Virus record (IMG/VR): IMGVR_UViG_3300047319_001839
Span: 1 to 37,059 of that record
Strand: one strand, 5' to 3'
DNA length: 37,059 bases
Source of the DNA: a virus
Shown: in pieces, positions 1 to 37,059 of the stretch
Layout: every line of letters starts with the position of its first letter
Position numbering within the stretch: position 1 is the stretch's first letter
Notes under the pieces: generated by a model
What the model saw: the letters and a program-made list of their open reading frames with translations, nothing else
Database searches by the model: none
What the model was told of the DNA's origin: nothing
Position numbers and translations under genes: made by a program

Positions 1-2
1 GC

Positions 3-1064
3 ACCATCACGGGCGGCATGCCGTCGGGCATCACGAAGGGCAAATGGGGCTTCCGCTCCATGGGCGAGTTCGCCATCGCGGCGATCCACACCCAGCGCGG
101 GCACGCCGACAACCGCATCATGAACGCCCCCTCGACCTTCGGCCAGGAGGCGGTCGGCGCGGACGGCGGCTTCGCGGTGCCGCCCGATTTCCGGCAGGAG
201 ATCATGAAGCAGGTGATGGGCGAGGACTCGCTCCTCAGCCGCTGCGACCAGCTGGTCACCAGCTCGAACAACCTGACCCTGCCGCTCGACACCGTGAGCC
301 CCTGGGACACGTCGAACGGCGTGACCACCTCGTGGACGGGAGAAGGCGCCACGCTCGCCGGCACGAAGCCGAAGCTCGGCCAGCTCGAGACGAAGCTGCA
401 CAAGCTCACGGCGCTCGTGCCGCTGACCGATGAGCTGCTCGAGGACGTGCCGGCGATGACCCGCTGGCTCGAGACGAAGGTCCCGGAGAAGTTCACCTCG
501 ACGCTGAACACGGCCATCGTGAACGGCACCGGCGTGGGCCAGCCCCTCGGACTGCTCAACTCGGGGGCGAAGATCACCCAGGCCGCGAAGGCGGGCCAGG
601 GCAGCGGAACGGTCGTCTACGACAACATCGTGAAGATGTTCGGCCGCCTGTACGGTCGGCTGCGTCCCAACGCCATCTGGATTCTCAATCAGGACGTCGA
701 GCCCCTGCTGCAGTCGATGGTCGCCCCGGGCAGCACCTTCCCGGCGTACCTGCCGCCTGGTGGTCTCTCGGCGACGCCGTACGGCATGCTGATGGGCCGC
801 CCGGTCGTCCCCGTCGAGGCGGCGTCGACGGTCGGCACCGAGGGCGACATCATCCTCACCGACCTGACCCAGTACCTCGTCGCCCTGAAGGCCACGGGCA
901 TGCGGACCGACGTGTCGATCCATTTGTATTTTGACAGTGATCATGTTGCCTTTCGCTTCATCATGCGGGTGGGCGGGCAGCCGTACTGGCCGGCGCCCAT
1001 CACCCGGCTGAACGGCAACAACACGCTCAGCTCGATCATCACCCTGAACAGCAGCCGCACTTAG
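3..1064 (+). CDS. Major capsid protein, HK97 fold (5' partial)
   Basis: This is the main shell protein of the phage head. The reading frame is open to the left edge of the window, so the N-terminus (usually a scaffold-like delta domain) is missing. The first ATG is at 18. Visible family features are an N-terminal region rich in Gly and Ala (residues about 35-55 from that ATG), the 'TSW..EGA' segment, the 'LVPLTDELLED' stretch, and the C-terminal 'HLYFDSDHVAFRF' motif followed by 'MRVGGQP', which is typical of HK97-type capsids. The stop codon overlaps the stop of the minus-strand HNH gene by 4 bases (TTAG). Codons at 921-956 are unusually T-ending for this gene. The family call is firm; the true start cannot be seen. 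Confidence 0.93.
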   Translation, partial: TITGGMPSGITKGKWGFRSMGEFAIAAIHTQRGHADNRIMNAPSTFGQEAVGADGGFAVPPDFRQEIMKQVMGEDSLLSRCDQLVTSSNNLTLPLDTVSPWDTSNGVTTSWTGEGATLAGTKPKLGQLETKLHKLTALVPLTDELLEDVPAMTRWLETKVPEKFTSTLNTAIVNGTGVGQPLGLLNSGAKITQAAKAGQGSGTVVYDNIVKMFGRLYGRLRPNAIWILNQDVEPLLQSMVAPGSTFPAYLPPGGLSATPYGMLMGRPVVPVEAASTVGTEGDIILTDLTQYLVALKATGMRTDVSIHLYFDSDHVAFRFIMRVGGQPYWPAPITRLNGNNTLSSIITLNSSRT

Positions 1065-1690
1065 TCGGTAGCAGCGACAGCACGAGGGCCCGGCACAGTA
1101 TCGGCCGGGCCTTTGTCGTTTTCGATGCTGGCCGCATATCGCGCAACTGCGGCGAGCTCGTCAGCGCGGGCGGCCCATCGGATGCTGTTGGCGCGCCATG
1201 AAATGATCTTGATGTTGCCGCGCACGTAACCGAGAGAAGGGTTCTTTCGGTCGAGACTCGGGCTCGAATCGCGAGCTCGGCGGCTACGCGGTCCGATCCA
1301 GTTCAAGGGGAGCCCGAGCGCCTCACATGTCATCGGCACCGGGACTAGATCCTCGACATCGAGATCAAATGGAAGGCCGAGCCGCTTCGCTCGGGATTTC
1401 GCGGAATAGAGCAACATCTTGAGGCGCCCGATGATGCTGCCATTGGTGCGTGCGCTCTGTTGAGCACCAGTTCGATCCCGACATCCCGTGCAGAGGAGAA
1501 TCCCGGCCGCTCGCGGTTGTTTATTGCAGATCCGACAGTTCCCAGCTGCGCGTTTACGTCGCGTGGCCGCGCGCGCCGCGCATGATTTTGAGCAGGTCGT
1601 GCGGCTGGGACCTCTCGGTCCGCGCTTGGGCGGGATCTGGGCACCACAGTGAATACACGCGGCGGTGCTCTCGAAAAGGTTGGCCTGCAT
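1061..1690 (-). CDS. HNH-type homing endonuclease-like protein
   Basis: A predicted 209-aa DNA endonuclease of the free-standing HNH type found between phage genes. I chose the ATG at 1690 because the protein from there begins with recognisable domains; the longer frame upstream is low-complexity Arg/Pro sequence. The N-terminal half has two paired-Cys zinc knuckles ('CIHCG..CSKSC' and 'CRICN..CTGC'). The C-terminal half has 'PSLDRKNPSLGYVRGNI' and 'SWRANSIRW', the pattern of phage HNH proteins ('SLDRI...GYV.GN..'). The gene is inverted relative to the capsid operon and sits between the capsid gene and the next head gene, as mobile endonuclease genes often do. Its activity is not certain. Confidence 0.72.
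   Translation of the reverse strand: MQANLFESTAACIHCGAQIPPKRGPRGPSRTTCSKSCAARAATRRKRAAGNCRICNKQPRAAGILLCTGCRDRTGAQQSARTNGSIIGRLKMLLYSAKSRAKRLGLPFDLDVEDLVPVPMTCEALGLPLNWIGPRSRRARDSSPSLDRKNPSLGYVRGNIKIISWRANSIRWAARADELAAVARYAASIENDKGPADTVPGPRAVAATD
1087..1114 (+). terminator. Intrinsic-terminator-like hairpin after the capsid gene
   Basis: A perfect 8-bp stem (GGCCCGGC at 1087-1094, GCCGGGCC at 1104-1111) with a 9-nt loop is followed by TTTGTCGTTTT. It lies 22 nt after the capsid stop codon, inside the 3' coding end of the convergent HNH gene. It would end plus-strand transcription from the capsid gene. Function is inferred from shape only. Confidence 0.55.
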
Positions 1691-1793
1691 CGTCCACCCT
1701 GCACCCGAGAGGAGAACTGCGCGGGCAGGCGGCGTCGGGTGGACGCGCCGCCGGGGAGCTACCCCTGCCCGCGCATCTCTTCTCCGCCTGGTC

Positions 1794-1823
1794 GTGGACA
1801 GCTCGCCGCTGAGAGCTGTCCAC
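1794..1823. promoter_or_regulatory. Inverted pair of the GAGCTGTCCAC element (divergent)
   Basis: GTGGACAGCTC (1794-1804) and GAGCTGTCCAC (1813-1823) form a perfect 11-bp inverted repeat with an 8-nt spacer, GCCGCTGA. It lies between the minus-strand HNH gene and the plus-strand gene at 1873, so each arm points to one gene. The same element recurs at 4159, 12151 and 16223. No T-run follows, so it is not an ordinary terminator. A promoter or activator site is inferred. Confidence 0.6.
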
Positions 1824-1872
1824 AGGTGAGGTGACTCTCTGCTGGTCACCACCTTCCAAGGAGCACACCACC

Positions 1873-2298
1873 ATGCAGAAAGAAAAAGACCTCGCCAGCT
1901 ACATCAAGGTGCTGCGCGACAACGAGCCGCGCGTCATCATGGCCGGCAACATCACGTACACCGGCCAGACCATCGACCGGCAGGGCTACGACAACGCGAG
2001 CCACGTCATCCTCACCGGCGCGCTCACCGACTCGCTCTTCACCTGCAACCTGTGGGAGTCGGACGACTCCGGCATGGCGGGCGAGACGAAGGTCGCGAGC
2101 ACGGACCTCATCGGCCAGGTGCAGGACTTCGTCATCACCGGCACGGGCGGCGCCGACAGCAACAAGGCGTTCAAGGTCGGATACAAGGGCATTCGGCGCT
2201 ACCACCGCCTGAAGATCGTTCAGTCGGGCGCGACCACCGGCGGCTACATCTGCTCGGTGTCCGTGCAGAGCGGCCCCGACTTCGCCCCCGTCTCGTAA
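1873..2298 (+). CDS. Small head-region protein (putative capsid accessory)
   Basis: A 141-aa soluble protein with no motif I can name. The ATG at 1873 is chosen for its AAGGAG ribosome site about 9 nt upstream; the GTG-led frame at 1831 would add a segment that crosses the leader. The body is beta-rich. Its C-terminal part, with 'RRYHRLKIVQSG' and 'GGYICSVSVQSGP', looks like small proteins often encoded just after the major capsid gene and left as hypothetical. Position suggests a head decoration or stabilising role. This is the first gene of a block that follows the 1813-1823 element and runs to 4158. Confidence 0.7.
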   Translation: MQKEKDLASYIKVLRDNEPRVIMAGNITYTGQTIDRQGYDNASHVILTGALTDSLFTCNLWESDDSGMAGETKVASTDLIGQVQDFVITGTGGADSNKAFKVGYKGIRRYHRLKIVQSGATTGGYICSVSVQSGPDFAPVS

Positions 2299-2310
2299 GC
2301 CCAGGGCTCG

Positions 2311-2988
2311 ATGCCGGCGCGGCTCATCACACCGCCGTCCGGCGAGCCGCTGTCGCTCGCCGACGCGAAGGCGCACCTGCGGCTGGACACGCCGCTGGAC
2401 GACGCCTACGTGACGAGCCTCATCACCACGGCCCGCCAGTACACCGAGAGCGTGTGCTGGCGGGGCATGTTGGCCCAGACCTGGGAGCTCGTGCTCCCAG
2501 GCTTCCTGGGCGACGACCGCTTCGAGCTCGGCGAGCGCGCGCGGCGGCACTTCTTCCTGCCCGTTGGCTACGAGTGGTCGAACGCGGACCGCGCTTACCG
2601 CTTCCTGCCGTACATGGAGCTCGAGCGCGGGCAGCTGACGACGAGCCTCGCGTCGAACGCGGTGAAGTACATCGACGCGAACGGCGTGCAGCAGACGCTC
2701 GACCCGAGCGTCTACGTCGTGGACAACGTGCGCGAGCCCGCGCGGCTGCAGCTGGCCTACGGGCAGAGCTGGCCCCTCACGAGGGACCAGTGGGACGCGG
2801 TCCGGGTGCAGTACCAGGTGGGCTGGGTGGATGCGCCGTCGGTGCCAGGCCCGCTCAAGCAGGCGATGCTCCTGCTCATCTCGCAGCTGTACGAGCACCG
2901 CACGCCCGAGGTCGCCGGCGTCATCACGCCGGTGCAGTTCGCGTTCGACGCGTTGATTGCCCCCTACCGGCTGAACCGCATCGGATGA
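2311..2988 (+). CDS. Head-tail connector, gp6-like (phiE125 gp8 family)
   Basis: A 225-aa adaptor predicted to form the ring under the portal at the head-tail joint. The N-terminus carries the family signature: 'LSLADAKAHLRLD' followed by 'DDAYVTSLITTARQYTE'. The C-terminal 'PGPLKQAMLLLISQLYEHR' helix is also typical of gp6-like connectors. The phiE125 gp8 group is usually near this length. The ATG at 2311 follows the previous stop by 12 nt with only a weak ribosome site. The stop overlaps the next start (ATGA). The order gp6-like, closure, gp10-like, terminator is the normal HK97-type order and supports the call. Confidence 0.85.
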   Translation: MPARLITPPSGEPLSLADAKAHLRLDTPLDDAYVTSLITTARQYTESVCWRGMLAQTWELVLPGFLGDDRFELGERARRHFFLPVGYEWSNADRAYRFLPYMELERGQLTTSLASNAVKYIDANGVQQTLDPSVYVVDNVREPARLQLAYGQSWPLTRDQWDAVRVQYQVGWVDAPSVPGPLKQAMLLLISQLYEHRTPEVAGVITPVQFAFDALIAPYRLNRIG

Positions 2989-3344
2989 AGCCGACGACCG
3001 GCCAGGGCATCAACGCCGGCGCGATGCGCGAGCAGGTGCAATTGCAGCAGCGGGCCACGCAGCAAGATGCCGCCGGCGAGCCCCAGCTCACGTGGAACGT
3101 GTTCGCGACCGTCCGCGCCGAGGTGGTGCGCACGACGGGTCGGGAGATTTACGGTGCAGCGGAGCGCAACTCGCGCGTCCCCACGATGTGGAAGCTCCGC
3201 TATTTCGACGGGGCGCTGTCTCAGATGCGGCTGGTCGACCTCAAGACCACCCGGGTCTACGACATCATCAGCGCCATCGACCCGACCGGGCGGCGCGAAG
3301 AGCTCCTCGTTGCCTCCATGGAGATTGTCGAGGCCACGCCGTGA
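2985..3344 (+). CDS. Head closure / head-tail joining protein
   Basis: A 119-aa protein of the phage head-tail joining family (SPP1 gp16-like). It is expected to plug the connector after DNA packaging. Family features are the opening 'MREQVQLQQRA' strand, 'TWNVFATVRAEV' in the middle, and 'RLVDLKTTRVYDI' followed by 'REELLVASMEIVE' at the end. The length is normal for the family. It starts at the ATG that overlaps the upstream stop (ATGA) and ends overlapping the next gene (GTGA). A longer open frame upstream in the same phase is a shadow of the connector gene. Confidence 0.82.
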   Translation: MKPTTGQGINAGAMREQVQLQQRATQQDAAGEPQLTWNVFATVRAEVVRTTGREIYGAAERNSRVPTMWKLRYFDGALSQMRLVDLKTTRVYDIISAIDPTGRREELLVASMEIVEATP

Positions 3345-3787
3345 GCATGGTCGAGTTCAAGCTCACGGGTCTCAGCGACCTCGAGGCGCGCTTGCTCGAC
3401 CTGGGCGCCGAGCTGGGCCAGAAGACCCTCGCCCAGGCGGCGCGGAAGGCCTTCAGGCCCGTGCTCGATGCCGCCAAGGAGCTCGCGCCCATCTGGTCAG
3501 GTGCACTCCGCGACTCCATCAAGCTCACCGTGAAGAAGCCGAAGGACGGCGACGCGGTGGTCGTGGCCGGTCTCTACATCGGCGAGGCCGCCGGCTATGA
3601 CACCGGCGAGCTCCCGCCCGCGCGGCGGTGGCACTTCATCGAGCTCGGCACGGCACACGCCGCGGCGCATCCGTTTCTTCGCCCCGCGCTCGACGGCCAG
3701 GCGTCGACAGTCCTTGACCTCCTGAAGACCGAGCTCACCGCCGCCATAGGCCGCGCGGTGAAGAAGAAGGCCAAGGGCCCGAAATGA
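3341..3787 (+). CDS. HK97 gp10-like tail completion protein
   Basis: A 148-aa protein resembling HK97 gp10, which acts at the head-tail interface. Visible features are 'FKLTGLSDLEARLLDLG' at the N-terminus, the helical 'ARKAFRPVLDAAKELAP' followed by 'SGALRDSI', and near the C-terminus 'RWHFIELGTAHAAAHPF' with 'LRPAL', the most diagnostic block of the family. A GTG at 3341 overlaps the upstream stop and has GAGG 7 nt before it, so I prefer it to the ATG at 3347. The stop overlaps the next ATG. The C-terminal tail is Lys-rich. Confidence 0.85.
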   Translation: MSMVEFKLTGLSDLEARLLDLGAELGQKTLAQAARKAFRPVLDAAKELAPIWSGALRDSIKLTVKKPKDGDAVVVAGLYIGEAAGYDTGELPPARRWHFIELGTAHAAAHPFLRPALDGQASTVLDLLKTELTAAIGRAVKKKAKGPK

Positions 3788-4158
3788 GCAGCACCGGAGA
3801 CGCGCTCTTCAGCGCCTTGAGCGGCGCCGCGGCGGTGAACAGCATCGTCGGAACGCGCATCTACCCGAACACGATGCCTCAGGGGCCGCGGCCCGTGAAC
3901 TACACGGCCATCGTCTATCAGGTCGTCTCCGACGTGCCGGCCAACGACCTGACGGGCGATGCTTCGAACCGGCTCCGGAATGTCCGGGTGCAGATCGACT
4001 GCTACGCGAAGCAGTACGACACGGCCCAGGCCCTCGCTGATGCTGTCGACGTTGTCGTGACCACGAACCTGGCCGGCTGGCGGGAGCTGTCCCGCGACCT
4101 CTACGACGACGCGGCCGAGCTCCACCGCGTGTGGATGGACGTCTGGCTCTGGCGCTGA
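3784..4158 (+). CDS. Tail terminator / completion protein (DUF3168)
   Basis: A 124-aa protein of the DUF3168 group, which caps the tail tube where it meets the head. Recognisable segments are 'ALFSALSGAAAVNSIVG', 'RIYPNTMPQG', 'YTAIVYQVVS' and 'RVQIDCYAKQYDTAQALAD'. The fold is short and alpha/beta, and the length is typical. It is the last gene of the block that begins at 1873. Its TGA (4156-4158) is followed at once by the GAGCTGTCCAC element. Confidence 0.85.
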   Translation: MSSTGDALFSALSGAAAVNSIVGTRIYPNTMPQGPRPVNYTAIVYQVVSDVPANDLTGDASNRLRNVRVQIDCYAKQYDTAQALADAVDVVVTTNLAGWRELSRDLYDDAAELHRVWMDVWLWR

Positions 4159-4169
4159 GAGCTGTCCAC
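4159..4169 (+). promoter_or_regulatory. Single GAGCTGTCCAC element before the tail tube gene
   Basis: CGCTGAGAGCTGTCCAC here is identical over 17 bases to the plus-oriented arm near 1823. It lies 45 nt before the ATG of the major tail protein and has no inverted partner. The neighbouring genes run in the same direction. It probably restarts transcription for the most abundant tail protein; this is inferred from position. Confidence 0.55.
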
Positions 4170-4214
4170 GGGCGGCCCTAGGTTGCCTCACATCTCGACG
4201 GAGGCACCCGCACG

Positions 4215-4661
4215 ATGACGACGAAGGCGAGCAGCACCAGAGGAGTCAAGCTGCAGCGAGGCGACGGCGGCAGCCCCGAGACCTTCGCCACCATCGCCGA
4301 GGTCACCAGCTTCAAAGGTCCGAGCGAGAAGGCGCCGAAAATCGACGCGACCTCTTTCGACTCGACCGCGATGGAGTTCATCGGGGGCCTGCCGGACAAC
4401 GGCGAAATCACGGCCGAGGTGCAGTTCATCGCGACCGATGCCCAGCAGCAGGGTCTACGGAACGACCTGCGCGCCGGCACCAAGCGCAACTTCAAGCTCG
4501 TGCTCAACGATATGCCCGTCGGCGGCGCGAACCCGACGTCGGTGGCGTTCGCGGCCATCATCACGCAGGCGCCTGAGATCGGCGGCGGCGTCAACCAGGT
4601 CGTGAAGGGCTCCATCACCCTGGTCATCAGCGGCACCGCGATCTGGACGTACGCCAGCTAA
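4215..4661 (+). CDS. Major tail protein (tail tube subunit)
   Basis: A 148-aa protein in the tail-tube position between the terminator and the assembly chaperones. It has the compact Gly/Thr-rich tube fold signature of siphovirus tail proteins: 'VTSFKGPSEKAPKIDAT' with 'SFDSTAMEFIGGLPDNGE', then 'RNFKLVLND', and 'VVKGSITLVISG' at the end. The 'ID.T..DS.A.E.I.GL.D.GE' pattern is common to this family. The ribosome site is strong (GGAGG, 4199-4203). It is the first gene after a GAGCTGTCCAC element, which fits high expression. Confidence 0.83.
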   Translation: MTTKASSTRGVKLQRGDGGSPETFATIAEVTSFKGPSEKAPKIDATSFDSTAMEFIGGLPDNGEITAEVQFIATDAQQQGLRNDLRAGTKRNFKLVLNDMPVGGANPTSVAFAAIITQAPEIGGGVNQVVKGSITLVISGTAIWTYAS

Positions 4662-4688
4662 CAACGCAGTCGAACGGAGGACTCCACC

Positions 4689-5033
4689 ATGGCTCTTCTC
4701 GCAGTCACCCCTGTCACGCGGTCGGGAGTGCAAATCGACCTGACCATGGTCGCCCCCACCGCCGGCACGGGCGACACCTGGGTCAACACCGGCGCCGAGA
4801 TGCTCGTCGTCAACAACGCGAGCGGCTCGCCCATCAACGTCACCATTCCCCTGACGCCGACGCCGGACGGACTCGCCGTCACCTCGCGAGTCGTGGCGGT
4901 CGCAGCCGGCAAGATCGAGCTCATCGGCGACTTCCCGCCGGGCCAGTACAACGACGCCACCGGCGTCGTGAAGGCGACCTGCTCCGCGGTCGCGACCGTC
5001 ACCATCGGCGTCTTCAAACGCATCCTGGCGTAA
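4689..5033 (+). CDS. Small structural protein, tandem paralogue 1
   Basis: A 114-aa beta-rich protein of unknown function. It is clearly related to the next gene: both share 'NTG.E.L.V.NA..SP..VTI', 'DGLAV..R.V.V' and 'G.FP.G.Y.D..G.V...'. Proteins of this type are common near phage capsid and tail genes and are sometimes called decoration or fibre-like, but I cannot assign the site. The start has a clear ribosome site (GGAGG). The pair sits between the tail tube and the assembly chaperone, so a tail or outer-surface structural role is likely. Confidence 0.7.
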   Translation: MALLAVTPVTRSGVQIDLTMVAPTAGTGDTWVNTGAEMLVVNNASGSPINVTIPLTPTPDGLAVTSRVVAVAAGKIELIGDFPPGQYNDATGVVKATCSAVATVTIGVFKRILA

Positions 5034-5054
5034 CCCAACAAGGAGAAAGCGACC

Positions 5055-5390
5055 ATGGCGGTCCTCGCGGTTGTCAATGCAGTCACCAGTGGCATCAATC
5101 CCGTGCCCACCGTCGCAGCTTCGGCGGGCGGCGACTCGTTCCCGAACACGGGGCGCGAGATCCTGATCGTCAAGAACGCGGACGCGTCACCGCATACGGT
5201 CACCATCCAAACCCCGCAGACGGTCGACGGTCTGGCGGTCGCCGAGCGCGCGGTGGTGGTCACCAATGCGACCTCGCAGATGATGGGGCCGTTCCCCATC
5301 GGAACGTACAGCGACACGGGCGGCAACGTGAACATCACCTACGACGCCGTGACGTCGGTCACCGTCTTGGTGGTCAAGGTTCAGGTCTAA
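5055..5390 (+). CDS. Small structural protein, tandem paralogue 2
   Basis: A 111-aa homologue of the preceding protein, aligned along its whole length ('NTGREILIVKNADASPHTV', 'VDGLAVAERAVVV', 'GPFPIGTYSDTGGNV'). It begins with ATG after an AAGGAG site, 21 nt after the previous stop. The two copies have diverged well beyond half of their positions by eye, so the duplication is not recent. It may be a minor or alternative form of the same virion component. Function is unknown. Confidence 0.7.
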   Translation: MAVLAVVNAVTSGINPVPTVAASAGGDSFPNTGREILIVKNADASPHTVTIQTPQTVDGLAVAERAVVVTNATSQMMGPFPIGTYSDTGGNVNITYDAVTSVTVLVVKVQV

Positions 5391-5416
5391 GCGGTCGCTC
5401 AAACGAGTTCGGGAGG

Positions 5417-5818
5417 ATGACCATGCTCACGCAGGAGCAGATCCGCGCGGTGCGGCTGAAGGACTCCGAGGTGGTCAAGCTCGACCGCCTCGGAATCAGC
5501 GTCCGCGTCGTGATGATGGGCAGCAGCGCGGCGCTCACCATTCGCGATCTCCAGGGGTCGCCGGGCCCGACGAAGGATGCGCAGCTGTTTCCGCTGCTGC
5601 TCAAGGGCGGGCTCGTCCAGGAGAGCGGCGCTCCGCTCACCGACGCCGACGTCGAGGAGCTCGTCAGCGTTCTCAGCATCGACGAGCTGATGCTGCTCAT
5701 CGAGAAGGTCAACTCGAAGGTCCGCCCTCAGAAGGCCAGTCCGACGAGCACCAGCGGCGACTCGACTTCGAGTACGACCTCTGCCTCGAACTCGGCTGGC
5801 CCCACCCCGATTACCTGA
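5417..5818 (+). CDS. Tail assembly chaperone, gpG-like
   Basis: A 133-aa protein directly before the tape measure in the position of lambda gpG, which keeps the tape measure soluble while the tail tube assembles. The first 100 residues look coherent ('MLTQEQIRAVRLKDSEVV', 'VEELVSVLSIDELMLLIEK'). The last 30 are a Ser/Thr string that looks like read-through in the wrong frame. The -1 frame over the same bases (from about 5752) encodes a conserved-looking continuation, so the normal short product probably coexists with a frameshifted gpGT. GGAGG stands just before the ATG. Confidence 0.75.
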   Translation: MTMLTQEQIRAVRLKDSEVVKLDRLGISVRVVMMGSSAALTIRDLQGSPGPTKDAQLFPLLLKGGLVQESGAPLTDADVEELVSVLSIDELMLLIEKVNSKVRPQKASPTSTSGDSTSSTTSASNSAGPTPIT

Positions 5819-5841
5819 GGCAGCTGCTCACCGTCGAGCAG
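5702..5841 (+). other. Probable -1 translational frameshift zone (gpG to gpGT)
   Basis: The gpG frame and the frame of the next ORF differ by -1. From about 5752 the -1 frame reads 'RRLDFEYDLCLELGWPHP' then 'DYLRQLLTVEQMDGW', a sequence that continues without a stop into the ORF at 5842 and resembles the T part of tail chaperones. The gpG frame over the same bases is Ser/Thr-rich. I see no canonical X-XXY-YYZ heptamer; the only in-register slip with re-pairing is Pro at C-CCT, 5725-5728. Confidence 0.5.
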
Positions 5842-6084
5842 ATGGACGGCTGGCGCGCCCACTTCGCGCGGAGGCCGTTCGGCTTCGCGCGCGCCGACGC
5901 GTTTCATGGCGTCCTGTGCGCCACGGTCGCCGCGGCCGCTGGCGCCGAGCTGTCTCCCGCCCACTTCATGCTCGGCGGCGGCGGGGCGCCCGAGCCGGAG
6001 CCAGAGAAGGATTTGATTTCGTTCCTGCAGGAGAAGCTTCCGCCGGCGGCGCCGCCCGGACGTCCACGAGCTGAGAGAGGCTGA
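5842..6084 (+). CDS. Tail assembly chaperone, gpT-like C-terminal part
   Basis: An 80-aa ORF if read from its own ATG, but the coding signal in this frame clearly starts upstream, near 5752. 'MDGWRAHFARRPFGFARAD' is the type of sequence found in T-domain proteins ('..WRA....PFG..R.D'). The rest is Ala-rich, then 'ISFLQEKLPP' and a Pro/Arg tail. There is little ribosome site before the ATG. It is most likely the extension of gpG made by -1 frameshifting, used in ratio with gpG for tape measure chaperoning. It ends 5 nt before the tape measure start. Confidence 0.65.
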   Translation: MDGWRAHFARRPFGFARADAFHGVLCATVAAAAGAELSPAHFMLGGGGAPEPEPEKDLISFLQEKLPPAAPPGRPRAERG

Positions 6085-6089
6085 CGCCC

Positions 6090-8282
6090 GTGGCATCGCT
6101 CGCCGAGCTGACCGTCGATCTCTCCGTCAACACCGCCGCGCTCCGCAAGGGGCTCGACGACGCGAAGGGTCACCTCGAAAGCTTCGGTCAGAAAGTCGAA
6201 GGTCTCGTCAAAGGCGTGGTCGCCCTCGAGGCCGTGAAGCTCGCAATGGAGGGGGTGAAGAAGGCCGGCGAGTTCATGGAGCAAGGCATCAAGGATGCCA
6301 CCTCGCTCGGCAACGGTCCGGCCCGCGAGCTCGGAGAGACGCTCGAGAAGGCCGGCCTCGCCACCCGCCAGCTCGGCGCAAACCTGATGTCGGACCTTGC
6401 GCCGGCGTTCAATTCGCTCATTTCGTGGTTCACCCAGGGCGCGGACCTCGGGAAGATCCTCACCAAGGTCGCCGAGGTCCTCGGTCAAGCGTTCAGGGAT
6501 CTGGTCAAGCCGCTCGTCGCGGTAGCCGGGGCCATCAAGGGCTTCGCCGAGGGCGGCACTCTCGAGTCGGCCCTGGGCGGCGCGATCACGGCGATGGACA
6601 AGCTCGCCGAGCACGGCGAGGCGTTCGCCGGCTCCCTAAAGACGGCGCAGCAGATCGCTCGGCAGATCGCCGAGATGCAGCTGGCCAACACGGACAAGAA
6701 CATCGACCGCGAGGCGGCGCGCTCGGAGGCGCAGTTCGCGAACCTGACCGGCAATCGCCGGCAGGACAAGTTCGCCGGTGCGACGGAGGGCTTCTCAGGC
6801 TTCGAGAACGCGATCGGCCACTGGGTCGTCGAGATGAAAGCGGCCGCCGACCTGACTCGACTGGCAGCCGACGCCGAGACGTACCATCAGCAGATCGCCG
6901 CGGAGGCATACCGCCTCGAGGCGGACCAGCACACGCAGCTGGCCGACAAGGCGAAGCTCGCGGCCGACGGCTTCAGGATGATGAAGGAGAAGCTGATCGT
7001 CGACACCCAGGCGATCAACAACATCCACTTCAACCTCGGCGAGAGCGTCTCCAACATCGGGCGGAACGCGGGCATCAGGACTCAGCAGTTCAACAACACG
7101 TTCAACCCGACCAAGGGCTTCGAGAACTTCGGCGACGCGCTCGCCAAGCAGACCAAGGCGCTCGAGAACCAGGCCGGCCTGTTGGCCGCGGGTGAGATCA
7201 TCCAGCAGCAGTTCGGTGCGGCGGCGCAGGGCACCGTGCTCGCGCTGAAGGCGCAGGCCGACCAGGAGGGACGAAACGCCGAGGCGGCCAAGGAGGCCGC
7301 GGACGCTTTCTTCGCGGTGAAGGACCGCATCCGGGACCAGCTCGTCGGCGGGCTGCAGGTAGCCGGCGACGCGTTCCTCTCGAAGATCGGCCAGCTCGGC
7401 ACGGTCATCAACGACGCCATCAAGGGCTTCCAGCAGGGCGGTATCTGGGGAGCCCTGGCCGCCCTGATCATGGACCTCCTGTCGATGATGGACGGGTGGA
7501 AGGACATTCAGAACCTGGCGCAGGGTCAGCTGATGATGGCGCTGAAGGACATGTCGAGCGGCCTCAACAGCGTCATCGGCGGGCTCAAGCCGCTGATGGG
7601 CGCGGTCGAGAGCATCGCCCAGGCCTTCCATGGCGTGCTGAACCCGATTCTCGGGCTCGTCGGCAAGCTGCTCAAGGGCATCGCGCCGATCATCGAACTC
7701 GTCGGCATCGCGCTGCAGAACATCGGCTCTTCGCTCGCTCCGGTCTTTCAGATCATCGGGGCCATCATCACGCCGATTCTGAAGGCGCTCGAGCCCATCC
7801 TCCGGGCCGTCGCCCTGGTGTTCATCGCGCTGAAGCTGTCGACCGACCTGGTCTCGCTCGCGTTCAACAAGGTCATCGACGACCTCTTCCATCAGAACGC
7901 CGGCGGCGTCCTGGATGCCACGAAGAGCGTCGTCGACGACCTCGCGCAGATGCAGGACGTCGCGACGAAGGGCCTCGACGGCGTGGCGGCCGCATCGGCC
8001 GACTCCGCGGAGGCGATGGGCGCGACGGCCAATGCAGCGAACGGCGCCGCAAAGTCGCTGTCGAAGTTCAGCGAGAACCTGAGCAACGTGCCCAGCGGTT
8101 TCCGCATCGCCCTGCGCACCTACCAGTCGATGCAGGCCGCCGGCGCTCACCAGCTGCCGGGCGGGGGCGCGGCCGTGGTCCACATCGACAAGCTCACGGT
8201 GGCGGCCAACAGCATGACCGAGCTCTACGACCAGCTCTTGAAGCTGCACAGACGGAACTCCTTCAACGGCGGCGGGGGCTGA
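6090..8282 (+). CDS. Tape measure protein
   Basis: A 730-aa protein that spans the tail lumen and sets tail length. It starts at GTG with GAGAGG about 9 nt upstream. Typical features: an N-terminal 'LAELTVDLSVNTAALRKGL' followed by a long helical, Ala/Gln/Lys-rich body (residues 20-440); a central hydrophobic, Gly/Ile/Leu-rich section with 'GLVGKLLKGIAPIIELVG' and 'FQIIGAIITPILKALEPI' (about 500-590); then a less regular end. At the usual 0.15 nm per residue the tail would be near 110 nm, which is inference. Position after the chaperones and before the tail tip genes supports the call. Confidence 0.9.
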   Translation: MASLAELTVDLSVNTAALRKGLDDAKGHLESFGQKVEGLVKGVVALEAVKLAMEGVKKAGEFMEQGIKDATSLGNGPARELGETLEKAGLATRQLGANLMSDLAPAFNSLISWFTQGADLGKILTKVAEVLGQAFRDLVKPLVAVAGAIKGFAEGGTLESALGGAITAMDKLAEHGEAFAGSLKTAQQIARQIAEMQLANTDKNIDREAARSEAQFANLTGNRRQDKFAGATEGFSGFENAIGHWVVEMKAAADLTRLAADAETYHQQIAAEAYRLEADQHTQLADKAKLAADGFRMMKEKLIVDTQAINNIHFNLGESVSNIGRNAGIRTQQFNNTFNPTKGFENFGDALAKQTKALENQAGLLAAGEIIQQQFGAAAQGTVLALKAQADQEGRNAEAAKEAADAFFAVKDRIRDQLVGGLQVAGDAFLSKIGQLGTVINDAIKGFQQGGIWGALAALIMDLLSMMDGWKDIQNLAQGQLMMALKDMSSGLNSVIGGLKPLMGAVESIAQAFHGVLNPILGLVGKLLKGIAPIIELVGIALQNIGSSLAPVFQIIGAIITPILKALEPILRAVALVFIALKLSTDLVSLAFNKVIDDLFHQNAGGVLDATKSVVDDLAQMQDVATKGLDGVAAASADSAEAMGATANAANGAAKSLSKFSENLSNVPSGFRIALRTYQSMQAAGAHQLPGGGAAVVHIDKLTVAANSMTELYDQLLKLHRRNSFNGGGG

Positions 8283-8284
8283 CC

Positions 8285-9103
8285 GTGAGCTGGCTCGCCA
8301 TCAGCGGCCTCGACCTGTCGGCGATCGCCGCCACGGTATCCGACCCGAAGGCCGACCGCCGCGACGTCGGCATCCAGGCTCCGGCCAACGACGGCAGCAT
8401 GCGCGCCACGCGCATCAACCGGAAACACGACCTGAGCGTGGTCTCGATTCCGCTCTCGGGCTCGGACGCGTTCGCCTGGGAGAACCTGCTCGTCGGCGAG
8501 GGTCACCACTTCGCCTTCGATGCGAGCCTCTACAGCTCGAAGGGCCTCGGCCCGAGCTCGAGCAGCGGCGCGACCCAGGTCGCCGGTACCCCGAAGTACG
8601 GCGCCGGCGTGCTGCGCCTCGCGGCGACGACGGGCACCATCACCTACCCGGCCGCGGCGAACTCGTCCGGCGGCACGCCCAGCTGGACCGTCATGGTCTG
8701 GCGCTTCGAGACCGCGGTCTGGCACCACTACGTGGTGACGAGCGCGGGGCACAAGTGGTTCGACGGCGTGCGCGCCGATGGCACGTCGACGACCTGGCTC
8801 AGCGTGGGGAGCGGGAACGTCACCATCGCGAACACCGGCGGCGCTTCGCAGGACTACGACGACCTGGTGGTCCTGCCAGTCGCGGTGCTCGACGCGTGGC
8901 CGCCGCTCTTCTTCGCCCTCGGTGCGGCGTTCAGCGACCTGCCCTACCTCACGGTCGCCGGCAGCCTCGTGCTCGAGGCGGCGACGCGCAAGATGATCGG
9001 CAAGTGCACGGTCGCGAAGGTGCTGCGCGCGAACCCCACCGGCGCCGCCGGCGCGGCCGCGAAGGACGTCACCGTGCTGCAGATCGACCTGATGGAGAAG
9101 TGA
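8285..9103 (+). CDS. Tail tip protein with LamG-like region
   Basis: A 272-aa protein between the tape measure and the hub. The GTG at 8285 lies 2 nt after the tape measure stop; the longer frame upstream is a shadow. The middle resembles concanavalin/LamG-type domains in phage tail proteins: 'SWTVMVWRFE', 'HHYVVTSAGHKWFDGV', and 'DYDDLVVLPVAVLDAWPP' (roughly residues 135-210). The C-terminal part, with 'KCTVAKVLRANP', may connect to the hub. Position suggests a distal tail or adhesion component. The exact family is not identified. Confidence 0.7.
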   Translation: MSWLAISGLDLSAIAATVSDPKADRRDVGIQAPANDGSMRATRINRKHDLSVVSIPLSGSDAFAWENLLVGEGHHFAFDASLYSSKGLGPSSSSGATQVAGTPKYGAGVLRLAATTGTITYPAAANSSGGTPSWTVMVWRFETAVWHHYVVTSAGHKWFDGVRADGTSTTWLSVGSGNVTIANTGGASQDYDDLVVLPVAVLDAWPPLFFALGAAFSDLPYLTVAGSLVLEAATRKMIGKCTVAKVLRANPTGAAGAAAKDVTVLQIDLMEK

Positions 9104-9104
9104 C

Positions 9105-11861
9105 GTGCGAGCGATCAGCGCGACGCAGCAGGCAGTGCTCGACAACGGCAACCAGGCCGAGTTCGTGCGCGTGCAGATCAAGGACTCGGGCGGCACCTTC
9201 CGCGACCTGACCACCTACCCCACGTTCAACGCGGTGAAGACCGTGCAGTGGGGCGAGCAGATCGACCAGCCGCACGCGACGTTCACCGTCACGCTCTTCC
9301 GCGAGCTGTACCAGCTGAGCCTGTCGCCATACGTGCAGGCCTCGGCGCTCAACCGCGCGTTCAACCCGGCGAACGCCTTCGGGGCCCTCCTCGCGGTGAA
9401 TCGAGAGCTGAAGATCGAGTGTGCCATCGTCGCGATGGACATGCAGCCCGCCTCAGGCGACTGGTTCGAGGTCTTCCGCGGGCGCGTCGACAAGGTCGAC
9501 CCCGGCAAGGGCGACACCATCGAGCTGAGCGGGCGAGCTCTCTCGGGTCGCCTCGCCCAGCAGTACATCAAGTACGAGCGCGTGTACTCGTATGCAGCGA
9601 CCGGGGGCGCCTCCGTGGCCCTGCGCATCTGGGAGGCGAACCAGGTCTACGCGCTCAACGAGTACCTGCTGCCCGCGAGCCGCAACGACGCTGACCCGGG
9701 CTTCAACAGGTTCCTGAAGTGCAGCCAGGCCGGCACCAGCGGCACGACCGAGCCCGTCTGGACCGGCGCCGCCAACCAGGTCGACGGCACGGCGAAGTGG
9801 GACTACATCGGCGCGCCCACGACGTCGGGCAACCCTGTCGAGCAGGTGATGCAGAACATCCTCGACGACAACAAGGCGGCGAGCGATTCGACCGTCACGC
9901 TCTTCACGCCGTCGAGCCCGGGCTGGAACATCACGCAGTTCATCCAGCAGCGGCAGTTCACGATGGACGGCATTCTCGCCCTGGCCCAGCAGATCGGCTG
10001 GGACCTTCGCTACAAGTGGCGCGCCTCGAGCGTTCAGTTCGAGCTGACCCTCTCCCAGCCGGTGCGCTCCGCGCCGTCGGTCAACTTCACGTTCGGCAAA
10101 TCGGACTACGAGGCGCCGACGCAGCTCGGGGTCGACATCTCGACCATTCGCAACGCGATCCGCGTCTGGTATGGCGACGCGTCCGACCTGTGGCCCGACG
10201 GCACGCCGAAGCGCAAGCCCGTCGAGGTGAGCGATTCGACCTCCATCACGAAGTACGGCGAGCTGTGGATGGAGATCCAGGAGGACCAGACCTCGCAGAT
10301 CGACTCGAGCACCGAGGCGAGCGCGCTGGCGAACGCCGCGCTGTCCGACCTGAAGGAACCGACGGCCGAGCTCGACGTGCCGCTGATGCGCGGCTTCCCG
10401 TGGGTGGAGCTCAACGACTACTACACGTTCAGCGCGAACGGCCTGCAGTTCGATTCGGACCAGTCGGTGGCGGTGACGCAGTTCCAGCACATGCACGAGA
10501 ACGGCAAGCTGAAGACGAGCTTGCAGACGCGCGGCCTGCCCACCATCGGGGCGTCGGCATACCTGCATCGGCGTGTGAGCCTGGTCGTGCCGCCGAAGTT
10601 CACGCCGCACCGGGCCGTGCACTTCAACGGCACCAAGACGCCGGGCGCGTCCAAGAGCAGCATCGTCGGTGGGCACCGCATTCAGCTGGCGCAGACCTTC
10701 GACAAGAACTCGCTGCCCGAGGAGTACGAGCACCACATCTATGCCAGCGCCGGCGCGACGCTCGACACCACAACGCTGAAGGAAGTCTCGCGGGCACGGG
10801 TCATCGAGGTCGGCGATCTGATCCCCGCAAAGACCTACTACCACCGGGTCGTGCCGCGACACCGCAACGAAGGTCGGCTCGTGCGTGGGCAGCCCTCGGT
10901 TGAGACCTCTTTCGTCGCTGGCCAGGCCTACGCGGCCCACCTGCTCGACGGCATCGCCCTCGGCGACTACCCGCTGAACGGAGGCTTTGAGACGCGCTTC
11001 GACGGCGTGAACATGCCGGACCACTGGACCTACAACTTCGCCGGCGGCGGCGTCTTCGGGACCAATCTCGTCGTGATGGAGGACGGCAACGGCGTGAGCG
11101 GAAGCCGCTACCTCCGCTTCGTGATGCTCGCCGGCGCCGAGACGACGGTCGACTCGGCGCTGATCCCGGTGATCAACGAAGCGGGCGTAGCCAACCGCAC
11201 ATCACAGCTCTACCGGCTCACGGCGTGGATCAAGAATGGGAGCAGCAACACGGCCGGGAACTTCATCGTCTATTGCGTGCTCTACGACTACACCGGCTCG
11301 GGCGTCGGCAACTCGAGCACAATCAGTGTCTCGGCGACGTCGAAGGTAGGGAACTGGCAGAAGGTCGAAGGGTACATCACGGTCGATTCGGCGACGACGA
11401 TCCGAAGTGTGCAGCTCGAGATCCAGCCGTCGGTCATCGCCGGCGGACAGGTTTGCCAGATCGACGTGGACGAAATTCGCCTGCAGTGCGTCGGCACGCC
11501 TTGGTACAACGTCGGCGACACCACGAAGTTCACCGACAATTACGAATCGATCCCGGGCTTCAACAACCCCGGCACGGCCTGGGCGAACTTCGGCAACCCC
11601 TACGCACCGGCGGGCTTCCGGCGCGACCAGTTCGGGCGCGTGTGGACGCGCGGGCTCGTGAAGAACGGGGCACCGGCGAACTCGAAGATCTTCACGCTAC
11701 CGGTCGGGTACCGCCCAGCGACGAACAAGCGCCCCTACCTGCCGACCGTCTCGAACAACGCGTTTGCTGTCGTCGAGATCGCCGACAACGGCGACGTCGT
11801 GGTGCAGGCCGGCGGCAACGCCGCGCACGTCAACCTCGACTTCAGCTTCGTGACCTTCTAG
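9105..11861 (+). CDS. Tail hub / receptor-binding fibre protein
   Basis: A 918-aa virion protein. Residues 1-170 look like a tail hub base ('WGEQIDQPHATFTVTLFREL', 'FEVFRGRVDKVDPGKGDTI'). The middle reaches a likely FN3-type module ('YYHRVVPRHRNEGR', about 585-600). A jelly-roll carbohydrate-binding-like module spans about 620-790 ('YPLNGGFETRFDGVNMPDHW', 'WIKNGSSNTAGNF'). A small C-terminal domain ('PAGFRRDQFGRVWTRGLV', 'FTLPVGYRP', to residue 918) is of the kind seen at the ends of tail fibres. It starts at GTG one base after the previous stop. It is the last gene of the tail block and the best candidate for host recognition. Confidence 0.8.
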   Translation: MRAISATQQAVLDNGNQAEFVRVQIKDSGGTFRDLTTYPTFNAVKTVQWGEQIDQPHATFTVTLFRELYQLSLSPYVQASALNRAFNPANAFGALLAVNRELKIECAIVAMDMQPASGDWFEVFRGRVDKVDPGKGDTIELSGRALSGRLAQQYIKYERVYSYAATGGASVALRIWEANQVYALNEYLLPASRNDADPGFNRFLKCSQAGTSGTTEPVWTGAANQVDGTAKWDYIGAPTTSGNPVEQVMQNILDDNKAASDSTVTLFTPSSPGWNITQFIQQRQFTMDGILALAQQIGWDLRYKWRASSVQFELTLSQPVRSAPSVNFTFGKSDYEAPTQLGVDISTIRNAIRVWYGDASDLWPDGTPKRKPVEVSDSTSITKYGELWMEIQEDQTSQIDSSTEASALANAALSDLKEPTAELDVPLMRGFPWVELNDYYTFSANGLQFDSDQSVAVTQFQHMHENGKLKTSLQTRGLPTIGASAYLHRRVSLVVPPKFTPHRAVHFNGTKTPGASKSSIVGGHRIQLAQTFDKNSLPEEYEHHIYASAGATLDTTTLKEVSRARVIEVGDLIPAKTYYHRVVPRHRNEGRLVRGQPSVETSFVAGQAYAAHLLDGIALGDYPLNGGFETRFDGVNMPDHWTYNFAGGGVFGTNLVVMEDGNGVSGSRYLRFVMLAGAETTVDSALIPVINEAGVANRTSQLYRLTAWIKNGSSNTAGNFIVYCVLYDYTGSGVGNSSTISVSATSKVGNWQKVEGYITVDSATTIRSVQLEIQPSVIAGGQVCQIDVDEIRLQCVGTPWYNVGDTTKFTDNYESIPGFNNPGTAWANFGNPYAPAGFRRDQFGRVWTRGLVKNGAPANSKIFTLPVGYRPATNKRPYLPTVSNNAFAVVEIADNGDVVVQAGGNAAHVNLDFSFVTF

Positions 11862-11862
11862 G

Positions 11863-12105
11863 TCAGTGAACGCAGTCGCCGTTGTGGGACCAGATGTCCT
11901 GCTTCACCGGCTCGCTCCCGCCATCGGTCGGCCACGGTTCGGCGATCCACGAGGGCTCGCAGATCCAGGCCTGCGTGCCCTCGCACTCCGGCATGTTCAC
12001 CTCGTCGGGGCAGCACTTGGAGCCCACCGCGCGCAGTGACGGGCAGACCTCGGGGACGGTTGGGGCGCCGCAAGCGGCCAGGAGCACGATGAGAAGCGGC
12101 TTCAT
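11863..12105 (-). CDS. Cys-rich lipoprotein (possible lysogenic conversion factor)
   Basis: An 80-aa minus-strand protein with a clear lipoprotein signal: 'MKPLLIVLLAACGAP', where LLAAC is the lipobox. The mature part holds six further Cys ('VCPS', 'KCCPD', 'ECEG', 'ICEP', 'DCVH'), pointing to disulfides outside the cytoplasm. I chose the ATG at 12105 because it places the signal peptide at the N-terminus; an ATG at 12141 would add 12 residues. It is convergent with the tail hub gene (1-nt gap) and divergent from the exported protein at 12186, with the palindrome at 12151 between them. Surface-acting phage lipoproteins often block superinfection; that role here is speculation. Confidence 0.65.
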   Translation of the reverse strand: MKPLLIVLLAACGAPTVPEVCPSLRAVGSKCCPDEVNMPECEGTQAWICEPSWIAEPWPTDGGSEPVKQDIWSHNGDCVH

Positions 12106-12150
12106 GCCGTCTTTGACGGAGCGCATGTCGTTCGAATTCAAACGTCAGCC

Positions 12151-12163
12151 GTGGACTGTCCAC
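12151..12163. promoter_or_regulatory. Palindrome GTGGACTGTCCAC between divergent genes
   Basis: GTGGAC-T-GTCCAC is a perfect 6-bp palindrome around one base. It shares CTGTCCACG with the elements at 1813, 4159 and 16223. It lies 22 nt before the ATG at 12186 and 45 nt before the minus-strand lipoprotein start. It is again symmetric where the flanking genes diverge. Regulatory function is inferred. Confidence 0.55.
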
Positions 12164-12185
12164 GCTCGGGGTGAGGCTGCTCGAC

Positions 12186-12548
12186 ATGAAACGAGCCCTC
12201 CCCGTTCTCGCCGCCTTCGCACTGGCCGCTGTTGCCGGCGCCGCCCTCGCCCAGGTGCGCCTGGTCCCCCAGTACCACTACGAGCTCACCAACTGCGACG
12301 TCAGCGGCACCATCACCACGAACATCGCGGACGGCACCTACCTCATGAGCTTCAAGGACGAGGTGCTCTGGGTATGCACGGGGGACGCCGGGTGCTCGAA
12401 CGGCGGTCACTTCTATTCGCCCGGGCTCACCATGCGGCAGGACTTCAGAGGCGCGCCCGGCATCGGCCTTACCCCGATCAGCTGTCGCAGCGCCGGCGCG
12501 ACCGGCGACATCGCGCTGACGCTGATGGGCATTCAGTCCTCGCCCTGA
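12186..12548 (+). CDS. Exported small protein with signal peptide
   Basis: A 120-aa protein starting 'MKRALPVLAAFALAAVAG' with Ala-Leu-Ala before Gln: a standard Sec signal peptide cut near residue 22. The mature part (about 98 aa) is beta-rich with five Cys ('NCDVSG', 'VCTGDAGCSNGG', 'SCRSAG'). The ATG at 12186 is preferred over a GTG at 12171 because GGTGAGG stands 9 nt upstream and the signal sequence begins there. It opens a run of exported or membrane-bound proteins. A signal peptide is unusual for a virion component, so it may act in the envelope or on the cell surface. No family is recognised. Confidence 0.68.
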   Translation: MKRALPVLAAFALAAVAGAALAQVRLVPQYHYELTNCDVSGTITTNIADGTYLMSFKDEVLWVCTGDAGCSNGGHFYSPGLTMRQDFRGAPGIGLTPISCRSAGATGDIALTLMGIQSSP

Positions 12549-12551
12549 GCC

Positions 12552-14474
12552 ATGAGCGACCCGGTCAGAGAGGCGAACAAGGCCTGGCGCCGGCTCGAGG
12601 CCGACGTCGACGCCCGGCCGCCGCGGCGCGCACCGGCATGGCCCGGCTTCATCTTCGGCCTGGCCGCCTGCAGCGTGTACGCGGCCGTGGCTCTGTCCGA
12701 GGGGCTGCCGAACCCCGAGGGCCCGATCTTCTCGAACCCCGCCACGTTCCCGGCGTCGTCGTTCCCGCCGATCTTCGAGTTCGCACCCACCTCGGGCTCC
12801 GGCATGGGCTCGGCGTGCGGCACCTGCGCCAACATGATGGCGAACCCGGAGAGCCTCGACGTCGCTCCATGGACCCTGGAGAACAGCGGCGCCGGCGTGA
12901 CGGTCATCACCGTGAACGCGAAACAGGCGCCGAATGGGACGCTCACCGCAGAGCGGCTCCAGATCCCCGCGACGACAGCGGGTCAATGGTCGGCCGTCTT
13001 CCAGCAGCCACCAGGAACCATCTATCCAGGCGCGCACTCAGGGAGCATGTACGTCGCCGGCAACGGCGCGGGCGGGGCGACGGATCTCTGCCTCTGGAAC
13101 GGCTCCGGCCACACGTGCACCACCTGCAACTTCTTGGCATACCCGACATGGACGGTCTGCACGGTGCTCAACGTCACCCCGTCGGACGCGACGTTGATCT
13201 TCACCTTCGGCAACGGGACCGGCTTCAACGGCTCCATCGCTCGCTCAGCGTTGGACCTCTACGCCTGGGGCGGACAGGTCAACTCGGGCGCGAACGTGAA
13301 CTCGTACACGCCACTGCCGACCGGCACAAAGGGCGAGGTGCTCATCTTCAGCAGGGCGAGCGCGGCCACTTGCCTCAAGACCGTGGGCGGCGCACCGCAG
13401 ACCGTCGCGAACGGCGACATGGTGACCTGCGCGAACGGGCAGCCACGGGTGATGCCCGGGGCCGACGGGACCAGCGTCAACGGCCTGCTCGACGAGACTG
13501 GGCGGACGAACGTCGTACTCCATTCGCAGGACTTCCCCGATGTCTCCTGGGCCAACTTCATCGCCGGCACGGGTACCAACCCATCCAAGGGCGGCGCAGA
13601 CAGCGACACGTCGCCACTGAACGACGTGACCGCCGAGAAGGTGACCTTCAACATCACGAATGCGAGCAGCTCGAGCGGGCTTTCTCAAACCATACTGACC
13701 GCGGTCGCCTACTCGTTCTGTGGCTGGGCACGCGGCAATGCGACGACGAACAGCGGCACCTTCGACATCTGCATGGACAACGCCTCGACGGCCACCTGCG
13801 CGGCGTGCAGCTACGTGCTGGGGAACTGGGCCTACTGCAAGCTCGAGAACGTCACTTCGAAGGTCTCCGGGAAGGCCTACGTCGGGAACCTCTCCTCGCT
13901 GAATGGCGGGACCACCCGGAGCGCTCAGACGCCGACGCTGTGGGGTTTCCAGGCCGAGGCCGGCTCATACTGCAGCAGCTACATCGCGACCACGACCGCG
14001 AGCGCCGCGCGCGTTGCAGACCTTGCCGATCTGCCCATCGCGCTCCCGACGCTCACGGGCCTGAGCGTGGCCGACAGCATCATCACGCCATCTGACCTTT
14101 CCGCCCTTGGCGGGTCAGTTCTAGTGGGGACGCTTGGCGATGGGACGCCCGGTGGCGCGGCCGGTTCGACCGACTACTTTACCGGCCAATACAGCGGCGG
14201 AAATTTCTGGAACTTCACGCATGGGGTTGGAACGCCGACGACGAACGCGGGGGCGGCCCTCTCGGCCGGCGCGCACCGTTACGCTGTTTTTCATACCGGG
14301 ACCCTGCTCAACAATTGCATCGACGGTGTGTGTGGCGCCGGCAACGCCGGCACGTTCTCGTCCCCGACGACTTTCACAAGATTCCGCATCGGCGCCTTCG
14401 CTGCAGCCACCAACAACATGGGCGGCATCACGAAGCGGGTCTGCATCGACCGCGACCCACTGAGGTGCCGATGA
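12552..14474 (+). CDS. Membrane-anchored Cys-rich adhesin-like / fibre-like protein
   Basis: A 640-aa protein. Residues 1-30 are charged; 31-48 form one membrane segment ('FIFGLAACSVYAAVAL'). The large remainder has 18 Cys and looks extracytoplasmic. It contains two related modules, about 98-245 and 319-470. Each has 'TAER/TAEK' early and a CxxC block later ('CTTCNFLAYPTWTVC', 'CAACSYVLGNWAYC'). 'GLLDETGRTNVVLHSQDF' at 311-328 is a motif of phage fibre and adhesion proteins. A third domain ends the protein. The mixture of receptor-binding style and an export anchor is odd: it may be displayed on the host rather than packed in the virion. Its stop overlaps the next start. Confidence 0.65.
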   Translation: MSDPVREANKAWRRLEADVDARPPRRAPAWPGFIFGLAACSVYAAVALSEGLPNPEGPIFSNPATFPASSFPPIFEFAPTSGSGMGSACGTCANMMANPESLDVAPWTLENSGAGVTVITVNAKQAPNGTLTAERLQIPATTAGQWSAVFQQPPGTIYPGAHSGSMYVAGNGAGGATDLCLWNGSGHTCTTCNFLAYPTWTVCTVLNVTPSDATLIFTFGNGTGFNGSIARSALDLYAWGGQVNSGANVNSYTPLPTGTKGEVLIFSRASAATCLKTVGGAPQTVANGDMVTCANGQPRVMPGADGTSVNGLLDETGRTNVVLHSQDFPDVSWANFIAGTGTNPSKGGADSDTSPLNDVTAEKVTFNITNASSSSGLSQTILTAVAYSFCGWARGNATTNSGTFDICMDNASTATCAACSYVLGNWAYCKLENVTSKVSGKAYVGNLSSLNGGTTRSAQTPTLWGFQAEAGSYCSSYIATTTASAARVADLADLPIALPTLTGLSVADSIITPSDLSALGGSVLVGTLGDGTPGGAAGSTDYFTGQYSGGNFWNFTHGVGTPTTNAGAALSAGAHRYAVFHTGTLLNNCIDGVCGAGNAGTFSSPTTFTRFRIGAFAAATNNMGGITKRVCIDRDPLRCR

Positions 14475-15076
14475 CTCGCGCGCAGCTCATCGCCGTGGCC
14501 GTGGCCGTCACCGCCCTGGGCGCCGGCACGGTTCGGTTCTTCACCGCACAGAGCGGCTCGCCGCAGTTCGACACGTTCGTTGGCGGCGCCGGCATGCTCG
14601 AGATCCTCGACCGCTCGAAGTGCACCGTCGCGGCCTGCAACGCGCCCCTCTGCCAGCAGGCCCAGGCTGCACTCGACGACGCCGGACAGCCCTGCACGGT
14701 CGGCTTCGTCGACTGCTCGGTGCGCCTCGGTACGACCGCCAGGGCGATCGCGGCCGACGCCGGCGCCGCGCTGTCCTCGTCGAGCTACGTGCGCGCCCGA
14801 CTCGTGGGCATGCGCTGCTCGGCCATCGATGGCGGCTTCGCGTACGCGGTGCCCGTCGACGACGCCGGCTGGCCCGTCTACATGGTGAACGTCACCACGC
14901 CGCTCTGTGTCCGGGCGCCGCTCGATGGGGGCAACACCTGCCTGCGCGACGACGGCAGCGGCCCGCGCTTCTTCGGCACCGGCAACGTGTTCCCCGCGGC
15001 GCAGGCCTCGGGCACGAACTGCGACCAGGTCGAGTGCACCGTCGTCTACGGCGATGACCCGGCGGTTTCCTTGTGA
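14471..15076 (+). CDS. Exported or membrane-anchored Cys-rich protein
   Basis: A 201-aa protein whose N-terminus 'MTRAQLIAVAVAVTALGAG' is a signal peptide or signal anchor. The body has many Cys ('KCTVAACNAPLCQQ', 'PCTVGFVDCSV', 'NCDQVECTVVYG'), suggesting disulfides outside the cytoplasm. The ATG at 14471 has GAGG in front and overlaps the previous stop (ATGA). The upstream frame to 14315 is a shadow. It is co-transcribed with the adhesin-like gene and may be its partner. No family is recognised. Confidence 0.65.
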   Translation: MTRAQLIAVAVAVTALGAGTVRFFTAQSGSPQFDTFVGGAGMLEILDRSKCTVAACNAPLCQQAQAALDDAGQPCTVGFVDCSVRLGTTARAIAADAGAALSSSSYVRARLVGMRCSAIDGGFAYAVPVDDAGWPVYMVNVTTPLCVRAPLDGGNTCLRDDGSGPRFFGTGNVFPAAQASGTNCDQVECTVVYGDDPAVSL

Positions 15077-15318
15077 GCAACGCGCTGCTCGAGAAGTGGC
15101 ACCAGGTCGGCGACATGCTGAAGGACGCGCTCGAGCACCACACCGAGCAGCTCGGCGACCGGAAGCAGGCCGACTTCGACCACAACACCCAGCTCGGACA
15201 CCTCACCAGCGCCGTGCACAGCTACCGGCGCGAGCTGCACGAGTACATCGACAAGGCAGAGCTTCGCTGGGCGGCGCTGTTCGACCACCTCGAGCTGAAG
15301 GACCCGACCCGTGGCTGA
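15073..15318 (+). CDS. Small helical protein of unknown function
   Basis: An 81-aa charged protein that looks entirely alpha-helical and His-rich ('HHTEQLGDRKQADFDHN', 'YRRELHEYIDKAELRW'). It starts at GTG overlapping the previous stop (GTGA) and overlaps the next gene by 8 nt. No membrane segment or signal is visible. It is translationally coupled to the following membrane protein and could be a cytoplasmic partner in lysis or tail-tip assembly; neither is shown. Confidence 0.6.
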   Translation: MSNALLEKWHQVGDMLKDALEHHTEQLGDRKQADFDHNTQLGHLTSAVHSYRRELHEYIDKAELRWAALFDHLELKDPTRG

Positions 15319-15622
15319 CCCAACGCTCTTCGAGCTCGGCACGCTGGGCGCCAGCGGTCTGGCCCTACTGGTGAGCAGCTGGAAGGGGCTCGCGAAGCGC
15401 AACGTCGATGCGCTCGATAAGACGATCGTTGACCTGACGACCGCCGTGGACAGCCTCCGCAAAGAGCTGCGCGACCTGCGCGACACCGACATCGGCCAGG
15501 CGAAGGACATCGGCAACCTTCAATCGGCCGTGGCGGGGCTCGAGAAACGCATCGACGGCCAGGGCGCGGCCTGGCGCTCCGAGCTCGACAAGCTGGCACC
15601 GCGAAAGTTGAGGGGTCAATGA
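15311..15622 (+). CDS. One-TM coiled-coil protein (spanin- or holin-accessory-like)
   Basis: A 103-aa protein with a weak N-terminal membrane segment ('LGTLGASGLALLVSSW') followed by a long heptad-rich helix ('VDLTTAVDSLRKELRDLRD', 'LQSAVAGLEKRI'). One N-terminal TM plus coiled coil just before an endolysin gene is the layout of inner-membrane spanins and XhlA-like holin partners. No Cys or lipobox is present. It starts at GTG inside the preceding gene and its stop overlaps the endolysin ATG. The lysis role is inferred from architecture and position. Confidence 0.6.
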   Translation: MADPTLFELGTLGASGLALLVSSWKGLAKRNVDALDKTIVDLTTAVDSLRKELRDLRDTDIGQAKDIGNLQSAVAGLEKRIDGQGAAWRSELDKLAPRKLRGQ

Positions 15623-16122
15623 GCACCATCATCGTCCCGACGTATCGAGATCGCTTCCTCGCCGAGATGGAGAAGCTCCTCGCGGCGAACATGCCCGTGC
15701 TCTGGAGCGCCAAGGGCCCGCTCGCCGTCGACTGCTCCGGCAGCATCTCAGTCGCGTTGGTCGCCATCGGCGGCCCGGACCTGCGCGACACCGTCAACGC
15801 TCAGGGCTACCACGACCGAACGCGCTTGCTCGTCGACGGCGAGTCACCGCTGCCCGGCGACCTGGTCCTCTACGGCGGCGGCCCGAGCACCATCGAGCAC
15901 GTCGCCTGCTACGACGAATATGGCGGGGTCATCTCCGCCGACGGAGCGACCAGCCACATCGATCCTCGCGTGCTCGGCTTCGACGTCGCACTGGCGCGGG
16001 CACTCGCGAACCCCGCGAATCGCGTCCGGCGGCACAACACGATCAGGTACCGCAGAGACACGCCGTACATCGTGGTCCACCGCAACGTGCTCGTCGACCG
16101 GCTAGACCAGGTCGAGCGCTGA
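15619..16122 (+). CDS. Endolysin, NlpC/P60-type peptidoglycan hydrolase
   Basis: A 167-aa protein resembling NlpC/P60 cysteine peptidases, which cleave peptide bonds in peptidoglycan stems. The nucleophile would be Cys39 in 'AVDCSGSIS'. The second conserved block is 'PGDLVLYGGG' followed by 'IEHVACYDE', giving His94. A third polar residue is likely in 'DGATSHI' (His113). There is no signal peptide, so it needs a holin. It sits directly between a coiled-coil membrane protein and holin-like genes. Length is normal for a one-domain lysin. The start overlaps the upstream stop. Confidence 0.83.
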   Translation: MSTIIVPTYRDRFLAEMEKLLAANMPVLWSAKGPLAVDCSGSISVALVAIGGPDLRDTVNAQGYHDRTRLLVDGESPLPGDLVLYGGGPSTIEHVACYDEYGGVISADGATSHIDPRVLGFDVALARALANPANRVRRHNTIRYRRDTPYIVVHRNVLVDRLDQVER

Positions 16123-16214
16123 TGCCTCACGACTGCGACTTCACGCTGCGTCCGCGCCCGCAGCCGAAGCACCCGCCGAAGCCGCCGCGGAACCCCTTCA
16201 CCCCGAAGCGCTGA
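16122..16214 (+). CDS. Possible 30-aa Pro-rich microprotein
   Basis: A short ORF whose ATG overlaps the endolysin stop (TGATG) and which reads 'MPHDCDFTLRPRPQPKHPP' to a basic Pro-rich end. It fills the gap before the GAGCTGTCCAC element at 16223. Coupling by overlap makes translation plausible, but the composition is what GC-rich non-coding DNA can also give. No homologue is known to me. Confidence 0.35.
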   Translation: MPHDCDFTLRPRPQPKHPPKPPRNPFTPKR

Positions 16215-16222
16215 GCCGCGGC

Positions 16223-16233
16223 GAGCTGTCCAC
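16223..16233 (+). promoter_or_regulatory. Single GAGCTGTCCAC element before the holin-like gene
   Basis: GCGGCGAGCTGTCCACG here matches 17 bases of the minus-oriented arm at 1794-1804. It lies 22 nt before the ATG at 16256, with GGGAG between. The neighbours run in the same direction and there is no inverted partner. It is probably the start signal of the last late block; inferred. Confidence 0.55.
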
Positions 16234-16255
16234 GGGCCGGGGGAGCTTCTTGGGC

Positions 16256-16765
16256 ATGCGCTTCCGCCTCCGCCTCGACATGCTGAGCCTGGCCGTCCAC
16301 CTCTTCGCCCTGGGCGCCCTCTTCTGGTCCGCGGTCGCCTTCGCCCAGGCCGCCGGAGCTCCCGCGGCCGCCGCGGTCGACCCCACGCAGCTGCTCGCTC
16401 AGATCTTCGACGGCGTGCACAACGGCAACGGGTGGCTCGCGGCCGCGCCGGCGCTGACGCTCGTCGTGTGGGCTCTCCGCAAATACGACATGAAGATCCC
16501 CGTCATCGGCCCGAAGGTCGACGCCTTCCTGAACCAGCCCCTGGTGGCGTTCCTGCTGCCCGCGGTGCTGTCGGCGCTGACCGGGCTGTTCGGAGCGCTC
16601 GCGCAGCACCTGCCGCTCGGCGCGGCCCTGCTGACCGCCCTGAAGGTCGCCGGCGGGGCCGCCTTCACCTTCCTGCTCGCCAAGAACGCCGCCGAGCAGG
16701 TGAAGGGTGCCCAGGCCGCCGGCGCGGCCGCGGCGAAGGACCCCGGGCCCACGCTCGGCGCGTGA
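16256..16765 (+). CDS. Multi-TM membrane protein, holin-like
   Basis: A 169-aa protein. An N-terminal hydrophobic segment ('VHLFALGALFWSAVAFAQA') looks like a signal or first TM, followed by an Ala-rich linker. At least two more membrane segments follow ('LVAFLLPAVLSALTGLFGAL' and 'ALLTALKVAGGAAFTFLLA'), then a Lys/Ala tail. A small multi-TM protein with a charged tail near an endolysin is holin-like. The ATG at 16256 is preferred over a TTG at 16250 because GGGAG (16241-16245) is 10 nt from it. Confidence 0.6.
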   Translation: MRFRLRLDMLSLAVHLFALGALFWSAVAFAQAAGAPAAAAVDPTQLLAQIFDGVHNGNGWLAAAPALTLVVWALRKYDMKIPVIGPKVDAFLNQPLVAFLLPAVLSALTGLFGALAQHLPLGAALLTALKVAGGAAFTFLLAKNAAEQVKGAQAAGAAAAKDPGPTLGA

Positions 16766-16827
16766 TCGATCTCAGCGGTCAACAAGGCTGAGCGGTCGCA
16801 GCGGCCTCACTCAAACGGAGCAGCACC

Positions 16828-17091
16828 ATGGCAGTGAGAGCAAAGCTGCGCGTCGTGGAGATGAAGACGGACCTACACCTCGCGCCCGAAGCGAAGGAAG
16901 ACGAGCGCATGACGCAGGTGACGGTCGTCCTGCAGCCGGTGTTCGGCGGCAAGAACGACGAGGCGAACCGCGAGTGGTCGAAATGGACCCCAAGCGGCGA
17001 GGTCCGCCTCTGCATCACCAACCCCGACGCCTACCGGCAGTTCAAGCTCGGTCAGGCGTACTTCCTGGACTTCACGCCGGCGGAGGGCTGA
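16828..17091 (+). CDS. Small conserved-looking phage protein, unknown function
   Basis: An 87-aa soluble protein with a clear GGAG ribosome site. It reads like a compact beta-barrel ('VRAKLRVVEMKT', 'QVTVVLQPVF', 'WTPSGEVRLCITNPDAYRQ', 'LGQAYFLDFTPAE'). The last two segments recur in small hypothetical proteins of many phages. I cannot assign a role. It is followed after 2 nt by the next gene. Confidence 0.65.
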   Translation: MAVRAKLRVVEMKTDLHLAPEAKEDERMTQVTVVLQPVFGGKNDEANREWSKWTPSGEVRLCITNPDAYRQFKLGQAYFLDFTPAEG

Positions 17092-17093
17092 GC

Positions 17094-17435
17094 GTGGGGC
17101 TGGCGGCGATCGCCGCGCTGGTGATCGCCGCCTCGCCCGAGCTCGACGGTGGCGCACCCGACGCGGGCAGGTGGACCGAGGACCCGGTCTACGCCCTCTG
17201 CGAACCGGCCCAGCCGCCCCTGCGGCTTGCGAACGGGCACTGGGACCTGTCACCGGAGCGCGGGCGTCGCAACGCGTGCCTAATGGGCGCCTGCGAGGAC
17301 GACCGACAGCGGCTCAAGAACGGCCCGCCGGCATTCAGCTGGTTCACGTGGGCCGCGGCAGGGGTCGCCGCCGCGATCGCACTCGCCGCCGGCTTCTACT
17401 TCGGGTTCGAGTTCAGGTCGCTGTTCGGGCACTGA
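17094..17435 (+). CDS. Exported protein with C-terminal membrane anchor
   Basis: A 113-aa protein with an N-terminal hydrophobic signal ('GLAAIAALVIAASPE'), a polar section with three Cys ('LCEPAQPP', 'ACLMGACED'), and a strong C-terminal TM ('WAAAGVAAAIALAAGFYFG'). The GTG at 17094 is the start after the upstream TGA; the longer frame is a shadow. It closes the late operon and overlaps tail-to-tail by 23 bp with the minus-strand operon. A lysis or envelope role is possible, not shown. Confidence 0.6.
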   Translation: MGLAAIAALVIAASPELDGGAPDAGRWTEDPVYALCEPAQPPLRLANGHWDLSPERGRRNACLMGACEDDRQRLKNGPPAFSWFTWAAAGVAAAIALAAGFYFGFEFRSLFGH

Positions 17436-17808
17436 GCCGCGCGACGAGCTCTTCGGCAGTGATTCGCTCTGGGCAGTGGCAGCTGAAGCACCGGAACGAG
17501 TACCGGCCGCCCTCATGCTGGTGCCCGCACTTCTCGCAGGGGAAGCCCTTCATGCGCGCGGTCTCGTACATGACGCGCGCCTCGAGGCCACGCGTGCCGA
17601 GCTCGAACAGCCGGAGTGCCTCCGCGCGGAGGTGCTTCGCGACATCGAGGGCGCGCACGCGGTGCACTGAGGCCCAGCCGTTCGCCCGACCCTCGTCTTC
17701 GAGGCGCTCCACCTCGAATGCGATCTGGTGCGCCGCCAGGCGCTGGGCGACCTGCTCCGGCGTGCCCTCGTCGTGGTTGAGCATCGGCAACTGGAAGCGC
17801 TCCGTCAT
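17413..17808 (-). CDS. Zinc-ribbon protein of the minus-strand operon
   Basis: A 131-aa protein; the ATG at 17808 overlaps the upstream gene's stop (ATGA), so the longer frame to 18057 is rejected. The first 90 residues are helical and charged. The C-terminal part has a likely zinc-binding set, 'CEKCGHQHEGG' followed by 'FRCFSCHCPE'. It is the last gene of the seven-gene operon 22786 to 17413. Function is unknown; a DNA- or RNA-contact role is possible from the zinc ribbon. Confidence 0.65.
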   Translation of the reverse strand: MTERFQLPMLNHDEGTPEQVAQRLAAHQIAFEVERLEDEGRANGWASVHRVRALDVAKHLRAEALRLFELGTRGLEARVMYETARMKGFPCEKCGHQHEGGRYSFRCFSCHCPERITAEELVARLSARTAT

Positions 17809-18461
17809 GGCTGGACCGCCTTCGTGGTGATGACCCAGACCCAGGGGTTCTCTGCGGCCGCGCCCTTGCCGTTGATGCTGTCCCAGCCGGCCCAGTAGCA
17901 CGCGCGCGGAGACTCGAAGTCCGCCGAGCCGCCCGGCCAGTGCCAGCCGCCCTCGTTGCACTGCTCGAGCCCCTCGGCGATCGCGTCGGCCTCGCTGATG
18001 TCCTGCAACCGTTCGGGGCGCACCGCCACCACCTGGTCGAGAATGCGCGAGGCCCACCGCGGCATAAAGATGCTTGGCTTCAACTGGTAGTCGAACTTCA
18101 ACGCGTCCGGGTGAGAGTTCGCGACCTGCGCTTCGTCAGCTTTGTATCGGATGAAGCCGCCACACCGCTGGAACGTCTCGCGGCCCCAGAGGCGATCGCC
18201 GACTGCCGAGCGAGGGTAGATTCGGTGCGTGGTCTCGCCGTCGCGCGTCGGCGCCTTGAGGTACGGGCCAGGGTTGCCCGCCGGCGAGGGCCCCGGGTCG
18301 ACCCAGGCCTTCGCGAAGTTGAGCCGGTCCCACAGCTTCTTGAGCACGCCGCCATCGATCAGCGAGTTCGCCGCCGTGAGCACGCGCCTGGTCTGCGTCT
18401 TTCGCCCCGCGCGCTTCGCCAGCACCATCGGAGCGCTGTAGAGGATGGGGCGCTCTTTCAC
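17805..18461 (-). CDS. ASCH-domain-like phage protein
   Basis: A 218-aa protein of a type common in phages. It begins 'MKERPILYSAPMVLAKRAGR' with 'KTQTRR' after it, continues with 'VGDRLWGRETFQ', then 'SIFMPRWASRI', 'ERLQDISEADAIAEGL' and finishes 'NPWVWVITTKA'. These blocks match phage proteins often assigned to the ASCH (PUA-like) fold, which is suspected to bind RNA or modified bases. Start and stop overlap both neighbours, showing translational coupling. Biochemical role is not known. Confidence 0.78.
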   Translation of the reverse strand: MKERPILYSAPMVLAKRAGRKTQTRRVLTAANSLIDGGVLKKLWDRLNFAKAWVDPGPSPAGNPGPYLKAPTRDGETTHRIYPRSAVGDRLWGRETFQRCGGFIRYKADEAQVANSHPDALKFDYQLKPSIFMPRWASRILDQVVAVRPERLQDISEADAIAEGLEQCNEGGWHWPGGSADFESPRACYWAGWDSINGKGAAAENPWVWVITTKAVQP

Positions 18462-20233
18462 GCGCCGTCCCCGATGAACAGCGCGTGCCCCGGAATGCAG
18501 CCCTCACCGGCCTGCTGCTCGAGCAGCCCAGCCGACCGCAGCTGCGAGAGGTAGGTCCGGTGCGAGCTGCCGCCCGGCGTGACGCTCGCCAGCTGGGCGA
18601 GCTCGTCCTTGCCCATCGGCCGCTCCGCGTTGAGCAGCGCCTCGAGCATCGAGCGGGCGCCGCGATCGAGCTTCTGGCCCCAGAGCGCGACGAGCTCGGC
18701 GCGCGTGGCGGGAGCACCATCCTTAGCGAGATCGACGCCCGCGGTCGTGGCGCTCAGGTCGCCGCCCGCGCTGTCCTCGACCAGGCCGCGGGAACGCAGC
18801 TGAGACATGTACGTGCGGAACGAGCTTCCGCCATGGGCCATGACCGTGCGCGTGGCGAGCTCGCGGCGGGTGAGCGCCTGCGGGTACACGGCGGCGAGCT
18901 CGACCAGCATCTTGCGCCCGCCCAGGTCTACGCCCTCGATGCTCGGCGCCGTCGACGCCGGCATGGGCAGCTGCAGCGAGGAGCGCGCCGACGCGCCGTT
19001 GTGCCCGTTCTTCTTCACCACGACGCCCGGCGGCGGTCGCACCTCGAGCTTCTGCATCGACCGGGTGAACGTCGGCTTGAGGGCCTCGGTCGCGTTGTGC
19101 AGCGCGGACACGACGACCTGCTGCCTCTGCGCTAGCTGATCGCCGATCTTGGCGATGACCTCGATCGAGCGCTGCAACACGTCCAGCTCTTCCTTGATGG
19201 AGACCTTCACCTCGACCTGCTCGATCACCTTCGCCTTGTTCGCGAGCTGGCGCTCGAGTTCGGCGACGCGGCGGCGCAGCGGCGCCGGATCGTCCTTCTC
19301 GACCTGCTCGACCACCGTCTTCATCGATACTCGCAGCGCCTCGACGTCGACATCGGCGAGCACCCGGGGTGCCTCGAGCTTCACGCCGAACTTCGGGGTA
19401 GCCGAGCTGTCGAAGGTGGTCTTCTTCGAGACGTGCGTGTGCTTGAACAGCCCGAGGAAGTGCGGCGATGCCACCCACGCCTCGCCGGTCGCGAGCTTCG
19501 GCAGCAGCTGATCCAGCTTGAGCTGGGCGTCGTCGGTGGCCTTGTCAGCCATCCAGTCACCGATCGCCTTGCGCTCGTGCTTACCCATCGTCCGCATCGC
19601 CAGGAGCGTGCCCGCCTGATTCAGCGCCGCCTTGTTCACCGCCTGCGGCTGCTGGGTGATCATCGAGCAGCCGATGCCCTGGCTCCGGCCCATGCGCACC
19701 ACGCGCTCCATGCGGTTGAGCATCACCGCCGGGTTCTTCCGCGGGTCACCGCCGCGACCCTCGGCCGGCAGGTTCTGTGGCAGGAACTGGTGCGCCTCCT
19801 CGAAGAACAGGTGCACCGGGCGCTTCACCTTCACCTGCAGCTCGTAGAAGCGCTCGGCGAACGCGCTCGAGAACATCACCTGATCGCTCCGGGTGAAGTG
19901 CGCCAGGTCGACGACTGCGCTGATGCCGCGCTCGACGATGACGCCGGCGACCAGCGCCCCGGCCTCGGGGACGATCGGCACGTGCGCGTGCTCGCCGCCG
20001 AAGACGTGCACCGGGTAACCCGAGGCGTTGCCGTTGGCGGCAGAAAGCAGTCCCCACCACACCGCCATCGGGTCCAGCGCGACCACCTGGGCGCCGGCCT
20101 CGAGCATCAGCTCGGCGAGCCGCATCGCCGCGTACGTCTTGCCGCTGCCGCTCTGGCCGACGAACGCCAGGCGCTCCGTCACCACGTCGACCGGCAGGGC
20201 GACGTCCTTCGACAACTGCAGGTGCTTCACCAT
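18458..20233 (-). CDS. HerA/FtsK-like ATPase with tandem C-terminal winged helices
   Basis: A 591-aa ATPase. The Walker A motif GQSGSGKT is at 26-33. The Walker B-like 'HLFFEEAHQFLP' is at 141-152. 'GIGCSMITQQPQAVNK' at 186-201 is the sensor block of HerA-type pumps (DUF87-like). Residues 305-375 are a coiled coil. Two related winged-helix units follow at about 440-487 and 527-573; both contain 'GGSS.RTY.SQLRS.GL'. The ATG at 20233 has GGAGG upstream and 'MVKHLQLSKDV' as N-terminus. The predicted role is ATP-driven movement on or sorting of DNA. It lies between the ASCH-like and ParB/methylase genes. Confidence 0.8.
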   Translation of the reverse strand: MVKHLQLSKDVALPVDVVTERLAFVGQSGSGKTYAAMRLAELMLEAGAQVVALDPMAVWWGLLSAANGNASGYPVHVFGGEHAHVPIVPEAGALVAGVIVERGISAVVDLAHFTRSDQVMFSSAFAERFYELQVKVKRPVHLFFEEAHQFLPQNLPAEGRGGDPRKNPAVMLNRMERVVRMGRSQGIGCSMITQQPQAVNKAALNQAGTLLAMRTMGKHERKAIGDWMADKATDDAQLKLDQLLPKLATGEAWVASPHFLGLFKHTHVSKKTTFDSSATPKFGVKLEAPRVLADVDVEALRVSMKTVVEQVEKDDPAPLRRRVAELERQLANKAKVIEQVEVKVSIKEELDVLQRSIEVIAKIGDQLAQRQQVVVSALHNATEALKPTFTRSMQKLEVRPPPGVVVKKNGHNGASARSSLQLPMPASTAPSIEGVDLGGRKMLVELAAVYPQALTRRELATRTVMAHGGSSFRTYMSQLRSRGLVEDSAGGDLSATTAGVDLAKDGAPATRAELVALWGQKLDRGARSMLEALLNAERPMGKDELAQLASVTPGGSSHRTYLSQLRSAGLLEQQAGEGCIPGHALFIGDGA

Positions 20234-20397
20234 TTTTTCCGCCTCCGGTTGCGGCGCGCCGACAGGCCGCCAGGAATGATCTGCTCGCAGCGAGCGCAGC
20301 CCCACGCGATCGCCATCGCCACGTTCGTGCCGCGGGGAGGCACGTGAAACCCGAACCAGCACAGCAGCCAGCCGACCAGCCCCCTGAGCGCGCGCAT
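20227..20397 (-). CDS. Small CxxC protein (phage 'CWFGFH' type)
   Basis: A 56-aa ORF that fills the gap between the ParB/methylase gene and the ATPase gene. It begins with ATG two bases after... the upstream TAG (TAG-ATG are adjacent) and overlaps the ATPase start by 7 nt. It reads 'MRALRGLVGWLLCWFGFH', then 'CARCEQIIPGG' and a strongly basic end. The 'LCWLGFH ... CxRC' pattern resembles short phage proteins related to DUF1660, which probably bind zinc. Tight packing and pattern both support it being real. Confidence 0.65.
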   Translation of the reverse strand: MRALRGLVGWLLCWFGFHVPPRGTNVAMAIAWGCARCEQIIPGGLSARRNRRRKKW

Positions 20398-22353
20398 CTA
20401 GGCAGTAGCTCCGGCCTTCATCCGCTGGTGCTCTTGCTCGGCCGCGCCGGCGTTCGCCTTCGCCCGATCGATGTCGGGGAAGTCGCCGAGCGAGCTCGCG
20501 CCGTCGGTCGTGCAGAACCAGCGGAACGTGTAGCCGTCGATCTTCTTGCCGGTGGCAGCGACCCGCGAGAGCCTGTCGATGGCGTATCGACGACCGCTTG
20601 CGGCGACTCCGACCGCGACCTTTGTCGGGTGCTTCTTCGTCACCCAGCTGATTGCGTCGAAGGGGATGGGCTCCTTGCGCGCCTCTTCGTCGTCGTCCGG
20701 CGATCTCGGCTGCTCGCCGGTGCGTTCGTACTCGACGGCCGCCGAGCGCGCCTCGTCGAGCGTCCTGACGCCGCCGGGCCAGGTGATGCCGTGATGATCT
20801 TCGGTGACGATGCCGAGGCTGACGCGCGGCCCGTGCGGCTCGAGCAGGTACATGGTGCGTTTGCCGATGCCGAGCTCTCCGCGCTCAACGTGGTACTTCT
20901 TGCCCCTCTCGACCTCGAGCCCGGGCACCACGGTCTTCTTCGTGATCACGGTCCATGCGATGCCCTCGGCTGCGGATTCCGGCGGCGGCGGCACGTCGAT
21001 GATCGGGGGCAGCTTGCGCTTCTTCTTCGCCGCGATCGGCGGCGCCGTCACCTTCGCCGGCGGCAGCTCGGCCTCGATCGCCTCGGCCTCGATCTCGCGC
21101 TCCGGCGGCACCATGAGGCGGGCGGACTCCTTCGCCACCTCGGCGCCGTTCGCGACAAAGCCCTTCCGTTCGCCGCGGGCGAACATCTCGAGCTTCGGCT
21201 CGGCGGGGCACAGCTCCCAGACGTCGTCGTAGGCCTGCTGCGGCTTCACGGAATGCGCGCCCAGCGGCGCCATCAGGCTCGTGGTCTGCGTCACAGGCGC
21301 GAACACAGGCCGGCCGCGGGTGAACAGCACCAGGTGCTCGGTGTCGTTCCGCCACACGCGTCCGAGGCCCATGCGGGGCTTAATCCACGTGCGGATCTGC
21401 TTCGGGACGAGGCCGTATCGCTGCTCCCACGCAGTCGCGACCTGGGCGTAGGCCAGCGGGTCGACCAGATGGCTGTTCGTCACCCACAAGAAGACGGCCG
21501 CGTCTTTGGCCAGCGGCAGCGCGAGCTCGCAGATGTCGCCGATGGTCATCGTCGGGTATGGCGTGCCGCCACGGGCCGCGTCGCTGCCGTCGAGCTGGTC
21601 CTCGTATGGCCACGGCGGATCGATGACGATCACCGGGTACTCGCCAATCGGTGGGGTGTGCGCGCGCACCTGCGCCACCTGCTCCGCGCGCTTGAGCTCC
21701 CGCGTCGCCGCCTTCACCGTCTGACCCTTCGAGACCCGCTCGGCAACCTGGCGCTGCTTCTCCGCCGGCATGCGAGACAGCTTGGTCAGTTCGGTGAGGC
21801 TCTCCGCGGCCTCGGTCTTGGCGATCTTCTTCTTCACCTCCGGATCGAGGCGCTTGGACACGGCGACGTACTGCTGCACCGACCGCTCGGTGACCCCGGT
21901 CTTCTTGGCGGTGTCGGCAGCAAAAGACGAAATCGTTTCGTCTTTACCCTTGCCACCCTTGCCGGCCTTCTTACCCGGTGCCCCACCGTGCTTCGCAGTA
22001 GGGTGCATCGTCTCGTAGATCTCTTTGCGGCGCGCGAGCTGGTCGGCGCGCGCGAGCGCCGGGAGCACGCGGCGAAGGAGGTACTCAACGATGGTCGCGA
22101 GCTCGGCGCCGAGCTCGTCGAGGTCGAGCACGTTCGCATCGACGACCGACTCTCCCAGCGCCTTCATCGCCGCGAGGCGGTGGCGCCCGGCGACGAGCTT
22201 CCACATGCTCTCGTGACGGTCGATCAGCGTCACAGGATTCAACAGGCCGATCTCCTTGATGCTCTCGATCAGCTCGCGGACGCGGGGGTCGTCGGCCTTC
22301 GGGAGACCGCCCTCGGTGCTGATCGCGCTGATCTGAACCATGGTGGTGCTCAT
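20398..22353 (-). CDS. ParB-like / MT-A70 adenine methyltransferase fusion
   Basis: A 651-aa fusion. Residues 1-100 are ParB/Srx-like ('LVAGRHRLAAMKALGE', 53-68). Residues 140-215 contain a helix-turn-helix ('KKTGVTERSVQQYVAVSKRL'). Residues 235-400 are an MT-A70-type N6-adenine methyltransferase with DPPW at 245-248 and 'PKLEMFARGERKGF' at 386-399. The last 185 residues hold two weakly similar units (about 466-549, 566-650). The ATG at 22353 overlaps the upstream stop and has AGGTGAGG before it. ParB-MTase fusions occur in phages; they may methylate phage DNA or mark sites against host restriction. The C-terminal pair is not a family I recognise. Confidence 0.85.
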   Translation of the reverse strand: MSTTMVQISAISTEGGLPKADDPRVRELIESIKEIGLLNPVTLIDRHESMWKLVAGRHRLAAMKALGESVVDANVLDLDELGAELATIVEYLLRRVLPALARADQLARRKEIYETMHPTAKHGGAPGKKAGKGGKGKDETISSFAADTAKKTGVTERSVQQYVAVSKRLDPEVKKKIAKTEAAESLTELTKLSRMPAEKQRQVAERVSKGQTVKAATRELKRAEQVAQVRAHTPPIGEYPVIVIDPPWPYEDQLDGSDAARGGTPYPTMTIGDICELALPLAKDAAVFLWVTNSHLVDPLAYAQVATAWEQRYGLVPKQIRTWIKPRMGLGRVWRNDTEHLVLFTRGRPVFAPVTQTTSLMAPLGAHSVKPQQAYDDVWELCPAEPKLEMFARGERKGFVANGAEVAKESARLMVPPEREIEAEAIEAELPPAKVTAPPIAAKKKRKLPPIIDVPPPPESAAEGIAWTVITKKTVVPGLEVERGKKYHVERGELGIGKRTMYLLEPHGPRVSLGIVTEDHHGITWPGGVRTLDEARSAAVEYERTGEQPRSPDDDEEARKEPIPFDAISWVTKKHPTKVAVGVAASGRRYAIDRLSRVAATGKKIDGYTFRWFCTTDGASSLGDFPDIDRAKANAGAAEQEHQRMKAGATA

Positions 22354-22589
22354 CGGAGCGACCTCACCTTCGCGACGGCCACCTTGTGGCGGACGAGCAT
22401 CGACCGCGCGTACGTCCGATCGCCGAGCGAGTTGCTCACCAGCGCGCGGTCGACCTCGTGGTGCAGCTCGTCGCTCGTCTTGAGCAGCTCTTCGACGGCG
22501 TCGCAGCGCTGACACAGGTGCGTCGGCTGCAGTGGGACGGTCTCGAGCGCCTCATACAGCTGATGGCACTTCGTACAGGTCGCGATCAT
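22350..22589 (-). CDS. Small zinc-ribbon protein
   Basis: A 79-aa protein starting 'MIATCTKCHQLYE' and continuing to 'LCQRCDAVEELL', a CxxC-CxxC zinc ribbon, followed by a charged helical tail ('HEVDRALVSNSLGDR'). Both ends overlap neighbours (ATGA). It could be a transcription or DNA-binding accessory for the following ParB/methylase; function unknown. Confidence 0.65.
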   Translation of the reverse strand: MIATCTKCHQLYEALETVPLQPTHLCQRCDAVEELLKTSDELHHEVDRALVSNSLGDRTYARSMLVRHKVAVAKVRSLR

Positions 22590-22786
22590 GCCGCTCTCCC
22601 CTGCGCGACGATCGCCGCGCGGTGCTCGACCTCGGCATTGAGAGCGCTCAGTGCCCTGCGCCAGGCGTTCGCCCTGTCACCCAACTCCGGCGAGCCGCCG
22701 GGCGTCGCGCGCCAGGCCGCGTACGTCGCGCGCTCTCGCGAACGCAGAAACTCGACCACTTCCGCCCTGCTGCTCGTCGTCTTCAT
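22586..22786 (-). CDS. Small early protein, first gene of the minus-strand operon
   Basis: A 66-aa charged helical protein ('MKTTSSRAEVVEFLRSRER'). It is the first ORF after the divergent operator region, with its ATG 13 nt from the palindrome at 22799-22817. The ribosome site is weak. No family is recognised. It leads the early operon, so it is likely made first and controlled by the regulator at 22873. Confidence 0.6.
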   Translation of the reverse strand: MKTTSSRAEVVEFLRSRERATYAAWRATPGGSPELGDRANAWRRALSALNAEVEHRAAIVAQGRAA

Positions 22787-22798
22787 GCGGCCTGTTTA

Positions 22799-22817
22799 GC
22801 GGACATTTTATGTCCGC
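22799..22817. promoter_or_regulatory. Palindromic operator GCGGACAT-TTT-ATGTCCGC
   Basis: A perfect 8-bp inverted repeat with a 3-nt spacer. Read on the minus strand it contains TAAAAT, a near-consensus -10 box, so a bound repressor would cover the promoter of the minus-strand operon. GCGGACA/TGTCCGC half-sites recur at 22849 and 22887. The region is much richer in A+T than its surroundings. Confidence 0.65.
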
Positions 22818-22841
22818 GTCAATGTCCATGTCGTTTGCCGC

Positions 22842-22893
22842 TTGCAATGCGGACAAATTAAGCGTACACAGAATGGCCATGGATGCTGTCCGC
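22842..22893 (+). promoter_or_regulatory. Candidate promoter and half-sites for the RHH gene
   Basis: TTGCAA (22842-22847), 17 nt, then TACACA (22865-22870) forms a weak sigma70-type promoter ending 2 nt before the ATG, so the message may be leaderless. GCGGACA (22849-22855) lies between the two boxes. TGTCCGC (22887-22893) lies within the first codons. The layout suggests autoregulation by the same protein that binds the palindrome at 22799. Confidence 0.45.
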
Positions 22894-23235
22894 ACCGATG
22901 AGGTCAGATACGCTCAGCTGATGGCTGACAAACTGGACCTCGATGAGGGCGAGGAACTCGCGCAGGATGAGATCCGCGTCCGGTGTTCAACGGCGATGAA
23001 GGAGCAGATGGAGGCGCTCGCGAAGGCAGAGACGCGAGCGAGGGAGCTGAGAAACAGGAGCGGCAAGGTCAGCCTCAACAGGCTGATGAAGCTGGTGATT
23101 GAACGCTACATCGCGGCCTGGGCCGCAGATCACAAGACCCAGGCCCCGGCGTCGCGGAAGGACGAGGATGGCGTTGAGCGTGCGGCGCGCGCGATCAACT
23201 CGAGGCGGGCGAAGGATGGTCGCGCCAAGACCTAA
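22873..23235 (+). CDS. Ribbon-helix-helix-like regulator
   Basis: A 120-aa protein with a likely RHH (MetJ/Arc) fold in the middle: a strand 'EIRVRCSTAMKEQM', a helix 'ALAKAETRARELR', then 'VSLNRLMKLVIERYIAAW' as the second helix. A basic C-terminal tail follows. Proteins of this fold bind short inverted half-sites, and four GCGGACA half-sites lie within 22799-22893, around its own start. I chose the ATG at 22873; ATGs at 22810 and 22879 are alternatives, and the former would place the start inside the operator. It faces the minus-strand operon and is the best candidate for the early repressor or switch. Confidence 0.65.
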   Translation: MAMDAVRTDEVRYAQLMADKLDLDEGEELAQDEIRVRCSTAMKEQMEALAKAETRARELRNRSGKVSLNRLMKLVIERYIAAWAADHKTQAPASRKDEDGVERAARAINSRRAKDGRAKT

Positions 23236-23297
23236 GCAGCAGCTGTAGTCGTTTGGACCCACGGATCACGGCCGGGGAGTAGGAACTTGCCTGTTTT

Positions 23298-23315
23298 ACT
23301 GAGCATACGTTCAGT
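23298..23315 (+). promoter_or_regulatory. LexA-box-like palindrome upstream of the early genes
   Basis: ACTGAGCATACGTTCAGT is an almost perfect palindrome (ACTGAGC against GTTCAGT). As I recall, the Myxococcus LexA consensus is CTRHAMRYBYGTTCAGS; bases 23299-23315 match it at 14 of 17 positions. It is in non-coding DNA, 84 nt before the GTG at 23399. A gene for a LexA-type DNA-binding domain lies 850 bp downstream. Function is inferred. Confidence 0.5.
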
Positions 23316-23398
23316 GTCAGACAGATCCGTTAAAACCCGGACAGAGCCGAATTGTCGGCCTCCGCTGTGGGCGACGGCGAAAGCGCGGGGAGCATCGA

Positions 23399-23569
23399 GT
23401 GTCGAAGACGGACTGGGAGATCATCGTGGACCTGAGAGAGTCGGTGGACCGCGTTTGGGCCACGGCCCGCCGGCTCGGCCTGCTCCGCCTGGATGTGCCG
23501 GTTCGTCGGCGACTGCTCGAGATCAAGCCATCGAAGAAGCGCAGGTCGGTCCAGCGCGTGAGGGCCTAG
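23399..23569 (+). CDS. Small basic protein, unknown function
   Basis: A 56-aa ORF starting at GTG with GGGGAG 7 nt before it. It reads as a helical protein, 'SKTDWEIIVDLRESVDRVW' followed by 'RRLGLLRLDVPVRRRLLE' and a Lys/Arg tail. It is preceded by the LexA-box-like site and followed 1 nt later by the stop of a convergent gene. The good ribosome site and the tight fit at 23569/23571 support it. It could be a nucleic-acid-binding or regulatory peptide. Confidence 0.55.
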   Translation: MSKTDWEIIVDLRESVDRVWATARRLGLLRLDVPVRRRLLEIKPSKKRRSVQRVRA

Positions 23570-23570
23570 A

Positions 23571-23789
23571 TCAGAGCTGGGTAGGCCCCTCCGACGCCGC
23601 CGGAGCCGCGCGCTGCTCGGCGCGCTCGAGCAGTCCGCGAATGAGGCGCAGCTCGCCAAGCAGGGAGTTCAGCTTCCAGTACCAGCACCACACCTCGCGC
23701 ATGAGCAGGAAGAGCAGGAACGCACCGGCGAACACCGCGAGCGCGATCAGTTCGATCCTGAGGGTCTCGACGTCGTGCGGAGGATTCAT
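23571..23789 (-). CDS. Single-TM protein with helical tail, lone minus-strand gene
   Basis: A 72-aa protein with one strong membrane segment ('LIALAVFAGAFLLFLLMREV'), Trp-rich at its edge ('WCWYWK'), and an amphipathic helix ('LLGELRLIRGLLERAEQ'). The ATG at 23789 keeps the TM near the N-terminus; the longer frame to 23882 covers the leader of the plus-strand gene. It is inverted between two plus-strand early genes, which is the placement of a moron-type gene expressed in the lysogen. Exclusion or membrane signalling is possible but not shown. Confidence 0.55.
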   Translation of the reverse strand: MNPPHDVETLRIELIALAVFAGAFLLFLLMREVWCWYWKLNSLLGELRLIRGLLERAEQRAAPAASEGPTQL

Positions 23790-23843
23790 ACGCGGAGCTT
23801 CCCTCAGCTCTGCCGTGTTGGCAGCTTCATTTGGGAGGTCGGC

Positions 23844-24170
23844 GTGAAGGCCGTCCCCACCGTCGGCGAGCTCAAGGCTCACTGCGCGCAGGTGCGCCTC
23901 TGCCTTGAGCGCTCCTCTGCGCTCGGCGAGTATCCGCTGGTAGAGCTGCTCGCCGCGGTCGAGGGCCTGCCGAGCGACGTCACGTTCTGCACGACGGACC
24001 TGCTCGACCAGGTCGTCTCGCGCGCGCTCGTCGAGGAGGCCTACCGGGAGCTGGAGAGCCGCCCGAGCTCCTCGACCTGCGTCTGTGAGGGCTGGGGCTG
24101 CCGGCGCTGCCTGAAGAGCCCCGCCGGGATGCCGCGCGCGCTCGCGCTGCTGAAGGAGGCGCTCGGGTGA
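23844..24170 (+). CDS. Small protein with Cys cluster, unknown function
   Basis: A 108-aa protein. The GTG at 23844 has GGGAGG 5 nt upstream, and the upstream frame covers the divergent region. The body is helical ('[18 protein letters not shown]', '[12 protein letters not shown]'). The C-terminal part holds '[14 protein letters not shown]', a likely zinc knuckle. Its stop overlaps the GTG of the LexA-like gene, so both are made together. It may be a partner of that regulator. Confidence 0.6.
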
Positions 24171-24463
24171 TCATCATCGAAGAGCTCACCGACCGGCAGC
24201 TGGAGATCCTCCGCTTCATCGCGCGCGAGGTCGAGGTCGACGGCTTCCCGCCGACCATCAGGGAGATCGGCGACGAGCTGGGCATCAACAGCACGAACGG
24301 CGTCGCGGACCACCTGAAGGCGCTGGTTAGGAAGGGCTATCTGGAGCGCCGGCCGCGGGCACGTGCGCGCGGGCTGAAGCTCACCCGCGGAGGCCTCGAG
24401 CGCATCGCATACCCGGGGCAGCTGTGCCCGACGTGCCATCAACCGATTCGGAGGGCTGCATGA
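24167..24463 (+). CDS. Stand-alone LexA-type DNA-binding domain
   Basis: A 98-aa protein matching only the N-terminal winged-helix of LexA: '[16 protein letters not shown]', '[15 protein letters not shown]', then '[19 protein letters not shown]' and 'RARGLKLT'. These correspond block by block to LexA's LT.RQ, G.PPT..EI, HLKAL.RKG and RG..L. The autoproteolysis domain (Ala-Gly cleavage site, Ser/Lys dyad) is absent. The last 15 residues hold a half zinc ribbon ('LCPTCHQPI'). It starts at GTG after AAGGAGG. It could bind LexA boxes without being cleaved in the SOS response, or control phage promoters. Confidence 0.8.
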
Positions 24464-24879
24464 CCGAGGCAAAGCAGTGCACGAAGTGCGGAAAGAAGCT
24501 GCGGAGCGACAACACGAAGGGCATTTGCGGTCAGGCCGGACCGTGCGCCAAGCGCGCCTCCGCCGGCGGGGTCGACGACGCCGTCCTGTCGAGCCTCGGC
24601 TTCGGCGGCGAGAGCGACAAGTTCGCCGGCAAGGCTCGCGATGAAGCCCCCCCCGCGACGAAGAGGCCGCGCGAGAAGCTGAAGCGCGAGCCGAAGCCCG
24701 CGCCCCCCTCGTGGCAGGAGCGCTTCAGCGCGCTCGCGGCCGCGCTTGGCCTGAAGCCCGACGCGATGATCGAGGACTTCTGCCGCGGCTGGGTCGAGCA
24801 CACCCAGCAGAAGGCGCTGGCGCCGGCGCCGACCGGGCTCAAGCAGCTGCCTGCTGGAGAGGGTGAGGCCGCGGCATGA
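24460..24879 (+). CDS. Zinc-finger protein with Lys/Pro-rich linker
   Basis: A 139-aa protein beginning '[18 protein letters not shown]' and then '[13 protein letters not shown]', a Cys4 zinc-finger-like start. A Lys/Pro-rich linker follows ('[18 protein letters not shown]'), then a helix ('[15 protein letters not shown]'). The ATG overlaps the previous stop (ATGA). A small DNA- or protein-binding role is likely; no family is recognised. Confidence 0.6.
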
Positions 24880-25544
24880 ACCCCGAGAAGATTCTCCCCC
24901 CTCCCCTGCTGATGCAGTTCCTGCCCAAGGACCACCGCGGCTACGTGGTGCCGTTCTTCGTCGCGTGGATCGAGGGCAAGCCCGACTTCCGGGTGATCGA
25001 TCCGGTGAAGATGCGTCGGTGCGTGCACGAGAAGCTCTGCTGGCTTTGCGGCGGCCCGACTGGGCGCACCGTCGCCTACGTCATCGGCCCCATGTGCGCG
25101 ATCAACCGGACGTCGTCGGAGCCGCCCTCGCATGTCGAGTGCGCCGAGTACGCGGCTCAGGTCTGCCCGTTCTTGACCATGCCGAAGGCGCACCGGCGGG
25201 AGGCGAACCTTCCGAGCGATCGGCTCGAGATGCCCGGCGTGGGGCTCAAGCGAAACCCGGGGGTCACGCTGGTCTGGGTGACGCGCGATCGCATGAGGCC
25301 CTTCAACGTGCCCCGGGGGCCGAACGGCGAGCGCGCGGGCACGCTCTTCGATGTCGGTACCCCCATCAAGGCGCTGTGGTTCGCAGAGGGACGGCAGGCC
25401 ACCCGCGCGGAGGTCCTCGAAAGCATCGAGTCGGGTCTGCCGCTGCTCTTGGAGGTGGCAAAGACCGACCGCGAGGGCGCGCTCCCCGAACTCGAGCGCC
25501 GCCGCCTCGACGCGATGCAGTACCTGCCGGCAGAGGCGGCCTGA
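24876..25544 (+). CDS. Conserved phage/plasmid Cys-motif protein, unknown function
   Basis: A 222-aa protein with a recognisable pattern: 'CWLCGGPTGRTVAYVIGPMC' followed by 'INRTSSEPPSHVECAEYAA' and 'CPFL'. The CWxCG ... IGPMC ... NR.S..PP.H..CA.YA...CPFL pattern recurs in phage and plasmid proteins that are left unnamed; it looks like a metal site. The N-terminus ('LPPPLLMQFLPKDHRGYVVP') is also typical. Role unknown. It is part of the early plus-strand operon. Confidence 0.72.
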   Translation: MNPEKILPPPLLMQFLPKDHRGYVVPFFVAWIEGKPDFRVIDPVKMRRCVHEKLCWLCGGPTGRTVAYVIGPMCAINRTSSEPPSHVECAEYAAQVCPFLTMPKAHRREANLPSDRLEMPGVGLKRNPGVTLVWVTRDRMRPFNVPRGPNGERAGTLFDVGTPIKALWFAEGRQATRAEVLESIESGLPLLLEVAKTDREGALPELERRRLDAMQYLPAEAA

Positions 25545-25547
25545 GCG

Positions 25548-25850
25548 ATGAGCGATCTCGACCTCACCAACGTCGTATTCGAGCGCGCCCAGGCCACTTC
25601 CGAGGCGAAGCGCCTGCTGCACAAGTACGGTACGCGGGTCGGCGAGACGCCGCGGGAGATGTTCGTCATCATGGTCGAGCAGCTCGTCTTCGCGCGGGTG
25701 CTCGAAGACCGGCTCCTGACCGTGCTCGCCGAGTCGAGCGCCGCCGCGCCGGATGCCCGCCTCATCAACGAGAAGATCCTGGAGCTGGCGGGGGAGATCT
25801 CCGCGGAGCTGATCAAGGCGTCCAACCTCAGAGCGGGAGCGCGGCCATGA
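25548..25850 (+). CDS. Small helical early protein
   Basis: A 100-aa mostly helical protein ('ERAQATSEAKRLLHKYG', 'FVIMVEQLVFARVLEDR', 'KILELAGEISAELIKAS'). It starts at ATG 3 nt after the previous stop and its stop overlaps the next start. No motif is recognised. It immediately precedes the excisionase-like gene. Confidence 0.6.
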   Translation: MSDLDLTNVVFERAQATSEAKRLLHKYGTRVGETPREMFVIMVEQLVFARVLEDRLLTVLAESSAAAPDARLINEKILELAGEISAELIKASNLRAGARP

Positions 25851-26158
25851 GCACCGACGAGGCGCTGTACGGCCTGGTGAAGCGCGCAGTCGCAGACGCG
25901 CTGCGCGAGCTCCGGCACCCGGCGGCAGAGGCGGAGCCCGAGCTCGTGCGGCTGAGCGAGGCGCGGAAGCTGCTCGGCGTCTCCGAGAGCTGGCTGAAGG
26001 CGCGCATCGCGAGCGGCGAGCTCGAGGCGTTCGGCACCCGCCGCATGCGCCGGGTAAAGCCGGCCGACGTGCGCGCGCTCATGACGAAGCGGCCTGGGCC
26101 GGCAAAGGCGGAAGAGCCGCGGTCGGTCGCGCTGCGCCTGCTGGGAGGTCGCCGATGA
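25847..26158 (+). CDS. Excisionase-like helix-turn-helix protein
   Basis: A 103-aa protein whose middle is a MerR/excisionase-type winged helix: 'LVRLSEARKLLGVSESWLKA' then 'RIASGELEAFGTRRMRRVK' and 'ADVRALM'. This fits the excisionase family pattern (L...EA...L.VS..W...I..G.L.A....R.RRV...D). It lies one gene upstream of the integrase, where Xis is often found. The longer frame upstream is a shadow. It could direct excision or act as a regulator. Confidence 0.75.
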   Translation: MSTDEALYGLVKRAVADALRELRHPAAEAEPELVRLSEARKLLGVSESWLKARIASGELEAFGTRRMRRVKPADVRALMTKRPGPAKAEEPRSVALRLLGGRR

Positions 26159-26469
26159 AGCGGTTCTGGCTGAGCTGGGAAGAGACCTCGGACGACTATC
26201 GGCCGATCACCGACCCGCCGAACCAGGCGGTGCTCGCATGGTGGTGCAGCGGCACGGCCGGTGATGGCTCGTATTCGACGCTGGTCGCCATGGTGGAGGC
26301 AGAGGACGAGATCGCCGCGAAGCGCGCGGTGGTGCTCAGCTGGCCCCCCGCTCGGGGCGTCGCGCCCATGTGGCGCTTCTGCGAGGAGCGCGGGTTCGAC
26401 TGGCGTCCGGGTGACCGCTTCCCCATCAGCAAGGGCTGGTCGCTGGAGCGCATCGAGGGACGTCGCTGA
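26155..26469 (+). CDS. Small protein between Xis-like and integrase
   Basis: A 104-aa protein with Trp-rich sequence ('MKRFWLSWEETSDDYRPIT', 'VLAWWCSGTAG', 'AVVLSWPPARGVAPMWRFC'). Small phage proteins with this 'WxSWxxxxxDxRPxxxPP' opening exist in other phages but have no role I know. Start and stop overlap both neighbours, so it is coupled to the integrase. Confidence 0.65.
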   Translation: MKRFWLSWEETSDDYRPITDPPNQAVLAWWCSGTAGDGSYSTLVAMVEAEDEIAAKRAVVLSWPPARGVAPMWRFCEERGFDWRPGDRFPISKGWSLERIEGRR

Positions 26470-27992
26470 TGGGCACCGTCTACGCGCGCGGCAAGAAGCT
26501 CTGGATCGGGTTCAACCGAGGCGACAAGTACGTCTACAAGGCGACCGGGTACGTCGTCGGCCAGGAGCTGCTCGCCAAGAAGGCGCTCGCCGAGGTCGAG
26601 GCGCTCGTGCGCGCCGGCGAGTACCGCGGGCCCCAGAAGACGTTCGGCGAGTACGCGACCGAGTGGGCGCGCCGGCGGATTGAGAAGGCGCGTCACACGA
26701 ACGCGAAGCTCGACGCGCGCGCGGTCGAGCGGCACCTGGTCGGCGCCGAGCTCGACGTCGCCGGCCGCCGCGTGGTGTTCGGCGAGCTCGAGCTGCGCGA
26801 GGTCCGCCTGCAGCACATCCGAGCCTTCCTCGAGGCCTTGGAGCTGAAGAACGTCGGCACAGTGAAGGAGCCCGACCACCTGGCTCCGCGCACCCGCCGG
26901 AGCCTCTACAGCCTCGTGCACCGCATCTTCCGCGACGCCGAGCGCGAGGAGCTGGTCGACAAGAGCCCCTGCCAGCTCGAGCGCCATGAGTGGCCCCAGC
27001 TCGTCGACAAAGACATCAGCTGGCGCGCCGGCGCGGTCTTCACCCTGGCCGAGCTCGAGCGCCTGGTCTCGGACGCGGGCGTGCCGCTCGACCGCCGGGT
27101 CTTCTACGCGGTGGCGTTCCTTGGCGGCCTGCGCGAGGGCGAGATCGCGGCCCTCAGGTGGTCAGCCTATGACCCCACCCGTCAGCCCTTGGGCGCGCTG
27201 CAGGTGCACGCCAGCTACACCCGCCGGAACCGTCGCGAGAAGGCCCCGAAGTCGAAGCTGCCACGCGAGGTGCCGGTGCACCCGGTGATCGCCGCCCTGC
27301 TCGCCGAGTGGCGTCTGTCCGGCTGGCGCGAGCTCTTCGGCCGGCAGCCGACTGCGCAGGACCTGCTCGTGCCCAACCGCGCCGGCGCCTACGTCACCGA
27401 CCTGAACGTCAGCGACAACTGGTCGCGCGACCTGGCACGGCTGGGGCTCCGGCACCGCCGGTTCCACGACGCCCGGCGCACGTTCGTGTCGCTCGCGCGC
27501 GCCGGCGGCGCCGGCGGCCTGCTGAAGTGGATCAGCCACGGGCCGACGAAGAACGAGATGCAGGACGTCTACACGACGCCGCCGTGGGAGGCGCTCTGCC
27601 GCGAGGTCCTGTGCATCGGGGCCCAGCTGCGCGGCGCGGCCGCCCTGCTCCCGCTGTCCGCCGCCGTCAACGGCCGCGGGAGAGGGCCCGGCGGCGGCGG
27701 GTCTACTTCGAATTCCACTACAACCGGAGGTGTCGCGATGGAAGCCAGCAACACGACTCAGAAAAACAGTGCCCAGGGCGAGATTCGAAGCCTCACGGAA
27801 CCGGCGTCGGACGCTCGCCACGACGTCGATCCGCGCGCTTCGGTGACCTCGATCGACAGCGCGAGGCCCTCGCCGACCGCCGATCGTAGTAATTCCACTA
27901 CAGACCGCCGCCCGTTCCGCGGCGGCATGCGCATCGAGGACGAGCCCGATCCCCACCCCGCCAGCAGCCCGGCGGGGGTGCGCCGTGGCTAA
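26469..27992 (+). CDS. int: Tyrosine site-specific recombinase (integrase) with long C-terminal tail
   Basis: A 507-aa phage integrase. The core-binding domain is near residues 55-170. Catalytic residues of tyrosine recombinases are visible: Arg222 in 'GGLREGEI', a Lys in 'EKAPKSKLP' (about 260), His333 and Arg336 in 'FHDARRTF', His357 in 'WISHGPT', and Tyr368 in 'QDVYTT'. A further 139 residues follow the Tyr; typical family members end within about 20-30. This tail is low-complexity and contains the direct repeats at 27711 and 27891. It also has GGAGG and an in-frame ATG (Met424, 27738), so a separate small product is possible. The ATG overlaps the upstream stop (TGATG). Confidence 0.9.
   Translation: MGTVYARGKKLWIGFNRGDKYVYKATGYVVGQELLAKKALAEVEALVRAGEYRGPQKTFGEYATEWARRRIEKARHTNAKLDARAVERHLVGAELDVAGRRVVFGELELREVRLQHIRAFLEALELKNVGTVKEPDHLAPRTRRSLYSLVHRIFRDAEREELVDKSPCQLERHEWPQLVDKDISWRAGAVFTLAELERLVSDAGVPLDRRVFYAVAFLGGLREGEIAALRWSAYDPTRQPLGALQVHASYTRRNRREKAPKSKLPREVPVHPVIAALLAEWRLSGWRELFGRQPTAQDLLVPNRAGAYVTDLNVSDNWSRDLARLGLRHRRFHDARRTFVSLARAGGAGGLLKWISHGPTKNEMQDVYTTPPWEALCREVLCIGAQLRGAAALLPLSAAVNGRGRGPGGGGSTSNSTTTGGVAMEASNTTQKNSAQGEIRSLTEPASDARHDVDPRASVTSIDSARPSPTADRSNSTTDRRPFRGGMRIEDEPDPHPASSPAGVRRG
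27711..27902 (+). repeat. Direct repeats AATTCCACTACA in the integrase tail (attP candidate)
   Basis: AATTCCACTACA occurs at 27711-27722 and 27891-27902, exactly 180 bp apart, both in patches richer in A+T than the GC-rich gene around them ('TTCGAATTCC' at the first). They encode the same 'SNSTT' in the protein. Such repeats at the 3' end of int are what arm-binding or core sites of attP look like. The site itself is inferred. Confidence 0.45.
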
Positions 27993-28842
27993 GCCGCGAA
28001 TCGGGAGCGACTTTCGCGCAGGCATGATGTTCGGGCGGTTGACCCTGATCGAGCCCGCCGCCCCAACGGCAAACGGGAGTCCAACTTGGAGGTGCCGATG
28101 CGATTGTCGTCGGCGTACCGAGCGGGTTGTCAGCGTGTACCAGCTCGCCGGTAGCCGGGGGACACGCTCGTGCGGTTGTCTTCGGCACGCGTCTGCCCGG
28201 TTTCATGGGCATTCGTACAGCGCCGAATATCGCATCTGGGGCGGCATCAAGACGCGGTGTCTCAGGCCGACCTCGCAGAACTTCAAGTACTACGGCGGCA
28301 GAGGCATCACGATCTGTTCGCGCTGGTCGGACAGCTTCCCGGCGTTCCTCGCCGACGTTGGTCGGCGGCCAACGAAGCAGCACTCGCTGGATCGCATCGA
28401 CAACGACGGAAACTACGAACCGGGGAACGTTCGCTGGGCGACCAAGCGGGAGCAGGGCAACAACAGACGCGGCAACGTCCGCGTGAGCATGGACGGCATC
28501 ACCCGAACCGTCTCGGAGTGGAGCCGAGAGCCCGGCGCGCGCCCTGAGCGGACCATTCACGGCAGGTTGGCTTCTGGGGCGTCACCGCGTTTCGCGATCT
28601 TCGGTCCAATCTGGGAGGAGATCGGTCCCGAGCTACTGAACCAGCTCCGGGAAAGCGCGTTCCAGCTGGAGTGCGTTGTCGAGCTGCTCTTCGGTCAGGA
28701 GAACTTGCGAGGCAGCGCAACGCTGATCCGGGCGCAGTTGCAAGACGTCTACGCCGCAATCGCGGCCGCCGGTAGCCAGCCGATCCCCATGCCGAAGGTC
28801 GCGGTGATGTCGCCGGAGCCGCGGGAGATGGCCTGTGGCTGA
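27985..28842 (+). CDS. HNH/AP2-type endonuclease with extra C-terminal region
   Basis: A 285-aa protein. The first 190 residues match free-standing phage endonucleases: 'GMMFGRLTLIEPA', 'WRCRCDCRRR', 'SCGCL', then 'YYGGRGITICSRW', 'SLDRIDNDGNYEPGNVRW' and 'TKREQGNNRR'. The last about 80 residues ('IWEEIGPELLNQLRESAFQ', 'RAQLQDVYAAIAAAG') are unlike the rest and may be the remnant of another gene. The start is GTG inside the integrase end (8-nt overlap). Third-position A/T is higher here than in neighbours by eye, a sign of transfer. Confidence 0.75.
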   Translation: MAKPRIGSDFRAGMMFGRLTLIEPAAPTANGSPTWRCRCDCRRRTERVVSVYQLAGSRGTRSCGCLRHASARFHGHSYSAEYRIWGGIKTRCLRPTSQNFKYYGGRGITICSRWSDSFPAFLADVGRRPTKQHSLDRIDNDGNYEPGNVRWATKREQGNNRRGNVRVSMDGITRTVSEWSREPGARPERTIHGRLASGASPRFAIFGPIWEEIGPELLNQLRESAFQLECVVELLFGQENLRGSATLIRAQLQDVYAAIAAAGSQPIPMPKVAVMSPEPREMACG

Positions 28843-29146
28843 GAACGCGCGCCCGGCAACACCGATGGAGATCCGCGACATGGACCAGGCGCAGCGCCTG
28901 TTCATGTTCAAGGTGCTCGAGGAGCGTCGCCGGCAGGATCAGAAGTGGGGGAAGAACTTCGTCGCCATCGACCGCATGCTCGTCATCCTCGGCGAAGAGA
29001 TCGGCGAGGTCTGCAAGGCCCACCTCGATTCGTCCGGCAACAGCAAGCCGAACAAGGCGACGATCAACGATCTGCTCGAGGAGATCGTGCAGAGCGCTGC
29101 GGTGCTCTCGAAGCTCTACGAGCTCGTGCAAGCGGGATCGCGCTGA
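28835..29146 (+). CDS. MazG-like nucleotide pyrophosphohydrolase
   Basis: A 103-aa protein resembling phage MazG-type all-alpha NTP pyrophosphatases. Key segments are 'EERRRQDQKWGKN', 'MLVILGEEIGEVCKAHLD' (with the EExGE metal-binding motif) and 'LLEEIVQSAAVLSKLYE'. Such enzymes hydrolyse NTPs or dNTPs and in phages may alter host nucleotide pools or ppGpp signalling. The GTG start overlaps the endonuclease stop. Substrate is not known. Confidence 0.75.
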   Translation: MAENARPATPMEIRDMDQAQRLFMFKVLEERRRQDQKWGKNFVAIDRMLVILGEEIGEVCKAHLDSSGNSKPNKATINDLLEEIVQSAAVLSKLYELVQAGSR

Positions 29147-30084
29147 TGGCCGAGACGACGATCCAGTGGTGCGACTACACCTTCAACCCGTGGATCGGCT
29201 GCCAGCGTGTCTCGCCTGGCTGCGAGCACTGCTACGCCGAGGCGCGAGACCATCACTGGCGCCCGGGTCGGGAACGCTGGGGCCCGAACGCGCCGCGGGA
29301 GCGCACGTCGTCGGAGAACTGGCGCAAGCCGCTCAGGTGGGATCGCGAGGCCCAGGCGTCGGGCATTCGGCGTCGCGTCTTCTGCGCGTCGCTGGCTGAC
29401 GTCTTCGAGGACCGGGCCGAACTGATCGGCTGGCGCGAAGATCTCTTCGACCTCATCGCGGTGACGCCGTACCTCGACTGGCTGCTGCTCACGAAGCGGC
29501 CCGAGAACATTCAGCGGCTGTGGTCCGACTCGCACGAGCGCCCGAACGCGAAGACCTGGCCGACGCTCTGGCTGGGCACCACAGTCGAAGACCAGCGGCG
29601 CGCGCACGAGCGCATCCCCGCCTTGCTGCAGGTGCCCGCGGCGGTGCACTTCCTTAGCTGCGAGCCCCTGCTCGAGCCCGTGCGGCTGCAGCTCGACATG
29701 CACAACGTTCAGGACGGGGTTCTGTCGACGATCCACATCGACTGGGTCATCGTCGGCGGCGAGAGCGGAGGCGGAGCGCGGCCCTTTGAGGCCGAGTGGG
29801 CGCGGTCGATCCTGAAGCAGTGCCGCAAGAGCGGCGTGAAGGCGTTCGTGAAGCAGATGGGCGCCTACGTCGTCGATCGGAACGACGCCGGCTTCAACGG
29901 CGAAGACGAGTACGGCTGGCATAGCGCGGTCGAGTACGGCGGAGAGATCCGCGTCGAAGACCTCGACCACGGCTACCAGGGCGCGCCCGTGCGCGTGCAC
30001 CTGCGCGATCGCGCCGGCGGCGATCCGGCTGAGTGGCCGGAAGAGCTCCGCGTGCGCGAGTTCCCCGAGGTGCGCCGTGGCTGA
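29146..30084 (+). CDS. Phage Gp37/Gp68 family protein (DUF5131)
   Basis: A 312-aa protein of the Gp37/Gp68 family. The N-terminus has the family opening 'FNPWIGCQRVSPGCEHCYAE' with Cys19, Cys26 and Cys29, which suggests a metal or Fe-S site as in radical-SAM-like proteins. Later blocks are 'LADVFEDRAELIGWREDLFD', 'WLLLTKRPENI', 'LGTTVEDQ', 'FLSCEPLLEPV', 'DWVIVGGESGGGARPFEAEW' and 'VKQMGA'. The chemical reaction is not established. The ATG overlaps the previous stop; the longer frame is a shadow. Confidence 0.88.
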   Translation: MAETTIQWCDYTFNPWIGCQRVSPGCEHCYAEARDHHWRPGRERWGPNAPRERTSSENWRKPLRWDREAQASGIRRRVFCASLADVFEDRAELIGWREDLFDLIAVTPYLDWLLLTKRPENIQRLWSDSHERPNAKTWPTLWLGTTVEDQRRAHERIPALLQVPAAVHFLSCEPLLEPVRLQLDMHNVQDGVLSTIHIDWVIVGGESGGGARPFEAEWARSILKQCRKSGVKAFVKQMGAYVVDRNDAGFNGEDEYGWHSAVEYGGEIRVEDLDHGYQGAPVRVHLRDRAGGDPAEWPEELRVREFPEVRRG

Positions 30085-30301
30085 GCTCGTGAAGCTGAGC
30101 CGCATCGACATCTTCGACCTGGCGCTCCTCGAAGACGTGCGCATGGAGGGCCGGAAGGTCCTCGCACGCCCGGCCTTCACCGACGATGGCGTGGAGATCC
30201 CCGAGGCGAAGCAGGAGCCGTTCACCCTGCGCGGCGAGCTCGCGGCCGACGTCACCGAGGAGCAGGCCTGGCACGAGGTCGCGGAGGCCTACTGCAAGTG
30301 A
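30077..30301 (+). CDS. Small early protein, unknown function
   Basis: A 74-aa acidic protein ('MAELVKLSRIDIFDLALLED', 'FTLRGELAADVTEEQAW'). It starts at GTG overlapping the DUF5131 gene by 8 nt and its stop overlaps the HU-like GTG. No family is recognised. Tight coupling supports it being real. Confidence 0.6.
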   Translation: MAELVKLSRIDIFDLALLEDVRMEGRKVLARPAFTDDGVEIPEAKQEPFTLRGELAADVTEEQAWHEVAEAYCK

Positions 30302-30600
30302 GCCCCACGTTCGCTCAGCTCGTCGCCGAGGTCGCGGCGAAGACCCAGCTGACGAAGCTGTCGACACGCCGCGTGCTCGAGACGTTCTTCGGCGAGCTCG
30401 CGGCGGCGACCTGGGCGACCGGTCGCGTTCGGATTCCGGGGCTCGGGAGCTTTCGCACGCGGGCACGGCGCCCGCGGAGCGTGCTCGACCCCGAAAAGCC
30501 GTCGGCCGACGGTTACACGCCGCGCCGGGTGCGCGAGCTCGCGGCCCACCGCGTCGTCGTGTGCCGCGTCGCGAAGAGCTGGAGGCGGCGAGATGTCTGA
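30298..30600 (+). CDS. HU/IHF-like DNA-binding protein
   Basis: A 100-aa protein that fits the HU/IHF fold: two helices ('FAQLVAEVAAKTQLTKLS', 'RRVLETFFGELAAATWATG') followed by 'RVRIPGLGSFRTRARRPR', the beta-arm start (usually V.LPGFGSF..R.R.AR). The C-terminal arm is shorter than usual and ends in basic residues. It would bend or coat DNA, perhaps to help integration or replication. The start is GTG overlapping the previous stop. Confidence 0.78.
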   Translation: MSPTFAQLVAEVAAKTQLTKLSTRRVLETFFGELAAATWATGRVRIPGLGSFRTRARRPRSVLDPEKPSADGYTPRRVRELAAHRVVVCRVAKSWRRRDV

Positions 30601-30961
30601 CGACGACCTCTTCAGCTACGTGGAGCGCCGCGCTCACACCCCGCCGGCGGAGCGCTCGTATGGCTCCGACGACAAATCGCACCGCGAGAAGGTGCTCGAG
30701 CTGCTTCGCGACGGCGACTGGCACAGCTCGCGCGCGCTGCAGCAGGTCGGCGGCAGCCGCGCCGGTGCCCGCGTCCAGGAGCTGCGCGACCGCGGCTTCC
30801 TCATCGACTGCCGCCACCGCCCGGAGGCGCCCGCCGGCGTCTTCGAGTGGCGACTGAGCGGCCAGGGTGAGCCGCCGCCGCGGCGCCGCACCTGGCGCGA
30901 GCGGGCCCTCGTCGCCGAGGCCCGCGTGCTCGAGCTCGAAGCCCAACTTGGAGGGAAGTGA
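30593..30961 (+). CDS. Winged-helix-like small protein with C-terminal helix
   Basis: A 122-aa protein with a likely winged helix: 'HREKVLELLRDGDWHSSRAL' then 'GSRAGARVQELRDRGFLID' and the wing 'GVFEWRLSG'. A basic, helical tail follows ('RTWRERALVAEARVLELEAQ'). The pattern suits a small phage DNA-binding regulator. Overlaps both neighbours. Confidence 0.6.
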   Translation: MSDDDLFSYVERRAHTPPAERSYGSDDKSHREKVLELLRDGDWHSSRALQQVGGSRAGARVQELRDRGFLIDCRHRPEAPAGVFEWRLSGQGEPPPRRRTWRERALVAEARVLELEAQLGGK

Positions 30962-30963
30962 AC

Positions 30964-31257
30964 ATGTCGAAGCCGAAGCCTCAGCCCCCGAAGCCTGAGC
31001 TCGTCTACGTGCCCGAGGACGGCCCGCAGGCGCCGCTGTTCACGGTCTGGAGTTCGCCGCTCGAGTGCTACTTGGCCGTCAACGGCGTCGGCTGGACGAC
31101 GTCGCTGCTGGGCGCGGGAACCTTCACCGAGGAACGGGCGCTCGAGCTCGCGAACGACACGTTCACGGTGCGGCCCCTCGCCGATGAGCTGAAGGCCGCC
31201 CTGGGCGGTGCGAACCCCGTCGTGCTGCAGGCGATCGCCGCGATGGGGGGCCGCTGA
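30964..31257 (+). CDS. Small early protein, unknown function
   Basis: A 97-aa protein. The ATG at 30964 is chosen because GGAGGG (30950-30955) is 8 nt away; the in-frame GTG at 30958 would be too close. It has a Pro/Lys start ('MSKPKPQPPKPELVYVP') and a soluble body ('FTEERALELANDTFTVRPL'). No family is recognised. The next ATG follows its stop directly. Confidence 0.6.
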   Translation: MSKPKPQPPKPELVYVPEDGPQAPLFTVWSSPLECYLAVNGVGWTTSLLGAGTFTEERALELANDTFTVRPLADELKAALGGANPVVLQAIAAMGGR

Positions 31258-31599
31258 ATGTGCTCCATCGATCTCGACCCATGCTCGGTCGCTCGAGAGA
31301 CGGGGCGACGCGCGCGCAAGGAGCATAGCTGCGACACCTGCGGGGCGCGCATTCTTCCCGGCACGACCTACCGGTATTTCTCGTGGGTCTTCGAGGGTCG
31401 CGCCGGCTCCGGCAAGCAGTGCACGGCCTGCAGGGAGGACATGTCGAACTTCGCGGAGGCGCACGACACCTACCCGGCTGATCCGGGTGGTTTCGTTGAG
31501 CTCCTCTCGCAGTGCATCGACTCGCGCGATGAGGAGAGCGAGCGTGTCTGGCGGCCGATGCTCGAGCGCATCGAGGCCCGTCGAAAGGCGGCCGCATAG
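31258..31599 (+). CDS. Zinc-binding small phage protein
   Basis: A 113-aa protein with a clear zinc site, 'RKEHSCDTCGARILPGTTYR' and 'QCTACREDMSNF', the pattern of small phage proteins that read C..CG..I..G..Y ... C..C. The rest is charged and helical. Role unknown; it may be a recruitment or inhibitor protein of the early operon. Confidence 0.68.
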   Translation: MCSIDLDPCSVARETGRRARKEHSCDTCGARILPGTTYRYFSWVFEGRAGSGKQCTACREDMSNFAEAHDTYPADPGGFVELLSQCIDSRDEESERVWRPMLERIEARRKAAA

Positions 31600-31602
31600 C
31601 CG

Positions 31603-32115
31603 ATGCGCTGGACGCTCTCCCATCGCGCCGACCCGCACGGCGCCGCGATCGCCGACCGGCACTACAACCGGAAACGACCCGGCACGCCGCAGTTCGCGCC
31701 GCCGGGGCGTGCGCTGGTACTCCGGCACGCGTGCGCGCTCTGGGTGAGCTCGTACTCACTGCCCGAGTACACAAAGCACGCGTGGCCGGGCGCCTGGCTG
31801 AACAGCACGTTCCGCAACGAGGGCGCGGGCCTCTCGTCGGAGCTCATCACCGAGGCCTGTGCGGCGACCCGGGCGACATGGGGCGAGCCGCCGACCCCGT
31901 ACGGCATCATCACGTTCGTCGATCCGTCGAAGGTCCGCCAGAAGCGCGACCCCGGCCGGTGCTATCTGAGGGCGGGCTGGGAGCGCATCGGCGCGACCGC
32001 GGGTGGGCATGGCCGCTCGGCGCTGATCGTCTTTGGGCTACGGCCTGAGAAATTCCCCCCCCCGTCGCACCTTTGGGCGCGCAGTTCTCGTTGTTCCGAT
32101 CGGCGGAGGCGCTGA
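31603..32115 (+). CDS. Conserved phage protein with likely C-terminal frameshift
   Basis: A 170-aa protein with blocks found in unnamed phage proteins: 'ADRHYNRKRPGTPQF', 'PPGRALVLR', 'AWPGAWLNSTFRNEG', 'LSSELITEA' and 'FVDPSKVRQKRDPGRCYLRA'. At 32055-32063 a run of nine C is met. After it the frame gives a basic string, 'ARSSRCSDRRRR'. One more C would give '[19 protein letters not shown]', a more natural ending at 32123. A frameshift or an error in the C run is likely. Function unknown. Confidence 0.7.
   Translation: MRWTLSHRADPHGAAIADRHYNRKRPGTPQFAPPGRALVLRHACALWVSSYSLPEYTKHAWPGAWLNSTFRNEGAGLSSELITEACAATRATWGEPPTPYGIITFVDPSKVRQKRDPGRCYLRAGWERIGATAGGHGRSALIVFGLRPEKFPPPSHLWARSSRCSDRRRR
32055..32063 (+). 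repeat. Homopolymer run C9 in coding sequence
   Basis: Nine C in a row near the end of the preceding gene. The reading frame after it looks wrong, and adding one C (or removing two) restores a plausible C-terminus. Runs of this kind slip in replication and in sequencing. Confidence 0.7.
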
Positions 32116-32116
32116 C

Positions 32117-33238
32117 GTGCTGAGCACGTTCGCGATCCGCCGTGGCGACTGCCTGGCTTCGTTGCGCGAGCTCGGCGGCGACAGCGTGCACTGTGTCGTG
32201 ACGTCCCCGCCGTACTGGGGGCTGCGCGACTACCGCGCCGACGGGCAGATCGGCCTCGAGACGTCGCCGGCGGCCTACGTGGGGCGCCTGGTCGAGGTCT
32301 TCCGCGAGGTCCGCCGCGTGCTCCGGCCCGACGGCACGCTGTGGCTCAACCTCGGCGACTGCTATGCCCAAGGCGGTCGCGGCACGCCCGGTGGCCCCGC
32401 GTCGACGCTCAACGGCGCCCGGTGGTGTCATGACGAGGCGAATCGCGCGATGAAGGCGCGCGGCGAGTCGTACCGCCGCCCGCCGCCGGGCTTCAAGCCG
32501 AAGGACCTGATGGGGCTGCCGTGGCGGGTCGCGCTCGCGCTGCAGGCGGACGGCTGGTACCTGCGGTCGGATCTCATTTGGTGGAAGCCGAACGCGATGC
32601 CGGAGCCGATCCGCGACCGACCCACGCGCGCGCACGAGTACCTGTTCCTGCTCTCGCGCTCCGAGCACTACTTCTACGACTCCGAGGCCATCAAGGAGCC
32701 GGTGACCGACGACGACAGGATTCGCCGCGGCACCGAGACCCGGAACAAGCGCTCGGTGTGGCCGATCAACAGCTCCGCTTCTGGCGAGGCCGGACACTTC
32801 GCGACGTTCCCAGAGGACCTGGTCCGGCCGTGCATCTTGGCGGGGACGTCCCAGCGCGGCGTATGTCCGGAGTGCGGTGCGCCCATCGCCCGCCGCGTGA
32901 AGCGGATTCGCACCCTCGACGGCCTGCCGACGAAACTACCCGCGTTCCGCAACACCAGTAAGGGCGAGCCGAGCACGCGCCAGGGGGTCGGGCATCATCG
33001 CATCGGCACGATCACGCGAACGCTCGGGTGGAAACGAACGTGCGACCATGATCAGCGCAGCCTCGCGCCGGCGCCGGCGATGGTGCTCGACCCATTCAGC
33101 GGAACCGCGACGACCGGCGCGGTCGCGCTGAAGCTCGGCCGGAGCTACCTCGGGCTCGAGCTCAACCCGACTTACGCAGAGAACAGTGAGCGGCGCCTCG
33201 GCAACGTGGCCCCGCTCTTCACCGGGAGGGTCGCATGA
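32117..33238 (+). CDS. DNA methyltransferase, beta class (N4-cytosine or N6-adenine)
   Basis: A 373-aa site-specific DNA methylase. The catalytic motif IV is TSPPYW at 29-34; the SAM-binding motif I, DPFSGT, is at 325-330. This IV-before-I order defines the beta class, whose members methylate N4 of C or N6 of A. Between them lies a zinc site, '[13 protein letters not shown]' (Cys250, Cys253) with 'CDHD' (Cys309, His311), common in phage methylases. The GTG at 32117 has GGAGG 7 nt upstream. No partner endonuclease is seen, so it is probably an orphan methylase for protection of phage DNA. Base and site specificity cannot be read here. Confidence 0.88.
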
Positions 33239-34080
33239 GGTTGCCTTGGGAGCAGCTGGCGATGGAGGTCATCGAGGTGAGCGCGCCGGAGCTCGGCGAC
33301 AAGCTCTACCCCGACTTGGAGCCCGAGCTCGGCGAAGCCGCCGCCGGCTGGGGCATCGTGCACCTGGTGAAGTGGGCGCTCGCCCGCTGCCCGGAGCACC
33401 TGCCGCCCAGCGCGAGCGCGCTCGTGCCAGGTCCGACCGCAAGGCGCCAGCTCGCCCGCGCCGCGCGCTGGAAGGGCAAGCCGGAGGCCTACGTCGAGGC
33501 CCTGGCGGCCCTCCCTGACCCGATCGTCGAGGTCCAGCCCGACGGCATCAGAGTGCGCGGGCTCGACCGCTACGACGCCGCATGGGGCGACCGGCATGCG
33601 GCGGAGTGGGAGGCGTGGAAGGCCAGCCACCCCGACAAGTACCCGCCGCCCAGGTCCCGCCGGAAGTCCGGCGGAAGTCCGGCCGACTCCCGGCCTCCAG
33701 ATCCAGATCCAGATCCAGACGCAGATAGAGACGTAGACGCACAGCAAGATCCACCACCACCGAAGCTGGTGGTGGTGGGAGCACCGAAGAAGAAGCTCCG
33801 CATCGAAGACCTGACGGCGTCACAGCGCGCGCGGTGGGAGACCGTGCAGATGGGTCGTGAGGCCGCTGGGCTTCTCCGAGACGCGGCCCCGCCGATGGGC
33901 TTCCCAGACTGGAGCGACAGGCTCGACGAGGAGCTTGTCTCCGAAGAGGACCAGGATCATGCCATGGCGCTGTTCCTCCGCGATCCGCACTTCCGCGACC
34001 GGCTCTGGCCGACTGCGGTGTTCATCACCGACGGCGTCTTTCGCCAGCGCCTGCCTGCCGCGTTGGAGGCCGCACGGTGA
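33235..34080 (+). CDS. Putative replication-initiation-like protein with acidic linker
   Basis: A 281-aa protein in the position of lambda-type replication genes. The N-terminal 130 residues look like a winged-helix module with 'AAAGWGIVHLVKWALARCPE', 'RRQLARAARWKGKPEAYVEA' and 'GIRVRGLDRYDAAWGDRHAA', similar to N-terminal modules of phage replisome organisers. A linker of repeating Asp-Pro and Asp pairs (about 154-178) comes next, encoded by tandem CCAGAT repeats. The C-terminal part ('LRIEDLTASQRARWETVQ', 'FLRDPHFRDRLWPT') is another domain. The start overlaps the methylase stop. The replication role is an inference; no diagnostic catalytic motif is present. Confidence 0.5.
   Translation: MRLPWEQLAMEVIEVSAPELGDKLYPDLEPELGEAAAGWGIVHLVKWALARCPEHLPPSASALVPGPTARRQLARAARWKGKPEAYVEALAALPDPIVEVQPDGIRVRGLDRYDAAWGDRHAAEWEAWKASHPDKYPPPRSRRKSGGSPADSRPPDPDPDPDADRDVDAQQDPPPPKLVVVGAPKKKLRIEDLTASQRARWETVQMGREAAGLLRDAAPPMGFPDWSDRLDEELVSEEDQDHAMALFLRDPHFRDRLWPTAVFITDGVFRQRLPAALEAAR
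33697..33778. repeat. CCAGAT repeats and GC-rich hairpin (possible origin)
   Basis: CCAGAT is present three times in tandem plus a CCAGAC (33697-33720). It is followed by CCACCACCACC (33751-33761) and GGTGGTGGTGG (33768-33778), a perfect 11-bp inverted repeat with a 6-nt loop. All lie inside the putative initiator gene. In lambda the origin is inside gene O, also within a repeat-rich linker. Origin function is a hypothesis. Confidence 0.4.
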
Positions 34081-34538
34081 AGCCCATCGCCTTCGATCTG
34101 CCGCACATGCGCATCGAGTCGCAGAACGTCGGCCTGCGGGCGTCGACGTCGCCCAAGCACGTGGCGGCGATGCGCAGGCGCCGCTTCGCGCTGGTCGGCA
34201 AGGTGAAGCGCCAGCGGCTGGCGGCGAACTGGGCGCTGGTCGCCGCGGTGAAGCCGCTCCAGCGCGCGCAGCTGCTCGAAGCTGCCCGCCTGGTCGTCAC
34301 GCTGACGCGCGTGGCTCCCGGCACGCTGGACCGCGAGGACAACCTCACCGCGGGCTTCAAGGCCGTGCGCGACGGCATCGCCGATGCCCTCGGGCTGAAC
34401 GACCGCGACTCCCGCCTTCGGTGGCACTACGAGCAGGCGAAGGGCGGCCGCGGCGTGTACGGCGTGAAGGTGCAGCTCGAGGCGATGGACGTCGACGGCT
34501 ACGCGGAGCGCCTGGCGGCGCGGGAGCGTGCGGCATGA
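34077..34538 (+). CDS. RusA-like protein (putative Holliday-junction resolvase)
   Basis: A 153-aa protein. The segment 'PGTLDREDNLTAGFKAVRDG' followed by 'IADALGLNDRDSRLRW' matches the RusA-type pattern of D.DN..K...D and a later D.D, which in RusA forms the metal site. The rest ('YEQAKGGRGVYGVKVQLE') is also usual in small phage RusA-like proteins. The predicted role is cutting branched DNA before packaging. The N-terminus is Arg/Lys-rich. Some key residues are shifted, so activity is uncertain. Confidence 0.6.
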   Translation: MKPIAFDLPHMRIESQNVGLRASTSPKHVAAMRRRRFALVGKVKRQRLAANWALVAAVKPLQRAQLLEAARLVVTLTRVAPGTLDREDNLTAGFKAVRDGIADALGLNDRDSRLRWHYEQAKGGRGVYGVKVQLEAMDVDGYAERLAARERAA

Positions 34539-34957
34539 AGACCGAGCAGGAGATCCGCGACCTGCTGAACCGCGCCGCACGGCCCGACAGCACCATCTCG
34601 CGCGAATATCCGCTGCTGAGCATCGACGATGCGTCTGGGCTGCTCGACCTGCTCGACCAGGCGCGTGGCGCGAGCGGCTACCACGTCGTCGCCCGCGCAG
34701 CGGCTGACCTGGTCGTCACGAAGCAGCGCGCCTACGGCGACAGCTTCGGCAAGAGCGGCGAGGTGATGCGCCTGCTGTACCCGGCCGGTGTGCCGCCAGA
34801 GAAGCTCGACGATGCGCTCACAGTCGTGCGGGTGCTCGACAAGCTGTTCCGCATCGCGACGGACCGGGACGCCCTCGGCGAGTCGCCCTGGCGCGACGTG
34901 CTCGGCTACGCGCTGCTCGCGGTGGAGCGGCAGGCACGGAAGGCGGCCCTGCGGTGA
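34535..34957 (+). CDS. DUF6378-like conserved phage protein
   Basis: A 140-aa protein with the family core 'QRAYGDSFGKSGEVMRLLYP', then 'LDDALTVVRVLDKLFRIATD' and 'GESPWRDVLGYALLAV'. Phage proteins with this KR..YGDS..K.G.V...LYP.G core are common and unnamed; a nucleotide-metabolism role is sometimes suspected. The ATG overlaps the upstream stop; the longer frame is a shadow. Confidence 0.75.
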   Translation: MKTEQEIRDLLNRAARPDSTISREYPLLSIDDASGLLDLLDQARGASGYHVVARAAADLVVTKQRAYGDSFGKSGEVMRLLYPAGVPPEKLDDALTVVRVLDKLFRIATDRDALGESPWRDVLGYALLAVERQARKAALR

Positions 34958-35409
34958 CCCACCCCTGGCTCGACAGGCCGCCGCCGGAGAAGTCCTACGC
35001 GGCGTCGCATTGCCCGGTGTTTGGTGCGGACAGGTGCCGGCACGAGTTCTCCGAGGCCAAGGCCAAGGCCGGGCAGCCGTTCTGCGTCGGCGCAGTGTGC
35101 CGGGCCTGGGAGCGCGGCGAGCGCCCGACAGAAGACAGGCCGCCGCTGAAGTACCCGCCGCCGGTGCCCTCGGAGCCGTTCCCTGACTTCACCGGCGCCA
35201 TCGGCATGCGCGAGCTCGGCGCCGCCCGAAAGCTGCTCGAGCGCGGTCTCGACCTGCCGCGTCAGGCCATGCTGCGCATCGTCGACCGCGCCATCGAGGC
35301 GGTGGTGCGCGAGAATTTCCAGCACGACGACAGCTGCACCTGGTGGTTCGGCAGCGCCTGCGACTGCGCGCTCTCGAAAGAGGCGCGGCTCTGGAGGCCG
35401 GGAACATGA
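34954..35409 (+). CDS. Cys-containing early protein, unknown function
   Basis: A 151-aa protein starting at GTG and overlapping both neighbours. It has several Cys ('HCPVFGADRCRHEF', 'PFCVGAVCRAWERGE', 'CTWWFGSACDCALS') that may bind metal, and a central helix ('ARKLLERGLDLPRQAMLRIV'). No family is recognised. Confidence 0.6.
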   Translation: MTHPWLDRPPPEKSYAASHCPVFGADRCRHEFSEAKAKAGQPFCVGAVCRAWERGERPTEDRPPLKYPPPVPSEPFPDFTGAIGMRELGAARKLLERGLDLPRQAMLRIVDRAIEAVVRENFQHDDSCTWWFGSACDCALSKEARLWRPGT

Positions 35410-35885
35410 CCGACGTCTACTGCCGTGGCCCCGAGTGCGACCGCCCGGCGTTCCGGGGCGATCTCTGCGAGGCCCACACGAAGCAGCAGCAGCGGACCGG
35501 CAAGCTCACGGCGATCGCCGAGAAGCTGACCGCCGAGCAGCGCGCCTTCGAAGCCGGGAACGCGATGCTCGAGTGGGACGGCGACGACGCCGGCTTCGAG
35601 CGGCTCCGGCGCGCGTACCTTCTCGCGTGCAAGGTGCTGGGCCGGAAAGGTTACCTCGATGGCGTGCGAAAGGGCCTCGAGGCCGCCCGGGCGCGCGGCG
35701 TGCGGCTCGGCCGGCCCCCAAAGGTCGGGCTGGAGGAGATTCGGAGCAAGCTCTCCATCGTCAAGAGCGTCGCCATGGTTGCGCAGCTGCTCGGGGTGCA
35801 TCGGCGCACCATCGAGCGCCACCTACGTGCGGCGAAAACCGGGATTTCGCCGCAACAGCCGAAGCGTCCACGCAAGGCCGGATGA
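35406..35885 (+). CDS. DNA-binding protein with serine-recombinase-type HTH
   Basis: A 159-aa protein. An N-terminal zinc finger ('YCRGPECDRPAFRGDLCEAH') leads to a helix-rich middle. The C-terminal part is strikingly like the end of resolvase/invertase proteins: 'GLEAARARGVRLGRPPKVGL' then 'SVAMVAQLLGVHRRTIERHL', the linker helix plus Hin-type HTH. The catalytic serine domain is missing. It may bind DNA near the packaging genes as a late regulator or terminase partner. The ATG at 35406 overlaps the upstream stop. Confidence 0.68.
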   Translation: MTDVYCRGPECDRPAFRGDLCEAHTKQQQRTGKLTAIAEKLTAEQRAFEAGNAMLEWDGDDAGFERLRRAYLLACKVLGRKGYLDGVRKGLEAARARGVRLGRPPKVGLEEIRSKLSIVKSVAMVAQLLGVHRRTIERHLRAAKTGISPQQPKRPRKAG

Positions 35886-36244
35886 TCCTCTCGATGCCGC
35901 TCTCAGCTCCCAGACCATGCGCAACGCCCGGCTGCCCCGAGCTGGTCCGCGGCCGCGCGCGCTGCGTGAAGCACACCCAGGCGCAAGAGAAGGCGCGCGG
36001 CACGGCCGCTGAGCGTGGCTACGACGCCCGCTGGCGCATCTACCGGGTGAACTTCCTGCGCTCGAACCCCATCTGCGTCGTCTGCCAGGCCGAGAAGCGC
36101 GTCGAGCCGGCGACGGTCGTCGACCACGTCCGCGCGCACAAGGGCGACCAGGCGCTGTTCTGGGACCCACGCAACCACCGCGCCGTGTGCAAGCCCCACC
36201 ACGATCAGCGCGTCGACGAGGGCGACTTCGGGAGGCCTTCTTGA
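35882..36244 (+). CDS. HNH endonuclease, packaging-associated type
   Basis: A 120-aa HNH nuclease. Visible are 'PCATPGCPELVRGRARCVKH' (zinc Cys/His), 'ERGYDARWRIYRVNFLRSNP', 'CVVCQAEKRV', 'ATVVDHVRAHKGDQALFWD' with the central DH, and 'NHRAVCKPHHDQR'. This form is usually encoded just before terminase small subunit and supports cleavage of phage DNA at packaging. The ATG overlaps the upstream stop. The gene marks the approach to the packaging module, which itself is outside the window. Confidence 0.88.
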   Translation: MILSMPLSAPRPCATPGCPELVRGRARCVKHTQAQEKARGTAAERGYDARWRIYRVNFLRSNPICVVCQAEKRVEPATVVDHVRAHKGDQALFWDPRNHRAVCKPHHDQRVDEGDFGRPS

Positions 36245-37059
36245 GCTTCTCGACGCCTCCGCGGTTTCCGCTCGCGGTCGTTCTCGATGACCCGGACAGT
36301 CGCGGCCGCCGCGGCCTGTTCGTGGCCGGAGTGTTCATCGACGATTCGCATGCGAGCGGCGGACCTGATCGCATGAACCGCGCCGACGATTACCTGGATG
36401 AACTCGCCGCGAAGATCAACGCCCGATCGTGGGAGGCGGCGCTCGGCTCGCGTGCAGCGACGATCCATGTGCTGCTCGATGTGCTGAACGCCAGCGGCGG
36501 CTCGATCGGCGACAGCGCCAGAACCATCGCGGCTCAGGCCGGCATTGACCTGGACGCGCCGCCGGAGGTCGAGCTCAAGGTCGGCGCCTACCTGCGGCCT
36601 CGTACACTGCTCATCGGTGGTCTTCCGGCGCCGCTATGCCGCGTGAAGCGTGTTGCCGGCCCGCTCGGCCGCGTTCGCGGTCGGGTCATCGAGATCGAGC
36701 TCGAGATGGTTGAGGGAGCGGAGCCCGAGACGGAGCGCATCGAGTTTCTGCCGTTTGAGCCCGAACAACGCCTGATTCACGTGCTGGTTGAAGGTCGGGC
36801 GCTGTGCACGACCGGACCGACGCACAACCCCGGGCCGGGATCGGCGTGGGTTCGCGTCGAGCAGTGGCGTGAGGCCACGTGCGCGATCTGCCGCTATCAC
36901 GGAGCGACGCACCAGGAGGCGGCCAGCGGTCCCGAACTCACGACAATGTTGCAGGAGGCGACGCGTCAGCTCGAGCGCCGCTCGCCGCCCCCGATACGCG
37001 TGCGGCGACACGAGACGCAGAGCGGCGTCTCTCTATGTGATTGCGATTCATGCTCCGCC
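36241..37059 (+). CDS. Unknown protein, 3' end outside the window
   Basis: A frame open from a TTG at 36241 (overlapping the HNH stop as TTGA) to the window end, 273 codons without a stop. It reads as a real protein: 'SFSTPPRFPLAVVLDDPDS', 'YLDELAAKINARSWEAALG', 'SGGSIGDSARTIAAQAGID', 'HVLVEGRALCTTGPTHNPGP' and 'SAWVRVEQWREATCAICRYH'. It ends with 'LCDCDSCSA', a possible zinc cluster. It is not a terminase by any motif I see. An opposite-strand frame (36634-37011) is a weaker alternative. Function unknown. Confidence 0.6.
   Translation, partial: MSFSTPPRFPLAVVLDDPDSRGRRGLFVAGVFIDDSHASGGPDRMNRADDYLDELAAKINARSWEAALGSRAATIHVLLDVLNASGGSIGDSARTIAAQAGIDLDAPPEVELKVGAYLRPRTLLIGGLPAPLCRVKRVAGPLGRVRGRVIEIELEMVEGAEPETERIEFLPFEPEQRLIHVLVEGRALCTTGPTHNPGPGSAWVRVEQWREATCAICRYHGATHQEAASGPELTTMLQEATRQLERRSPPPIRVRRHETQSGVSLCDCDSCSA

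Follow-up and report, generated by a model that had tools for sequence, protein, structure and literature searches.

A putative late promoter class in which a GTCCAC box substitutes for the -35 element, in phages probably of Myxococcota

The stoperators of mycobacteriophage L5 are repressor sites with no fixed link to -10 elements or start codons, and the Thermus phage P23-45 has leaderless transcripts. The middle and late promoters of P23-45 lack a -35 element, are used by the host RNA polymerase and belong to the extended -10 class (PMC7403470), while the MotA box of phage T4 lies 12 ± 1 bp from the -10 element (PMC2988021). In a viral DNA of 37,059 bases (the whole stretch analysed, hereafter the window; 68% G+C) we found an element that can be compared with each of these systems. 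As in T4 middle promoters, an asymmetric box takes the position of the -35 element, keeps a constant distance to a sigma70-type -10 element and recurs in many copies per genome; however, the -10 element is excellent in T4 and poor here, the box spacing is 9 bp, and the genes are late ones, predicted to be leaderless. The -35-less promoters of P23-45 on host RNA polymerase provide a second parallel, but the -10 element described here has no TG extension, and we know of no GTCCAC-like upstream box in P23-45. With L5 stoperators the element shares its short asymmetric form, its place in intergenic gaps and the temperate phage; in contrast to them its spacing is fixed and the late strand is strongly preferred, so that it does not behave as a stoperator. 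No description of such a promoter, including its copies in the Myxococcus phages Mx8 and Mx9, was found in the open-licence papers searched, and to our knowledge no late promoter of Myxococcus phages has been described.

The window contains the major capsid protein gene (18-1064; phrog_10), head-tail connector genes, the major tail protein gene and a tape measure-like gene. A leftward group encodes a HerA-like ATPase, for which a search for relatives found none, and a ParB/MT-A70 protein (20398-22515, minus strand), which looks like a fusion of a ParB N-terminal domain with an MT-A70 methyltransferase domain; a rightward early group encodes an integrase, a LexA-type DNA-binding domain and an HU/IHF-like protein. 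Packaging genes, which in relatives precede the capsid gene, are absent from the window. Because the integrase of the Myxococcus phage Mx8 is the most similar to its own (37%, E 3e-44), the host is probably a myxobacterium; integrase and LexA-type domain are the entire basis of this assignment. For comparison we used 11 viral contigs whose capsid proteins are 64-86% identical to that of the window.

A box and a -10-like hexamer at late gene starts

The box CTGTCCAC occurs six times in the window against 1.27 matches expected by chance, and none of 100 shuffles reached six. The first-pass annotation had reported it in non-coding gaps 22-50 nt before start codons, and indeed all the copies it listed were found, with measured gaps of 49, 45, 22 and 22 nt; two pairs of copies are identical over 17 bases, as it had noted (cgctgagagctgtccac before 1823 and before 4169; gcggcgagctgtccacg at 1794 on the minus strand and at 16223). 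Its statement that the window holds no other CTGTCCAC was wrong, as a sixth copy lies in coding DNA (15446-15453, minus strand) with no downstream element, and its division of the late region into four blocks was too low a count, given the sites with a one-mismatch core at 6060 (ACGTCCAC) and 35864 (GCGTCCAC). What it described was real as far as it went; it missed a second half of the element, the equally conserved hexamer xAxxxT 9 bp downstream, along with the leaderless spacing reported below and the late sites at 6060 and 35864. The observation holds and was understated, and overall we consider it partly confirmed. Its proposal of a phage-specific late promoter or activator site survives as well, as a prediction from sequence.

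Alignment of the sites in the window and its relatives gave the two-part pattern GTCCAC-N10-A-N3-T, i.e. the box, 9 bp and the hexamer xAxxxT. The box is asymmetric and reads (C/T/G)TGTCCACG, or a one-base variant of it, with the core GTCCAC. The hexamer is GAGGCT or GACGCT, with only the A at position 2 and the T at position 6 invariant; these match the two key bases of the sigma70-type -10 element, whereas the sequence as a whole, with mostly G at position 1, is far from TATAAT. Among 29 TGTCCAC sites on the late strand, scored without selection for a second element, 25 had both an A at +11 and a T at +15, compared to a maximum of 2 at any other offset from 1 to 35. Thus the two bases of a sigma70-type hexamer are found at one single offset, and the box is found in the place of the -35 element with a fixed 9-bp spacing to it, as in a MotA-type promoter.

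In 152 kb of clade sequence we counted 38 GTCCAC-type two-part elements (3.25 expected by chance) and 26 of the TGTCCAC type (0.55 expected), not all of them independent, because many are counterparts of one another among related phages. Nearly all of the 38 lie at gene starts and 37 are on the late strand; the random scatter over coding DNA that would have spoken against the earlier reading was not seen when the phage and its relatives were searched for the motif. A control with the reversed pattern gave 1 match versus 14 for the true pattern. All six full two-part matches in the window stand at late gene starts, none of them on the minus strand (Table 1). A TTGACA/TATAAT promoter was not found in 1-18000, nor was a TTGACA-like -35 element 16-18 bp upstream in the same interval (0 matches, 0.9 expected by chance). 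Compared by eye, neither the spacing of sigma54 promoters nor a reading of the box as part of a normal -35/-10 pair fits.

Table 1. Predicted late promoters, box copies and candidate regulator in the window
Feature	Position	Strand	Box and hexamer	Gene context and counterparts
Candidate late regulator	35406..35885	+		Last early gene, ends over the first predicted late promoter
Predicted late promoter 1	35864..35893	+	GCGTCCAC box 35864-35871, spacer 9, GATGAT 35881-35886	7 nt from GATGAT to ATG 35894 of the HNH endonuclease gene, the first late gene (phrog_2323, E 1e-27)
Inverted box copy	1794..1801	-	Hexamer GAGAAG (score 20.5)	Faces endonuclease gene 1061-1693 (-) (phrog_3322, E 1e-28)
Predicted late promoter	1816..1838	+	CTGTCCAC 1816-1823, -10-like GACTCT 1833-1838	Leader with Shine-Dalgarno sequence AAGGAG, gene at 1873
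Predicted late promoter	4162..4184	+	CTGTCCAC 4162-4169, -10-like TAGGTT 4179-4184	Leader with Shine-Dalgarno sequence, then major tail protein gene at 4215 (phrog_158); site also in L005, L007, G004, G005, L010 and L015, and with GTGTCCAC in L012 and G010
Predicted late promoter	6060..6089	+	ACGTCCAC 6060-6067, -10-like GAGGCT 6077-6082	7 nt to GTG 6090 of the tape measure-like gene, predicted leaderless; counterparts G004:10947, G005:11743, L015:3695
Possible weak divergent promoter	12136..12156	-	GTCCAC 12156-12151, hexamer TTGAAT 12141-12136 (score 10.8)	Faces ATG 12126 of lipoprotein-like ORF 11863-12126
Predicted late promoter	12151..12185	+	Palindrome GTGGACTGTCCAC 12151-12163, box 12156-12163, -10-like GAGGCT 12173-12178	7 nt to ATG 12186, predicted leaderless; counterpart G004:18528
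Predicted late promoter	16226..16255	+	CTGTCCAC 16226-16233, -10-like GAGCTT 16243-16248	7 nt to ATG 16256 of a membrane protein gene, predicted leaderless; counterpart G004:22451

The earlier remark that the element is symmetric only where flanking genes diverge fits the left-facing endonuclease gene and the lipoprotein-like ORF; the G004 copy of the palindromic site is without the palindrome. The inverted copy at 1794 is probably weak or inactive, since its hexamer lacks the final T. As a side observation, the endonuclease region (1061-1852, minus strand) separates the capsid gene from the next head gene, where relatives have about 110 nt, and the gene beside the inverted box pair seems to be an insertion. 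The small minus-strand ORF facing the palindromic site carries the lipoprotein signal LLIVLLAAC and possibly encodes a lysis lipoprotein.

The box is present in most of the 11 capsid relatives, at corresponding places. More distant capsid relatives (L087-L108) have ordinary upstream regions, and the box was absent from them in the tests made, with the exception of L091, which has two leaderless-type sites. Searching all viral contigs, we obtained no match to the inverted box pair; a strict leaderless pattern returned three contigs, namely two known relatives and the lone match L172. A looser pattern gave mostly background, and a double match in L210 lies antisense within a tape measure gene.

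Start codon spacing and the sites of Mx8 and Mx9

In 24 of 37 sites the start codon follows the T of the hexamer by 6-8 nt (exactly 7 nt in 16 of them), compared to 0.40 sites expected by chance. The -10 element of sigma70 promoters ends at -7, which would put the first transcribed base on the start codon or beside it; these genes therefore probably give rise to leaderless mRNAs, a prediction from spacing. In 10 of the other 13 sites a start codon with a Shine-Dalgarno sequence is in reach, with leaders of mostly 25-46 nt; the remaining 3 have no recognised start of this kind, one of them being truncated by the contig end. The genes opened in this way encode the HNH endonuclease, terminase small subunit, portal, head protease (phrog_94, E 6e-65), major tail protein, tape measure, tail fibre and a membrane protein.

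The same element occurs twice in Mx8, both times on the plus strand in non-coding DNA (0.035 expected): one site precedes the packaging operon, and at the other 6 nt separate the element from the start annotated for p64 (ATG at 36781), a tail fibre gene. The box at 18215 is followed by the hexamer GAGCCT. Mx9 has the same two sites, of which the one at its tail fibre gene is likewise of the leaderless type. Because these two phages are related, they count as one independent case rather than two. They resemble the window clade in having the element before packaging operon and tail fibre gene, but differ from it in that there are only two copies, and in an upstream extension, TGCACAT, which is found just upstream of both sites in both phages. 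The annotated gene Mx9_p70 (L296 32841-33170), which overlaps the predicted late promoter, is probably a false gene call. Mx9 also encodes p55 (L296 27052-27744), which matches a sigma-factor family (phrog_351, E 9e-14); as a counterpart is not annotated in Mx8, an additional level of control may exist in Mx9.

Proposed mechanism, candidate regulator and rival explanations

From the conserved two-part element, with its fixed spacing, strand and positions, we infer with good confidence a class of late promoters at which a box-bound factor replaces the -35 contact on the host RNA polymerase. The box would be located at about -29 to -22, within the spacer of a normal promoter; a -35 element was not seen. 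A factor that is produced, or becomes active, late in the infection would bind the box and hold the host polymerase, with a host sigma factor, at the poor -10 element, and transcription would begin 6-8 nt downstream of the hexamer, at two thirds of the sites on the start codon itself; the remaining sites would produce a leader, usually with a Shine-Dalgarno sequence. By analogy, this would resemble sigma appropriation in T4. No match to MotA or AsiA was found among the early proteins scanned, and such proteins diverge quickly. The phages that carry this promoter class form a temperate family, probably of Myxococcota.

If the activator is encoded by the phage, its best candidate, tentatively, is the product of 35406-35885, a suggestion based on its domains and on the position of the gene. 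It combines a zinc-finger-like N-terminus with a C-terminal helix-turn-helix of the serine-recombinase type (phrog_125 DNA invertase, E 8e-7, residues 87-154). Mx8 p41, encoded directly before a predicted Mx8 late promoter, is a weak relative (35% over 95 residues) without the helix-turn-helix; the link is tentative, because this type of zinc finger is common in phage HNH proteins. A search for viral relatives of the candidate found none, and its structure, predicted without an alignment, was too poor for use (mean pLDDT 54). A more detailed scheme, which we consider doubtful, would have a zinc-finger protein with an acquired serine-recombinase DNA-binding domain sit as a monomer on GTCCACG directly upstream of a minimal -10 element, replace the sigma region 4 contact independently of T4 MotA and drive a leaderless late regulon in Myxococcota phages. 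A further DNA-binding protein of the early group (24167-24463) has the DNA-binding domain of LexA (PF01726, E 2e-24) but not its protease domain, and Mx8 p17 and Mx9 p47 look related to it. LexA recognises a CTGT half site; since the CT of the box is variable, this protein is disfavoured as its reader.

A serious rival, possible in our judgement, keeps the promoter reading and changes nothing but the maker of the factor: an alternative sigma factor or activator of the Myxococcota host would read the promoter, and the phages would have copied a host promoter type. That the window clade and the pair Mx8/Mx9, phage groups with little else in common, carry one and the same element speaks for it, as does the finding that no sigma or RNA polymerase gene was detected in the window and its relatives (for the polymerase, in a search without positive control). 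However, a prophage must silence its late genes, normally via a switch made by the phage, and the Myxococcus phage Mx4 (50 kb) contains just three matches, which all lie on the minus strand and away from gene starts. That the phages bring a sigma factor of their own with an unusual promoter is suggested by p55 of Mx9, yet Mx8 has the same promoters with no annotated p55 counterpart, and Sigma70_r2 was absent from the window and four relatives with controls working, so that a sigma factor was seen only in Mx9; we regard this explanation as very unlikely. Even less probable is a T7-like single-subunit RNA polymerase of the phage. One conserved sequence in many copies before late genes only would suit such an enzyme, but no match to the RNA polymerase family (PF00940) was obtained in the window or the relatives (again without positive control), the early proteins are all too small, the part missing from the window corresponds to the packaging genes of relatives, and the element, about 30 bp to the start, is longer than a T7 promoter.

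The box might also be an operator for a phage repressor, like the L5 stoperators, and no promoter part at all. In the early control region (22795-22900) there is a palindrome, GCGGACATTTTATGTCCGC, and there are further half-sites with TGTCCGC, which is similar to TGTCCAC. Yet the box keeps one fixed distance to the -10-like hexamer and the start codon, keeps to a single strand and marks no transcript ends, which makes a pure operator improbable; a repressor role in addition to the promoter role is possible. A ribbon-helix-helix-like ORF (about 22876-23235) begins within this region, which is likely the operator of the lysis-lysogeny switch. Chance or coding constraint would suit the single CTGTCCAC copy, out of six in the window, that lies in coding DNA, but not the enrichment, the fixed spacing and the strand bias seen over 12 contigs, and can practically be discounted.

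Implications for phage late gene control

Taken together, the late promoter reading predicts exactly where transcription begins in two phages amenable to laboratory culture, and thus makes the late-gene switch directly testable. A second design with a box at the position of the -35 element, apparently independent of the first, would be added, and phage structural genes in large number would be expected to be translated from leaderless mRNA.
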